Below are positions 1-64,000 of a DNA stretch of 64,000 nucleotides, piece after piece. The first letter of the stretch is position 1. Each line of letters starts with the position of its first letter. The translations under genes were made by a program, and so were the position numbers. The notes beneath the pieces were generated by a model. The model was given only the letters and a program-made list of their open reading frames with translations. It was not told the origin of the DNA and ran no database searches. The stretch covers positions 3,782,001-3,846,000 of the forward strand of contig OX485803.1 in assembly GCA_950295325.1 (NCBI GenBank), read 5' to 3'. Origin of the DNA: Polytrichum commune. Its lineage: Eukaryota; Streptophyta; Polytrichopsida; Polytrichales; Polytrichaceae.

Positions 1-341
1 CACCACACGACATCGAACGGATCATGCTCATGGTCACTTGGACTATTTTCAAAAACCACCTCTTGAAGATAGGACTAACACAAAATCAGGAGACCACGGC
101 ACTCCAAACGCTCACAACCGTGGATTTACCCTATTCATTCATATGTGAGGACCCGCACGCACCGACATCCATTGAAACAACAATCGGGTTGGAGGGCGCG
201 GTCACATACGGCTTCACACCACACTTGAGGGTCCGTGACCACACCACATGACTTCGGAGGTGTGTCGGGACGGCCTTGGGACACTTTCTTTCGGGCTCTC
301 ACAATTTCGTGGTCACGGCTCTTGGCTCATGTGTGAATCGT
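1..341 (+). repeat. Dispersed repeat, copy 1 (cut by window start)
   Basis: This stretch matches the reverse complement of 52745-53106 almost throughout. Shared landmarks are GAACGGATCATG, CGCTCACAACCGT, GTGAGGACCCGCA, ACTTCACACTACACT-like, and GGTCACGGCTCTTGGCTC. Divergence is mostly single-base transitions plus small indels. No coding potential is evident. It may be a fragment of a larger repetitive element whose left part lies outside the window. The family is not recognised. Confidence 0.7.
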
Positions 342-482
342 TTGCTTTTAGCCCTAGAGGCGAGGTAAAGAAAGCAAGGTGATGAATCGATGGATCAATG
401 AATGTGTACATGCCTCCCTCCCTATACAACTGTGGCCCTTGGTAGCTAAAGTGCACCTTTATTAACATACATCCGCCCTGAC

Positions 483-551
483 AGCAGCAGCAGCAGCAGC
501 ACAGCGGCTCCCTTGCCTTGCCTAGCCCAGCCTAGCCTAGCCTCGCCTCCG
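483..551. repeat. (CAG)n and CCTAG-type simple repeats
   Basis: About six CAG units are followed by an imperfect pentameric run of CCTTG, CCTAG and CCTCG units. This is an ordinary microsatellite with no gene context. Confidence 0.7.
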
Positions 552-958
552 CCCTGTGTTAAAACGTTAATAATTGACCCAGGGTTTTAGCGTCACCACT
601 TTTTATCGGGTAGCTGACTCATGTGCCAGATATTGCACGAATGGGGCGCTGGCATTAGATATTATGGGCCTGGTGCACCACGTGGCAATGTCTGCCCTCC
701 TATTCATACATCCGGGCCCACCCTCATCACTGCGCTGTACCAGCTCCCCTGCCATGGTGGGGCCCACCTCTCGCCCTGCAGGGCTGGGTATATTATTATA
801 ATATCTTATACAATGATAGTTCTATTTGTATTATTATTATATAATGAGCGCTTTATGCTGTGTGCCTTGCGAGTACCGACCGGAAGGGTGGGGTCTAGCT
901 AGCTAGCAAGCAGCTGAGGAAGAAGCAGCCTTGGGGGTTTTGTGAATTTGGAGGACTC

Positions 959-1189
959 CACTAACTAGGGTATTTGGTGTCACTTACTATTTGGATGTCG
1001 CTTACAGTGTTGTATGTTCTTTTGACTGGTGATGTAAGTTGTTTTTATCAAGTAAAGTTGTTAATGTTCTAAGACGTCCGAACCACCAATTCAATTTGTG
1101 TTTGGTGAAAGGAGAGAGATATATACATTAAGTAGATATGATATTGTAATTCTAAATAGTAAGTGACATTAAACATCATATTTAGCGTG
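959..1189 (+). mobile_element. TA-target MITE (CACTAAAT family), diverged copy
   Basis: The copy opens with CACTAACTAGGGTATTTGGTG and closes with ATCATATTTAGCGTG. The subterminal box TCACTTACTATTTGGA recurs inverted near the right end. It aligns with the better-preserved copies at 6818-7015 and 5332-5547. The expected TA target duplication is no longer readable. It is non-coding. Confidence 0.55.
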
Positions 1190-1543
1190 TTTATGAGCTT
1201 TACTATTATTCTATTCTATTCTATTGGTCATTTGATTGATTTTTTATTTGTTTAGTTGCCTTGTTTAGTAGCTCCTTGTTTCATTGATGCGGCTTGGGGT
1301 AGCCAACTCTGCAGACCGTTGCTCTACAAATGTATCGCATTAGCAAATGGAAGGGGATCCCAATTGTGCCAAGTTATGTCTTGTTTGAGTCCCATATGAA
1401 AATGTTGTGAGGGTTTGCCAAAGTTTATTCATGGATGATCCCAAAACCACGCATGAGATGGTAAGTGTTAAGGTAAAAGCTTGGCAGCCATGAATGGCAA
1501 GGATAGGCATACATGTAGATCAATGTATGAAGGCAAGCAACAT

Positions 1544-1789
1544 GGCTGGGGATTCGTGGCACTCAAGTAAAATCATCCATCCAAGATATCGTGGATGAAG
1601 TGGCTCCAATAAAAAAAGCCCCCCTATGGGGTTGAGGGCCGATTCATTCGAATGTGATGTCACTAGATTAATTCGGGGCCTTTGACTCTATTTCCGGAAT
1701 CAGATTGCCCAAAATTAGCCATTTAGATGATTCCTGCATTTTTTTCATCCGCACGGATGATTTTACTTGAGTGCCACGAATCCCCGGCC
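1544..1789. mobile_element. Mutator-like MITE with 9-bp TSD
   Basis: The 246-bp element has ~35-bp terminal inverted repeats that differ at one position, beginning GGCTGGGGATTCGTGGCACT on the left and GGCCGGGGATTCGTGGCACT on the right strand. It is flanked by a perfect 9-bp direct repeat AAGCAACAT (1535-1543 and 1790-1798). Long TIRs with a 9-bp TSD are characteristic of Mutator-like elements. It is non-autonomous and has no ORF. Two related copies lie at 9669-9912 and 10104-10353. The interior box of CCCCTATGGGGTTGAGGGCC type recurs in them. Confidence 0.88.
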
Positions 1790-1799
1790 AAGCAACATA

Positions 1800-3735
1800 A
1801 CAACCAAGGTGGTGTGACCAACAAGGCAATTCATTCTAGGGTTAAACGGTTGAGAATTAAGGCTAGTAGCTATTGATCTTGATATAAGAAGCTAGCCATA
1901 AGAGAATAAGTAGTAGTAGTAGATGTAGGACAAAAAAAAAATACCAACTTGAGAGTTCTGTAATTAGAAGGCCAACTACAATCTGCCATGGCAATTTTGT
2001 ATCTTGAAGGCCATGGAAAGGAGTGAAGAAAGTTGTTAACTACATTTTATGATGCTCAATGTATGTCTAAATGGATGATAAGGTAGCCACACATACTTCC
2101 AAGAGAATAGTAGAGCAATGTAGATGGACAATAGGTCATAATAGTAGTCTACATGGACTCCCTAGTAGCAACCCTCGATGCACCAAAGTAAGTTGAGAGA
2201 CTGAGGAGGTAGGAAGCAAGGAGTCAGGACATATGTGGAGTCAACCAAGTTTTGGGTCTGGTTCAGTTCCAAAATTCCCAACCAGGAGAGACGGGCACGG
2301 AACTGTGCTTGGACCCCGTGTGGTCCAAACCAGGAACCTAACGTCACCTTAGCTGAAGGCAACCAATAAATCCTCTAGAATCACCACCACCCTAGCCAAG
2401 GTGTCCCTATCTCATGAGTCACCACCACTCCAACCAGGCGGCTAGTTGTACTGACTTATCTAGGACAAATACATGGAATAGGGAAGGGTAGATTCAAGAT
2501 AGGAGAAGGAAGATCAACAAGAGGTCGGAGGGACCGGTTAACAATAAGATGTTGGTGACCATTCTTTGAATCAATATGTGCTTATTGTGCAAGATTTTAG
2601 GGTGTTGCTTGTGGGTGGTTGTTGGTTATAGCATCATGTACCATATGATAACTACATCTATACTTGTCCTTATGATTAGCCTATGAACACAATTTTGATT
2701 GTCAAACAACCGTGGTTGTTTCTACCAAATTTTGTTGATAATTGAAAAAAGGGTATTAACACATCTTAAGATGTAGTTTTGGGTTGTCAAATGAATAAAC
2801 TACGATTTACATGTGTGCCCGAAACTTGACACTAGACATTCGTGTTCAAATCATATCTAGGCAATGTATTGGAGTGGGTTCTAGATGGGGGTCATAATTA
2901 GGTGTGATTACTATAGGGTGAATAGGAGGTGAGTGCACTTATTATGGATTATGTTAAGCAATACATGATAACATGTAGGGCTTTGATAGTAAAGCATAAG
3001 TTGAATGAGAAAATTACCAATTGCTACACAAGGAACATGAAATTTGGTATTTCTATATATGAAGTCCATGTGAATCCCCTATGTCTTTCATTTCAAGTAT
3101 GGATATGTACCTATATGCTAGAATTCATTCCTAGGTTGCTCAAATTTGGTACATGTCCATGCTTATTCGGGACCTGAACTTTGTCCTTGAAAGAAAGTGT
3201 CCATATGAGTGGATGAATTATATATACATGATGAACAACATGACTTAGTTCGACTTCAAGTCCATAATCCAAAATCAAAGGAGCATCAAATTGCCTTGTC
3301 AATATTCCAGGTGCAAGGACGTGGCTGCTCCACCTGTGAATATGCAATTTCCACTTGTCAACACATGTGCATTGTGGTATCCCACTTTATGTGCTGCCAA
3401 ATTTGATCATATCTGGTTGTTAGAGGAGCCGAGGTCTACTTAATCATGCTTTTGAATAAATACACACACTTGAGCCAAACATTAGAATGATGGCTTTTCT
3501 TCCTAGTATGTGAGCCCAAAAATAGTGCCCACATGTGCCTTAACCCTTGGGAATGGTTAGGATTGGGTTTTGATTTTTAGTTATCTATTGAAAATATAAA
3601 AAGAGTGAAGATGTGTGTTTAGTTTAGTGTTAGGATAGTTATAACCTAGGCTGTGAGTTAGTGGTGTGGCTAGTCCTGGATTAATTTAAGTCCAAGGTTG
3701 ATTGAATTGTAGTTAGGAGTCAAGGCTTATGCAAG
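1800..3735. other. Intergenic, no recognised gene
   Basis: The region is A+T-rich sequence with short chance reading frames only. I see no domain, RNA gene or clear TIR pair here. Confidence 0.5.
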
Positions 3736-3739
3736 AAAC

Positions 3740-5155
3740 TAGTTAGTAAGGGTGGAATTAGTGGTTCAAGCGGGCAATACTGCTCGTGTTAGGCTCGGGT
3801 GGTGCCCGTTTAAGGAAAGGGGTGGCGTGAAGGATAGACAAACTGCTGGATTTCTGGGCATGAGGAAGGGAGTCCCCTGTTCGGCCAGGGAGCTCTCGGG
3901 AACAGTCTCTTGGCAGTTAGGGGTACAGAATGCGGAGCTTGGCAGCCGAGGGCTGGCTGGACTCCTCCGAGGTTACTCTCGACTTGATGAATGAGGTCGT
4001 GGGTTGAGTGGGAATGAGGGGGAGCTGGCGAGGAGGACCAGATCGAGTACCCTGGCGGCTGGGATACGACAATGCGGCCAAGCTGAAGAGGCATTCGCTC
4101 AAAGGGAAGGGATTTAGCTGAGGAAAACAAAGGCAAGGAGCTGGGTACAGATCCACGTGACATCCGACTGGGCTAGGGAGAAGGGGGCTGGTGTGAGGAC
4201 TGAAGGCAGATCTTGATCAAGGATGAAGCTCAGCTGAAGAAAAATTGGGGAGAGCCGAGCGCTCTCGGTTGAGGAGTTGCTGCCCTCGAACCAAGAGGCA
4301 AGAGGCAAGAGGCATAGATGGCGGGGTAAAATTTCGGTGATCAGTAAGCTGCTTCACCCAATCGGAGAGGCTGGGAGCTGCTCGGCAATCTCGGAAGTAA
4401 CAAAGCGGGTTGAATTCGCAGCCCTTACGAGGGCGAGAGGTCATCAGGTGATAGATCAACTACCCAACTTGGCATTAACTTCAAGAGGTGTAGTGTCTGG
4501 ACGAGCAGAGAGTCTTCCGAATGCAGGATGGCCTCAAGAATGCCGAATTCCACCCTGATCAGCTGGCATTGTGTTAGGAGATCTCAGGGCAATGAGGATT
4601 CATTGGGAAAAAGCTGGATTTATTGAAGCTAGAGGGGAGGGAGCTCTCAGGGGCTCGTAGAATGTGCTGGATTGAAGCGAACACAATTGGGAGCGCCGAA
4701 CTGGGCCTCTGAAGTACCGGCCATGCCTGGGATGAGTAATGACGGGCGATGACGGGCCTTGGCCGTCACCGGACAGCGCAAAATTAAGAGCTGGCTTTTA
4801 CTACTGAGATCGGTGGATGGGGGTTTAGTTAATAGGTGGAAAGGGGATGAGGATAGTAAGTTGGGGACGGGATTAGGGGATTTAGCCACCCTTGGGGGGT
4901 TACCACTTAGTAGTTGAGGTTTTAATGAAAGTAAGAGGCATTAAGGAGTAAGGTTGTGGCATGAGGGAGAAGGATGTGAGAGGGGGTGTCACATACATGT
5001 AACTCTGACTATGAAATAAAACCTATGCGGGTGAGTTTGTATTGAGTCCTGGGGCAGTCTCAAAGCATCACAAGGCCTTAGGGAAAGAGTGTTAGTTGCA
5101 CACCTCCACCTGGACTACGACGCATACGGGTGGGGGTTTGTGGCTGACATAGTAC
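3740..5155. other. G+C-rich island of unknown nature
   Basis: The base composition rises abruptly relative to both flanks and the + strand becomes purine-rich. Open frames on both strands (for example 3810-4163 minus and 4277-4558 plus) overlap each other and show no recognisable motif, so I do not call them genes. The right edge, 4990-5150, has an AATAAA-like ATGAAATAAAACC box, then a stretch rich in GGGGCAG and GGTGGGGG that ends in GGCTGACA. A solo LTR or other retroelement remnant is possible, but I could not find a convincing TG...CA boundary with a 5-bp TSD. Confidence 0.35.
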
Positions 5156-5331
5156 ACTCTAACCTCCCTAATATCATGCATGTGACAAATAAAATGCACG
5201 TGACATTAAAGAGGTCTCAACGTTAACATGGATGCATGATAATAGAGATTTAGTGTAGCATGTGACATTATGAAATAACACAAAGTCAACATTGCAACAA
5301 TGAAGATAGTGTCATTTATTATTTATAGTTG

Positions 5332-5547
5332 CACTAAGCTGAGTATTATATTTAGTGACACTTACTATTTTCAATGACATCTATTGGAGTCGATGAAATT
5401 CATTACCAAGTAAAGTTTTTAATCTTCTATAATGTCAAAACGACTATTTTGACATTTGTTGGTAAAATATGAGATATACAGTAAATGGATATCACATTGT
5501 GTAATTCCAAGTAGTCAGTGATACTAAATAAAGCATTTAGCTTAGTG
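5332..5547 (+). mobile_element. TA-target MITE (CACTAAAT family), diverged copy
   Basis: It starts CACTAAGCTGAG and ends AGCATTTAGCTTAGTG. Internal boxes match the other copies: CACTTACTATTTTCAATGAC, CAAGTAAAGTTTTTAATCTT and GACATTTGTTGGTAAAATATG. Sequence just right of it (5690-5815) is a direct repeat of 52329-52450, which lies inside a longer member of the same family. Confidence 0.55.
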
Positions 5548-5850
5548 CTGGTGATGTTAGCGAACAACTAGGCTACCTTCGTTGGCAGGACAGAGAATTT
5601 ACTGTACTTGATTGAGCCGGTTAACATTTTCTGCTAAGAGTACATAGTTAAAGTCAATTTACCACTTACATTGCTTCCACTCTGGTTTTGGCCAATGGAT
5701 GAACTCATCAATCATCCATGGCAATATTTGTTCACATCTTCATAAGAAGTGTCATCCGGAAAGTTACCATAGTGACATAAAATACCATATGACACTGAAT
5801 ATCGTATTTCATGTACTTAGGGTGAAGTCTAATGGATGATCCCTTAACTT

Positions 5851-5942
5851 TGGGGTTGTTTACATCATGGACCATGAAGTTGTCCCAAGGACCTGTAAAA
5901 GTTTTGATTGGTTGTTGAACTCGTTCTGGGATCACTTTGAGT
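5851..5942 (+). repeat. End fragment of GTTTACACCATGG repeat family
   Basis: The fragment begins GGGGTTGTTTACATCATGG and continues with ACCATGAAGTTGTCCCAAGG and TGGTTGTTGAACTCGTTC. This is the left end of the family seen complete at 44588-45162. Only about 90 bp remain. Confidence 0.6.
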
Positions 5943-6817
5943 AAAAATTAAAAATTTCTACATGATTTACTTCATTTATGATTAGAGTATATGTTTTTAG
6001 CTATTCTTCTTTTCACTTCAGTAAGTTCAACTCTTTCTACTGTAATTCACTGCCCTCTTGTATTATTTCCTTAGGAACTCTTCTAGCTAATTGATTTTCT
6101 ACTACAAGAAGTCAATTATATTCAATCCCTTCGTTATTTACAATCCCAAATCGTGTAATACTATGCAAGTTGCTATAATGTTAGGCATGTTCCTCAAAGG
6201 TGTTTCAAATCGCTTAATTATTAGCCTTCATCTACCCTTCAAAATCACAAATGCTCATTCTACACACATCCTAGTTGAAGATTGAGTAAAAATTTCAATT
6301 TGCCTCATTCCTGGATAATACAGACTTTCTACCCTTAAATGGAGAATACATCCAATGCTCCATTGGATATGTAGCGTAACTTATAAATTTATATGGCTAA
6401 AATTTACCTTCTATACATCCACGTCCAATTCTTGTAACATGAAAAACAACCCAATCATGAAGATTTAATGCCCAACCATATTTATAAATTTAGAAAATAC
6501 ATTGTGGTCCAATAACTCCCTATAGAATTGATTATTAAAAAATAAAAAATAAAAAATCGCTCTAGCAATCATCTCCACCAATTAGAAAAGCTAAAACATC
6601 GATATGTAACCTATATATTGCCCCTATGATGTAATGTATGCCATATATCTCCTCAAACCTTGAAGATAAAATCTTATTATGCAATTTATGTGGAGTTTGC
6701 ATGATAACTAGTTGATTATGCTACTTAATAGCTCTACAAAACTCCCTTATTATTTTTGATAATGTATTCTTGTGGACTTCATACATGTCTCATATATTTT
6801 GCAATCTATCACCACTA

Positions 6818-7015
6818 CACTAAATATGATATTTAGTGTGACTTACTATTTGGAATTACACAATGCTACATCTTTTTATTATATATCTCATATTTTACCA
6901 ACAAATGTTAAATTGGTAGTTTGGACACTATAGAACATTGACAACTTTTCTTGGTAAAAAATTATAGCACCATGTAAATCCAAATAATAAGTCGCACTAA
7001 ATATCATATTTGGTG
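6818..7015. mobile_element. TA-target MITE nested in Harbinger remnant
   Basis: The 198-bp element has inverted ends of CACTAAATATGATATTTAGTG type (right end, reverse complement: CACCAAATATGATATTTAGTG) and is flanked by TA (816-817 and 7016-7017 in local numbering). The equivalent empty site in the Harbinger copy near 42270 reads CGCTACCTAAC, so excision of the element plus one TA gives the uninterrupted site. A TA TSD points to the mariner/Stowaway type. Confidence 0.75.
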
Positions 7016-7232
7016 TACCCAACATATCCAACGACATTGCTATCCTCTCTTGCACTGGTACAATAACCCTAAAACGTATATCTATTTCTTCAAATAGGAG
7101 CGCAACCTTTCACACAAAATCCAAATGTAATATATTTTACTCGAGTTTGCTTCCTAAATCTTTATTTAGTTCACGAACCCAACAACAAGCGGTCTACAAA
7201 TCCCTACATCCGTGTTTGACTTCATATGCTCT

Positions 7233-8545
7233 CTCGGGGGCACTCCCTTGTATATTTTGCATGCACCTGCGATAATGACCTATTAAAATGGGGGCTATTT
7301 ACCTATGAGAAAGGATTATAAGGGATGCTAATTTTTGAAATAATGGTAAATTGTTGTGATTATTTGCACCTTATTGGTAATTATAAACTCTTGGATGGTT
7401 GATTTTATGGTACCCTATATTACTTATATGTATTTTTTTCCCCTGATTGCCCCCATTCCTTAAAGTGTATGATACAGTAGAATTCTTGTTAGAAGCACAT
7501 GTACAGAGTAAGAGAAACAAACATTTACTAGGGTTTAGGGTTCAGGGTCACACTGAAGTCCGGGCAAAGCAAAACACTAAACAATAACAATAAAAGATTG
7601 CAATTACATGTCATAAAGCAACACGAGCCAACGAATAAAAGTTGTGTTGGATAACACAGTTAGAAACCTTGAGGTCTTAGGGAACAGGCCAGCCACATGT
7701 GTCTCAAAGTCACATTTACAAGGTTTGCAAAATCCCTACAATTGATGCCTTGATATTCCAATCCTACACATTGGAGGAAAATCCCACGCCATGCAAGCAA
7801 AATCCACCTAAACTAGCTAGGCTACCATTTACACATGTGGGAGATATGAGGGTACTCGAACTGAAATGACTACTATAGATTTCAAGGTATACTAATGATC
7901 ATTCAGCCTTTTTCCAAATTATATCTCCACATGTGTGAGATAGTACAAATTTAGCAGGTTTTATTTTTTATTTGAAATGAACTCACTCAATGAGTTTGCA
8001 TCTACCTCATCTAAGGTGTAGATTTTGCTAGTTGATTCATACAGTATAGACACAGTTGAGATAATAGCATCCATATCAACCCCACACACAGCCACTCTCA
8101 ACATACTTATATTTGTTGAGACCCGGCTGTTTTTTGAACCAATGGAGGTAAGCCATAGCAGTTGGGAAGAGCGTTTCTCTATTTCCGTTATGGACTACAC
8201 GTTTCATCAAGTCAATGGGTTGCCAACAATTGCCCCACTTAGTACCAACCTTCACCCTTATCTTTTGAACCCTTCCTATATAGAACATGCCATATTTTGG
8301 TAGCAAAGTATTTAATTTTTGAAACTATCGCTTTCTCTCCATGCTATTTTATATGTACCACTTAGGTAATTTAATCATGTTTTGTCAAATGCTATATTAC
8401 ATATAATAATGTTTCACAATCCCAAAGCACCCTATACTACATCTAATAATTTACAAATTTTACGCCAAATTTTTATACAAGACCCTATATTTTATCGCAC
8501 GTAGTTCCTACGTTTTTCGCCAGTGCCCCCCCCCCCCCCCCCGAG
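7233..8545. mobile_element. hAT-like TIR element (CTCGGGGG family), long member
   Basis: The 1313-bp element is bounded by a perfect 8-bp TSD TATGCTCT (7225-7232 and 8546-8553). Its ends are CTCGGGGGCACT and, inverted, AGTGCCCC...CCGAG, where the right end is expanded into a long C run (8525-8542). Both subterminal regions match the 311-bp MITE at 37271-37581: GGGGCTATTTACC on the left and TTTATCGCACG...TTTTTCGCCAGTG on the right. The interior 7480-8310 has no recognisable transposase. It inserted into the Harbinger remnant, and the empty site can be read at about 42480-42500. An 8-bp TSD suggests hAT, but the terminal bases are not the usual CA/TG. Confidence 0.85.
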
Positions 8546-8784
8546 TATGCTCTTCTCTTTATGCCCCATGCTCTCATAAAGAAAGCTCAAAATTATAACC
8601 TTCTCCCATTGTCCTTGCAAAAATCAATGCTTGAATGTCCACAACATGCTTCACACGCATGTACAAAAACATGCATAATCCTAAGAGAAAAATAAGTCTC
8701 CTCCTCCTTTCCTTCATTGCAACCACGCTTGCTAAAATTCAAGGCGAAAACAAACAAAAACAAGAAGATAACAAAAGTGAAAAG

Positions 8785-9040
8785 GAATGAAGACAAGACA
8801 AGACAAGAGAATGGTCAAACTTGAATTTTTTTCGAAACTTGAATTTTTGGGCATACATCAAAGAAATCAACACATTCATTTTTTGGTGCATGGTCATTCC
8901 TCTTGGTCCACAGCTGGCTTACACCTAGTGAGGGGCCCAGAGGCTTTGTAAATTGATTTTTTAAGAAATCAGACCATGGAAGTTGGACCATCAAGTCACA
9001 CCATGGAAAAAGGCCACCTTCCATGGTCCATGGTGTAATC
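8785..9040 (+). repeat. GTTTACACCATGG repeat family, 3' half
   Basis: It carries the AAGACAAGACAAGACAAGAG box, GGTCATTCCTCTTGGTCCAC, CACCTAGTGAGGGGCCC and the terminal CCATGGTCCATGGTGTAA. All are shared in the same order with 42710-43490 and, inverted, with 44588-45000. It is non-coding. Confidence 0.65.
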
Positions 9041-9166
9041 GTAGCTTCAACAAGAATGTGAATGTTGGCCATGGGTAATAGGCAAATTTAATATTTTATG
9101 TATTTTTAGAACATATGTGGGGCTCGCAAATAAACCCGCTTGTACACATAGACTATGATACAATTA

Positions 9167-9539
9167 GGGGGAGTTTCCATGTAGGCCACTCGCCCAACAA
9201 ATTATAGCACGAGTAACGACAAACGCGGCCAAATGTAGAGGGAATTCGGTGAGATAGGGTTTGTATGTGCCAATTAGTTACTCCCATATTTGGCCCACCT
9301 ACTAACCTCCTCAACCTCCTCCTAAAACTGGTCTTCAATCCTCCGGTGACCAACACTTGTAGGTTGAAGATTCTTTAGTGGGTGCATGAAAGTCTAGTGG
9401 CATGTGTCCACGCCCCTCCACATTCTAGCGGACCCCCAAAATGTGGTTGGATAATGGCTTGTGCTCAACTACATGTGAACACCTCTGAGCCATTATTATC
9501 TAGAATCTAGTGGGTGAGTGGCCTACATGGAAACTCACC
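9167..9539. mobile_element. TIR element, ~30-bp inverted ends
   Basis: The left end GGGGGAGTTTCCATGTAGGC and the right end, inverted, GGTGAGTTTCCATGTAGGCC continue into matching CACTCGCCCA / CACTCACCCA. A TTA flanks the left end and ATTA the right, which is compatible with a 3-bp Harbinger-type target but not decisive. There is no coding content. Confidence 0.65.
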
Positions 9540-9668
9540 ATTACATGAAGATGGTAACGCTTCAATTAGATTGGTTGAATTGGTGAATAAGTAGAGGTCA
9601 TGGATTGTCTAATGATTTCGTGCATGAGGAAGTGGCATTAAGTTTTTCATATTTACCATCCATGGATA

Positions 9669-9912
9669 GCTAGGGATTTGTGGTGTATGTATAAACTCAT
9701 CCATTGCATAGGTGAAAACCTAGTGACTCATACTACAGCATGTAAATGACCATTTTAAGGTGATTTGACTCCCGAAATAGCATCAAAGACCCCAATTAAC
9801 GTTGTGTAGTTTAGTTGAGTGAAATTGGCCCTCAACCTTATAGGGGACTTGTTTTACTAGAGCCCCTTCATATACAATGGATGAGTTTATACATACGCCA
9901 CAAATCTCAAGC
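9669..9912. mobile_element. Mutator-like MITE, second copy
   Basis: The 244-bp element has ~38-bp inverted ends that differ at about three positions (GCTAGGGATTTGTGGTGTAT versus GCTTGAGATTTGTGGCGTAT). Its interior is the reverse-oriented equivalent of 1544-1789 (GGTTGAGGGCC box). The flanking 9-mers no longer match well. Confidence 0.75.
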
Positions 9913-10103
9913 CTATGTGGACAATGACAATATTTTTCTATTTGCAATGTTGTGTGGGCGGCATGTTATTGTATAACACAAAGACATGTGTTGTTTAATC
10001 AAGATCCCTCAATTAAAGATATCACATTTAGTAGAAGGCGTGTCTTGTCTAATAGGGGTGCACACAATGTAAGAATTGAGTATACAAAATGGTGTTTCAT
10101 TTG

Positions 10104-10353
10104 GGCTTGGGATTCATGGTGTCCTTGTAAACCCATCCGTCGTTGATGAAGGGGTTCCAATACAAAAATTACCCCTATAAGATTGAGGGCCGATTCATTC
10201 CATTTCGACTCCACTAGACCAGTTTGGGATCTCATATTCTATTTCCAGAATAAAAGAATTTTAAAATATTCATTTTAAAAGTTATAATATAATTAAGTGC
10301 ATTTTTCACCTTTACAATGCACGAGTTTCCATAGACACCACAAATCCCTAGCC
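10104..10353. mobile_element. Mutator-like MITE, third copy
   Basis: The 250-bp element has inverted ends GGCTTGGGATTCATGGTGTC and GGCTAGGGATTTGTGGTGTC. The interior AGATTGAGGGCCGATTCATT box matches 1544-1789. The flanking 9-mers TTTCATTTG and TTTTATATA agree at six of nine positions, consistent with an aged TSD. Confidence 0.7.
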
Positions 10354-10699
10354 TTTTATATATATTTTTTGGAACATAGAAGGCGTGTAGCCACCTGGCT
10401 AGTTTTTTCCGTCAAGTAGAGAGAATATTTTATAGTTGGGGATCGAACCACCAACCACTCCATTCAGTTGGGGTGTAAACTCGTTGTCAATCGAGGAAAT
10501 TTGACCTCATTAAAGTAACACCTTGTTGTTTCTTCACCTTGTTATGTTTTCTCCTCAGTGACGCAAACAGTACACCCCTAGATTTTTACCATTATGTGTA
10601 TTAAATTTTTACCCCTTTGTGGAATATCCGTGGGGGTCTTTACAACACTAAATATGATATTTAAGTCCTTTGACTCCATATGATATTTACACATTAAGT

Positions 10700-12070
10700 C
10701 CTTTGAATCAAGGGTCTAGTAGAAGGGCAAGCATGTTGTGGGTTTTGTTTGCTTTGAAGGCACATGCAAATAATATCAATGGATAGAGTACACGTGTAAC
10801 CTCACCCACCATGCAATCACAATGTGCCTCTAGCTCTACATCATTATTGTTGACCTTCATCCACGTACCTTGCCTACAATTGAGTTCTAAGCGGCACCTC
10901 GTGTAAATTGTAAGTGCAGCAAAGAATGCATTGTCAAGCAACCAATACCCTCTAGTTTGGTTGAGGACACTTTGCTTGACAACATGCTTCAATGCCTCTG
11001 TCACGGCACACGCCATTGCCCATGTAATTCCAAAGGGCATATGAGCTTGCAAAGCAATAGACTGTCTTTGATAGCATAAGTTGAATTTTGTTGCGTACTC
11101 TTAATTTTATTATACATGCACTCAACCACATGAAGGTCAAACCAGACAAGAAAGACACCATTGCTCACAAAATAAGGCAACGTTGATGGATTATGGGACT
11201 TGAGAATCCACCATTTTATGGGTCCAACATTGTTGATCATGTGCATATAAGTGACCATGATTCATAATGAGCCCAAAAACTCATAAAAATCGAAAAGACT
11301 TGTACCTGGAATACAACCACCTTTGACATAAACTTTGTCTTCATCGGTGTCTTTAATTCCTTGAAGGGAGACCGACATCAATACACACCCTATCCCACTA
11401 TTGTCTCTCCTTCCCGCTCTTCTTTGTCCAAGTTATGGTTTTTTTGCAGTGTTGCTTGAGCCTTCAATATGCTCACCTCCAACATGCCTCCACATACCTT
11501 CTCATCCATTTGGGCATATTGGCATGCCTTGCTCATGGCGTGCCCACACCAAATGCTGACATATGGCATTGCCATCCCAAGTGGTCCGCAAGTCACCATG
11601 GAGCTTAAAGTTGCTTCCAATGTTGGCAAATTGGCACCCTCATCTTTCACATAAACAACCACCTTGTCAGTTAGTTGGAATGTTTGGAGTATTCACTTAA
11701 CAATGTCTACAAGGACATCTCCTAATGTGTCGGACATTTCAAACAATCCACTGTCACATGTCACAACTACCACTCATTATCGACAAAGTTCATCATCATT
11801 GTGATAGTATCGTACCTGGTGTGGCTCGTCCACAAGTCAAAAGCAATAGAAACAATTGCACACGGCTGAAGGCAAGCAACACAAGGCACTGCATGGTTTT
11901 AGCTAACATCCATAGTATCAACTCTTGGCTCAATTGTTTGCGAGAAGGAAACTGAACGTTCAGATCCCTCTGCATCATAAGTAACCTCAACCAACTACTC
12001 ACGACAATGGATAGTGTCACATTCCCCATCACAACAAACAAAACAAGATCCTCCAAGAACTTCACTTGCG
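10700..12070 (-). pseudogene. hAT-superfamily transposase pseudogene
   Basis: Collinear but frame-broken blocks read on the minus strand. 12065-11796 carries a KFLEDLVLFVV stretch followed by PSRKQLSQE. 11662-11390 carries YVKDEGANLPTL, then GHAMSKACQYA and DEKVCGGM. 11258-11001 has KWWIL and PLELHGQWR-like peptides. 11052-10708 has GTWMKVNNNDVELEAHCD and ends HNMLALLLDP, the block just before the RFK motif of hAT RNase-H-fold transposases. The order matches a hAT transposase from its N-terminal third to its middle. The C-terminal dimerisation region is missing. Frameshifts separate all blocks. The family assignment rests on motif recognition only. Confidence 0.6.
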
Positions 12071-12099
12071 GTAAGTTTGAGTTTTGATACGTAGTCTAA

Positions 12100-14090
12100 A
12101 ATCCAAAGAACTCCGTGATTAAGGTCAGTGCAACACTTTATCACTTCTCAGACTTTTGCCTCTTGTTGTCCTCCCCTATCTCTTTCAAGGCAATTTTTTA
12201 GCGCTCCAAATTTACCTCGTGCTTCAACATGCTAGTGCTCCCATGGCTTAAATTGTATTGTAATGTTCATGCAGTGAAGAACATATGCTGAAAGTTCCTA
12301 CAATTGGTGCACCATGTCCACCACCAAGCATCTCAAAGGGTAGGCAATAAAATGGAAATCAAATCAAACACATGAGCAACAAATGCAAGCACCATACAAG
12401 GTGACTAGAAATTTAAAATGGCAAAAAAAGGTCTGACCGACAGTAGCCATTGTCATAATCCACCAACCTAGGGGTGGCAAATCCAAGCATAAGGGCCACA
12501 TGAGGCGATTGCAATTGAAAAATGGCAAGAATAAGATTAAAATTAACATCTAATGGACCCCAACCATAGGTAGAATCTACTAGACCTTCACATCCAACCT
12601 AGGAGCAACAAATGCAAGCACAAGGACCACTTGAGGTGATTGGGCATGACATTTGCTTTTCTTCTTCTAGTGTTTCTTGTTGGGGAGAGGATGTTGAAGC
12701 AAATGAAGACATCGGGTGACATATGACGCACTACATCACTCGGGTTTCTTGAATGTGCACATCCATGTTTCCTTCCATGAGCCGGAAGAATGCCCAAACA
12801 TGCGCATTTATGTGGTAAGGAATCCAAAACCTTGAGTTCTCTTCCAACCCCTTCACCTTGCCTCTCCAAACTGCAACCTCCTCAACTGCTTGGACATCCT
12901 CTCCTAATGGGGTTGCCTATAACCTTTTGAATGCATCCCCTCAAGTGCTCTCAACTATAAACCTTGTCACATCTATCTCATCCCTAACCATTTCCTCATC
13001 ACTCTCCCATGCATGGGGTTCCATACTTATTGGCCTAGTGCCGAACCACCCCAACCCAACACCAAAATCACTTTCCTAAGGCGCAATCAACAAACCAACC
13101 TCATATTTGAAACTCCGAAGTGCAACACCAATACAAAACACAACATTCAACTAGAAGTGCACAACTTATGTACCTCAACTAGTAACGGCCACCAGAAAAT
13201 CGCATACCCGCAAGTAGAACGTGCATCCGAACCTTTAGGTGCACCGCGGTACTAATCTCGGGGAGAAGCACGACAACACCAACTAATGTAGTAATGCCCC
13301 CTTCCCACTTGGCTTTAGCTAAGCCTAAAAGTTGGCAAATGATGTGGCATGGTTTAAAAATGGAGGTTTTAAGCCTCAACTACCCACCTTCCCATTGGTA
13401 CCTAGACAGGAGACAAGAATGTAGGACCTTTAAAAGTGTCGCCTCCCGCCCTTGCGATTGGTTGCTTTTACTCTTAGCTACGAGGGCACGAGGGGCTTCA
13501 TTAACAAAAACCGATGGTAAGATAGATGAGTAGTAGGGCATTTGGGGATGGAACAAAAACTATCCAACATTCAGTGCTTGGTAGATAAAAACAATGAACA
13601 TGTGTGAAAACTACTTAACTGAAACCTACTCGAAAATCTCCGGAGCAAGTTCTTGTAGGTGCATTGAGATAGCTGGATGCCTCCGCTATAACCGAGAGAG
13701 CTTTACCCAGTTTTTAGAAAAAAACTTTGGTTATTTGGTAAAGTCAGGTGGGAAGGGGGCATAAGGTTCACAGTCAAGGGTCCCCCTTCACCCACCCGGC
13801 ACAATAGGGTTTTTGCTGGGTATGTCCAACATACATACCCTGGGGTCTGATGTTGGATACCCTTCCATATAACCGTCTCCATACCCGCTGCTCACCCGTG
13901 TACCAAACCAACACCGGACTCTAGAAACCAATATTGACACACAGTAAATGTGTGGTCACGCTGTCAAATAAAATTATCGAGAATCAAATGACTCCGATGC
14001 AGCCTGCCTGTTAGATAAAGCAATCGAATATGGATTCCAAGGGGGCTGACAAGGTCCTACTAGCTTAGAGGGCTAAGAATAGGAGAGGCG
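12100..14090. other. Intergenic flank left of the giant LINE
   Basis: Short frames on both strands (for example 12588-12869 minus and 13013-13255 plus) have no recognisable domain. The sequence up to 14090 differs sharply in composition from the LINE that begins at 14103. Confidence 0.45.
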
Positions 14091-14102
14091 TCCAGGATGA
14101 CA
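14091..14102. repeat. LINE target-site duplication, 3' side
   Basis: TCCAGGATGACA lies immediately next to the A/G-rich run that is the T-rich 3' tail of the minus-strand LINE. It is identical over 12 bp to 29381-29392. Confidence 0.85.
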
Positions 14103-14136
14103 AAGAAAAAAGAAAAAAGAAAATAAAAAATAACGC
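14103..14136 (-). other. T/C-rich 3' tail of the LINE
   Basis: Read on the sense strand the element ends in a run of T interrupted by C and A (two TTTTTTC units near the end) directly before the TSD. There is no poly(A) tail. Other LINE clades also end in short simple repeats rather than poly(A), but a T-rich tail is uncommon. Confidence 0.65.
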
Positions 14137-14172
14137 CAGTATTATATACCGGCATGAATGCGAGCCCGTTAA

Positions 14173-14211
14173 CCCTGTATTAATCACGGTGTCCCGTGAT
14201 GTAATATAGGG
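14173..14211 (-). promoter_or_regulatory. 3'-UTR hairpin of the LINE
   Basis: The arms CCCTGTATTA + ATCACGG and CCGTGAT + G + TAATATAGGG form a ~17-bp stem with one mismatch, a one-base bulge and a 4-base loop. An alternative outer pairing, ATAACGCC (14130-14137) with GGCGTTAT (14210-14217), would close a larger multi-branch fold. LINE reverse transcriptases often recognise a 3' hairpin, so this is a plausible template-recognition element. Confidence 0.6.
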
Positions 14212-14269
14212 CGTTATGCCTCCTTTGGGAGGTGGGCTCTTGTTTCCATATTATATTAGTTAGTTTTAG

Positions 14270-14956
14270 TTAGGGTGGGGGGACCGGGGTTTGTTTGTTA
14301 TCAAGTTTTCTTTTGTTTAGAACTAGGTATGTGAGGTATTTAATGGCGTTTTCGTGTATTTTCTTCATGAGGGATTTAATGTTGTGCTTTGGGATTTTAA
14401 GTTTGGTTAGTTTTTCTATGGAATGTTCGTGTATAGCTCCTCTTACTCCGGCTGTGATGGTAATTAGGGGGTTGACTTTCCAGCCGATGTTTTGTATGTT
14501 GTTGATTAGTGGATCGTATTTGGTGTGTTTGTGGGTGAGGGCTCCGTCCGGGAATCTGTCATGGCAGTATGTGAACTCAATAAATTGGATTGTGTGGTTG
14601 GGAGAGGGTAGGATGGGGGTGGGTGATTGGTTTTGGGCTCCTATAATGCACAATATGTCGGGTTTTAGCTGGGCTGGGCATTGGCATTTCGTTTGTGAGC
14701 ATGTGCATGCTAAGAGCCAGTCTGGTACTGTGTGATCTTGTGGTTGATTGTTGTGGTTACCCGCATTGACCAATGTAAAAAACCTTGTGTTGTTGTTGGC
14801 TTGGAGTGTTTGGGTGATCAGGTGGACTGCCTTGTTGTGTCTTGCAATTCTTAGTCCTTTTAAGTACGGGTGTTCGCATGTGGATAGTAGGTGGGGCCAT
14901 GTGTCTCTGTCATTTCTTTGGCATAGTGTGCAGTTAGGGTTCTGGAATTGGAGGGG
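14270..14956 (-). pseudogene. LINE ORF2 C-terminus: CCHC finger and restriction-like endonuclease
   Basis: The frame is the same as the rest of ORF2 but is cut off from it by a TAG at 14957-14959. It opens with a C-x2-C-x9-H-x4-C finger (14932-14876) followed by a RIARHN peptide. Then comes a PD-(D/E)xK-like core: KPD (Asp codon 14659-14657), IEFTY (Glu codon 14578-14576) and KHTKY (Lys codons at 14530 and 14521), followed by GWKVNPLI. The same order (CCHC, RHN, KPD, acidic residue, KxxKY) defines the endonuclease of R2-type LINEs, which nicks the target site. Here it sits in an element that also has an APE domain. It ends at TAA 14272-14270. The nuclease assignment is by motif and spacing and needs a profile search. 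Confidence 0.7.
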
Positions 14957-16707
14957 CTAGAATATATGTTTTCTATGGTTGCTCATATATTGTGCATATC
15001 TAAATTTTAGAGTTTGGGCAATTTGTGTGTCGGGGACCTGTTTGCTTTTCCAAAAGTGGTTGGAAAGTTTTTGGTTGATTTGTTTGTTTGATATCCATTT
15101 GTCGACGTAAGGGTATTTTTGGATGGCTAATGCGCATTCACGGTTTTCGTGCTCTTTAGTTATAAATGTGCGAAGGTTTCGGATTGCTCCGTCGTGTGTG
15201 CCAGTTGGGCAACTTGCTAACCAATATGGGGTTGTGCGGGCTATGTGTATCCGTGGTGTGGTGTCGGGTTTGTCTTTAAGTGTTCCCATATTTGCTAGTG
15301 TATCTGCCATTTCATTGCCACTAATGCCTGTGTGCGCTCGTACCTTATGTATGTGGACCATGTGTTGGGTCCAATATATTTGGTTGATAATGGCTGCGAT
15401 AAGAAGTTTGTCCGGGTGGTGGTGTTGGGATGTTGGGTGTTGTATATGGTTATTAATTAAGTATATGCTATTGAGGCTGTCTGTAAATATATGGGTGTCT
15501 CTTTGGGTGATTTGTATGGTTTTGATGGCTATGAGAATTGCATTTAGTTCGGCTCTTAAGATGTTTTGGTATCCGGGTAATCTTTCGGATATTTGGGTGT
15601 TGTTGTTGGAGCTATATACTCCCGAGCCTGCGGTATTGCCCACTATTTGTCCCTCGGAGTTTTTGGATGGTGGGATGAATGATCCATTTGTGTATATGCA
15701 CGCTTGCGGGTCGTATTTAAGGGGGTGGATGTGGTGATATGTGAGGGGTAGGGGTGTGGTGGTGGTGTTGGGGGAGGGGGGGATTATTACGTGGGGGGTG
15801 TTTTGCCATTTGTTGGAGAATTTAACGTTATAGTGTGCATGGGTGGGTTGTATGTGGTGTGTTTCTATATGTGTGGTGGTTAATCTTTTTAGTATGTTTT
15901 GTAATTCTTGTGCGGACTTTGGGTTTGGTGTTATTGTTGTTTGGTTATGTATGCAGATGATGGACGTAAGTGATGGTTCAATGTATTGATAATATTTGGG
16001 CCATTCTGGTGTGGGGTTATATTGGATGCTATGTGGTGGGATGGTTACTATTGTGTGTATGTATGGGTGGTTGTTGAGTGGTATTTTTTGTGGTGTCCAA
16101 TCGGTGTGATTGATTATTAGTATGGTAATGGAGTTTGTGTCTTCTTTGGCTGCCATTCTAGCCCAATGTATGGCCTCGACGGTTGTGTTATGGTCAGTGG
16201 GGAATGCTAGGCCTATGCCATTCCATTTAGAGGAGTGGGCATGTCCTAGTGAGCCAAATATTATGTCTCGGGTGTGTGGTGAGTTGTATTGTGTGAGTTG
16301 GGTAGGACATGTGAGTGGGGATGAGTAGTAGGAGTGTGTAATGTTAAATGTTTCTATGAGGAGTTTAGTTATATCCGGGTGTAGTGTATGGTGTTGGTTT
16401 TGGGGTAGGATGGTTTTTGGCTTTTTCTTAGGTAGTATGGATATGTATCTTTGCATGAGCCATATTATCTCAATCTCAAAGTCTTGTGGGGGCGGTTGTA
16501 GGAAGTTGGTTATGTGCGGTTGGTTGTTATGGTTAAATTGGTTCCATAGCCAATGTAATCGTTCCGTGGTGATTGTGGCTATGTATTTACCATTTTGGTC
16601 ATATATGTTGGATTCAAGGTTGTGTATTTGTATGGTGGGTTTATTACTAAGGATGTCTTTGTCCGGGTTGCATTCTTGTATGTTGGTGTGTAGATTGGTG
16701 ATATTGA
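14957..16707 (-). pseudogene. LINE ORF2 segment: unassigned domain and RNase H
   Basis: The frame is open from the poly-C tract at 16708-16720 to TAG 14957. About 250 residues of an unassigned domain (FGSLGHAHSSKWNGIG, EAIHWARMAA, EWPKYYQYIEPS) precede an RNase H domain. Counting from the ATG at 16456, the RNase H core residues are Asn257 (YTNGS, where YTDGS is expected), Glu303 (LRAELNA), Asp326 (FTDSLNS), His375 and Asp385 (GNEMAD). The first catalytic Asp is therefore replaced by Asn (codon 15688-15686), which should abolish or cripple RNase H cleavage. RNase H removes template RNA during target-primed reverse transcription. The segment is continuous in frame with the RT and APE parts. Confidence 0.85.
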
Positions 16708-17308
16708 GGGGGGGGGGGGGCGTATGTATTTTTTGTCTTTTGTTTGTGTGTGAGTGGTGTGGGTGGCGTATTTTTGAATGGCTAGTTGTTCCGTTGTTTT
16801 GTTATGAAATTGTGTGATGCGTAGTAAGTTATGGTCTAGTAGGATGTTGTCGGGGTGTAGGAGGTCCGTCTCCTTTCGCCATTGTAGTGTGGGTCCTTGT
16901 GGGTTTTGCCATTGACATAGGTATTGTTTTGTGATGGCTTGTGCTCCCCATTTGTCTTTTCTTGTGGAGGTTTTGTCTTTGATTATGGCGTGGATTGCCC
17001 GTCCGAGGGTGTGTTGGGGGAGGGGGGGGGGGGGGTGTTATGTTTGTGGGTGTTTGTTGTGGTAGGTGGGTGTGGTTTAAGTGTTGTGTGGATGTTGGTG
17101 TCGGTGGGAATATTGTGGAAGCGTGTTGGAGTGCCTCTTTGATGGTTTTGGTGATGTGGTTATAGGTGGCCCGAAATTCTTCGGGGGTTAGAATGGCCGT
17201 GTTTTCTTTGTTTTGAATTTGCATTATTGTTGTTATTCCGTGTGTGTAGAGTTTGTCGAGGTATTTATGTGATTTTATTTTGGAGGTGTCGGCGAGGTTG
17301 GTGTATGT
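16708..17308 (-). pseudogene. LINE ORF2 linker with two homopolymer frameshifts
   Basis: After the RT segment (TAA at 17311-17309) the same frame continues to the tract of 14 C's (sense strand; 17022-17035). Between that tract and a second one of 13 C's (16708-16720) the open frame is the next one (peptides GRAIHAIIKDK and KDKWGAQAITKQYL). After the second tract the original frame resumes. The two shifts cancel. Homopolymer slippage in the genome or in the assembly explains both equally well. The encoded linker is proline-rich at both tracts and has no recognised domain. Confidence 0.75.
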
Positions 17309-19624
17309 TTATTGGGATATCCACATTTGTTCTAGTGGGGTTTTTATGAGGGGGAATGCGCGATTTGTTGTGGTGACGTGGATCTCATATTCTCTTTTCA
17401 AGAGGAAGAGAGTTCTTGCTATGGGGGATCTAATGCATGCTTGTTGTTTTAGTTTGGGGAGGTGCAATGATCCTCCGTATTTGGCTACTATATATTTAGT
17501 TAGACCTTGGTAGATGAGGCCTAGTTGTCCGGGGTCGTTTAAGGCTTGGATGAGTTGTTGACCGATGCAATGTATGTAGTCCGGTAGGAGGGAGGTTACG
17601 TCTATGCCGAAGTTTTCGTGTGGGAGGTGTGTTAGTATGTTGGCCGTGCTTTTAGGTATTTTACATATTTCTTTGGTTAGTCTTCCTATGACTTTGTCTA
17701 GCTTTATTATGTCGGGTTTGGAGAAGGGGACTGCGTAGTATGCATAGGCTATGCGAGGTTTTATGACCGTGTTAAGGATGTTGATTTTTTGTTTAAGACT
17801 AGCTGGGGAGAGGGTTAGCAATTTGCATTGTTGTTTGGCCCTTTGGAGTGTAGTTTCTTTTTGAATGTTCCATTTTAGAGATGGTATTAGTTGGATACCT
17901 AGGTATGCGTATGGTTCATTTTGTGTGAGGGTGGGAAAGGTTTTTGTTTTGTAGGTAATATTTTGGGATTGTATGTAGGCTTTGAATGTGTTGGGTTTAA
18001 GTTTCGATTGGTTGGGGCACCCAGTAATGGCGCATTTGGAGAGGTTTAGGTCCATGTGGGACCATTCGGCAAATTTTTGTAACTTGAGTATTTGTGGTTG
18101 TATGTGATTTATGTTGTCGGATATGATTGCGAGGTCATCCGCGTAGGCTGTAGTGGTGCACGTGGAGGTGGATGTACTGAAGTGGTATCCCATGTCATCT
18201 TTTTCTAGCCATCTTAGTAGTGGTTCCAGGAAAATGATGAAGAGGTAAGGGCTAAGTGTATCCCCTTGGATGGTGCCTCGACTAATTGTTACTGAGGGTG
18301 TGGTACCAAATTGATTGCCTGTGAATGAGGTTGTTGAGTGTGTGTATATGTTTCCGACTAATTCAGCTGCGTCTGAGGGATAACCCATGTCTTCCATTAG
18401 GGCTAGTAATCTTGCGTGGTCAATGTACCCAAAAGCGTTTCGAAAGTCAATGTAGGTGAGGTAAATATCTTTGTTGGTGAGTTTGGCGTCTTCCAGGGCT
18501 GCAATTATCATTTGTAATTGTCTTGAGGTGTTTCGTTGTGGCCGGAAGCCCTCTTGACTGAAGTGTATTATTTTATGTTTTTCCCCGTATCTTGTGAGTA
18601 GGGCCGTTAGGGTACTAGTATATAGTTTATATATGATATTAGCTAGTGCTATCGGTCGATAATTGGCGAGGTGAATAGGGTCGTCTTTCTTGTGGAGTAG
18701 GATGGTTTTGCTATGTTTCCATTGGGTTGGGATTTCCCTCTGTTTGTAACAATGTTGGAAAAATAGAAAAATTAAGTTTTGGCATTTTGGTGGTAGTGCT
18801 TTAAAGATATCATTGGGTATGTTATCGGGGCCGGGAGCTTTACCTTTTGTTAATCTCTTGACGTAAGAGTCGTATATTGCTCGGGAAAATTGGGTGCTTA
18901 TGGATGTAGTATGGTGGCCTCTTTTGTCAAGTATTATTCCATTGTGTGTGTGCCAAGGGTATTTGCGGATTGCGCATTGACATGTGTTTGGGTGGTCTAT
19001 AGGGTCGTTACATAGTGGTGCTTGTCTTTGGAAGGATGCTTGTTGTGTGTAGTATATTTCATTTGCTATATCTTGGGGTTTGGTTAGGATGTCTCCTTGG
19101 GCATTTTGTATGCAGTCTAGGGAACTTTCGATGATTGGGTAGAATATATTTTTGTGTATTGTTTTGGGTTTGATGTTGAGCAGTGCTCGGTATTTTGTGA
19201 TGGCATTTTTGCAGTTGGTTGTGGTTTGCTTGACTATGATTTTGTGTGCTTCGATTTTTGCTTTTCGTCCTATGTTGGCTATTTCTTCTATCCATAGTGC
19301 TTGCTCTGGGGGGTTCATAGGGAGTGGGGGGACAGTTAGATTGTTAATTAGTGTTAGGGATTGTGTGTCGGGGTGGTTTTGGAGGTTGGTATGTGGAAGT
19401 TGGCATGCGGCCCGAATGGCCTTGCGAGTTCCGTGGTATATTTTGAGATGATGTTTCCATAATTTTTGTTGTTTTCTACGTATGAATCCTCTTTGGATTT
19501 TGGCTCTAGTGGTAAGTGGCGGTGTGGGTGTTGTCATGCAAGTTTTTTCTATGCATTGACTTAGGGAGTTTATGATGTTTTGGAAGTCATTTTGGGCGTC
19601 TTGCCATTGTGTTTGTATGAGTCT
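17309..19624 (-). pseudogene. LINE ORF2 segment: reverse transcriptase
   Basis: The frame is open from just after TAA 19627-19625 to TAA 17311-17309. The 742-residue stretch from ATG 19537 carries all RT blocks: KGKAPGPDNIPND (~231-243), HKKDDPIHLANYRPIAL, YIDFRNAFGYIDH (catalytic Asp364), SRGTIQGDTLSPYLF (~419-433), AYADDLA with catalytic Asp467-Asp468, and YLGIQL (~545-550). A thumb region follows. It would copy the element RNA into DNA at the nicked target. Catalytic residues are intact. Both bounding stops are CAA-TAA contexts, explainable as CAA to TAA transitions in a former continuous ORF2. It lies directly downstream of the APE segment in the same frame. Confidence 0.92.
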
Positions 19625-20530
19625 TTATTGTTGTAGAGTTTTAGTGAGGTTTGTTATCTCTAGGTTTTGTTCTTCTAAGAATGTGGTTTGGAGGTTTGTG
19701 GGAGGTATGGGATATATGATGCGGGGGTTGGTGGGGGTCGTTTTGGTCTCTTTAAGAACTATGCTATTAGTGGGTAGTTGGAGTTGTACCGGGTAGTGAT
19801 CGGAATTTTGGTTGAGGTTTGTTATTGTGTAACTTTGTAATGTGTTTTTGTTTGAGTAAAAACCGTCTATGTGGCTAGTTGATGTGTAGTTGTGACCTCC
19901 TTGTCTTGTGAATTTTTCTAGGTTGTTTATCGGGTGAAGTCCCAGGGTACTTGTAAAGTGGGCCCATTCGTAGTCATCTTGGTTAGGAGGGGAGTTTATA
20001 CCGTTGGAGGATCTTCTTTTGAGTAATATGTCCCGGTTGAAGTCTCCCGCTAGGATGATGTAGTGATTTTGGTAATTGTGGGTGATTCTTAGGAATTCAT
20101 TTTGTATGTCTTGTATGAGGTGTACGTCGTAAGGGTGTGATGGCATATACATATTAATGAGGAGTATTGGTGTGATAGGTTTGTTGTTGATAATGATGGC
20201 TTGTAAGTAGTGTGATATTGGGCTAGGGGTGGGTATTTTGGTGATGTTTTCATTTGTATATATGGTTTTAGGTATCATTGCGAGTATGCCTCCTCGTGTC
20301 ATAGTGGGTCCGGCGAACCGATTTTGGTTGGTGGTTAGGTTGTTAGAGTTGTTATATATGATTTTATAATTTTGTAGTTTTCTGTCTATGTATGTTGTGG
20401 ATTTTAGTTTTTGTAGTTTAGTTTCTTGTATGAGTATGATGTGGGGGGTTGTGGGTAGGGTTTGTGTAAGTTCTTGGATGCCTGGTAGACTAGAGCTTAT
20501 ACATCCTGTGTTCCATGTGATTATTTTCAA
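19625..20530 (-). pseudogene. LINE ORF2 segment: APE-type endonuclease
   Basis: About 300 residues of an apurinic-endonuclease-like domain: IITWNTGC with catalytic-site Asn7, LIQETKL (Glu36), INMYMPSH, ILAGDFNRD (Asp163, Asn165), HIDGFY (Asp222) and NSDHYPVQ (Asp244, His245). All key residues of the LINE APE family are present. The domain nicks target DNA to prime reverse transcription. No ATG begins this frame. A plausible ORF2 start is ATG 20615-20613, which needs one frameshift to reach the domain (see finding). The segment ends at TAA 19627-19625, in frame with the RT. Confidence 0.9.
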
Positions 20531-20623
20531 GGTCGTTGTTTGGTGGTTGTATGTGTTCGTGGTTGCGGGCGGCGCGGGGTTGGTGTTTGTGTCTTGTGTG
20601 TGTGGGTAGTATCATTTTATTGT

Positions 20624-21328
20624 TTAGGTACACTTAGTGAGTTCTTCAAGGATTTTCCGGGGTATGTGAGGTAGTTCCATTTTCAAGTCTTGTAGGTTTG
20701 TTGGTTTACCTTTAGCAATGTTGTCATTAATACGGGAGTATGCTTGTGTTATTGTGGGTATTTGTGTGTTTGGGGTCGGGATGGTGATGTGGCGTGCGTT
20801 TAAGTTTGTGTTAGTCGGTGTGTTGTGTAGTCTTTGGAGAATTGTTAGGCATCTTGGGTCTAGGTCATTGGTCATTAGTTGGTTGCAGATGTCTGGGTTG
20901 GGACTATAGACTATTATGAATGTGTATAGTTGGTGATGGGTTGGGTATTCTGAGAGGGATGAACTATGTCGGCGTAGGTGGGGTAGGTCTTGGTTATGTG
21001 GGTGGGTATGAGTTTGAATAATGTAAGGGTCGAATAGTCCCTCAAGGTGGGCATATTGGTTTTTGAGTGTGATTGTGTTATGTATGAAGTATTGTTTTTG
21101 TCTTTGGGTGAATTCTATGGGGAGGTTGTACAAAATGGGTGGGGAGGGGCCCGGGTTGGTTTCAATGTCTCCACTAAGGGTTATGAGTGTGGTATTATTC
21201 CATATGTAATATTTTATGACTTTAGCTTTAGGGGTTTTTAGATGTGTGTGTGTGAGGTAGAGGATGTTGCTTATGTGTAAGGTAGGTTGGATGGGTGGGA
21301 TGGGGGGTGGTGGGTTTGTTTGGGGCAT
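20624..21328 (-). CDS. LINE ORF with 2A-like ribosome-skipping motif
   Basis: A 234-residue frame starts at ATG 21328 and is in the same frame as ORF2. After ~50 residues, including a hydrophobic stretch (VIKYYIWNNTTLITLSG), comes DIETNPGP (21169-21146), a perfect match to the 2A consensus D-(V/I)-E-x-N-P-G-P. Known 2A peptides make the ribosome skip the Gly-Pro bond, giving two proteins from one frame. 2A motifs are documented at the N-terminus of several APE-type LINE proteins. The remaining 173 residues are not recognised. The frame ends at TAA 20626-20624 followed by an in-frame TGA (20614-20612). It may be the N-terminal part of ORF2 or a separate ORF. The start 22 nt after the upstream ORF stop supports a real unit. 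Confidence 0.75.
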   Translation of the reverse strand: MPQTNPPPPIPPIQPTLHISNILYLTHTHLKTPKAKVIKYYIWNNTTLITLSGDIETNPGPSPPILYNLPIEFTQRQKQYFIHNTITLKNQYAHLEGLFDPYIIQTHTHPHNQDLPHLRRHSSSLSEYPTHHQLYTFIIVYSPNPDICNQLMTNDLDPRCLTILQRLHNTPTNTNLNARHITIPTPNTQIPTITQAYSRINDNIAKGKPTNLQDLKMELPHIPRKILEELTKCT

Positions 21329-21350
21329 GTGGTGGGTGGTGTGTTGTGTG

Positions 21351-21794
21351 TTATGTGTTATGTAAGTTGTTGTGGAGTGGGGAGGTGATTGAGGATTTTT
21401 GGTTAAGTTGGTATAGGAGGTGTGATTGTTGTGTGTGATGTTGTTGTTGGTTTTGATATGGTCGGGTTAGTTTAATTTGGTGTGTTAGTGGGGGGTTGTC
21501 ATAGGCTATGATTGTGGTGAGGGTGATAGTAAGAAGGATGATTATGGTTATGGTGTGGTGAGTGTTGTGTGTTGGGGGGGGATTAGGTGTGTGTTCGTAT
21601 TTGTGTTGGGGGTGGTTGTTTGTTGTCTTTGTTATTTTTGAGATGTGATTGTTGTAATTTCGTTTTGGGACACATGTATTTTGTAGAGAAGATGAGTTGT
21701 ATGGGAGAGTGGCATTTTTATTTATGAGTAAATAGAGGCTACATAGGTTGTGTATGATATGCGTCCATGCATATGCTAGTGCCTTGCTATTCAT
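21351..21794 (-). CDS. LINE small ORF, putative membrane protein
   Basis: The 147-residue frame has an ATG that overlaps the ORF1 stop in ATGAATAG (21794-21787), the arrangement expected for stop-restart translation. A hydrophobic run (ITIIILLTITLTTIIAY, ~residues 83-99) could be a membrane segment. The rest is Asn/Gln/His/Thr-rich, as expected from the G-poor strand. No family is recognised. The main evidence that it is a gene is the overlap and its tight packing between ORF1 and the 2A ORF. Composition-driven chance openness is the alternative. Confidence 0.45.
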   Translation of the reverse strand: MNSKALAYAWTHIIHNLCSLYLLINKNATLPYNSSSLQNTCVPKRNYNNHISKITKTTNNHPQHKYEHTPNPPPTHNTHHTITIIILLTITLTTIIAYDNPPLTHQIKLTRPYQNQQQHHTQQSHLLYQLNQKSSITSPLHNNLHNT

Positions 21795-22991
21795 GAAGAT
21801 GTTGGTGGTCTTTGTGGAGGCTTGGTGAGGGGCTCCGGTAGTACGCGCCTGAGAATCCCGGTGGTACTAGGTGTGTGTTGGGCTCTCCCACATGAGCGTT
21901 AACCATGGATGAGCTTGGTGCGTGGGGGGGCTCCGGTGTGGTGGCGGCGAGCGTTTGCATGATGTTGTGTATGCGATTGTTGGATTGTTGAAATTCCATC
22001 GCCATGGCACTCATGATGTTGTGGATGTTTGTGGCGTGGGTCTTGAGCGTGTCCGTGGAGGCTTCGATTCTCTTGTCCGTGTTGAGGTTGATATTGTTGG
22101 TGAGCGATGTGAGTTTGTCGTCAACCGTTTCGACCAACTCCTTAATGGTTTTGGTGAAGAATTTCTCCGATACAAGGGGCGAGGAGGCGGCGGTGTTGTT
22201 CATGGCTTGAATTTTTTGTGCAATGACTTCACGGACGGGGGTGTGTGCTTGTCGTATGGCCATTTGGTTAGGCTCGGTCCCGTCGATGCTCCTTTTGTGG
22301 GGGATGAAGTCCACGCGCCTCCCTAGGATGTAGGTGGACTTGCGTAGCCACTCCGTGTAGACCGCCGCATTGAGACATTGAATGTGGCACCACCCGGCTT
22401 GGCGGTCGTCTTCTTGATTAGATTTGTGCCCGTAGGTGATGTCGGTAATGTTCTCCTCTCTAAAGAGCCGCTTCAATGCCTTGGTGATGGTGGATTGTGA
22501 CTCACGTTGGGGTAAATTGTTAGCTACAAGAGTGGTGCTAATTCTAAGCTCCGATAGATTGCCTATATCCTTGTCCTTAGTGATGCTCACCTTTAGTTTT
22601 TCGGAGTGGTAGGTTAGGCCATTGGTGATGATGTCCTCCCGAGCCTCTTCGGTAGTGAGGGTGAGGAAGGCGAAGTCTTTCTCCACATCCGCTTTAGTGA
22701 GCGATAAAATTTCTACCTCACGGCCTTCGTAGTAGGATTCGCTCATGAGGGTGCGGAGGATATCTATGGCCGTGCTTCCTCGGAGGGTTGCACCTTTGAG
22801 GTGGAGCCGCATGTTCTTGGCCTTTGTGATGAGTTCGAAGCCCTTCTCCACCTTGCCAATGACTCGTTCACCGTCTCCCATTGTCATGACGAAGGCGCGT
22901 TCTCCTCGGAGAAGAGCTAGTCCGTCTAGCTTTGGGTTTTGTAGGTGGAGTTTGATGAACCCCGCCCAATTCCGAGTGACCGTATTTATGC
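21787..22991 (-). CDS. LINE ORF1, 3' exon (RRM-like, coiled-coil)
   Basis: The frame is open from the proposed acceptor (AG at 22993-22992) to TAG 21789-21787; an internal ATG lies at 22887. It begins GINTVTRNWAGFIKLHL, continues through RAFVMTMGDGERVIGKVEKG and KNMRLHLKGATL, then a block FAFLTLTTEEAREDIITNG and a second RRM-like block STTLVANNLPQRES ... EDDRQAGWCHIQCLNA ... LGRRVDFIPHKRSIDG. A helical, coiled-coil-prone stretch (FFTKTIKELVETVDDKL ... NNRIHNIM) and a Pro/Ser-rich tail follow. This layout (RRM-like folds plus coiled coil) is typical of LINE ORF1 RNA-binding chaperones. Base composition is far more even than in ORF2. It is probably joined to the 5' exon at 24793. Confidence 0.75.
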
Positions 22992-24792
22992 CTATATCAA
23001 TTGGGTTAGAGTATGTGTTACTGTGAGGCCAAATCCACCACCCTTAAGCGTCCTAGTCCGGGTGATGGCTTTGCGAGTCACATGTATCTCTTACAACTTG
23101 AACCATGTGCAAAGTAATTTTTATGTCCAAAAGAACACATATTGTTTCCACTCATTGTACTTTATTAATGTTAGCCTCTTGGCTTGTGGTAGAGTTGGCT
23201 TTCTCAAGCGTCCAACCCGTGGCTTTAGCCACACATGCCCTTAAGGACATTCCCCTCGCTCGTTTAATCTTCACTTCCTTTTTGTTGCCATTGCAAGAAT
23301 CTTCCACATTCTCCATTAATAATGCAAGTGAGTTATTTTGACCAAGAGGTGCAAGTGTTGAAAAACACTTTTCTCAATGGTTAAACACACTCATACAAAC
23401 CCACACGTGGCACCAACTAGCCTAAATGAATATAACTTCTTAGCTACCACTAAAGATGGCCTAATGTGATCTAGTTTTTTATGTGCTAATACTTACTACT
23501 TGAGCTAGCCTTGCTAACCCCTAGATAGTCTAAATGAATTGTTGCTAGGCAACCCAGCTGCCTTCTGATTCCAGTCCCGGGTGTGGTCTAACCTCCAAGC
23601 CCAACTGCCTTTGATTCCAGTCCCGGGTGGTCTAACCTCCAAGCCCAGCTGCCTTCTGATTACGGTCGCGGTGTGGCCTAACTTACCAAGCCCAGCTGCC
23701 TTCTGATTACAGTCGCGGTGTGGCCTAACTTACCAAGCCCAGCTGCCTTCTGATTACAGTCGCGGTGTGGCCTAACTTACCAAGCCCAGCTGCCTTCTGA
23801 TTACAGTCGCGGTGTGGCCTAACTTACCGAGCCCAACTGCCTTCTGATTACAGTCGCGGTGTGGCCTAACTTACCGAGCCCAGCTGCCTTCTGTTCCAGT
23901 CCCGGGTGGTCTAACTTACCAAGCCCAGCTGCCTTTGATTCCAGTCGCGGTGTGGCCTAACTTACCGAGCCCAGCTGCCTTCTGTTCCAGTCCCGGGTGG
24001 TCTAACCTCCAAGCCTAGTTGCCTTCTGATTTCAGTATATGAAGTTATAATACCCGAATGGGTATCCCAACCACTAGTTGCACCCTAATCCAAACTCTCT
24101 CCTTCCCTAATCACATGTTTTCTAAGTTTTTCTTCTTCTTTCTTTTTCCTTGCTCCTAAATAATAAACTAATCTAACACACTAATTCCACTAACTACTAA
24201 CTAATCAACACGTGCAACTTTAAACTCTAAGAGCTCCCTCAATTGGGTGGCATTGAGAGAGAGAGCTTAACTAATTAACTTCACTAAGAACTAATGTCTC
24301 ACACACGTGGCTCAAGCTCTTTAAGAGCTTGCTCTCTTGAGAGCGCTTGATGGAGAGAGAGGAAAATGAGAGAGAAACCACCTTAAGTAGCAAAGAGGGA
24401 GAGAGGGAGAGAGGGAGAGAGAGGTGAGGATAGGGTGAGAGGATTAGCACCTCCAATCACAATCCCTTAACCTTCACCTTCAAAGTAGGGACTAATCCCC
24501 TTCCACCAAGCTTCCTTCTTCCTAAACTACCAAGGTGGATCCAAAAGTGGGCATTTAACCCGCGGAGCTCACCTTGCTTCACCTTACCCCCTACTCACAA
24601 TATCAAGGCATACTCTTATTGAATTCAACCTTGAAATAATCACACAACACATTCTAAAGCCTAAACTTAAATCCAAACCACACTTCACTCTTTTTATGTT
24701 TTGTGAATAATCATAACACATCAAAGTCAAACTAAAATTGGTTTCGAAGAGTTAATCACCACATGTGGGCACCATTTTGGGCTCACAGTTAC
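22992..24792 (-). other. Candidate spliceosomal intron within LINE ORF1 (1801 nt)
   Basis: The donor is CCTAG|GTAACT (first intron base 24792). The acceptor is TTGATATAG|GC (last intron base 22992), with a consensus plant branch site CTCTAAC about 20 nt before it. Both sides are phase 1, and joining them gives codon GGC (Gly) and an uninterrupted frame. The upstream frame otherwise hits a stop at 24752, and the downstream frame hits a stop just above the acceptor (about 23046). The joined sequence bridges one RRM-like fold, with helix RREVKTACLERL before the junction and strand NWAGFIKLHL after. The intron is A+T-richer than the exons and contains the 47-bp tandem array. Confidence 0.7.
23553..24035 (-). 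repeat. 47-bp tandem array inside the LINE intron
   Basis: Ten full units of 44-47 bp and one partial unit, with starts at 23553, 23600, 23644, 23691, 23738, 23785, 23832, 23879, 23924, 23970 and 24014. Two variants alternate: one with CCAGTCCCGGGTGGTCTAAC, one with ACAGTCGCGGTGTGGCCTAA. On the sense (minus) strand seven units carry GGTAAGTTAG, a strong 5' splice-site match. Units are directly abutting with no spacers. Confidence 0.92.
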
Positions 24793-25612
24793 CTAGGAGT
24801 ATGTTCATGAGGCGTAGCCTCTCCAAGCATGCGGTTTTGACTTCCCTTCGGTTGAGCGATTTGAAGTTCCTGTCAAATCTTATAGTAACATGGAATCCTT
24901 CGGTGAGGCCCGTGTCTTGAGAGGTTCTCTCGTACTTTGGAATTTGCGTAAAATGAAGATGTTGTCCGGGTACCGCATCCGGGCGTTCAGATGGGTAAAG
25001 GACTTGCTTGGTTCGCGGGAAGGCACGCCGAATTGTTTTGAATTCGTGAATTTCGGAGGCGGGTGTACCAATGGCTTGGAATTCCTCATTCGTTCGCTTC
25101 TCCGATAGCTCTTTCTTGCCTCGTTGTATTGAGAGGGCTTCGTGCATGTGGAATCCTAGCCACATTTGTCCGATCATGTCAATGCCTAGTGTGGCTCCTC
25201 GTTTTGATCTTGTGCTCGATGTTGGTGGTGTGGCCTTACTTGGGAGTGGAGGTGTAGATGTCGCCGTATAGTCGTCGGCCTTTCTCCTTTTGGTGTTTTG
25301 GCTCTCCGAGGCATCGACAATCCGTGGGTTACGGTATTGTAGTGTTGGTGGTGTGCTATCGGCAATGCGGATAGACCTTTGTGGTGTTTCGTGTGTGGCT
25401 TGGATGGAGTGTCTCTCCGATGAAATTTGTAGAGAGCTCCCTCCTCTCTCCGGTGACACGTCCTCGAGTTGGGCGTCCATGTCCAAATCCTCCGCGGCGT
25501 CTATGTCATGTGAATGGGGCGGCTGAGAGGACTTGAGTTGTGGGGGCGGCTGGGCTTGGATTTGATGTCGGAAGGTCATGTAGTGGCCTTCCATCTCATC
25601 CGACGGCTGCAT
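24793..25612 (-). CDS. LINE ORF1, 5' exon
   Basis: From ATG 25612 (HSMQPSDEMEG context) the frame runs to the proposed donor at 24793. It contains an acidic stretch (DAAEDLDMDAQLEDVSPE), a basic nuclear-localisation-like TKRRK, a helical region (MIGQMWLGFHMHEAL ... KKELSEKRTNEEFQA) and, at the end, FHVTIRFDRNF followed by NRREVKTACLERLRLM, which looks like strand 1 and helix 1 of an RRM-like fold completed by the 3' exon. With the splice, ORF1 would be 674 residues. The start is uncertain: the frame stays open upstream to 26911. Without splicing the frame ends at TAA 24754-24752, 14 codons after the donor. Confidence 0.65.
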
Positions 25613-26911
25613 GCTGTGAAATGAAGCGGTATCGTGGGAGCCGGCCTTCAAAGCCTGAGCGATTCCCTGCAATTCGCAGTTAATTGTTTCGGTGAATTGG
25701 CGGGTCCAGGGGCTTCGGTGTTGGAATTTCGTGTGCTGTGCAGTTCGGGGTCTGTGCTGGGGGTGTGTGTTTGCTGGTTGTTGCTGAATTGTCTTGGGGT
25801 GGGTCGGGGGGGGGGGGCTTCTGTGCTCGTTGGTGTTGGTTTTTCCTTGCTGTGTGCTGCTGTTGAGTCTGTATGGGATCCACCAGTGAGTATGTATGCA
25901 AGAATTTGTGGGCCTGTTGTGGGATGAGGGTGTAGGAATGAGTTTGGGACTTACCTTGTTTTTGCGGCTGGGGCTGTTGGCTGCGATGGCAGCGAGTGTT
26001 GGGTAATGTTGCTTGCGATGGTGTGCTGCAGTGTGGTGTCTGATTCGGCAATTGCTGGTGCGGCTAACCAGGGTGTTTGTATGCGCAGTGTGGTGGCGGT
26101 GGGTGAGCGTCTGGCTGGGCAGTTCTTGGGTGGGCGCTCCCGGTTGGTGTGGTGGATGACGGCTGCGATTGGTTGGTGGGCAATTCGGTGGAGGGTTGGT
26201 GGTGGTGAGAGTGATCAGCTGGCAGCTTGGAGGAGGGCTTGTGCTGGTGCGGATGTGAACAGTCGGCTGGTATTTTGGAGGCGGGTTTGTGCTGATGTGG
26301 GTGCGAGCGGTCGGCTGGTGGTTCGGAGGAGGACTTGTGCTGGTGCAGTGGTCGGTGCGGGGCTGCTCCAATCGCTGTAGTGCGTCTGATGTTGGAGCGT
26401 GAAATGTGAGATGGTCTTGTGCTAGAAGTTGAGAGCTGGTGGTGTGGGGTGAGAGTGCTGGAATCGTCTCTGTGGTGGAGTGCTGAGGGGAGTAGATAGA
26501 GAGTGTGGTGAGAGATGGGAGTATGGAGTGGCAGTCAGGTGCTGCTATGGTGGTGTGACTTGGAAGGTGGTGGGGGGAGGAGGGGGCTGCGAGTGGGAGT
26601 ATAAGGAAAGTGTCCTGCTGTGTGCTAAGTGTGTGTAGTGAGGAGATGGTGTTTTGGGAGGTGTGATTGAGTGTCTTAAGTAGGGCGTTGTGGGTGTAAT
26701 TTTGGTTGTGTGGGTGTGTGCATGCAGCGACTTCTGTCAGTTGTCCTCGGTGTATCCATGTGTGTCGCGCACCTCTCCATGAGGAGTGCCCAAACCACCA
26801 TGGGCACAAGGGGGACCCCGGAGTGACACCCGGGACTTGTGGCGCCATTGGTGAGAGGGCCCAAGTGATCCTAGTGTGGATGAGGGCCCGGGCGTTGGGA
26901 ACGCCTCCCAC
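25613..26911 (-). other. Open Pro/Thr/His-rich extension upstream of ORF1
   Basis: The ORF1 frame remains open for another ~430 codons, reading Pro-, Thr-, His- and Ser-rich low-complexity peptide. The sense strand here is very poor in G, which removes TAG and TGA stops by composition alone, so openness is weak evidence of coding. A second intron-like unit with matching phase 0 is present: donor AACAAG|GTAAGT (intron from 25954) and acceptor GAATTGCAG|GG (to 25667), 288 nt. I consider this region more likely 5' leader than protein. Confidence 0.35.
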
Positions 26912-27521
26912 CCACGGAGACTAGGAGGCACAAGGGTAAGGCCATGAGCTATGCGTAGCTCATGGCGTGATGTTTCTAGAATGCTCAAGAACACCTCAAT
27001 CGGAGTTATGGCCATTTGAGTGGGGCGCTGTCCCGGGACAGCGCCCTGGTACAGCAGTGCCTGGGAGGGATTCCCGGGACTGCCAAGGTTCAAACAGGCA
27101 TAACTTCCTCAAGACTTGCTTGAATGGAGCAAGTGAGGAGTCCATCGGCATCTACGTGAAGCGTAGATGAGGATGGAGTGGTTGGTTGTTATGATCAGAC
27201 ATCATACAAGGAAGTTATGATGGTCTGAAGCTGCTGGGGGGTTCTAGGCCCAGCAGCTAAAGGAAAATGTCCACTTGGCCCCAACTCTTGGTAGAGAGAC
27301 AAGAGGTTGGTTGACGGTGGGGTAGGGGCCCCGCGTGAAGTCCTAGAGGCTTATATGGGTGAGGTGGTGTGGCCTCACCCACCCGAGGCCGAACGGCAAG
27401 GCCTCCATGGGCTTTGGCCTATTGTGAGGCCATAGTTGCCTAGTATGCTTCGGGTTGTTGTAGTGTTGCTCCGGCAACGCGATGATCAACATAGGATTGG
27501 ACTTCCATGGATGGAAGTCCA
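26891..27521 (-). promoter_or_regulatory. Hairpin-rich module in the LINE 5' region
   Basis: Perfect or near-perfect inverted repeats follow one another. 26891-26905 (GGCGTT/AACGCC). 26941-26966 (11-bp arms GCCATGAGCTA, loop TGCG). 27023-27046 (24-bp palindrome with half-site GGGCGCTGTCCC). 27149-27169 (CATCTACG arms). 27229-27258 (10-bp arms AGCTGCTGGG). 27357-27380 (GGGTGAGG arms). 27498-27521 (11-bp arms TGGACTTCCAT). G is not depleted here, unlike the flanks. The module could be a structured leader (IRES or packaging-like) or an embedded foreign element. No known ribozyme core was recognised. Confidence 0.55.
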
Positions 27522-27648
27522 CATTGGGGAAATGGGTTACCGATTAAGGGGTGAGTCCCGAAAGCAAAGTAGGAGGGTTGGTTCCCTCCTATGAACTATT
27601 GGTCCGGGGTAAGAGGAGCTATCCATTAGCATGGCGGAATGCGAAGGG

Positions 27649-28461
27649 TTAGCGCTCGTAACCTTTGATAGAAACGAAAATTGGCAAGATTGTTAAGGGA
27701 CCTAGCAAGGGTTGCGACAATGTGGGCGGTTGGGTTTTTTGGGGGTGTTTTGGGAGGAGTGTGTGCTTAGTATGGGTGTGTGTGAGCTGGGGGGTTGGTT
27801 TTTGGGTAGGTTCAGGTTGGCTTTTGATGGTTGGGTGTGATCGGGTGTTTTTGTGGGAGGGTAGCCAAGTGGGGATCGGCGTTCCTTGTTTTGCTTTTGG
27901 CGTTCTCATCTTGGCTGGTGTGGGGTGTCTGTATGTTTTCTTGGTGTGTCTTGTTATTTTTGTGTTGTGGTTGTCAGTGTAGGGTGCAGGTGTCTGTTGG
28001 AGTTTCGAGGGTGTGTGGGTGTGGTGAAGGTTAGGTGAAATTGTGAGTGGCCTGTGGTGTTGTTTGGGAGGGGCTTTAGTCGCCGTGTTGGGGTTCGCCG
28101 CAGGCTTCTGGCATTCATTTCGATCCAGCGCGTGGAGCAAGTAAGGTGTTGGGGGTGATTTGTGTGTTTGTGTGCGTTTGTGTCGGGGGTTTGGTTGTGT
28201 TGGTGGGTGATGTGTGTCTGTGGAGGGTTGGGGGAATTGTATGGGGGCGTATCTGTGGTCGGGTGCACCGTATGTAATTGCTGTGTGAGAGGGGATTTTT
28301 TGTGAGGTGTTTGTTATGTGGAGCTTGCTCTGGACGGGTGGAGGCGTGTTTACCTCGACGGGAGGCTTGGGAGCGGCCTTTGGTGTGGCTATGGCGCCGG
28401 TTGTGTGGAGGTATGTATGCAGGTATGGGTGCTGGGTGGTTGAAAGTTGCTGGGTTATCAT
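27649..28461 (-). other. Open G-poor stretch in LINE 5' region
   Basis: About 270 codons are open, rich in Pro, Thr, His, Lys and Gln with no domain. The sense strand almost lacks G, so long open frames are expected by chance. I do not call a protein. Confidence 0.3.
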
Positions 28462-28503
28462 TTCGCTTTGTGTGTATCTTGGTTTTGCGGCATTGTGTGG
28501 AGT

Positions 28504-29295
28504 TCAGCGTTTGTGTGGAGTTCGGCGTTTGCGTGGAGTTCGGCGTTCGTGTGGGTGTGTATTATCTGTCTGTATGGTATTTGTGTGGGTGTAATGCAAT
28601 GCGGCGTTGGTGGGAGAACAGAAGTCTGCTGAGTTAGGGTTTAGAGGTGTATGGTACCTCGTATTATGCTGGGGGGCGACAACTAACGTGGTGCCGGTTG
28701 AGGTGTGATGATCGGTGTTGGCTGGGCCTGTGATGGAGCGTTGGGATCTGGGTGTCGCCGTGGTGCTGGAGCGGGGGTTGCGTCGGTTGCGGTGGCTTCG
28801 AGTCCTCCTGTGGCGGCTTTCTTCTGTCATGCGGTGTTGTGGGCGGTCCTCGTGGTGTCGCCATCGGGAGTTGTGGGCGTTCGCTTGGAGCTTCCTCGGG
28901 TGTGCAGAAAGTAGATCTAGATCTGAGGGGAGTGAGGGTGAGCTAGTTAGGTTATGTCGGAGGTGATGGGTGGGTTTATTGGGTGGACAGACTTGTACAT
29001 TTGTTGTGTTGAGGATGCCGAAGCCAAGTGTGTATAACACTACTGTGATTAAGAATGGAAGCCGGCAATTTTGAGTATTCCGCTGTCTGTGTCTCCTTCT
29101 GTTGTGTGTGCTTGGTGTTGCGTTGGCTGCACTTGATGTTCGGCTACTCCCGATCTTAGGTGTGTTTGGAGATCTGCTTCTCCCGCTTCCTGCCTTTGAT
29201 TTCTTGATGTGTGCGCCTGAGAGGTGAGCGATGTAGTGAGTTGCTGTCGGCGTTGTGGTTCCGGTCCGAGGTTGCCTGGTTGCGGCCATCGCCAC
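28504..29295 (-). other. Open stretch near the LINE 5' end
   Basis: About 263 codons from an ATG ~85 nt inside the 5' boundary. The peptide is Arg/Ser/Thr/His-rich with one hydrophobic run (LPFLITVVLYTLGFGIL). At 28500-28550 the + strand carries tandem GTGTGGAGTTCGGCGTTTGC-like units. No family is recognised. It could be a leader peptide or untranslated leader. Confidence 0.3.
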
Positions 29296-29380
29296 GATCC
29301 TCTCCTCCTTGTCCGCATATGTTTCATCATAGGTTTGCTAATGCAACATGAGTAGTTTTGTTGTGTAGACTTAACTGATC

Positions 29381-29392
29381 TCCAGGATGACA
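29381..29392. repeat. LINE target-site duplication, 5' side
   Basis: TCCAGGATGACA, identical to 14091-14102, marks the right (5') end of the minus-strand LINE. Beyond it the sequence returns to ordinary A+T-rich flank. Confidence 0.85.
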
Positions 29393-29507
29393 CACTCTTG
29401 ACTTCCCTTATTGTTATGACACATGTTTAAAGCATAATTTGCAATCATTTGACACTGTCTTTGGTGTCAAAGTCCACCAGGTTTCCTACTTAGTGCGACC
29501 TAATTTA

Positions 29508-29894
29508 GGGCTTGTTTACACGAAAGTCGTTAGGCCATGGTTCTGGAGAATTTTTGATTTCTCATTTGGTTGAGAGTGTCACGGGCCCCTGCTTTAGGTT
29601 TACATGAGCGTAGTTTTGGATCACAACCCAAAAGATCTTCAGTGGATGGAAAATCTACGTGGACACCTGTATGGCAAGTACGGGTAATGTTGACCGGAAT
29701 TGTAGTAACTTTTTCTGGAACGGCTCGTGGAGATAAGTCTGACGTGATTTATGGCAGGCATTTCAGTTTTGCATTGAGGGCTTGTGACCTCCAAAAGACT
29801 TTGGGCTAGAGTCCATGAACTTCTCTAGGATCTCATCCAGAAAGTGACGTATCCTGATCATTTTAAAACTAGTGTCTTTGGTGTAAACATGCCC
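29508..29894. mobile_element. Short TIR element next to the LINE
   Basis: The left end AGGGCTTGTTTACACGAAAG and the right end, inverted, AGGGCATGTTTACACCAAAG differ at two of 20 positions. The 387-bp interior has no transposase. I could not read a clean TSD. The GTTTACAC core resembles the repeat family at 44588-45162, so they may be distant relatives. Confidence 0.55.
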
Positions 29895-30641
29895 TTAGTT
29901 ATTGTGATGGGTTCATTTCAACTACTAATGTAGGGATTGGTGTATCCTCCTCGAACAATAAAGGTCTCTATGATATATGAATTTGCAATTAGCTATGCTG
30001 CACTTAAGCTTTCCTCCTTTTTCAGCCACAAATAGGAAGATTGTGGGGGAAAGGGGAGGAGTATCTGGGCTACTAGTATGTAAAGTCCAATAAAGAGAAT
30101 AAGGTTCAGGCAGGATTGCCAAATTTGAGCCTTCTGAAATTGGAAAGGCCCATGTGTGGAAGGATCTGTGCAATAAGTGGGAGAGCCTTGGCAAATCACA
30201 CTTCCCTTCTTGCCCTGGCCTTGATGCAACGCGAGTTTGAATGATGATGCGTGGTTGTCGATCTGCAAACAAATGAATCCAATTGGAGATTTGAACCCCT
30301 GTCTATTCCTCTCATTTGTCTACTAGATCTAACACAGTGATTTGAAATGAATGTCAATGCCCTCCGAGGATCGTCCATCTTTAATACTGCTACCAGTGTG
30401 TATGTTTGACAATTTTCGTTTGACGCCCAACTTCAAATCCAAAGTGTCACGTGACGTTTTCAAAAACAAAAATGAATGTCAATTGACATCTACATTTCAT
30501 TCTAAAATGTCACCTCAATTTCGGGTTACACGATATTTTAAAATTTTGGATATTTTGGATATTCAAAATACATTCCTGATTTATAACCAAAAAGAAAACT
30601 AGCAATCAAGCGTAAGCTTCCTTCGGTCTTGCATGTTTCCT

Positions 30642-31918
30642 TCAAATGTTGAAGATGGTAGCCCAATCTTCAACTTCAAGCCCATAAAGAGAGACCCGCA
30701 TAAGAGCATCAAGGGTCTTCAAGTTCAACCTATTGCGCAAGTGGCTTTTCATTGCGTTTTGTTTGGAATATCCTCTCTCAAAACTAGCTCTACTTGATGG
30801 AATGAGTATAACTTTCTGCCAAAGTTTCATAAGTTTAGGCCAATTTGTGTGTCATTCCAAATAGCTACCACATATGCACCAAGCCTCAAATATCCTTTTG
30901 TTCTCACACTCATGTCGAAGTGTTACCGTAAATTTTAGGATTTCTCCCTTACACATGTCATTTTCTTCTTCATTGTATTAAAACTTCAGCAATGTCCTTT
31001 CGAGCCACAATTCAGTATTTGTGATTCGGTCACTATCGTCGCTTGAATTATTACGAGGGCTGAAATTTTGGTTGCATTGAATATTAGGAGGTTTCGACAA
31101 TGATTATTCAAAGCATGATCAATTCTTTGCACATAAGATGCACCCAATAATATGCATTGTTATAGTTCATTGGGCCCATTAGTTGTCAATGTATGAATAG
31201 TCCAATCTCTTGTATTGTTTTCATAACTCAACGGAAGATTTCTTGCAAATTCCCTCAAGAAAATTCTCAGATTCTTACTTGTACAATCAAACATAGGTCC
31301 ATTTTTGGATTAAAAATGACGTGATAAAATTAAAATAGTGACATTGATGGTTGCACTAATAGTTTTGATATCAACCATATCATATTCAAATTTGATATTC
31401 AATTTATTCAAATTTTGTAAAACATCTACATGCAAGTTCAAGTAGAAATGAAATTAAAAAGAGCACATGATCTCATACCAATGCGGCTCTTCATCTCTGA
31501 ATAATTCCAATAACGCCGGCATGCATTGTCGTAAGTGGGTTATGACATTACCTTGAGAAAGCCACCATACTGCATGAATTTATAAAACCACTATATAATC
31601 TTCTTCAAATACATCCTTCAACAATTGTTTTAGCTCGTTGCATCGATTTGTACTACGGCCCACCCACTCATAAATTCTTTTGGCAAAACGAACCAACATT
31701 TGAAACTTTGGAAAAACTCTAGTTGTATCTCATGTAGCTAAAGTTTCATGATGCACAATGCAATGCACACTTATGAAAGTTGGAACCTCTGCACGCATTC
31801 TATCCAGTAGTCTTGTACGGTGTCCTGTCATACTAGAAGCCCGAGCAGTAGCTAAAGCTACTTGTTTGAGAGGCATCCAATGCATTTTCTCCAATAGTCC
31901 AACTACAATCTCATACAT
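30642..31918 (-). pseudogene. hAT transposase pseudogene (ZNF862-like type)
   Basis: Minus-strand blocks appear in the right order. 31918-31730 reads ASSMTGHRTRLLDRMRAEVP then ISVHCIVHH. 31590-31460 in another frame reads WWLSQGNVITHLRQCMPALL. 30830-30642 reads KLWQKVILIPSSRASFERGYSKQN..MKSHLRNRL..KTLDALMRVS, the C-terminal hAT dimerisation region. Such proteins combine an RNase-H-fold transposase with this C-terminal block, and many are domesticated or dead. Here frames are broken throughout. No TIRs were identified. Confidence 0.7.
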
Positions 31919-32049
31919 AGATTCTATTGTACCATCTCAAAGAGCCAAAAGCTCAATTTGTTTTATAACATGAGGTCCTATACACACTACCCAAAAAACT
32001 AGGGATTCCTTCAACATGATCCATTTGACACATTGTCATCTAAGACCTT

Positions 32050-34600
32050 CCAAATCCATCAAATATTTTAGGGTTAAAATGGTCAATTTGACACACATGT
32101 CACATAAATTGAGGTTTTAGCTTGCTAATGTACATGTCAACAACGTAATATTGAAATTATTTTTATAGTCTACTAAAATATGTGGGTATTTCTTTGTTCA
32201 CTTCTTAGTGAAGCACAGTGGTACTTGCCAAGGCTTGTAGTTATGAACGAACACCAAAAAGACATGTGTATGAGGCATGTATGATGAGATTGGACTACAT
32301 GCTTGAAATGACTAAAGATTTGAATGACTATTAGATGTAAAATATGCAAACTTGATTTGATTTCCTTTGTTAATCAAACACCGATAATTGAGCATTTTGT
32401 GGTAAGAATGGATCTAAAATGAACATTGACTAAAAAAACCACATTTGTGAATTGTTTTTGACCATGTGCTTACAGTTTATTATCTACTCTACACTCAAAA
32501 GTCAACGCAAGGGGGGGACCTAGATATTCATTTAAAGAACTATTGGGGAACCATCACTCATGCACTAAATTTGAGAATCATAACAACATCAAGGAAGGTC
32601 CAATTTTGAATATGATTTGTGTTGAAGCTTTATCATAGATTTGCCAGTGCAATAGAGCCTATCAATGCTTCATTATGGTTTGTACAAGATGGAGAACATG
32701 AATAACTAACCGAACCTACAATTGTCAACACCCGCACACCTTAGAGCTCCACCGTAAGCCCTACACGGGTTGGAGGCTTCAAATGCTTCAGATCCCTCAT
32801 ATTCCAACCTTCGCAGTATTTGAGGACAACTTGATAAAATGTGTACCTATGTAAATGACAGATTGTGGGCATCCTAGTTAGCATCAACTCATAACTAGTC
32901 CACACATATTGATATGGGTTACCAATGAACGGTTTCTACCAACATTGATTATATCCAATGGTTCTCACTGACCAAATTGGAGCTAAATGTGACCCATGCT
33001 TGTAGGAGCCGTTCATTGGTGGCCCACACCAGTAAGTGTAAGTGGGCTATCACCTTGTGAATTGTGGTGATCTACTGGAGAGTGATCATTAAATTATGGA
33101 TTCATATGTCTGTAATTGCCAGATTGCACCTCTCATTTATTAAGGCCCAACAAATTGAAACCTAAATTAGACACTATTTTGTACAAGGCTCCAAACTTCA
33201 ATCTAATTAAGTGACTGCTCATGCAGACACATGCCATGGCCCATGCATGTGTTTCATGTCCTTGAAAGGAAATCTCGGTGTCTATGCCAACTTTTGTGAG
33301 AAGAACATACTCCTCTGGTAAGATGAATTCACGGAAGTGCAAACTCAATTTCATGATTTTAGAAACCAATTTAGCAATAGGTTCTACCAATTTCATTGGA
33401 ATCATGAATGAAGTTCACTATACAGATAATCAATCTAACATGAACTTTCAACCAATTTCACTACATGTTGTGAACGGTTTCATGATTTGGTACCCTTCTC
33501 ACAACTGCACTTCATCAATTCCATGAACTGCATAACTTCATTTCACAATGAATGTGTATACCATGTATAAGATTCTCCTAATCGCTCCCCATGACTAGCT
33601 CTACCAAAAGTTTGATTTATGGGGATTGACTTCTCTTATCCAACATTAGGCCATGTCTGCAATGATAACTTGTACATCATCATGAATGTGACCTATTAAT
33701 CTCAAATTAGTATTCTGACACTCTCAAATCCACGAGATTGCGCACTCCAACTATATTGGGTTTGTGTTGTGCTTCGATGTAGAATTATCGAAGACCATAG
33801 AAGAACCAACATTGTTTGCTTCCGGCTTTGAGATATTGTAATGAAAGACCAAAGAGAATTTGATGTCAAGGCTAGAGGCTTCCAAGTAAACACAAAACAA
33901 AGAGGAACCAATGAACAACGTGAAGGCAAAGAATGCGAATCGAGGAGGCGGGAAGTTGAGAACATGAAAACTATAGAGTGCGAAAATATTTATGAAATTG
34001 GTTTGCAAGATTCATGAAGTTGCTAGAGGTAAAGGTCCACTATCATGAACTTGACGTGTGCTACATGTCAAGTCGGTTTAGAAGACTCATGAACTAATTT
34101 AGAAGGTTCATGAAATTGGTAAAATACTCCACTAACATTGGTTGGAATGTTCGTGAACTACCTTGGAACCTTCATTTGTGAAGTCATCTTACCAAATGAG
34201 TAATTAAAGAGGTTCCTGATTGGAATCTCGTGTCTAAGCTTATAACCTATTAAAATTTGCCACTCCCCCAAGCTAGAGCTCTGGCACTTGCAACAAAACC
34301 AACACACTTTAGCATAGGTATAATATGGTTGGGGCGAACCAACCCCTACACCGGTTCCTTGGAGACAAGGGTTTTGGCATCCAACAAGGAACGAATGTGT
34401 GGGTTGGTTTGCTCAAATTGGTATAATATGAGTGACCCTTTCAAGTGACTTGTGAGTGCACATATTCGAAGTATGTTGTACCCTTGAATCCAATGATTAT
34501 CGATTTCTACAAATAAGAAACCTAGCAAAAAGAGATGTTAATTTGATGACTTGAGCGTGGATTATACAACAACAAACTAGCAATCCCCCAAGCACATAAC
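32050..34600. other. Intergenic, no recognised gene
   Basis: Only short frames occur (such as 33133-33405 minus) and none has a recognisable domain. At 33390-34160 TTCATGAA-type words recur often, but I could not define a repeat unit. Confidence 0.45.
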
Positions 34601-34611
34601 ATTATTGAGCA

Positions 34612-34743
34612 GTGTGCATTCGTTCATGTGGACCCTAAGAATATAACTATGGGATGCCGTAGCTAGTGCACATTTAGACTGGATTTGCACTAGTTGCGGC
34701 ATCCATGGTTATATTCTTGGGACCCATATGAACAAACACACAC
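34612..34743. repeat. Foldback hairpin (~58-bp arms, 15-nt loop)
   Basis: Arm 34612-34670 pairs with 34686-34743. Conserved paired words are TTCATGTGGACCCTAAGAAT with ATTCTTGGGACCCATATGAA, ATATAACTATGGGATGCCG with CGGCATCCATGGTTATAT, and CTAGTGCA with TGCACTAG. Mismatches are scattered and the loop is short. It could be a foldback MITE or a miRNA/siRNA-type precursor. Confidence 0.75.
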
Positions 34744-34749
34744 TACTTG

Positions 34750-35900
34750 ATGATGTCACGCAAGAGCATGCAAGAAAGTTTGTGGATTAGGGAGTTAGTA
34801 TCACAATTAGGGTAGAGGGTGCTAAATCCTTTCCCCTTCTGAAAATTGCATCTATAAACTATGCACGCCTCCTAGACCTATAACTGAGCAAACTTTAGCC
34901 GCCTTTTTGCGTTTTGGGAGAAAATTGGAGTGTTTGTTTGGGGCAAAAGCGGAGGCAATTTGGGAGGAGTGTCGGGACATTATTGGACAAAAGCTAGGAT
35001 GGACTACTTATGTGTTTTATTGGCAATTTAAGTAGGATTAATATAAGGTTTCTGAAATTGAATGAAGCGGGGTTGATTTTGGGCCCAAAAATGGATGCGG
35101 TTGGGAGTCTTGTCCGGTGGGAAAAGTGATGGTTAGGGGGGGATTCAGGTAGCTAGGGGTAAGTCACTTAGAATATGACTAGTATACTCCTATCTTGTGG
35201 GTTTTTTTTTTTTTTTTAAAAAATCCCCTACCATCTTTAAGCCAAGTGGTAAGCCAACCATGAAACCCACTAATCCACGGGGGCTCCAGAAATAAGCTAA
35301 AATTGATCAACTTGATCAAAGTCGATTGCAAAAAATAATTGTAACATGGATGGATGAGAGGAATCACTAGTATGCAACAATCCCCTCTCGTTAAAAAAAA
35401 AACCATGACAACTTGGGGGTTTTGTCACGTCTAGGTAAACCCCAAACATTGTGAATTAAAGGGCCCTTATAAACAAAGACTTCCCCTATAGATTAAAGGC
35501 CAACTCAACTCATTCCAATGAAATCTCCCTATAGTCTTTCAATTTACAGAGTCATGGCATCATCTAGATTCACTTATTTAAAAGCTACGATAATTCGCTA
35601 CGAGGTGATGTAGAGACTGCAAATCTATGTAACAATATGTAAGGCACCGCATGTTTAGACAGACCGAGTTCATTACTAAGTTAGACTGTTGTGTGCTTGA
35701 ACCCTAGTAGGTGAGCCTTGCGCCAGCTGATTTCATGGCTCGAGAAGAGGAGTTGGCAATCATAGTGGTTGCAGGTCTGTGCAGGTCCAGCCTTCCTTAT
35801 CAAGCATCCTGTGACCACTGACAGAAGTAAGTATTGAAGTGTACTCTGGAAAATCATGGGATGCCTTCTGGTCCATGAGTTTCGGCCGCCAACCAGTAGG
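34750..35900. other. Intergenic, no recognised gene
   Basis: There is a T-run (35203-35217) and a decayed Mutator-MITE-like word CCCCTATAGATTAAAGGCC near 35484. Nothing else could be assigned. Confidence 0.4.
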
Positions 35901-35910
35901 ATTGTGGGGC

Positions 35911-36512
35911 CTAGAACACACACTTGTCATTTGACACATACACTGGCCACACCAAGATGTCCAGTCAGCTCGACCGGTGTGGACCCTCCCCCCCCTGGAT
36001 CATGGGCTGGCCATCCATGCGCCCATTCATGGCACTGGGGACACCGTCCCAAAGGCTCTTGACCAGATGGATGCAGAGGGGGAGCCCGCCATCCAACCAT
36101 CTATGGGTCTTTGGGACGGTGTCCCTAATGCCCTAGATGGGCACCTAGATGATTGGCCCATGATCCTGGGTGTTCCGTACCGGCAAGGCTAGCTGGGCCT
36201 CGGCTGGACCCCCCGGTGTGACCAGTGTAGCATGACCCCATTTATATGTGTCGAATCCAATTTAGGATGGTCCAAGACGACCCTAGATGGTCGAAGATGG
36301 TCCTAAACTACCGGAGGATAGTGGAGTGGTTGGCGGTTCGATTGCCGGCCATGAAATCGTCTCTCTACTTGACGGAAGATTAGCCAGGAGGTCAAGTGCC
36401 TCTTGTGTTCAAAACATAAATAAAATAATAATGAATAAGTAAAGTTTATGAAATTGTAGATTGGACTTGACATTCGTAAATCGGGTCATGTCAAATGGCA
36501 AGTGTGTTCTAG
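35911..36512. mobile_element. ~0.6-kb TIR/foldback element
   Basis: The left end CCTAGAACACACACTTGTCA and the right end, inverted, CCTAGAACACACTTGCCATT are inverted repeats of ~28 bp. An internal 17-bp perfect inverted repeat, GGGACACCGTCCCAAAG (36038-36054) and its complement (36109-36125), adds a second fold. The TSD is not clear. G+C content is high compared with the flanks, and there is no transposase. Confidence 0.55.
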
Positions 36513-36654
36513 GACCGTATTTTTTGCCAGTGCTAGTAGGATCTTTGGGCCTCAAAGAACGTACTATTTGAGCTACACTTGACATGTTTTGGTCATTCCC
36601 ACAACTGTTGGATGGATTGGCACCACTAACACAATCGGTGAAAATTTTGTGGTC

Positions 36655-36836
36655 GGAAGTCGTGTCGCAATTTTGTGGTAAAAATCTTCAGTATAAATAC
36701 ACGACTCCATTTTCTAGGATGTTGTTAGTACATCTACATAATTTTTTTTCTTCTCTCTATAAATTTCTTGCATAAAGGGAGTTTCATTTCATAGTGACCC
36801 ATGCATGTCATTTAGGTTTCCAATGAAGAGTCCACC
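36655..36836 (-). repeat. Fragment of the GTGGACTCTTCAT hAT-like family
   Basis: The right edge ATGAAGAGTCCACCCCCA and the adjoining TGACCCATGCATGTCATTTAGG are the inverse of the left ends at 54019 and 61681. The other end of this copy is not identified. Confidence 0.5.
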
Positions 36837-37270
36837 CCCAAAGATTTGCCTTGCCTAAATGGCTCATTTCTTGAAACAACCATGGGAATTTATGTAGGTT
36901 GCATATGAATATGTTATTGTTGAAAAAAACTTATGTAAAATTGTTATAGTTTTTCATGTCCATGAATATTTTTTTAAAGTTTCCAAGATATTTAACATGC
37001 CTTGAAGTATATATTAGGCTTTTACTTTTTGTTATTACCTTAGGCTTTGCAAACCTAAAAGAGTTGCGGGAACACATGACTAGGAGCTTACAAAGTGATC
37101 ATATATGTGTATGCAATTCAAAACGACCACATGTTTTGACACAAATTTGTGAAAAATACCATGTTCTTGAGCCATATCACTAGGGTGTAAAAGTGAATGC
37201 CCAAATGGTCCTTTCAAATGACATGAAGTTGGTTTGTGTAAAAGCCAAGAATTAATATTTATGTTTATTC

Positions 37271-37581
37271 CTCGGGGGGTTCACTCCCTCTTATATTTTG
37301 CATACACGTGCGTTCGGGACCTATTTATTGGGGGGCTATTTACCTTGCAGAAAATATTGTAAGGTATGGTATTTTTCAAAATAAAGGTGTGATGGTATTT
37401 TACATGTAATCCTTTTTCACTATTTATATGTGATGGTATTTTACATGAAATCCTTTTTCATTATTTTAAAACCCCCTATATTATATGTAATTTTTTTACA
37501 AAATTTATCTACAATGAATATATTAGACCCTATTTTTTATCGCACGTTGTTCTACGATTTTTCGCCAGTGAACCCCCCGAG
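37271..37581. mobile_element. hAT-like MITE with perfect TIR and 8-bp TSD
   Basis: The 311-bp element has perfect 15-bp TIRs CTCGGGGGGTTCACT and an exact 8-bp TSD GTTTATTC (37263-37270 and 37582-37589). Subterminal GGGGGGCTATTTACC and TTTTTTATCGCACG...CGCCAGTG match the longer element at 7233-8545. The interior has two tandem copies of GTGATGGTATTTTACATG. It is likely a deletion derivative mobilised in trans. Confidence 0.92.
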
Positions 37582-37589
37582 GTTTATTC

Positions 37590-38685
37590 AGACAAACCAC
37601 TAGTCCAAAAGTAATAAGGGATGCACTTGTGGGGACAAAAAAATCAAATGACAATAGTAAAAGCAATAACAATAACAACCACAACTTTGAATGTTTGTAT
37701 TCCATGTTTCCCAACCACCATATTTGTGTGGTTTTGCAATCTAGTGCACATCATCTTGGCTAATGAAAATTTCCAAAATCATGCATAAATCTAAATATAT
37801 TTAAATCCTAGTTCAAGCATGTTTTAGACACCATAATCCTTCTAGTGAATTTATAGGACATAAAAATATGAAGCTTCTTACATCTCTTGGAGCCAAACCA
37901 CGAGTCACTCAAACCTCACTTTGATCAAATAGTCCCAAACCATGAATTTATGAGAATTAACACAAAGTCATCCAAGTTTTCTTGATGCTCAAATTATCAT
38001 ACACAAAGAGTGGTGTCAGGCTTTCAAAAACAATCTTTCTAGCTTGTCCTACTAGGATGGGCCAGCGACGAAGGTTGAACAATTGCAGCAAGTGGACTGT
38101 ATACAGTGTGCCTGTGGCCCTCACTAATACTCCTCCACAAAATATTAATGGCCGCATGCCAAAGGCTCTTTGTAGGGCCAAAGGGCTTTAGCAAGCGCTC
38201 TTTGTAGGCAAGGCTTTAGCTCTCTCTCTTTGTTGGGCTTTGACCATGTCCTATACGGACGGTCGGGCGCAACTTGGTGATAATCAATAGAAGGCCGCCT
38301 ATTAATTAAAATTAATTAAGACAATGGCATAGAGTAATTCTTGTCGGAACTTTTAAATAATGGGAATCCGCTTTTGGATTGGGGATTAACGTGGACTCCT
38401 GATGAACCGAAGAGGGCCAAGCTAGCCTTGCATAAGCCGATCCAGGATTTAGGATAGCGGCTTTCATACAAATATCCTATTCTAGATCCTATGATTCTCT
38501 CAAAATTTGAGAAGTGGGAAATGGAGGTCCCAAAATTCTTCACCAACTTTCAAAATAGGCTCCGATCCATGATGAGCTAACGAGCTCTTAATCAAAAGTT
38601 TTCTAAAAGGAAGGACAAAATCCATGGTTTCGTCCCTCTTTTGGGGACTTCATAGAGAATTCTACTCTATATCACAATGGCTTGA
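37590..38685. other. Intergenic, no recognised gene
   Basis: A+T-rich sequence with short unrelated frames only. Tandem GGCTTTAGC/TCTTTGT words occur near 38165-38235. Confidence 0.4.
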
Positions 38686-38690
38686 ACTTA

Positions 38691-39073
38691 GGGGTTGTTT
38701 ACACCATGGACCATGAAGTAGTCTCAAGGCCCTGCAAGATATGTAATTGGTTGTTGAAGTCGTCTTGGGACCACTTCGATTTAGGGCCGGTATACACTAT
38801 GGACCATGAAGTTGTCCCAGGGCAATGTAAGATCGTTGATTGGTTGCTGAACTCGTCCCGGGACAACTTCGGTTTACACTAGAGAAAAAATGCTAGAGGG
38901 ACCATGGAGGTTGAGGTCTCCAAAATATAAAATTTTAAACCTAATAAATGCACTGACATGATCCAACGGGTTTTGCGTTGAGAGAGGCAAGAAAGGTGGT
39001 CTGGTAGGAAACGACAAGGGCCCATGACAAAGAAATGCCATTTTAATAAACTTTGAATGAATTTTTTTTGGGG
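38691..39073 (+). repeat. GTTTACACCATGG repeat family, 5' half with duplicated end
   Basis: The terminal block (GGGGTTGTTTACACCATGGA ... GGGACCACTTCG) is present twice in tandem (38691-38782 and 38787-38875). It is followed by the internal AGAGGGACCATGGAGGTTGA and ATCCAACGGGTTTTGCG boxes shared with 42995-43140 and 49080-49215. It stops just before the MITE at 39096. Confidence 0.65.
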
Positions 39074-39095
39074 ATTGTGTGTGATATGGCAGCTG

Positions 39096-39504
39096 CACGG
39101 GTAGATCACTCCATTGTCAAGTTGAACACCACGTGCGGCCAAAAAAAATCTTCTTTTGGTAAGTTGCACCACCAAAATGGGTCAAAATTTTATCAAATGT
39201 TTTTCATGAGTAGATATACATAGTACCTATGATATAGTTAAAAGTGGTAACTAAATTTGATGATTTGTTTTTTTCATAAAACATACCATTTCTAACTATA
39301 ATGACACAGAATTGAACTAAAACAATTACTAAAAAAAATAAAGATGACTAATTTTTCAAAAAAGTATACAAAAGATACTATCAATGGTTATGTATATGTA
39401 GAAAAAATATCATAAATTTTAAAATTATATATGGCATGTAATATAGGGGTAGCAAACTTTGTCCGCACGTGGTGTCAACTTGACAATGAAGTGACCTCCC
39501 CGTG
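39096..39504. mobile_element. hAT MITE with long TIR and 8-bp TSD
   Basis: The 409-bp element starts CACGGGTAGATCACT and ends CCTCCCCGTG. The first ~43 bases are repeated inverted at the right end (GTTGAACACCACGTGCGG with CCGCACGTGGTGTCAAC). The perfect 8-bp TSD is GGCAGCTG (39088-39095 and 39505-39512). CA...TG termini plus an 8-bp TSD identify a hAT-type non-autonomous element. A longer relative lies at 56723-57552. Confidence 0.93.
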
Positions 39505-39512
39505 GGCAGCTG

Positions 39513-41390
39513 CCATTCATTACAGAAAAACGATATAGTTCCAAAAACAAATATAATGGTATAATTTGAAAAACCAGTATAACATCTAAATCCCAAAAAA
39601 TAGGAAGACGTTAAATCAACTAAAATCAGTAAAACATTAAATGGATAGTAAAATGGTAAAATAAGAAAATTAAATAAAATTGAAAAAGTAGAACGTTAAA
39701 TTAAATTAAATTAAATTAGTACAACATTAAAGAATAATAAATACCATGAAGACAATAAAAATACAAATCACAATAAAAAATAAAACGTGAAATGAACTAA
39801 AATTTGTATATAAGGTTGTTGCATACAACATGCTCTCATTTCTCTTGTCAAGCTATTGTGGCATTGTGTAGTAGTCTAAATTTTTTTTTTGCAAGAATAG
39901 AGGATATATCACAGATGAAGAGTCACGTATAGAGTCACAAGGAGAGTGATCACATAATTCGTAAGATAGAAGATATGAAAATTTAATTTTTAAGGAGTAA
40001 ACTTCATCAATTTTGGAAATGTCGCATGATCCTAATCTGCTCCCTTAACCTTCTAGTGTATTTGAACATCCACCAATGTTCAATTTTTTAAAAGGTCAAC
40101 AAATGAATGAGCAACCTGAAGTAGTACGAACAACAAGAGCAATAATAATAATAACAACAGGAGCAACAACAACAATGAAAGCAATGCCAACATCAACAAC
40201 AAAATTTGTTCCCGATAATAAGAGAAGAAAAATAACAAAAGAATGACCGAAGAAGATAAAGAAGACGAAGAATGACATTATTGAAGTTGGTGAATCCAAA
40301 GACGAGGATGAAGAAGATACGGCGAGAATAAAATTGAGAAATTTTGAGGTACATCATCTCATTGCTATCCGAGGTGAGAGGGACAAAGATTCTACAAAAA
40401 CTGCAATTAAACAAAGTTTTTTTTCTTCAAAATAAACTACCTTTCAAATTTTTACATAAAAGGTAAATTAAATGCGGAAGTATCAGAGCATATGTGGACC
40501 GTATAATGAGATTGTAGAAGGCATTGAATTCGGATTCTCCCATATTCAGGGTCACGTACATGTAAGATTTCGAACCTTCAACCTATCCAATCTAATCTAA
40601 AATTTCACCGGTCCGACCGTTTAACCATTAATACCTTACACCTATTTCATTCAATATGATTTAGAATATCTATATTATGTGATTATTCTTTAATTATTAT
40701 ATTCAAAATTTAACATTATTTTTACAGACCACTATTATTGTTATGTTTCATGTATGTTTTTAAAAGCTTTTGATGTCATGTGCAAGTGTAAACACTTAGA
40801 TTAAATTGCACATTCTCTTAGTAGCTACAATAAAAGGTTTCAATTGTTCCTAGTTGTCTTGTAAAAATAAATATAAAAATATTTTAAAAGAATACATATT
40901 TGATAAGAGGGCAAATGAAGTTTTTGAATCAGATTGAGTGCAAAAATATAAATGGTTTAAAAAAAATGGACGAATGGCATGGGAGTAGAGCAAGTATTCA
41001 AAATTAGAATCCAATAAGTATAATGGAATCATTTGAAGACGATGTTATTCCATCTCCACCTATTTCCTATCAAACAATATTAGTTCTTATACTAACAACA
41101 TGTGGATCAAAAGACAAAAAAAAATCAAGAAAAAATCAAAAATTTATTAGCACATGTTGTCGGCAATTATGGAGCTATTCTTGCATCATTTCAAAAATCT
41201 AGTAATGTCCTAAAAAACATGAATAGAAAGTTTGTTGCTCTCTTAGATAAATTTTAGTTACAACTTTATTGTATCACTACCACCATCGCTATCCATATGT
41301 AGTATACTAGATCTATACCATATTTTGCAATGTCATAGACTTTATACTAGTATATTATGCATAACTATAGCTTCTCTAAGAATGTCATTT
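39513..41390. other. A+T-rich intergenic stretch
   Basis: There are (AAC)n/(AAT)n-like runs at about 40130-40200 and GA-rich words near 40240-40330. Open frames on the minus strand there are low-complexity. No gene was recognised. Confidence 0.45.
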
Positions 41391-41396
41391 GCTTTA

Positions 41397-42705
41397 TCAT
41401 TTTTTTAATAAAAATAAATATATTTCTACATCATTTATTTCGTCTAGAATTGGAGCGTCAACCCTCGCCAAAATCATTCTTTTCACTTCAACAAGGTCCG
41501 CTTTTTCTCCTCGCAATTCGTTTTTTTCTCGTAATTCTTCCTCAATAAATCTTATAATTAGTTTTTTTTCTGCTTCTAAAATCCAATCCTCTTCGATACC
41601 TTCATTGTTCACAATACATAAATTATGCAACACTATACATATAGTTATAATATCTGGCATATTTCTCAATGGTATCTCTGATCACTTCATTATCAGTCTC
41701 CATCTACCGTTTATTATACCAAATGTCAAATCTACACACATTCTAGTTGAAGACTGTATGAAATTCCAGTTTGTCTCTTTCCCGGACAATGCAATATTCC
41801 CACCTTTAAACGGATAGTACATACACGGCCACACCGGATATACAAAGCCTCTGACAAATTTATATGGCTGATATTTTTCCTCTATGCATGCCTGTCCGAT
41901 TTTTGTCACATGGATTACGACCCAGCCGTGTAAACTCATGCTCATCCGAATTCATAATCCTATAATATACAATTTGGGCCAACAATCCATTATAAAATTG
42001 CTAAGTGAAATAATTTCTTACAGTAATAATCTTCTCCGCCGACTACTAGAGCTAAAGCAAAAATATGCAGACTATTTATTGCCCCTATAGCGAAAGGTAT
42101 ACCGTGCAATTGTTTGAACCTTCTAGCTAAAATCCTAAACTACGATTCATCCGGAGTTTGTATAAAAACTAGCTGCAAGTGCTTCCTAACAACCCTACAT
42201 AATTCCCTCACTATTTTTGATAATGTGCTCTTATGAACTCCATACAAGTCTCTCATATTTTGCAGTCCATCGCCGCTACCTAACCTATGCAGTGATATTG
42301 CTACCCTTTCTTGCACGGGTACTCTAAATTAAAAATCAAGTTTCCTCTTTCTTCAAATACGGTCTCAACCTCTCACACAAAAATTTGAAAGTATTATATG
42401 TCACTTGAATTCGCAACCTAAACTCTCTCTCCGTCCACAATCCCAACAACAAGCGTTTTACAAATCTGGACATTCGTTCTTGACTCCATATATTTCTCTC
42501 TCTATGCACCATACTCTCATAAACCAAGCTCAAAATTGCAACCTTCTCCCACTCTCCTTGCAAAAGCATTGCTTGAATGTCCACAACATGCTTCACAAGC
42601 ATGTACAAACACATGTATAATCCTAAAAGCAAAACAAAGCTCCTCCTCCTCTCCTCCATTGCAACCGTGCTTACTAAAATTCAAAGTGAATACAAGCAAA
42701 AACAA
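41397..42705 (-). pseudogene. PIF/Harbinger-like transposase pseudogene, copy A
   Basis: On the minus strand the N-terminal part (42659-42336) includes FKFLCERLRPYLKKE. Next come AISLHRLGSGDGLQNMRDLYGVHKSTLSKIVREL (a helix-turn-helix-like region) and IGAINSLHI, where the first DDE residue (expected Asp in GAIDGxHI) is Asn. Then 41945-41682 carries WPCMYYPFKGG and NFIQSSTRMCVDLTFGIINGRW, and 41669-41397 reads MPDIITICIVLHNLCI. These are the diagnostic blocks of Harbinger nucleases. At least two stops (after TPDES and HLAIL) and a frame change inactivate it. It shares ancestry with 5998-8790. Confidence 0.8.
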
Positions 42706-42709
42706 GAAG

Positions 42710-42991
42710 TGAGGTCAAGACAAGACTATCGAAGCCAAGAGAATCGTCAAAGTTGACTTTTTTTAGATTTCCATTTTTTGTGCATATATTTAAAAAATCA
42801 ACACCTTCACTTTTTGCTCCATGGTCTTTCCTCTTGGTCCACATTCATTTTACACCTAGTAAGGGGCCCATGGCTCTCAAAACTAATTTTTTATGAAATT
42901 GAACCATAGAATTCAGATCATGAACTCGGACCATTAACAAACGCCATCTTCCATGGACCGAATTAATGCTCCATAGTGTAAACCCGCCTTT
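42710..42991 (+). repeat. GTTTACACCATGG repeat family, 3' half
   Basis: It carries GGTCTTTCCTCTTGGTCCAC and CACCTAGTAAGGGGCCC and ends CCATAGTGTAAACCCGCC. It directly abuts the next copy. Confidence 0.6.
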
Positions 42992-42994
42992 ATA

Positions 42995-43490
42995 CCCAAA
43001 AAAAAAATGTCAGAGAGACCATGGAGTTCGAGGTCCCCAAAAGACATATTTTAAGGCCTACATTATCCACTGACATTATTCATTGGCCAATGAGATTTGC
43101 AGTGGGAGAGGCAAAACAAGTGCTCCGGCAGAAAAAAAGAGAAAAGGGCCCATGGCAGAGAAATGTTGTTAAAATAGTTTTTTAATGATTTCTTTTGGGA
43201 AGAGAAGATGAAGATAAGACAAGACAAGAGAGTGGTCATACTTGATTGTTTTAATTTTTAATTTTTCAATACTGCCCTTTTTGGGCATATATTTAAAAAA
43301 AAAATCAACACATTCATTTACTGGTGCACGGTCATTCGTCTTGGTCCACATTCGGTTTACACCCAGTGAGGGCCCAAGCGCTTTTGTGAATTGATTGTTT
43401 GAGAAATCGGACCATGGAAATTGGACCATGGAAAAAGGCCATCTTTCATGATCCGACGTCATGGTTCATGGTGTAAACCGGCCCTTACTT
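42995..43490 (+). repeat. GTTTACACCATGG repeat family, nearly full copy
   Basis: From ATGTCAGAGAGACCATGGAG through AAGATAAGACAAGACAAGAG and GTGAGGGCCCAAGCG to the terminal GGTTCATGGTGTAAACCGGC. It lacks only the left terminal block. It is non-coding. Confidence 0.65.
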
Positions 43491-43499
43491 AGTTGAAGC

Positions 43500-44580
43500 T
43501 ATATTAGGTTATGGGGAGCTGACTACACTGGCCAATACTAACACCATCCGTTGGCACCTCCGACTGTAACAATGTGAAAAGTGGTGGACCAACAAACATC
43601 TATTCCCCAACATAATCCCCAACAATTTCACGGGCTGGAACTGAACGGAAACGCTGGCGTGATCGGGGCATGAGAGCTCTATCCAACTTGGATAATGGTG
43701 CACTTTAGTACTGCAATGCCATATGCAGTTTGTTTTGCAGACACATTGGTAGGTGGGAGACCACTGGTGTCTGGAGCCTCTGAAACCCTGGACCCAAAAT
43801 GGGTACTAATCCCATCACGTGGAATCTTCACCGAACCAAGACTCCCAAGTTGGGTATGTTGCTGCAGCACAAGCCTCAAGACCACAGCAACAACGTATAT
43901 GATGCTATTATTTAGTAGAAATTGTGTGAATAATAGAGTTATCTGTCGAGCCCTTCAAAGAGGGACGTACCCGTAGCTTTCAATCCTTCCTTTGCAAAAA
44001 ACTTTCTATCAAGAGCTACACTAATTTTACATAACATTATTCAGATCCATAACAATGTTTTGTGGGGTTGTCAATGTTTCACAGAAGATTCTCATGTTTG
44101 GATTAAACTATTTGAAAATATTATGTGGAATATTGTCAGTCCCATAGAACATTGTTATGGATAGTTGAATGATGTTGCAGAGACACTATGTAGCCATCCG
44201 TGTAGCTTGTAATATTGTCCATTCATATACCTTGAGCGTTCAACATAATCATATCCGTGAGAATCAAGCTTTGGAGATGCATATTAAGCCTCGTGTGAGT
44301 GTAATTTTGGATTGAATACGAATGGCTGAGGTTGATAAGACCATGATTAGTAAGCAGACGAGGACATGTTGTTGAGGAATGGTATGTTATATGAGGGACA
44401 AGCATAAATAAATATATAAATATATAAATATATATATCTCATGATTTACTTTGAGTGATCTTAGAGTTATTTGTAAAGTCTTGTAATCAAACTCCTGTTG
44501 AGTTGGCTAAAACGTGGATTTGATTGCTTATGTACAAAATCACTTCAATTTTTGTATGTTTAAATTATCATATTTAAAGA
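43500..44580. other. Intergenic, no recognised gene
   Basis: The words CTTCAAAGAGGGAC and AACTTTCTATCAAGAGCT (43950-44020) recur near 47450-47510, so an old shared repeat is present. No domain was found in the frames here. Confidence 0.4.
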
Positions 44581-44587
44581 GTGGACA

Positions 44588-45162
44588 CGGTTTACACCAT
44601 GAATTGTGAAATCGGACCATGGAAGATGGCCTTTTTTCATGGTATGACTTGATGGTCCAACATCCATGGTCTGATTTCTTTAAAAAAATCAATTTACAAA
44701 GCCTTTGGGCCCCTCACTAGGTGTAAACCGAATGTGGGCCAAGAGGAATGACCATGCACCAAAAGTGAATGTGTTGAATTTTTTTTAAATATGTCCAAAA
44801 AGGGAAATTTTGAAAAGAAAAAAATCAAGTTTGACCAATCTCTTGTCTTCTCTTATCTTCATCTTCTCTTCCCCAAAAAAAAATCATTAAAAATTTATTA
44901 TAACATCATTTCTTTGCCATGAGCCCTTGCCTTTTTCTATGAGAGTACCTCTTTTGCCTATTCCACCGCAAAACCCGTTGGACCATGTCAGTGGATAATG
45001 TAGGCCTTAGAATATGTGTTTTGGGGACCTCAGACCCCATGGTCATTTTGTCATTTTTTTCATCGGTGTCAACTGAAGTGGTCCTGGGATGAGTTCAACA
45101 ACCAATCATAGATTTTATAGGGCCTTGGAACGACTTCATGGCCCATGGTGTAAACAACCCCT
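44588..45162 (-). mobile_element. GTTTACACCATGG family, complete TIR element (575 bp)
   Basis: Both ends are inverted copies (CGGTTTACACCATG on the left, and GTTTACACCATGGGCCATGA reading inwards from the right). The interior contains all boxes seen in the scattered fragments, in inverse orientation to 42710-43490. No TSD is convincing. It is the reference copy for at least six fragments in this window. Confidence 0.65.
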
Positions 45163-45169
45163 CGGTACA

Positions 45170-46940
45170 CTATGGTAAATTTGGTTAGTATACCATGCCT
45201 TTCTTGGGGTTGATAGAATGATTCAACACATACATGATCAACATAGGCTTGTCGTGCGCTTGCAATAAAATCCAAGTTGTTGATATTCTTATTTGGTGGT
45301 TGGATCAAGTTGGGATTTATTGTCATCATGTTAGCAATTGCAATTCACAAAGATGGTCAATGTCTAAGTTCTAGATGCAACAATCATAAGTGATCATAAT
45401 GGAGTTTTTCTTATTTGTTGAGTGACCACGTAAGTCTTCCAAAATTTTAGTTTTGTTGACTATTTGACTTAGAATGGATAACATCTTCAAGCATGCAATC
45501 CAATGTCATTGTAACATGGATCCTATTGGTGTCTATGCATAAATACTAGATTGCCATATACTACTAGATTGCCATGTTGCACTGCGAACTTGTGGGATGC
45601 GCTCATTGTTAAAAGTATGAACCCACGCGAGTGCACAAAAGGGGTATTGATTATGCTAGGGGTTAAAAAACATACGTAAGGTATGGATACTATTTATCTT
45701 AGCTTCATAAATATACTAGGCATATTATTCATATAATCCTAGTTGTATTTCTACCTTTAGGCCCATAGTCAATCATAATGGAGTGGAAAATTTACAAAAG
45801 GTCCAAATGAATATTTTATCCAATATGTGAACCATACTCATCCATGAAATTTAAGGTTTAGGACAAGAGGGGGAAGACCGCTCTTTGGAAACCCTATAGG
45901 TTTCTCATTGTGGAGCTTGCAGGTGGAGTGAGGGTGGAGCTCATAGGTGGTTTTCTTTTCTTCTGTTTGTGGTTGCTTCTTGTTCCAGCAATGAGATCGT
46001 TGTTGCATACTGTGGTGTTTTGGGGCCTTTGTAGCATCAACGTTTGGATGTCGGTTTATGATGGCCATCTTCATCTTCAACGTCAACAGTTTTTGGCCAT
46101 TGTCTTACCTCTGCGTTTACATTATTTGTTACATTGCATTTTGGTTCAACCGAGTGGGTTGGTGTTTTTCAGTGATGGCCATCACCTATAGTTGTTCATA
46201 TTGAATACAAAAGCGGGATCAATATATGTCTTGTTGGGTCACCAACTCCTACAATCCCTAATCTTATTATTTAGGTATGACTCACGTTGTGCAAGGATAG
46301 GCTCACTAGAATTAAGTATGGTATTTGTATGTCAAACCCAAAGTTTGACTATCTAGAGTTGGGGATAATGATGATTAATGAAATTGGGATGTGATTGTGC
46401 GGTAATATTTGTTTCTCAAGGAATAGTTGAAGGAGTCAAGAAAAGAGGGGAAAACAATTAGCCAAAACATTAACCACCAAAACTTGGTATTTGGGAAGGG
46501 TCTACACAATTGGTAGTAGGTGAATTGACCATCAACAACCAATTGACCTCTTGGACTGGCCTTTTGATATGGAAATAGGGTTATGTTGGAATCAAAATAA
46601 GATTAGGTCAATGTGGACCTATGATTTGATGGACCAGTTAATGGTAGACTTAGAAACCATCGTTGCATTAACTACAATGACTTATATTATAGAAACAAAT
46701 TTGTATGAACTACATCCAATGGATAAATGAGTGTAAGTGATTTCATCAATGACAAGTGAATATGTCTTGCTAAGAGTATTTTAGCCATATTTTTGACATA
46801 ATATTTTTGGAGTATACATATGGGGTCTCAAACAATTTATTTATTTTAAACTTGTGTATGTATTTGAAGGGATTTTCTAGCTATATATTTGTATGTATAT
46901 CATTTTATGAGGGAGAAATCTTGTATATTAGGGGCATCAA
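45170..46940. other. Intergenic, no recognised gene
   Basis: A G-rich patch at 45910-46190 holds short frames without domains. Nothing was assigned. Confidence 0.4.
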
Positions 46941-46949
46941 TCTCATGGT

Positions 46950-47345
46950 CATGCAAGCATGTGGATCCTGGGTCTAACGATGAGTGCACCCCCTGAGATT
47001 GTGAACTATAGAGTTGCAATTGAAATTGGAGGGTGGTCGACTATTCCTATCTCTAGATATAATAGACTATGCCACTTTTGGTCTTACAGTGCAATTGAAA
47101 ACGAGGCACACTTTGTACTAGAGTGTCCCCTAATTAACCCCATTGGAGATAAATATCCCATCAATATTTGAGAATGTAGTATTAGGGACCCTCAAGTCTT
47201 TTTTTCAAGTGGATCATCAACTTGACATTGGTCTCTATCTCATGGAGGCTACCGCACTCCACAACTCTAGGAAATTAGCCGGTTTGACACCATCATGATG
47301 TACTTTCAGTCCCATTAGTCTTTTGGCTTCCCATACTATAAAATC
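46950..47345 (+). pseudogene. 3' fragment of another LINE
   Basis: On the + strand, MSAPPEIVNYRVAIEIGGW..IPISRYNRLCHFWSYSAIENEAHFVLECPL reads as the C-terminal C..H..C finger of an endonuclease-reverse-transcriptase (LCxxC-like, then HFVLECPLIN). In a shifted frame after the stop, HQLDIGLYLMEAT continues. The typical second Cys is replaced (HFW). It is heavily decayed and not related to the giant LINE at 14-29 kb. Confidence 0.55.
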
Positions 47346-47349
47346 AATT

Positions 47350-48980
47350 TCATTTCATTCATTCTATTTCAAGTGAAAATGTCACCAACTCACCGAGGCT
47401 TGAAGCCTTGGAAGATGATTATAGGTATTAGACTTATCCGTAAAGTTCCTCAAAGAGGGACATAACTGTGGGTTTGATCCTTCTTTGAGAAAACTTTCTA
47501 TTAAGAGCTCATTAGCTCATTGGGTATTATATTGAGGATATAATACATATTATATCCTCAATACAATACGACACCTTGATTATATGACGCATTTTCCGTT
47601 GACAAAAATCTAGTGTTAATTACTCCCATATTACAACTACAACGCTTGTAATACAACAATTTTTGGCCCAATTTGTCATATAATAGTGGTAAATCATGTG
47701 CATGTGTGGTGGGACTCACACCAAGGAGTTGCCTTGGGATTGAGGAGTTGCTCCAAGTACAAAATTAATTGGAAGAAGAACATGAAGCATGATCATTAGT
47801 GGGTGAGTTTAACTTAACTCAAGTTATTTGATTTAAACCTTGGTTTTAGAACATATGTTGCACTTTTGAATCTTTGGGATTGGATGGAGGTTAGAGAAAA
47901 ATTAAAGAAGATTCACATAACCTTAAGTAGTAGCTACAAGTTTCATATGAGTTTTGATTGAAGGTTTGGTGGATGTTGGGTGGAGGTGGCTTACTTAGAC
48001 TAATTTGGTAGGTGAGGGTTTGTGAAGGTGATTGAAGTGTAGAGGTTTTGTTGATTAGGAAGCGTGTTGGTGGGGTTTAGGGATTTCATTCATGTGTATT
48101 GGAAGAGTCTAGTGGGGGTGTTGGATTCTTGGTAACATATGAGGTGAGGACAATTTTAGGTTGGAGTTTTGGTGGTGAGGTGATGTTTGATATTTAAAGA
48201 AAATTGAGTTGGGTTAGGGGGTTCGGTATAAGGATTGGGCTTCTCTCCTCTCCACATTAGGTTTAGATTCAGACTTAGGATAGGGGAGTGTTAATTGTCG
48301 ATGGTTTAGATGATTGGGTAATAATCTCTTGAATCTTCCGATTGATTGATGGATTGCAATTGTTGATATCGTTTTTGCAGCGTAGGTTCAATCTCATATG
48401 ATGTGATAGGAGGGATGCATTGAAGGCATGGATGAGTTGGTGGATTTGGCATGGGGTAGAGAAGTTCATTTGGGTTTAGATTTGAATGAACAACCAATGG
48501 AGGAGAATAATATGGGTGGCTAGCCAACACCAATAGTCAAGCTTCCTCAAGCCTATGAATATTATTATCAAACTTTGTAGTGGAGCATTCTCCATAGTTT
48601 TGGGTTGAATATGCAACCTTTTAGGAATGAATTAAAGAAGATGTCAATTTCCAACATCAACAAACATCATTCGAAGACAATAGCTTCTTACTTTGTATTG
48701 CGGTACATGGTGAAGACATCATCATGGGACTATGTAGTTTTTAAACTCCATATTGTGTGGTGTTGTGAGCACATTTCTTCAATTTCAATTATTCTTTCAT
48801 ACCTTTGCATCTTCATTATGTATACATAATGACATTTCACATCAAAATAGAACAATTTTCTTGAATTATCTTGATAATACGACCTTTGAGGCCAAAATGT
48901 CATATTATCGAGAATACGACACTTTCTTGCACGACCAAACGTGTCACATTAGAGAAGAATCACTATAGCCTGACACCACT
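47350..48980. other. Intergenic with one perfect palindrome
   Basis: Apart from the hairpin at 47530-47563 only short frames are present, none recognisable. Confidence 0.4.
47530..47563. repeat. Perfect 15-bp inverted repeat, 4-base loop
   Basis: TATTGAGGATATAAT (47530-47544) and its exact complement (47549-47563) are separated by ACAT. Further GTATT/AATAC pairing outside lengthens it. It is probably the core of a small foldback element. Confidence 0.7.
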
Positions 48981-48982
48981 CT

Positions 48983-49215
48983 AAGGGTTGGTTTACACCA
49001 TCGACCAAGAAGTTGTCCCAGGGCACTAATTGAATGCTGAACTCATCGTGGGACCACTTTGGTTTACACCAAGGAAAAAAATGGCAGAGTGACCATGAAG
49101 GTCGAGGTCCCCAAAAGACATATTTAAAGGCCTAATAAATACACTGCCATGGTCCAACGGATTTTGCGGTGAGAGAGACAAGAGAGGTAGTCTAGTAGGA
49201 AAAGGCCCTCATTGT
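48983..49215 (+). repeat. GTTTACACCATGG repeat family, 5' half
   Basis: AGGGTTGGTTTACACCATCG, AAGTTGTCCCAGGGCAC, ATGGCAGAGTGACCATG and GGTCCAACGGATTTTGCGG follow in the family order. Confidence 0.6.
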
Positions 49216-49219
49216 GCAT

Positions 49220-52070
49220 GACTATTTAAGCATAAAATAACTTGAATGACTTTGTGTTTATTGGCTCTATCTGTAGGACAGAGACTATGCATCAACTTCT
49301 TCGTTTCAAGAGCAAATTTCCTAACCACTTTGTGTTCACACTTGGACGTTACTTGTTCTTGTTATTTTTGGTCCACTTTATGTAATGTGGATATTAACTA
49401 TAGATTTTATATATGTATATACAAGTGCTCCCTAAAATGCATTGAAAGAAATCTAGTTAACTATAGTTATTTTGGCAATTCTTGATTATTTATTTTAAAA
49501 TTTTCGGGTGATAAATGAGTAGCTTCAATCCTTATCCTGTATTTGAGAAGAAGGTGCACAAAATCCAAGAAAGGTTTGGTATAGTGAATAGCCATGGATT
49601 GGCATGAGCAAAGTAATCAGCTACAATTATAATCTTTCATAGCAAAGGACAGAGCCTCACGGTTCTACCGTTTTCTTGTTCTCATGAACTCAACGTTTGG
49701 GACTAAACCCATGGTTTCGTCTACTATACTTTACGAATACATGTGTTTTGATTCACGAAACGGAACAATCTGGCGGGGGTTTCCACTCAACCTCAAAGAG
49801 CTACCCCAGTGGGCTAGATTTCCATAATTGCAAGTCCAGAGTACTGCGGCACCGGGCCTCTTGGATACGATGATAAAGAGATTTAGAGATGCAAGTGGCC
49901 TCCTAGCATGGAAGTAAAGGAATAAAGAAGCCGGACACACGTGGCCCTCCTGCTGTACATGCTCGAAGAATCTAAGGACTACTGCCCGACCTTACCCTAT
50001 CCTGCCCGGCCCCATCCTGTTGGTGACTCATTATCCGAGTCTTCAAGAAATAATGAACATTTCAACAGCCATGCAGGCCTAGCATTTCAAATGACGTTGT
50101 AAACTACATGGAAAAATCGCATTTAGTGTGTGGTACTAATTTCCAAAACATGCATTACTATGTCAAATGTCAAAATTAGTGAGGGCTGAAATTTTTAATA
50201 GTGACACTAAAGCCATGACTACACGCTCGTTTACCATACATCAGGTTAGGAACATTAGTGTAAGCTCTAAGACGCTTTTGAAGTTTGAGGTCGCAACTTT
50301 GAGAAGCATTCTCAAATCTCGATGGTGCAGTAGCAACAACAACTTCATGCGTTGTAAAATGGTATGATAGTGTTGCGAAAGAACCAGTGAGTGAGAGAAC
50401 CAAATGCGCACCAAGCGATGAGACCCTAGATCTTTTAGTGGCATTAAATTCATATTATGAAGAAATTATATGACCTTCACTAATTTCACACACACACTAT
50501 TAGCTAACCCTCACTAAATGGGATAATCGGTGTGGTGAACAAGGTAAGTTAGACTAACATGATGCTTAAAAGCCTTCATAGCTCATTATGTCGGCCTATG
50601 CTTGATTTGAGATTTGTACTAGGACGTGTCTCTTTAGGTCCTTCCCAACCCTCATTTTTTGTTTTTTTGAGAAAGTAGTAGGTTGGCTACATGATGAGTT
50701 TAGAAGTAGCCAAGGTGGCGAGTTTCTTGCAAGCTTGAGATTTTTGTTGGAATTTAGGGTAGGGTGGCTACATTTAGATGAAGTAAAGGAAGGATTTGGC
50801 GATTGCACTAAACCTATGTGTCAATTTGGGTGGCGACTTCTAATTCTACATGGAAAATATTCAAGGCTACATTTATGCTTTGATAAGGTGAACAATGGCC
50901 CCACATTTAAATTAGTAAGCAAATAAGTGGCCCACACACACCACAAATTTTTATTTGAACTCTATAGGTGGCCGCACACACCACAAACTAAGGGGGAAGT
51001 TGGCTACGTATTGATATTGACATTGAATTTGGCTACATAAAAGAAATTGCACTTAAGCCCTTTCAACATCTAGAGGCTTCCAAGTTCAACTACTTTACAG
51101 ATGTATGAGAGCATCAACATGCACATATCATACATTTCAAGCACTTAGCAACATCTTAGGCCACCAACCCTTTAAAACATCAATGTGCACCTAGACTGAA
51201 CCAATTTGCACACATGAATCATACACTTGAAGTACCTAGTACAATTGTACACCCGATAAGATTGGACCTTTCCTCTTAAGTAAGAGAATACACCCGAAAT
51301 GAACATCATTGCTTAAAAGGACCACTCGTATAATCAAACATACAAGCATAAATAGGTAGGAGGGATGTTGGCTTTGTATTAACATAACTACATCAAAAGG
51401 TGATATTGTGGTTCCAAAATATTATACTACAAGTAGGTATGAAATTCTCCTACTATTCAAATTTAACTCTCAATTCCACATTGGAGGAATTCCACTCCTC
51501 TTTCCATGAATGAAAAACCTCATCATAAGGGGATCCAACAAGGTTGAGTTGTCTTTGGGAGTATATACCCACTACAAGCCCCAAATGAGAATCTCTGCAA
51601 TCCATCTTCAAGCATCACCAATGTGCTTCACTCTAAAACTTGAATTTCAATCCCGAAATTCTTAAACTCCACTACAATTAGAAGGCGACATCATTAATCG
51701 GCACTACATGACCAAAGAGGCTACAAGGTATAAGTTAAGAGAGTAAGAAGTTGGTGCCCAAAAGGGTGAAGAATGAAAGAGAAAGCGGTGACACCACTCA
51801 CCCCCACTCAACTAAACCCTATGCGAAGCAACCCTTGGATGGGAAGATGGGCTTCATTCACAATTCTTAATGAAGCTCATTGGCTACTCTCATTAATGGA
51901 GTTTAGTGGCAGGTCCCAATTTTTAAGCGACTCCACTCAACCCATAAGAAGCTAGTTGGCACCACCTCTTACCCACAAAGAGTGGAGGGTGGCACATTAC
52001 AAGCCAAAAATCCTTTTTTTTTAAAACATGTATGTGGAAGTCAATTCACTTCACCAAAACAAAGTAGCTA
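49220..52070. other. Intergenic, no recognised gene
   Basis: TTGGCTAC words recur between 50690 and 51050, without a defined unit. Short frames have no domains. Confidence 0.4.
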
Positions 52071-52073
52071 CTA

Positions 52074-52458
52074 CACTAAATACAATATTTAGTGTCACCA
52101 ATTCTAAATTGTCTCGCTCAATACTGATTGTTAACCAGGGTATAGTGTCACCAACACTAAATGTTAACCCAACATTATTTGTCATTCCTTTTATTTTAAA
52201 TTTTTTTTGGGGGGGATTATAGATTCACAGCGTTGCCATTATTGTCACTTACCAAGTGATTTTCCATCCAAATTTCAATCATCCATGACAATATATTCAT
52301 CACAAGCTGCTGACAAGAGAAGGTAGGGTTGTGGATGATGGATGAACTCATCCATGAGAATATTTGTTCACTTATTCATAAGAGATGTCATCCGAAAAGT
52401 TACCATAGTGATATTAAATACCATATGACACGAAATATCACATTTATTATTATTAGTG
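52074..52458. mobile_element. TA-target MITE, longer member
   Basis: The 385-bp element runs from CACTAAATACAATATTTAGTG to TTATTATTATTAGTG with TA on both sides (52072-52073 and 52459-52460). Its right part (52329-52450) is a direct repeat of 5690-5815. The ends match the 198-bp copy at 6818-7015. Confidence 0.6.
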
Positions 52459-52744
52459 TAGTATGTAGCCGGGGGAAAAAGGGCTGGTCCTTCCTATTCA
52501 CATTCTCATCCCAGTTTGAGAATGAGATGGATGTAAAGTCAACGAAACCTATGACTTGTCATTAAATGTACATCAATTACTGGGTTGGTCAGTAGCCTGA
52601 TATTGCAAATAGTATGAAGGCAGTGTGTAGCTACAATGACTGGTATGTTAGCATCATCAAGTGCCTATACATATTTTCAAAACCATGACAATGCCAGAGT
52701 TCTCCCAAAGATTCGGGTTCATGCAGGCTCCAGGCTATCAGTTT

Positions 52745-53106
52745 GGAAATTGAGTTAAGGGTCACTTCACACACGAGCCAAGAGCCGTGACCATGAGATT
52801 GTGAGAGCCCAAAAGAAAGTGTCCAAAGGCTGTCCCAAGACCCGTTCAAAATCATGTAAAGTGGTCACCGACCCTCGAGTGTAGTGTGAAGTCATATTTG
52901 ACTGGGCCCTCAACCAAATGCTATTTCAATGAGTTTCTATTCATGCGGGTCCTCACACATGATAAAATAAAATAAATCAACGGTTGTGAGCGTTCAGAGT
53001 GCCATGGTCTTCCGGTTTTGTGTTAGGCTTACCTCCAAGAGATGGCTTTTGAAAATAATCCAAGTGACTAGGAAACATGATCCGTTCGATGCCATGTAGG
53101 AATCCA
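52745..53106 (-). repeat. Dispersed repeat, copy 2
   Basis: This is the inverse of 1-341, with the same landmarks in reverse order (GAGCCAAGAGCCGTGACC near 52777, GGTCCTCACACATG near 52950, CATGATCCGTTCGATG near 53077). Confidence 0.7.
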
Positions 53107-53109
53107 TGT

Positions 53110-54010
53110 AGAGTTTACATCCATCTTGCATTCACATACTTTGTTGGTCCCTTAAGTGTAGTGTGAGGCGAACTTGGACCGGCTTTGCCTTCTCTCCCAG
53201 TGAGAGTGCTTGAAGTGTAATGGTCACGGGCTCTCAGTCTCATGCGTGAAGTGGCCCTAAGCTTGTATGCTGCCAAGTAGAGGGGTTACAATTCAACCTG
53301 CGAGCTTCAGGCTACAGACCATGGTCACCAATTTGGAACGCTACCAACATATGTGACTTGGAACATTGGTCACTCATAGTGTAGCCACACATGGGAGTCC
53401 AGCTACTAGGCAGGTTGGATGGCCCCATCTCGGGGGGGCACCAACCAGGCCTCAGCTGGACGGGCCGGTGTGGCTAGCATATCAACCAAACGTGGTAAAT
53501 GGAACTGATTGAAGTGTGCCAAGTCTGGAAATACATTGGGACTGCACTTGCACAGCATGCAGTAGAATATTAACCCAAACAGTTGTTGCACAAGAAGCAA
53601 TGTTTCTGATTAAATCTTGATTGAATGTAGCCTACCCAGTAAGGGTCATTCCAAGGTATTGACCAGGTCTAAGAATGAACAAACTCATGGTTATAATCTT
53701 CGGCCACCGAGACATGCCCGGGAACCACAATTGTGTAAGTGGTCCACGCAACCTACAACCATCAACTACTGGGACTTGGCAATTGATAGGGGGAAGAAGA
53801 ATAGAACTAGACATAGTACGTGTGGTGCTCATAGTGTATGTTTGCTATCGTCCATCAATGAAATCGTGACTTAATGGAATCAATGAGGATCGACATGGGT
53901 TTACATCACCCTCTTTTCATTCCACACAAGTAAAATGTACCCAGGTGTGGTCACGTAGGTGACCCAAATGAACCCACTTCCATTCCCAACTACGAGTAGC
54001 GCATTCCACA
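53110..54010. other. Intergenic, no recognised gene
   Basis: A G+C-richer patch at 53400-53480 shares GGCCTCAGCTGGAC...CCGGTGTGGC words with 36190-36225. No gene was found. Confidence 0.4.
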
Positions 54011-54018
54011 CTATTTCC

Positions 54019-54746
54019 CCCAGGTGTGGACTCTTCATTGGAAATTTAAATGATGTGTGTGAGTCACTATGAAATTAAACCTCCTATATACAAGAAGCTT
54101 ATAGAGAAGAAATAAATGTATACGTACTAACGGCATCCTAGAACATGGACTTATGTGTTTATACTAAGTTAATAGCCTAATGTGATAAATGCCTCCACTA
54201 CATATATTAAATCTAAATCATGAATTGAGTAGACCTTTGTTACACATGAAAATCCACTTTCACTTTCCAATGAGAAAGCTATTGAACAATTTTTCATCCA
54301 TGGTATGTAAGTCAACAATCGCATCAAACAAGCAAAGACAAGAACATAATAATTTTTACCACAATTCAAAGATCAAAACTCAAAGGAGCCCATGAGCGCT
54401 TCAAGAGCCTCAATTTGGAAAGAAAACCTAGAACCCAAATGCAAATCTTAACAAGAATGGACATGGTAGTCATTGAGGACTACTATCATATGACAACAAT
54501 GGTGCTGGCGTGAAATGGATGAAACTAACACATATGTTATTAACTTTCTCTCTAAACCTTAGACCTCCCTATTGTACATTTACCTTTACTTCAATATTTT
54601 TAATAGCCTTCTCAAATGTACACACTAGAGAAAAATAATACATCTCCCTTCTGCTTACTATGTAAGTTAATGCCTCAAGTAATACCTCTTCTTACACTTA
54701 AATTTAAAATTTAATTTGTGTGTGCTATGAAGAGTCCACCCCCGGG
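54019..54746. mobile_element. TIR element with 8-bp TSD (GTGGACTCTTCAT family)
   Basis: The 728-bp element has ends CCCAGGTGTGGACTCTTCAT and, inverted, CCCGGGGGTGGACTCTTCAT. The exact 8-bp TSD is CTATTTCC (54011-54018 and 54747-54754). Its size and TSD fit a hAT-type non-autonomous element. No transposase is encoded. Confidence 0.88.
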
Positions 54747-54754
54747 CTATTTCC

Positions 54755-56110
54755 CTACAACTACATGCATTGTTCTTTGTGAACCACACCTACACCGTCC
54801 ATCGTGGTATCCTTTCATACACACAAATTTGAACAACCGAGCCATAGCTTAATATAGATTTTTCTTTGCCACATCTTTAAATTCATGATATGAGGCCATA
54901 TTGGATTCTTTGGCTGACTAGTCTTTGTCCCAAACCATTCTTGGCCGCATGGCTCGTGGCACTATGAGTGCATTTGCCATCCCAATTCCTAGCATGTACC
55001 ACTTCCCTAGTGTGGAATTGTCTAAGGTGACATTCACCCCTGCATACGCATGTTGAGTGTTCAAGATTGAAGCCCTCATATGCGTTTCATTTTGAAAGGC
55101 TTTCAAATTTCAGCCTTTCAGTTGAAGGGTTGGTTCAAATCCAAGACGTCAATCCAAGAATATAGAAATGAAATACTCGTATTAAACTTATGCATAAATT
55201 ATGTGGTACATGGTTCCAACATAATGTGAAGAATTAAGAATCAACCATCTAACTTCACTTCTTGTAGTGACAATGCCCTATGCTTGTTGGTTCTTGTGGT
55301 GGTTTTTCAAGATTCAAAAATGCCATTCCAATCCATGAATTCAACCCAAACCTAGTTTGACTAACCCTCATTTAAGCATCTAGTGTGTCAAGGTTGAGTC
55401 CGGTTCTCCTTTCGTACTTAACCTAATTTTGATTCAAAAAACCCACTCAAAGAACTAGATTCAAGAGCTCAATAAACATCTAGATATTGTGGGAAATGTA
55501 CTAGCTAATAATATCAACGTAACCAACCCTCAACCCATCATCAGAAAACAACCAAACTGGTACATCCCTATGATTTAGAAGTTCCATAGTGCACTTACCT
55601 TTTTGGAGGTAAGACCAATAGTGGTGAGCTCACTTACCTTACTTTTGAAGGCAATTAGAGACATTTACAAGTCAACAAGTAACACCAACGGCAATTGTTC
55701 AAGCTACAATCGTTGATTTGGAGAATTGAAGGAACACCTTAGGAGATGAATTGTTGAACAAGTACGCAAAGTGCTCAAATCAACTCTATCTGCCACTTTC
55801 TTGTATAGAATGTATACTAGCATTGTTAACACAATCGAAAGGATGGGTTGTTTGTAAACTCGTTTTTAATCTACAGTCGCAAAGCCATATCCACATTAAC
55901 ACTCTTAAAGACAAAATGAACTCAAGTGATAGATGTTGTGGTCGCTTAATATGCTTAATTGAAACATCGCTAAATCTATCGAAAGAAAATCTATACATCT
56001 ATAAATTCATTCATTCAATTTAGCTTCATTACGGAATCGAAGGGCATTGACGACTTCAATTTGGATCACTATGTAAAACGGTGGCTTTGAGCAACTATCA
56101 TGACCTACCA
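54755..56110. other. Intergenic, no recognised gene
   Basis: Short frames only. Nothing was assigned. Confidence 0.4.
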
Positions 56111-56113
56111 TGT

Positions 56114-56185
56114 GTCATTATAGTATAGTGGTAAGTATTCTTGTCTGTCACACGGGTGACCCGGGTTTGATCCCCGGCAGCGGCA
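56114..56185 (+). pseudogene. tRNA-Asp(GTC) gene, decayed
   Basis: The 72-base cloverleaf has D-arm TAGTATAGTGGTAAGTAT, anticodon loop CTGTCAC (anticodon GTC), GGGTGACCCGGG and T-arm CCGGGTTTGATCCCCGG. A T-run, TTTTT (56191-56195), follows as a Pol III stop. Relative to the plant consensus the acceptor stem has two A-C mismatches (positions 4 and 7), the anticodon stem relies on T-G pairs, and the T-loop C56 is T. All are C-to-T or G-to-A changes. It is probably a pseudogene rather than a working tRNA. There is no CCA, as usual for nuclear genes. Confidence 0.85.
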
Positions 56186-56189
56186 TCAT

Positions 56190-56720
56190 GCATTTTTGTC
56201 ATTTCAGAATACAATGTTAACGAGCAATTAACGTTGACTAATCAATTTTCGTATGAACAATGCTTGATGGGAAAATTATATTGAGGACTTCAAGTGACGT
56301 CTTCATTTTCAATTTGGGGTTGCGCTTTGAAAGGCTATTTTGAGAATGGTATATTTTGAAGGGCCAAATCGCATTTGAAGGGCATCGAAGACTTCAATCT
56401 TGAGCACTGCGCATGTTGTAGTGCATCGCTATTGATGTTTACGGGCTTTGCCAAGCATCCTGTCCTCATGGTCATTTATGATGCACACGCTTTGGGGCTG
56501 CTTTGTATATTATACTCTATCCTTGTTCCATTGGGTCATCATGAAGGAAAACTTGCCAAACAATTTGGAGAGAAAACATAAGGTTGATGGTGTTGCTGTT
56601 GGCTTCCTTCTAAAGTCCGCCATCCAAAGACCATAATCATAGCGCTTGATATTGTCACTCCTGTTTTCATTTGGAAGTACCACTCAATGCGGCACATCGA
56701 CCTACACGCAACGGGTCCCC
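56190..56720. other. Intergenic, no recognised gene
   Basis: The words AGGGCAT(T/C)GA(C/A)GACTTCAAT occur at both 56040 and 56380, which suggests a local duplication around the tRNA remnant. No gene was found. Confidence 0.4.
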
Positions 56721-56722
56721 AT

Positions 56723-57552
56723 CACGGGTAGATCACTCTAAGGCATTTTTGTGCACCACGTGCGGCTGGGGTTTTTTTTTTGTTTTGAGGCTATTTACCT
56801 TCAAGGGCTGAATTAAAGCCTCCCTATAATTACTTGAATTTCAAAAATGGTCCATTTGTTTGCACCCTTCCATTACTTATATTGTCCAAGTCACTGTAAT
56901 TTTTTGTACTCTATATTCATTTTAAGTAATAAAAGCTAATCTACTTCCTAACGCAATTGACGAGTGTTGAGGGAAAGCATGGAAACAAAGAAGGGTGCAA
57001 ACAGTAATGCCATTGCAAACAGAGTTATGAAGAAAACACATATGAGACCATAGCAAACTAATATCATTGCAAACACTGTTATGATGAAAACACATAGGAG
57101 ATGCCAACACAAATACCATAGCGGTCATTGCAATGCAAGTGACCAAAAACACAAAGCATAGTAAAGCGGGTTTAGAATTTACAATTTAAGGTGGAGTCCA
57201 CAATGTTACAGCGCGTACAAAATAACCCCAAGTACACCACAAATAGGGTAAGGGTGGAAATAGAGGAAAAGTGTCCGTGTGTTCACAAACACAACATGCG
57301 GTTTACGAAATGTTGATCCATTTACATACCATACTCAACATACCTTCTAGGATCCTTATCTTCAGCCCCTATATTAATTTTACAAAAAAATAATGGCCCA
57401 CGTTTTATGTCCATCTAACTTACTTATAATGGGATTGTCTACATTTAATGGCCCCTTCATTATTTGGAATTCCTTTATAATTTTTATTTCAAATGATTTT
57501 AATCCTCTCTATATTATGTCGTTTTTAAAATGCACTAAGTGATCTACCCGTG
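56723..57552. mobile_element. hAT element, long relative of the 39096 MITE
   Basis: The 830-bp element has exact 15-bp TIRs CACGGGTAGATCACT and an 8-bp TSD matching at seven positions (GTCCCCAT and TTCCCCAT). Subterminal CACCACGTGCGGC matches 39096-39504. The interior has two direct repeats of GTTATGAnGAAAACACATA (57025 and 57079) but no transposase motif. Confidence 0.85.
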
Positions 57553-57559
57553 TTCCCCA

Positions 57560-59870
57560 TGCACATAACTCCTTCACCAATTGTATCACAAAGTGTGATA
57601 CGATTTCCCAAAAGGATGGGGGAACAAAGCCTCCAACATGCACATTGTGTTAGCAACATATGTGCAAAGTCATGACGTTTTAACATGGGTTACAACTTTG
57701 CAGGAGATTTTTTCAAAATATTATATTGTGTCTAACTATGGTAACCATTGGTGCAAGGTGCAATACGTGTCTAACATCCATGGAAAGGACGTGATGTGAC
57801 ATTTCATGAACGTCATGTAATTTTAGGCTTTTTAATTACCCTTCACCACATGGTTTCTTAAAGCAACAATGTAGTGCAATGACTCTTAAATGTGCAATTT
57901 GAAGATAGTACGTATGGGGCACGTGGTTTCAATCTTGTGTGCATGGGAATGTAAGGATTTTCTTGTAATCAAAGGAAGAACCCCATTTACATTTCCTTTA
58001 TGTCCTCTTGAACATCCAAGGTGCCATTATCTGGCATAGCAATCTGTAAGATGTTGTTTATCATGTTCCTCTTCACATGCATCACATCTAAGGTATGTTA
58101 TATTGACATATGTTGCAAGACAACTTAAAAACACATTGTTAGACTGCATACTCAACTAATTTACATCAACTAATTTAATTAATCCATTGACATTGCTCTC
58201 TATGTCACATTATTGGGCCTCACCAAGGATTCTACTACCCACCTGCATAATCAAGATTCACATCACTAAGATGATTAATTGTAGATAATAAGCTGGTGAG
58301 ACGCACCTCCTAATACATGAGATCCTAAAGAATGCTCCTTCGCTTGATGCCATGCCTTCAAGCTAGGTTGTCATGTGGAGGACAACCTCCATTTCCTCCC
58401 CTCCCCACACTCTTCACAGTTGTGCCTTAGAGAATCGTCTTTGGCTTTGTTGCCCATTGAAGGACATCTATGGGACTCACTAGTGGAGGAGCCATGCCCC
58501 ATTCTCAAAAAAATCAAACGCATTAGTCTCACTTTTGAAAAGATGAATAGTTTCCAAATTCATTATGATGATGGCATGCATATGTAGTCTTTCATAGATA
58601 CATATTGCCATCAATTCCATGTCTCATAATGTGGGCCAACAAACCTTTTGTCGCACACTACTAACAAGCCCTAGCCCTAGAAATTGGTCACAAGTAGACA
58701 ACCCTCAAAAGAAATCACTCTCGGTGGAGACAATCCATCTTCTAGGCACCATGCCACCACAAAGCCTTCAACTCCTCAATTAGTGGGACAAAATACACGT
58801 TGAATGTGCCAGAGGTTGGTGCATGTCGATCATGGAAAATTCAAGTTACCTTAAAAAACTTCTTTCAAATTGTAAGCAATCACATTGGGAGATTAAGGAG
58901 GAGGACCATCACTCATAGGAAACATGGGTCTGTAAGACATGAATTTTGACATTAGAGGGACATAAATGGCCAAGCTTGACATGTGTGGTCAATTGAGGTC
59001 ATTTGTATCATCTTGGACCTATCTTTCTTTTTTGGTTTTGTCACTCTCAATGTTTTATTCTCAAACATTGGTAGATTCTTCATTTTGACATGATAGTTTT
59101 CCAATTTATGGTCACTTTTGGGATGTAGTTTTTGTCAACGATGTCCAAGGGTAATTTTCAAATATATATCTATACATATGCCTACCTGACTCCTTGGGGA
59201 CCTTGGGTACATAGCCACCTACAAGGCTCGGCCAAGAGTGGCGGCCAATGTACTTGAAGCTTGGATCTCATGGCCCCTACTTGGATGTCCTAGCCAACAA
59301 CTCCTTGCACCACACTTATACAAGAGTGTGTTTTGAACCACTCTACATGGCAAGGCCACTTTGGGGCCGACATTGATAAACTCAAGGCCCATTATTTCTT
59401 TAACGGGTACATTATTAATGGGTAAATATTGTGAATACATTGTACTACATTCTCATATTAGTGAAATCATCTTAAAACAAATAAAATCATTTTTTTTAAA
59501 ACATAAAAACTTGCCCCTATAGATTTGTGGCCAATTCATCACAAATGACATGGACCAAATTAAATTGGTGTCTTTCAAACTAAATGTAACATCCAAACAA
59601 TTAAACATAATAACCTCTGGACCGCACACTATTCTAGTGCTCCTATGTTGGATGAATGATAGATTCACTTGTATGTGGTAATTCCCTCTCTCCCACATTA
59701 ATAAGTTAGGAAGTTAACTTCACATCAATGAATGGGTAAATAGCAATTTGGAAGTGGGGAAATAGATTCAAAGAAGGTCTCTACACTAAACAAAAATAGA
59801 ACATGCTTTCATGAACATTCAATAATGAACATATAATCTAGCGAGTAAGTTTGAATGAATAGCCAGAAAT
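57560..59870. other. Intergenic, no recognised gene
   Basis: A decayed CCCCTATAGATTTGTGGCC word near 59515 resembles Mutator-MITE interiors. Short frames have no domains. Confidence 0.4.
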
Positions 59871-59899
59871 CTAATAGGATCTTCATGGACTTTCACATA

Positions 59900-61180
59900 A
59901 CAAGGACATGACAAAACTCCCATCTTCTATGAAAGAAAAATAACTAAACACTATTTGTCCATATTTGCGTGGCTGCACCCATGTGGAAGCACTGACTTTA
60001 ATGACCACCACGTCATGAACCACAACAAATGTTCTGTTCCAAACATGCGCTGCAAATTGGGAGTTGATGGGAAAAGATGCAATACCTCGCAACCTCCCGA
60101 TAAAATCTGTGCTTCCCACATTTTGAGCATCGATCGATCCTCTTGTAGCTGCTTCTGAACAAGATGCATCGTGCCCTGTAAACATGCATGGATGATTTGG
60201 TAAGACAACCCAGAGGACTTCAGTAGTCTTGTTGCTGCTCACTTGGTAGTTGGCAGGGTGTTTGGTTTCGGGAGCAAAGGAGTGGCCACACTGTGTAGGA
60301 GCTCATGCTTATGTGCATTTGATGTTCCATGGGCCTTTAGCACGGTCAAAAGCACAATGAATGTTTCAAGGCAGGAGAGGTGGTGGTTTGGAGGTAGCAG
60401 GATCTTATCAACCTCTCTTAGCAAGTCTCCTCAACAATTTGTCGTCCACGCTGGGTTCATCTTCAACATTGCGTGCTCGTGGGAAGTCCCAGAGTGCAAA
60501 TCCTGAGACTGGTCCACTGTGCCTAACAAATAAGATATTCATTTCACCTCCAGAAATTGTGAGGAAAATGGCTGAGCCTTTGATTTGGATTTGCTAATCA
60601 TCTTGTCGAGTTGAATGTGATAAAGAGAAGTGCATGGACAAGAAATCTTTAGTGCATATGACCATATTATAATGGTCTCATTTAGTCGTCTCTGGAGTCT
60701 GGTGTACTCAACTGCTGCCAAAGAAGTTCCGAACCTGGAAAAGCTATAGGCCGAGCACTCTCCGTTTGGGATTTTTCGCCCCTGCTGGCATCAGAGTGAA
60801 TATCTTCCACACGCTTAGAGGCTCTCCAACTGAACTAGCAACTGCACACTGGTACTAACTACCTCTTCCTCGAATGAATCTCCTCAACCAGCGTCAAACC
60901 CAATTCCTTCTGATGAATGGGGAAGGAAGAACGAGTCACAAATTCTTGAAAGGCCTAACTGACTTAGAAGTACTGTACAGGTTATCCTTGTGAGAATAAA
61001 TAAATGATCTTGCAAATTTTGCTATCATTTCCCAGATATTCCTGCAACTCGGGCTCTAAGCCCAGAGTCCAGCTGCTTACCAACCTTCTGCCTGGAGAAT
61101 TGGAGGCATCATCAGTCCAGTCTATGGGTGGTCCAATAGTTGAAGGTAAATATGTGGGCACTTTCAACTTCACAAGCAAT
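59900..61180 (-). pseudogene. Exon-like island, unidentified host gene remnant
   Basis: On the minus strand several protein-like blocks appear with splice-like borders. 61179-60982 reads LPSTIGPPIDWTDDASNS. 60721-60539 reads AAVEYTRLQRRLNETIIIW. 60424-60239 reads ILLPPNHHLSCLETFIVLLT ending in a CAA|GTGAGC donor. 60190-59951 follows a TTTACAG acceptor and reads HLVQKQLQEDRSMLKMWEAQ and FGTEHLLWFMTWWSLKS. They look less random than surrounding frames, but I do not recognise the protein and cannot assemble a continuous model. A stop lies directly upstream of the third block. Confidence 0.3.
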
Positions 61181-61584
61181 TTTGACTTTTGGATCGGATT
61201 GGGTAATGACTCATCTAGTTAGCAATCGCGGGTCACAAAGATTGTGGTCTCTCTCATAGTGGGATGTATGTCATGTGCTCTGCACTTAGGTTTATTGAGG
61301 AAGGTTGAACAAACTTGTGCATGACCCTGGTTGTTTAGAGGTAGTGGCCTTGTAAATTTATTGGGTCCCATTTGGCTATTGGTTTTGTTATATAATGGGG
61401 CCCCTTTGAACTACTATATGTGTGGAGGACATTTAAAAATGGCAAGTACTTGTATAGATAGAGTCCAATTACATCTTAAAGAGGAGGTGCAAACGAATAG
61501 AATTGCTTCCTTTATGAGGACACACGTGTCAACGAAGTGTCTCTTTGCATGTGGGGTAGTCTGCCTCCTTTCGATGTTGGACTC

Positions 61585-61588
<4 letters not shown>

Positions 61589-61629
<41 letters not shown>
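61589..61629. repeat. (GA)n microsatellite
   Basis: About 20 uninterrupted GA units; a much shorter GA run is at 62473-62486. Confidence 0.95.
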
Positions 61630-61631
<2 letters not shown>

Positions 61632-61680
61632 TTCTAAATTGACACTATAATATTATCCCCAATTTTTTTAGTGTGCTTAA

Positions 61681-62381
61681 CTTGAGGGGTAGACTCTTCA
61701 TTGAAAACCTAAATGATATGCGTGGGTGATTCTGAAACACACCCCCTATATACAAGAAAAATATAGAGAAAATTAAAATATATGGATAGTACTGGTAGCT
61801 TGAAGATGGACTTGTGTATTTATATTAAGCTTTTCAATTTACTTTGATGAATGACTCCACTACGTACTAGAGTATTTACCATGAAATTAATAGGCCTTTA
61901 TTACATATATTGTTAACTTTCAATTTCTAGTGAGAAAGTTACAGAAGAAATTTTCATCCATAGGATGTAACTCATAATAATCCATGTTTGCTGAAGCTAA
62001 CGTAATAATATCATCTAAATTTACCATCACATGATTAGTTGAATCATAAAACTATTTGGACTCAATTTGTACAAACCTAGAACTCAAATGCAAACCCTAA
62101 CCAAATTGGACTGGGTAGTCATTGCGGATGATTATTATATGACAACAATGGATGTAAAATGTAAAATGGATGAAATTAGCATATCTATTGTAAAAAAAAA
62201 TCTCTAAACCCTAGGAACCCTTTTGTACATCTAAATTTATTAATAGCCTTTTTGAATGTAGACGCTAAAGAAAAAATGATACCTCTCCCTTAGATATACT
62301 ATGTACGCTAATGCCTTTGATAATACCCCTTTTCACACTCACATTAGTTTGTACATGTTATAAAGAGTCCGCCTCTTGGGG
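61681..62381. mobile_element. TIR element (GTGGACTCTTCAT family), second long copy
   Basis: The 701-bp element's left end CTTGAGGGGTAGACTCTTCA and right end, inverted, CCCCCAAGAGGCGGACTCTT match 54019-54746 loosely. GCTTAA flanks both sides (61675-61680 and 62382-62387) as part of a degraded 8-bp TSD. The interior parallels the 54-kb copy (TGACAACAATGG, TACGTAGT-like boxes). Confidence 0.7.
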
Positions 62382-62389
62382 GCTTAATG

Positions 62390-64000
62390 TGCTAAACAAT
62401 GTGGCCCACAATGTATTCCACTATCAATATAACAGTTATACCTAACTAAAAATATGTGGGCAGTGAACTTGGAGAGAGAGAGAGAGATTCTTAATTCACC
62501 ATACAACCCAGGTGGAAACTCTACCCTTAAGATCATGTTTTTAAATCACTTCTAATGCTTCTATCTAATTGATGACTTGTTATTTCAAAAAAGAAATTGT
62601 GACATGATGCTTGGGAAGAGGGCATTCAGAGTTGCAAATTACACTTTCGAATGTCATTTAAGAAATAATTGGAGACAAACTTACTGAAATATAGGTAACC
62701 ATCCAAACTCCATAGGTATTTAATTTCACGATTAAGAAAATTTGTAAATCGTTTAGCATTGATTTTCTTAAACGATGCTCATAACGTGAATGCAACTTCA
62801 ACATGATGCTTCTAAGAAATGGTTAAGTAGCTCCAACCAAATTCTAAAGAAAGTGAGCCATGTGAGTGCTTTAAATAGTTACTACCCCAAACCATAAGTT
62901 GATGGCACATCACAACAAAGCATAATTGGGGCACAATCCAACATGTCAAGTGAGCAACTGCCCTATGGCACAAAGAGAGGGAATTATTGTATATGAGCGT
63001 ACCTCTCATTCATCCAACATAAAAATGTGTCCCCTATAAGTTTGTGGTCGATTCATCTCAAATGACATGGGGGCACAAGCAAGGTCGAGTGATAGCTCTT
63101 GTACAAGGCCAAGTTATTTATGTTGACAATTTGTTTCAAGAAAAGTTTACATATTTTAGAAGGTGGTGCAAGTGGTATACAAATATGTGATATTGAACAA
63201 GTAATTGTTTAATTTTTAAAAATATGATAAAATACATTAAATTGATGTTTTTCTACAAATTTTTGTATGTTGCCCTAAATTTTATAATGAATTCAATGAA
63301 TATGAAAAAAAAATCCAACTTCAAAATATTTAAGGTCATGATATCTATGTCCAAAATTAGAATTAGCCACTACCTTTTGAGCATTGCTTTTAATAATAAC
63401 TTTTGAAGATCTCATCATGATATTCCTTGAGTATCTAACACAACAATAAAAGGTTGCCATGAAAAAAAATTCCAACTTAAACAACACTTTGCTACTACTT
63501 TTAGGTGTTTGACCAAAAAAATCATGGTTTTAGTATGCCAGAGCACTTTTTTCGTACACTTGACCATGCTTGCCCATAGACTACACTAATTCAAGGTCTT
63601 TAAAATCAATTTCAGTGTCAAATCAACTAAGCATAAGTAATCTCATGGATGCATATTAATTCATGACTTTTGTGTAGAGTTCATGCACCCAAAATTGATC
63701 ACTTAAGAGCATCTGCACCAAATTCGGAGAAGTATAAGGCGGTGCAAATTTTTATTCGTGTGGGAAGATAGAAATCAAGCAGGGTTGTCTATTGTGTCGT
63801 GACGGAGGCTAATCTCGGCACGACATTATGCCGGATGATGTCTTTATCCTGACGGACTTAAATTTTACCAAATTTTGTGTGTAATTACATTACCCCATTT
63901 CCGACACGTAGGATGTAAGATGTCCACGTGTGATGACATGCCAACAAAGTAGAGGTAAAGTGGGGAAAAAATTACTAGCGCCCATCCGCCCCCACGTCCG
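62390..64000. other. Intergenic to window end
   Basis: A decayed CCCCTATAAGTTTGTGGTCG word lies near 63030. Otherwise it is A+T-rich sequence with short frames. Nothing was assigned. Confidence 0.4.

Follow-up and report, generated by a model that had tools for sequence, protein, structure and literature searches.

An initial annotation of a 64,000-nucleotide stretch of Polytrichum commune DNA (the window) described a single LINE of about 15.3 kb, in which a structured 5' region, an intron, ORF1, a 2A-bearing ORF and ORF2 had all arrived together. The locus raises the question of whether so long an interval is one element and how much of it belongs to the LINE. The evidence supports one unusually long LINE insertion spanning the outer target-site duplications (TSDs). 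The features recognised are given in Table 1.

Table 1. Features of the LINE locus, in window coordinates.
Feature	Position	Strand	Basis
TSD copy adjoining 3' tail	14091..14102	.	TCCAGGATGACA
3' terminal T/C-rich tail of LINE	14103..14133	-	T-rich tail, then differing flanks, in loci L039-L068
3' hairpin GCCGGTAT-ATA-ATACTGGC, directly before tail	14135..14153	-	version present in 30/30 loci
C-terminal ORF2 with RNase H domain, stop-broken in window copy	14270..16801	-	PF00075, E 4e-16
ORF2 linker, homopolymer runs at frame shift in window copy	16579..17308	-	ORF list; copy C2
ORF2 reverse transcriptase	17309..19624	-	PF00078, E 4.1e-32
ORF2 APE-type endonuclease	19625..20611	-	PF14529, E 9.6e-8
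N-terminal ORF2 part containing 2A-like motif	20624..21466	-	ORF list; copy L005
Apparent mosaic breakpoint against copy C2 (approximate)	21000..21060	-	60-bp identity bins
2A-like motif GDIETNPGP	21146..21172	-	sequence
Short hydrophobic ORF, overlaps ORF1 end in another frame	21351..21866	-	similar ORF in copy C2
ORF1, 3' half	21787..23021	-	ORF list; alignment with relatives
GTAAC duplication of 1766-bp insertion	23017..23021, partner 24788-24792	.	sequence
LTR-type insertion nested in ORF1	23022..24787	.	TG...CA ends, 1766 bp, 5-bp TSD, dispersed family
ORF1, 5' half, start codon probably at 25612	24793..25612	-	joined to 3' half in relatives
5' leader, proximal part, A+C 0.73	25614..26757	-	not common to 39 other copies reported
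CACAT duplication of 957-bp LTR	26758..26762, partner 27720-27724	.	sequence
Solo LTR nested in leader, 957 bp	26763..27719	+	TG...CA ends, 5-bp TSD, dispersed family
5' leader, distal part, A+C 0.74	27725..29314	-	single match in own genome is itself
5' junction filler, 66 bp	29315..29380	-	65 bases match repeat interior
TSD copy, 5' side	29381..29392	.	TCCAGGATGACA

Borders and class of the element

The 12-bp TSD brackets one minus-strand LINE exactly where it had been placed, and its two copies are the only occurrences in the window: no third site was found on either strand, even with one mismatch. In shuffles with one mismatch allowed, 0.40 matches are expected, and two or more occurred in 7 of 100. 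Of 34000 window positions, 190 (interspersed repeats included) carry a 12-mer that reappears on the same strand 4-30 kb further downstream. Since such recurrence is rare and the two copies sit at both predicted borders, the pair is unlikely to have arisen by chance. Composition changes as proposed at the low-coordinate copy, which lies directly against the T/C-rich tail; at the 5' border the change is real but less sharp, being blurred by the filler that separates the start of A/C-rich sequence (near 29314) from the TSD copy. An empty site was not recovered: when 40 of 380 candidates for the joined flanks were scored, none matched without interruption.

The hairpin and T/C-rich tail are the 3' end of the LINE family. 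A version of the hairpin (up to 7 differences allowed) was found in every one of the 30 excised loci, the window's own included, followed in each by a T-rich tail and then visibly different flanks. In locus L048 the tail is a TTA repeat. The commonest change in the predicted stem is from G-U to G-C.

Within ORF2, the endonuclease lies upstream of the reverse transcriptase, in the same frame in the window copy apart from a stop, and one protein (P0013) contains both domains. In copy L005 the frame of the 2A-bearing N-terminal part continues into the endonuclease; ribosome skipping may occur at the 2A-like motif, judging from its sequence. Scoring 60 of 2905 candidates gave at least 61 matches to the reverse transcriptase in its own genome, counting that of the window. 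ORF1 of the tabulated member has no domain above the Pfam cut-off, the rest show no credible family, and no PDB match was found. A search of viral and prokaryote contig collections with one query protein confirmed no relatives.

This architecture is best read as a LINE of the APE type that bears RNase H and carries a 2A-like motif. A reverse transcriptase domain, an APE-like endonuclease ahead of it and a conserved, tailed 3' end are combined with a TSD of variable length (12, 14 and 13 bp in three of four copies examined). The fourth, C4, yielded no recognisable TSD; there, the longest stretch matching the 3' flank was 9 bp and lay far from the 5' composition change. Long terminal repeats belonging to the LINE itself are absent: its two ends share no direct repeat of at least 60 nt, and the internal LTRs have separate TSDs and families. 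The PDB matches of the reverse transcriptase include R2 and LINE-1 proteins. An R2-like LINE with a restriction-like endonuclease was rejected on the APE domain, the two ORFs and the differing target flanks, despite R2 being the best of these matches.

Apparent mosaic structure and the 5' leader

The expectation of further long copies was borne out by two more that are flanked by TSDs. Copy C2 (13.8 kb, of which 708 bp are an insertion; 14-bp TSD) carries two tandem 2A modules with the motifs GDIHTNPGP and GDIQTNPGP, and copy C3 (about 13.0 kb; 13-bp TSD) has a 79-bp filler.

From about 21.05 kb to the 3' end, the window copy is 93-98% identical to one group of copies, whereas its ORF1 is 73-78% identical to the same group. 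The nearest copies in ORF1 reach 87, 83, 83, 82 and 82%; the copies nearest in ORF2 reach just 75-78% there. In 60-bp bins against C2, identity is 65-93% within ORF1 and mostly 47-80% from ORF1 to the breakpoint. Against the second 2A module of C2 it is 95% below the breakpoint, and the next four 60-bp bins upward give 63-77%, with a fall from 95% to 70% between adjacent bins. By these comparisons the element looks like a mosaic of two related families, although the identity switch could partly stem from unequal rates along the element. Taken to its limit, a faster-evolving 5' half would by itself produce a 3'-end identity of 97% and an ORF1 identity of 75%, with no recombination at all. The uneven ORF1 identity against C2 fits such an account, as does the common tendency of LINE 5' ends and ORF1 to diverge faster; we nevertheless judge it unlikely in view of the abrupt drop between adjacent bins and of the different sets of copies that are closest in ORF1 and in ORF2.

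Leader sequences are unlike between copies, as read over the whole leader in C2 and the first few hundred bases in C3 and C4. The proposal that other copies would share the window's 5' end fails at the sequence level, the window's distal leader matching only itself. Its assignment to the LINE, which we regard as probable, draws on the TSD, composition and analogy with C2. On the LINE strand, A+C is 0.73-0.74 in the leader and 0.715 in ORF2, against 0.445-0.524 in the 2-kb flanks; the C2 TSD encloses a leader of about 3 kb with a composition similar to that of the window leader, and the C3 TSD encloses about 2.6 kb upstream of the ORF1 match (first 300 bp read). These observations, and a 12-bp repeat that sits at the outer border and adjoins the tail, make it very unlikely that the LINE stops at ~25.6 kb, close to where ORF1 begins, with 25.6-29.3 kb being older host sequence or another insertion and the repeat a coincidence, even though 25.62-26.76 and 27.7-29.3 kb are absent from the other copies reported.

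At the 5' junction, 65 bases of the filler are 100% identical to the interior of a dispersed repeat (C3:49906550-49906614). 5' fillers with matches elsewhere were counted for the template-switch reading. The Rfam search of this junction returned a chance-level match only (E 1.9).

It is also conceivable, if doubtful, that the family carries a swappable A/C-rich 5' module of about 3 kb, with an ATGGC start codon at most ~26 nt from the element start, possibly coding for a small basic protein ('ORF0') that has a single membrane segment, and that whole 5' modules and the ORF1-2A block are exchanged by template switching. Were 5' modules swapped between lineages, one successful ORF2 and 3' end would keep gaining new leaders. 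The hydrophobic segment in the near-5' frames of the window, C2 and C4 is reached by 2, 4 and 4 of 200 shuffles, respectively. Pairwise protein similarity of these frames does not exceed that of shuffled sequences (84, 104 and 96 of 200 shuffles reach the observed score), C3 against C4 gives a dN/dS of 0.67 with 5, 10 and 7 differences by codon position (98 codons) and no purifying signal, and in C2 a stop precedes the hydrophobic segment. ORF0 as an established protein was set aside on these last three grounds.

Nested insertions and the length of the LINE

The supposed structured 5' region is a separate solo LTR with its own CACAT TSD. Its dispersed family has at least 47 matches besides the window and at least five same-strand pairs spaced 6.0-6.2 kb (40 of 4110 candidates scored). 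The ends of the window LTR match paired LTRs around an internal region in the one pair inspected, which has the TSD TATGA. A stretch inside the LTR of this full-length relative, which we take to be like a primer-binding site, sets the + strand. A structured 5' RNA as part of the LINE was rejected, the stretch being a member of this LTR family; Rfam gave no match within the element, and the lone tRNA lies elsewhere in the window.

Similarly, the stretch that had been read as an intron within ORF1 is a separate, later insertion of apparent LTR type, with its own GTAAC TSD. It contains an internal 47-bp tandem repeat and belongs to a dispersed family with at least 71 matching pieces in its own genome (40 of 2759 candidates scored). 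Of 30 loci, 29 have both ends, and 25 of these 29, the window's own included, show a perfect 5-bp duplication; two of the loci (L015 and L016) have identical flanks and may be a single locus represented twice. No LTR pair around an internal region was found among the 40 candidates scored and no full-length member was seen, so the label 'LTR-type' is drawn from the ends and TSDs only. ORF1 is uninterrupted at the insertion point in all 12 relatives aligned and reads as though it lacked both the insertion and one copy of GTAAC, and the GT-AG sites at the borders would not restore its frame (junctions read by hand). A spliceosomal intron was rejected on the dispersed mobile repeat, the unrestored frame and the intact ORF1 of the relatives. 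The joint arrival of a 15.3-kb LINE, its structured 5' region and a genuine spliceosomal intron agrees with an outer TSD enclosing everything, but is extremely improbable: each of the two stretches belongs to a dispersed family of its own, with exact ends and a separate 5-bp TSD, the frame would not be restored, and ORF1 is continuous in the relatives.

The two nested insertions and their extra TSD copies together account for 2733 bp. Because they are later arrivals, the LINE measures about 12.5 kb instead of 15.3 kb and has no intron there. What stands of the initial annotation is one long, TSD-bounded insertion; its 'intron' and 'structured 5' region' arrived later and separately. The counter-case named there, a separate insertion within 24-29 kb, holds for these two sub-stretches, and nothing found indicates it for the remainder. 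Once recognised insertions are subtracted, members of the family attain 12.5-13.1 kb, and the assembly contains three that are flanked by TSDs. The locus also illustrates how nested LTR insertions can be mistaken for an intron and a structured leader if one site is interpreted in isolation.

Proposed origin and comparison with known systems

We consider it highly probable that the locus results from the full-length, target-primed insertion of a mosaic LINE of about 12.5 kb, with a template-switch filler and two later LTR-type hits. In this scenario, an APE-type LINE with two ORFs, whose RNase H is C-terminal and whose 2A-like motif is N-terminal, would have entered through target-primed reverse transcription and thereby duplicated 12 bp. 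Its reverse transcriptase is inferred to recognise the 3' hairpin and T/C-rich tail, to copy some 12.5 kb and then to jump to another template at the 5' end, which would leave the 66-bp filler. The source RNA would itself have been mosaic, its 3' part (from just downstream of 2A to the 3' end) coming from a recently active subfamily and its leader, ORF1 and 2A from an older, different 5' part. After insertion, the 957-bp LTR landed in the leader and the 1766-bp LTR-type element in ORF1.

TG...CA ends and 5-bp TSDs are common to both nested insertions and the solo LTRs of LTR retrotransposons, as are the paired copies 6.0-6.2 kb apart in the 957-bp family; the nested pair is ordinary except for its location inside a LINE, where one member looks like an intron and the other like a structured leader.

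APE-type LINEs with 2A-like sequences (trypanosome L1Tc; sea-urchin and other metazoan elements) have a 2A-like motif, an APE endonuclease and a reverse transcriptase in common with the Polytrichum element. Set against the lengths and tails of other LINEs, the latter differs in its size (~12.5-13.1 kb) and T/C-rich tail, as well as in leaders that are non-homologous between copies and a long ORF1 without a recognised domain. One study gives the 2A-like motif encoded by non-LTR retrotransposons as D[V/I]ExNPGP (PMC4981915). The motifs of copy C2 lack the E of this consensus.

Mammalian L1 is about half as long as the Polytrichum element, is not known to carry RNase H or 2A, and ends in poly(A). 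Mouse L1 families are described as including mosaic elements, non-homologous 5'UTRs in co-existing lineages and a young 3' end on an older 5' part (PMC3600994), and in all three respects resemble the Polytrichum element. With non-homologous leaders and an apparent joint near 2A, 5' module exchange in LINEs outside mammals becomes directly testable. Finally, in human L1 chimeric insertions, foreign sequence beside a LINE is reported to arrive together with it (PMC13174262). Compared with such chimeras with other RNAs, the Polytrichum fillers measure 66 and 79 bp, and that of the window copy matches the interior of a dispersed repeat.

Borders, size and surroundings of the LINE

That the window holds one long LINE with a 12-bp target-site duplication (TSD) is well supported. 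The sequence TCCAGGATGACA is present at exactly the two predicted borders, and no third site was found within the window (C1:3782001-3846000 of an assembly of 407.8 Mb in 64 contigs) on either strand with one mismatch allowed. The left copy adjoins the tail of an element with minus-strand coding sequence. Because just 190 of 34000 window positions hold a 12-mer that is met again on the same strand 4-30 kb further downstream, recurrence is uncommon, and one hitting both borders is far less probable. The duplication claimed in the initial annotation thus holds, but the element length of 15.3 kb given there does not: once two nested insertions, each with one extra TSD copy, are subtracted, the LINE measures 12545 bp, or 12479 bp without its 66-bp filler, the short extra sequence between LINE start and TSD.

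The family 3' end, read at 30 loci including the window's own, runs through a short hairpin into a T-rich tail, beyond which the flanks visibly differ; the exception is locus L048, with a tail of TTA repeats. A TSD is present in three of the four copies examined. Copy C2 (on contig C2; RT at C2:44329143) carries the 14-bp TSD TTATGTACTTTGGT on each side and spans 44320756-44334579, or 13.8 kb, which is ~13.1 kb net of a 708-bp insertion. Copy C3 (RT at C3:52254991) has the 13-bp TSD CTGACTATGGAGT, separated from the LINE start by 79 bp, and is ~13.0 kb end to end, with its interior read in part. Composition changes similarly in copy C4, where no TSD was recognised; the longest match there is 9 bp and far from the change point. 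The 708-bp insertion in the leader of copy C2 (L069:3345-4052) sits immediately before ORF1; its inverted ends are GGGGGGTGCAC...GTGCACCCCCC, and it probably represents a DNA transposon or MITE.

To its right, the LINE is flanked by a piece of a dispersed repeat, with at least 38 further places sharing 80-85% identity among the 40 scored of 380 candidates, and the flanking DNA contains several families of diverged repeats. Outside the LINE, no stop-to-stop ORF of at least 150 aa occurs within the window.

Features of the window
Feature	Position	Strand	Remark
Left TSD copy	14091-14102		TCCAGGATGACA
2A-like motif	21146-21172	-	GDIETNPGP
Short hydrophobic ORF	21351-21866	-	other frame, overlaps ORF1 end
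Former "intron"	23022-24787		1766 bp
Solo LTR	26763-27719		957 bp
Filler	29315-29380	-	66 bp; 65 bp (29315-29379) match a dispersed repeat
Right TSD copy	29381-29392		TCCAGGATGACA
Dispersed repeat, right flank	29507-29692
Diverged direct and inverted repeats	5712-5937, 8620-9029, 38683-39074, 42562-43429, 44614-45169
tRNA gene	56114-56185	+	Rfam, 36.4 bits; one in window

Two nested insertions

Two stretches initially assigned to the LINE, as an "intron" and a "structured 5' region", proved to be separate insertions. The former "intron" starts with TGTGAG, ends with CTCACA and has GTAAC on each flank. ORF1 is uninterrupted exactly at this point in 12 of 12 aligned relatives, with proteins P0169, P0171 and P0241 ending or diverging further downstream. 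A search of the moss's own genome returned 71 matching pieces (40 scored of 2759 candidates). Both ends were found in 29 of the 30 loci cut out, at lengths of 1568 to 1848 bp; the 5-bp duplication is perfect in 25 of these 29, window included, with one mismatch in three and three mismatches in one (loci L015 and L016 have common flanks). Such ends, duplications and dispersed copies are the marks of an LTR-type insertion, and among the 40 of 2759 candidates scored no two copies were seen to flank an internal region. The window copy contains a 47-bp tandem repeat.

With 24793-28200 as the query, 47 matches were obtained apart from the window itself, all confined to the 957-bp element or at most 12 bases beyond (40 of 4110 candidates scored). 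This element reads TGTCGC...GCGACA between CACAT flanks. Since TG...CA with some 5-bp match also occurred in 11 of 300 random boxes, its TSD alone is weak, and the exact fit to the family borders carries the weight. Five same-strand copy pairs are spaced 6.0-6.2 kb among the candidates scored; the single pair inspected is flanked by the 5-bp TSD TATGA, and immediately internal to its LTR stands TGGTATCAGAGCAGGGTTCC, which we take to be a tRNA-Met primer-binding site. By these features, the 957-bp element is a solo LTR.

Coding content and apparent mosaic structure

Pfam recognised RT (E 4.1e-32), APE-type endonuclease (E 9.6e-8) and RNase H (E 4e-16) domains, and no domain in the ORF1 protein. 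The frame holding the window's 2A-like motif continues into the endonuclease in copy L005; the window's ORF2 is disrupted by stops and frameshifts, the latter close to homopolymer runs. RT relatives numbered at least 293 (120 listed; 8000 candidates scored); those listed include a distant one (43% identical across 38% of the query) that its source labels Haematococcus lacustris, and nearly all others are nameless or "hypothetical protein". ORF1 has 155 homologues at E <= 0.001 (120 listed), and its 5' half retrieved 12 proteins, 10 of them also among those listed. The window copy has one 2A-like module, whereas copy C2 has two in tandem, GDIHTNPGP and GDIQTNPGP, ~113 aa apart in a single open frame (L070:2254-3099 = C2:44326854-44327699). 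The short hydrophobic ORF has counterparts in copy C2 (L070) and following ORF1 in protein P0155.

From ~21.03 kb down to the locus ends, the window matches copy C2 (L003), copy C3 (L002) and a second copy on C2 (L004) at 94-98% per 300-bp bin, and their 3' ends (L044-L046) at 98%. The same three copies show 75-78% identity in the ORF1 3' half, and C2 and C3 73-75% at the ORF1 start. Nearest in the 3' half are C2:37483470 (87%), C7:663896 and C4:52991000 (83%), and C6:25748253 and C4:7286055 (82%); at the start they are C5:34095899 and C6:2693066 (80%). Because the nearest copies differ again at the ORF1 start, there may be more than one mosaic joint. When the second 2A module of C2 is the reference, identity switches between about 21060 and 21000, ~30-50 codons past the 2A. 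Within ORF1, identity to C2 varies from 65 to 93% between 60-bp bins, and this unevenness makes unequal rates a possible reading too.

Leaders, fillers and a proposed mechanism

The A/C-rich leader upstream of ORF1 is 2.7 kb long in the window and ~3.0 kb in copy C2; those of C3 and C4 are T-poor, then A/C-rich, over the first 300-510 bp read, with ORF1 matches starting ~2.6 kb beyond. ATGGC stands near the start of all four copies. C3 and C4 have a common leader (80% over 350 bp), and between window, C2 and C3/C4 no leader match was found apart from 70% identity where ORF1 starts, short pieces at chance level and a nested-LTR fragment. In its own genome the window leader at 27725-29314 matched itself only, and that at 25.62-26.76 kb matched none of 39 other copies (40 of 106 candidates scored).

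Of the window filler, 65 bp (29315-29379) are identical to the interior of a dispersed repeat (C3:49906550-49906614), with 84-92% identity at other places listed; this repeat is also arrayed in tandem at intervals of ~242 bp (G000 C2:8292826-8294576). The 79-bp filler of copy C3 has one match elsewhere, 41 bp at 93%, and copy C2 has no evident filler, its TSD lying 10 nt from ATGGC. The fillers would fit a template jump, or sequence captured during end joining.

In the mechanism that we infer from these sequence traces, the RNA would start a few nucleotides upstream of ATGGC, ORF1 would yield a long protein, and ORF2 a 2A-endonuclease-RT-RNase H product, perhaps split at the 2A. The endonuclease would nick, and the RT would prime at the 3' tail, copy the RNA and, at the 5' end or close to it, sometimes switch template. 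2A-like sequences are known from non-LTR retrotransposons (passages of PMC4981915). Mouse L1, as described in sections of PMC3600994, includes mosaics, non-homologous 5'UTRs and young 3' ends acquiring older 5' parts, and offers a precedent for the apparent mosaic and the non-homologous 5' ends among the moss LINE copies.
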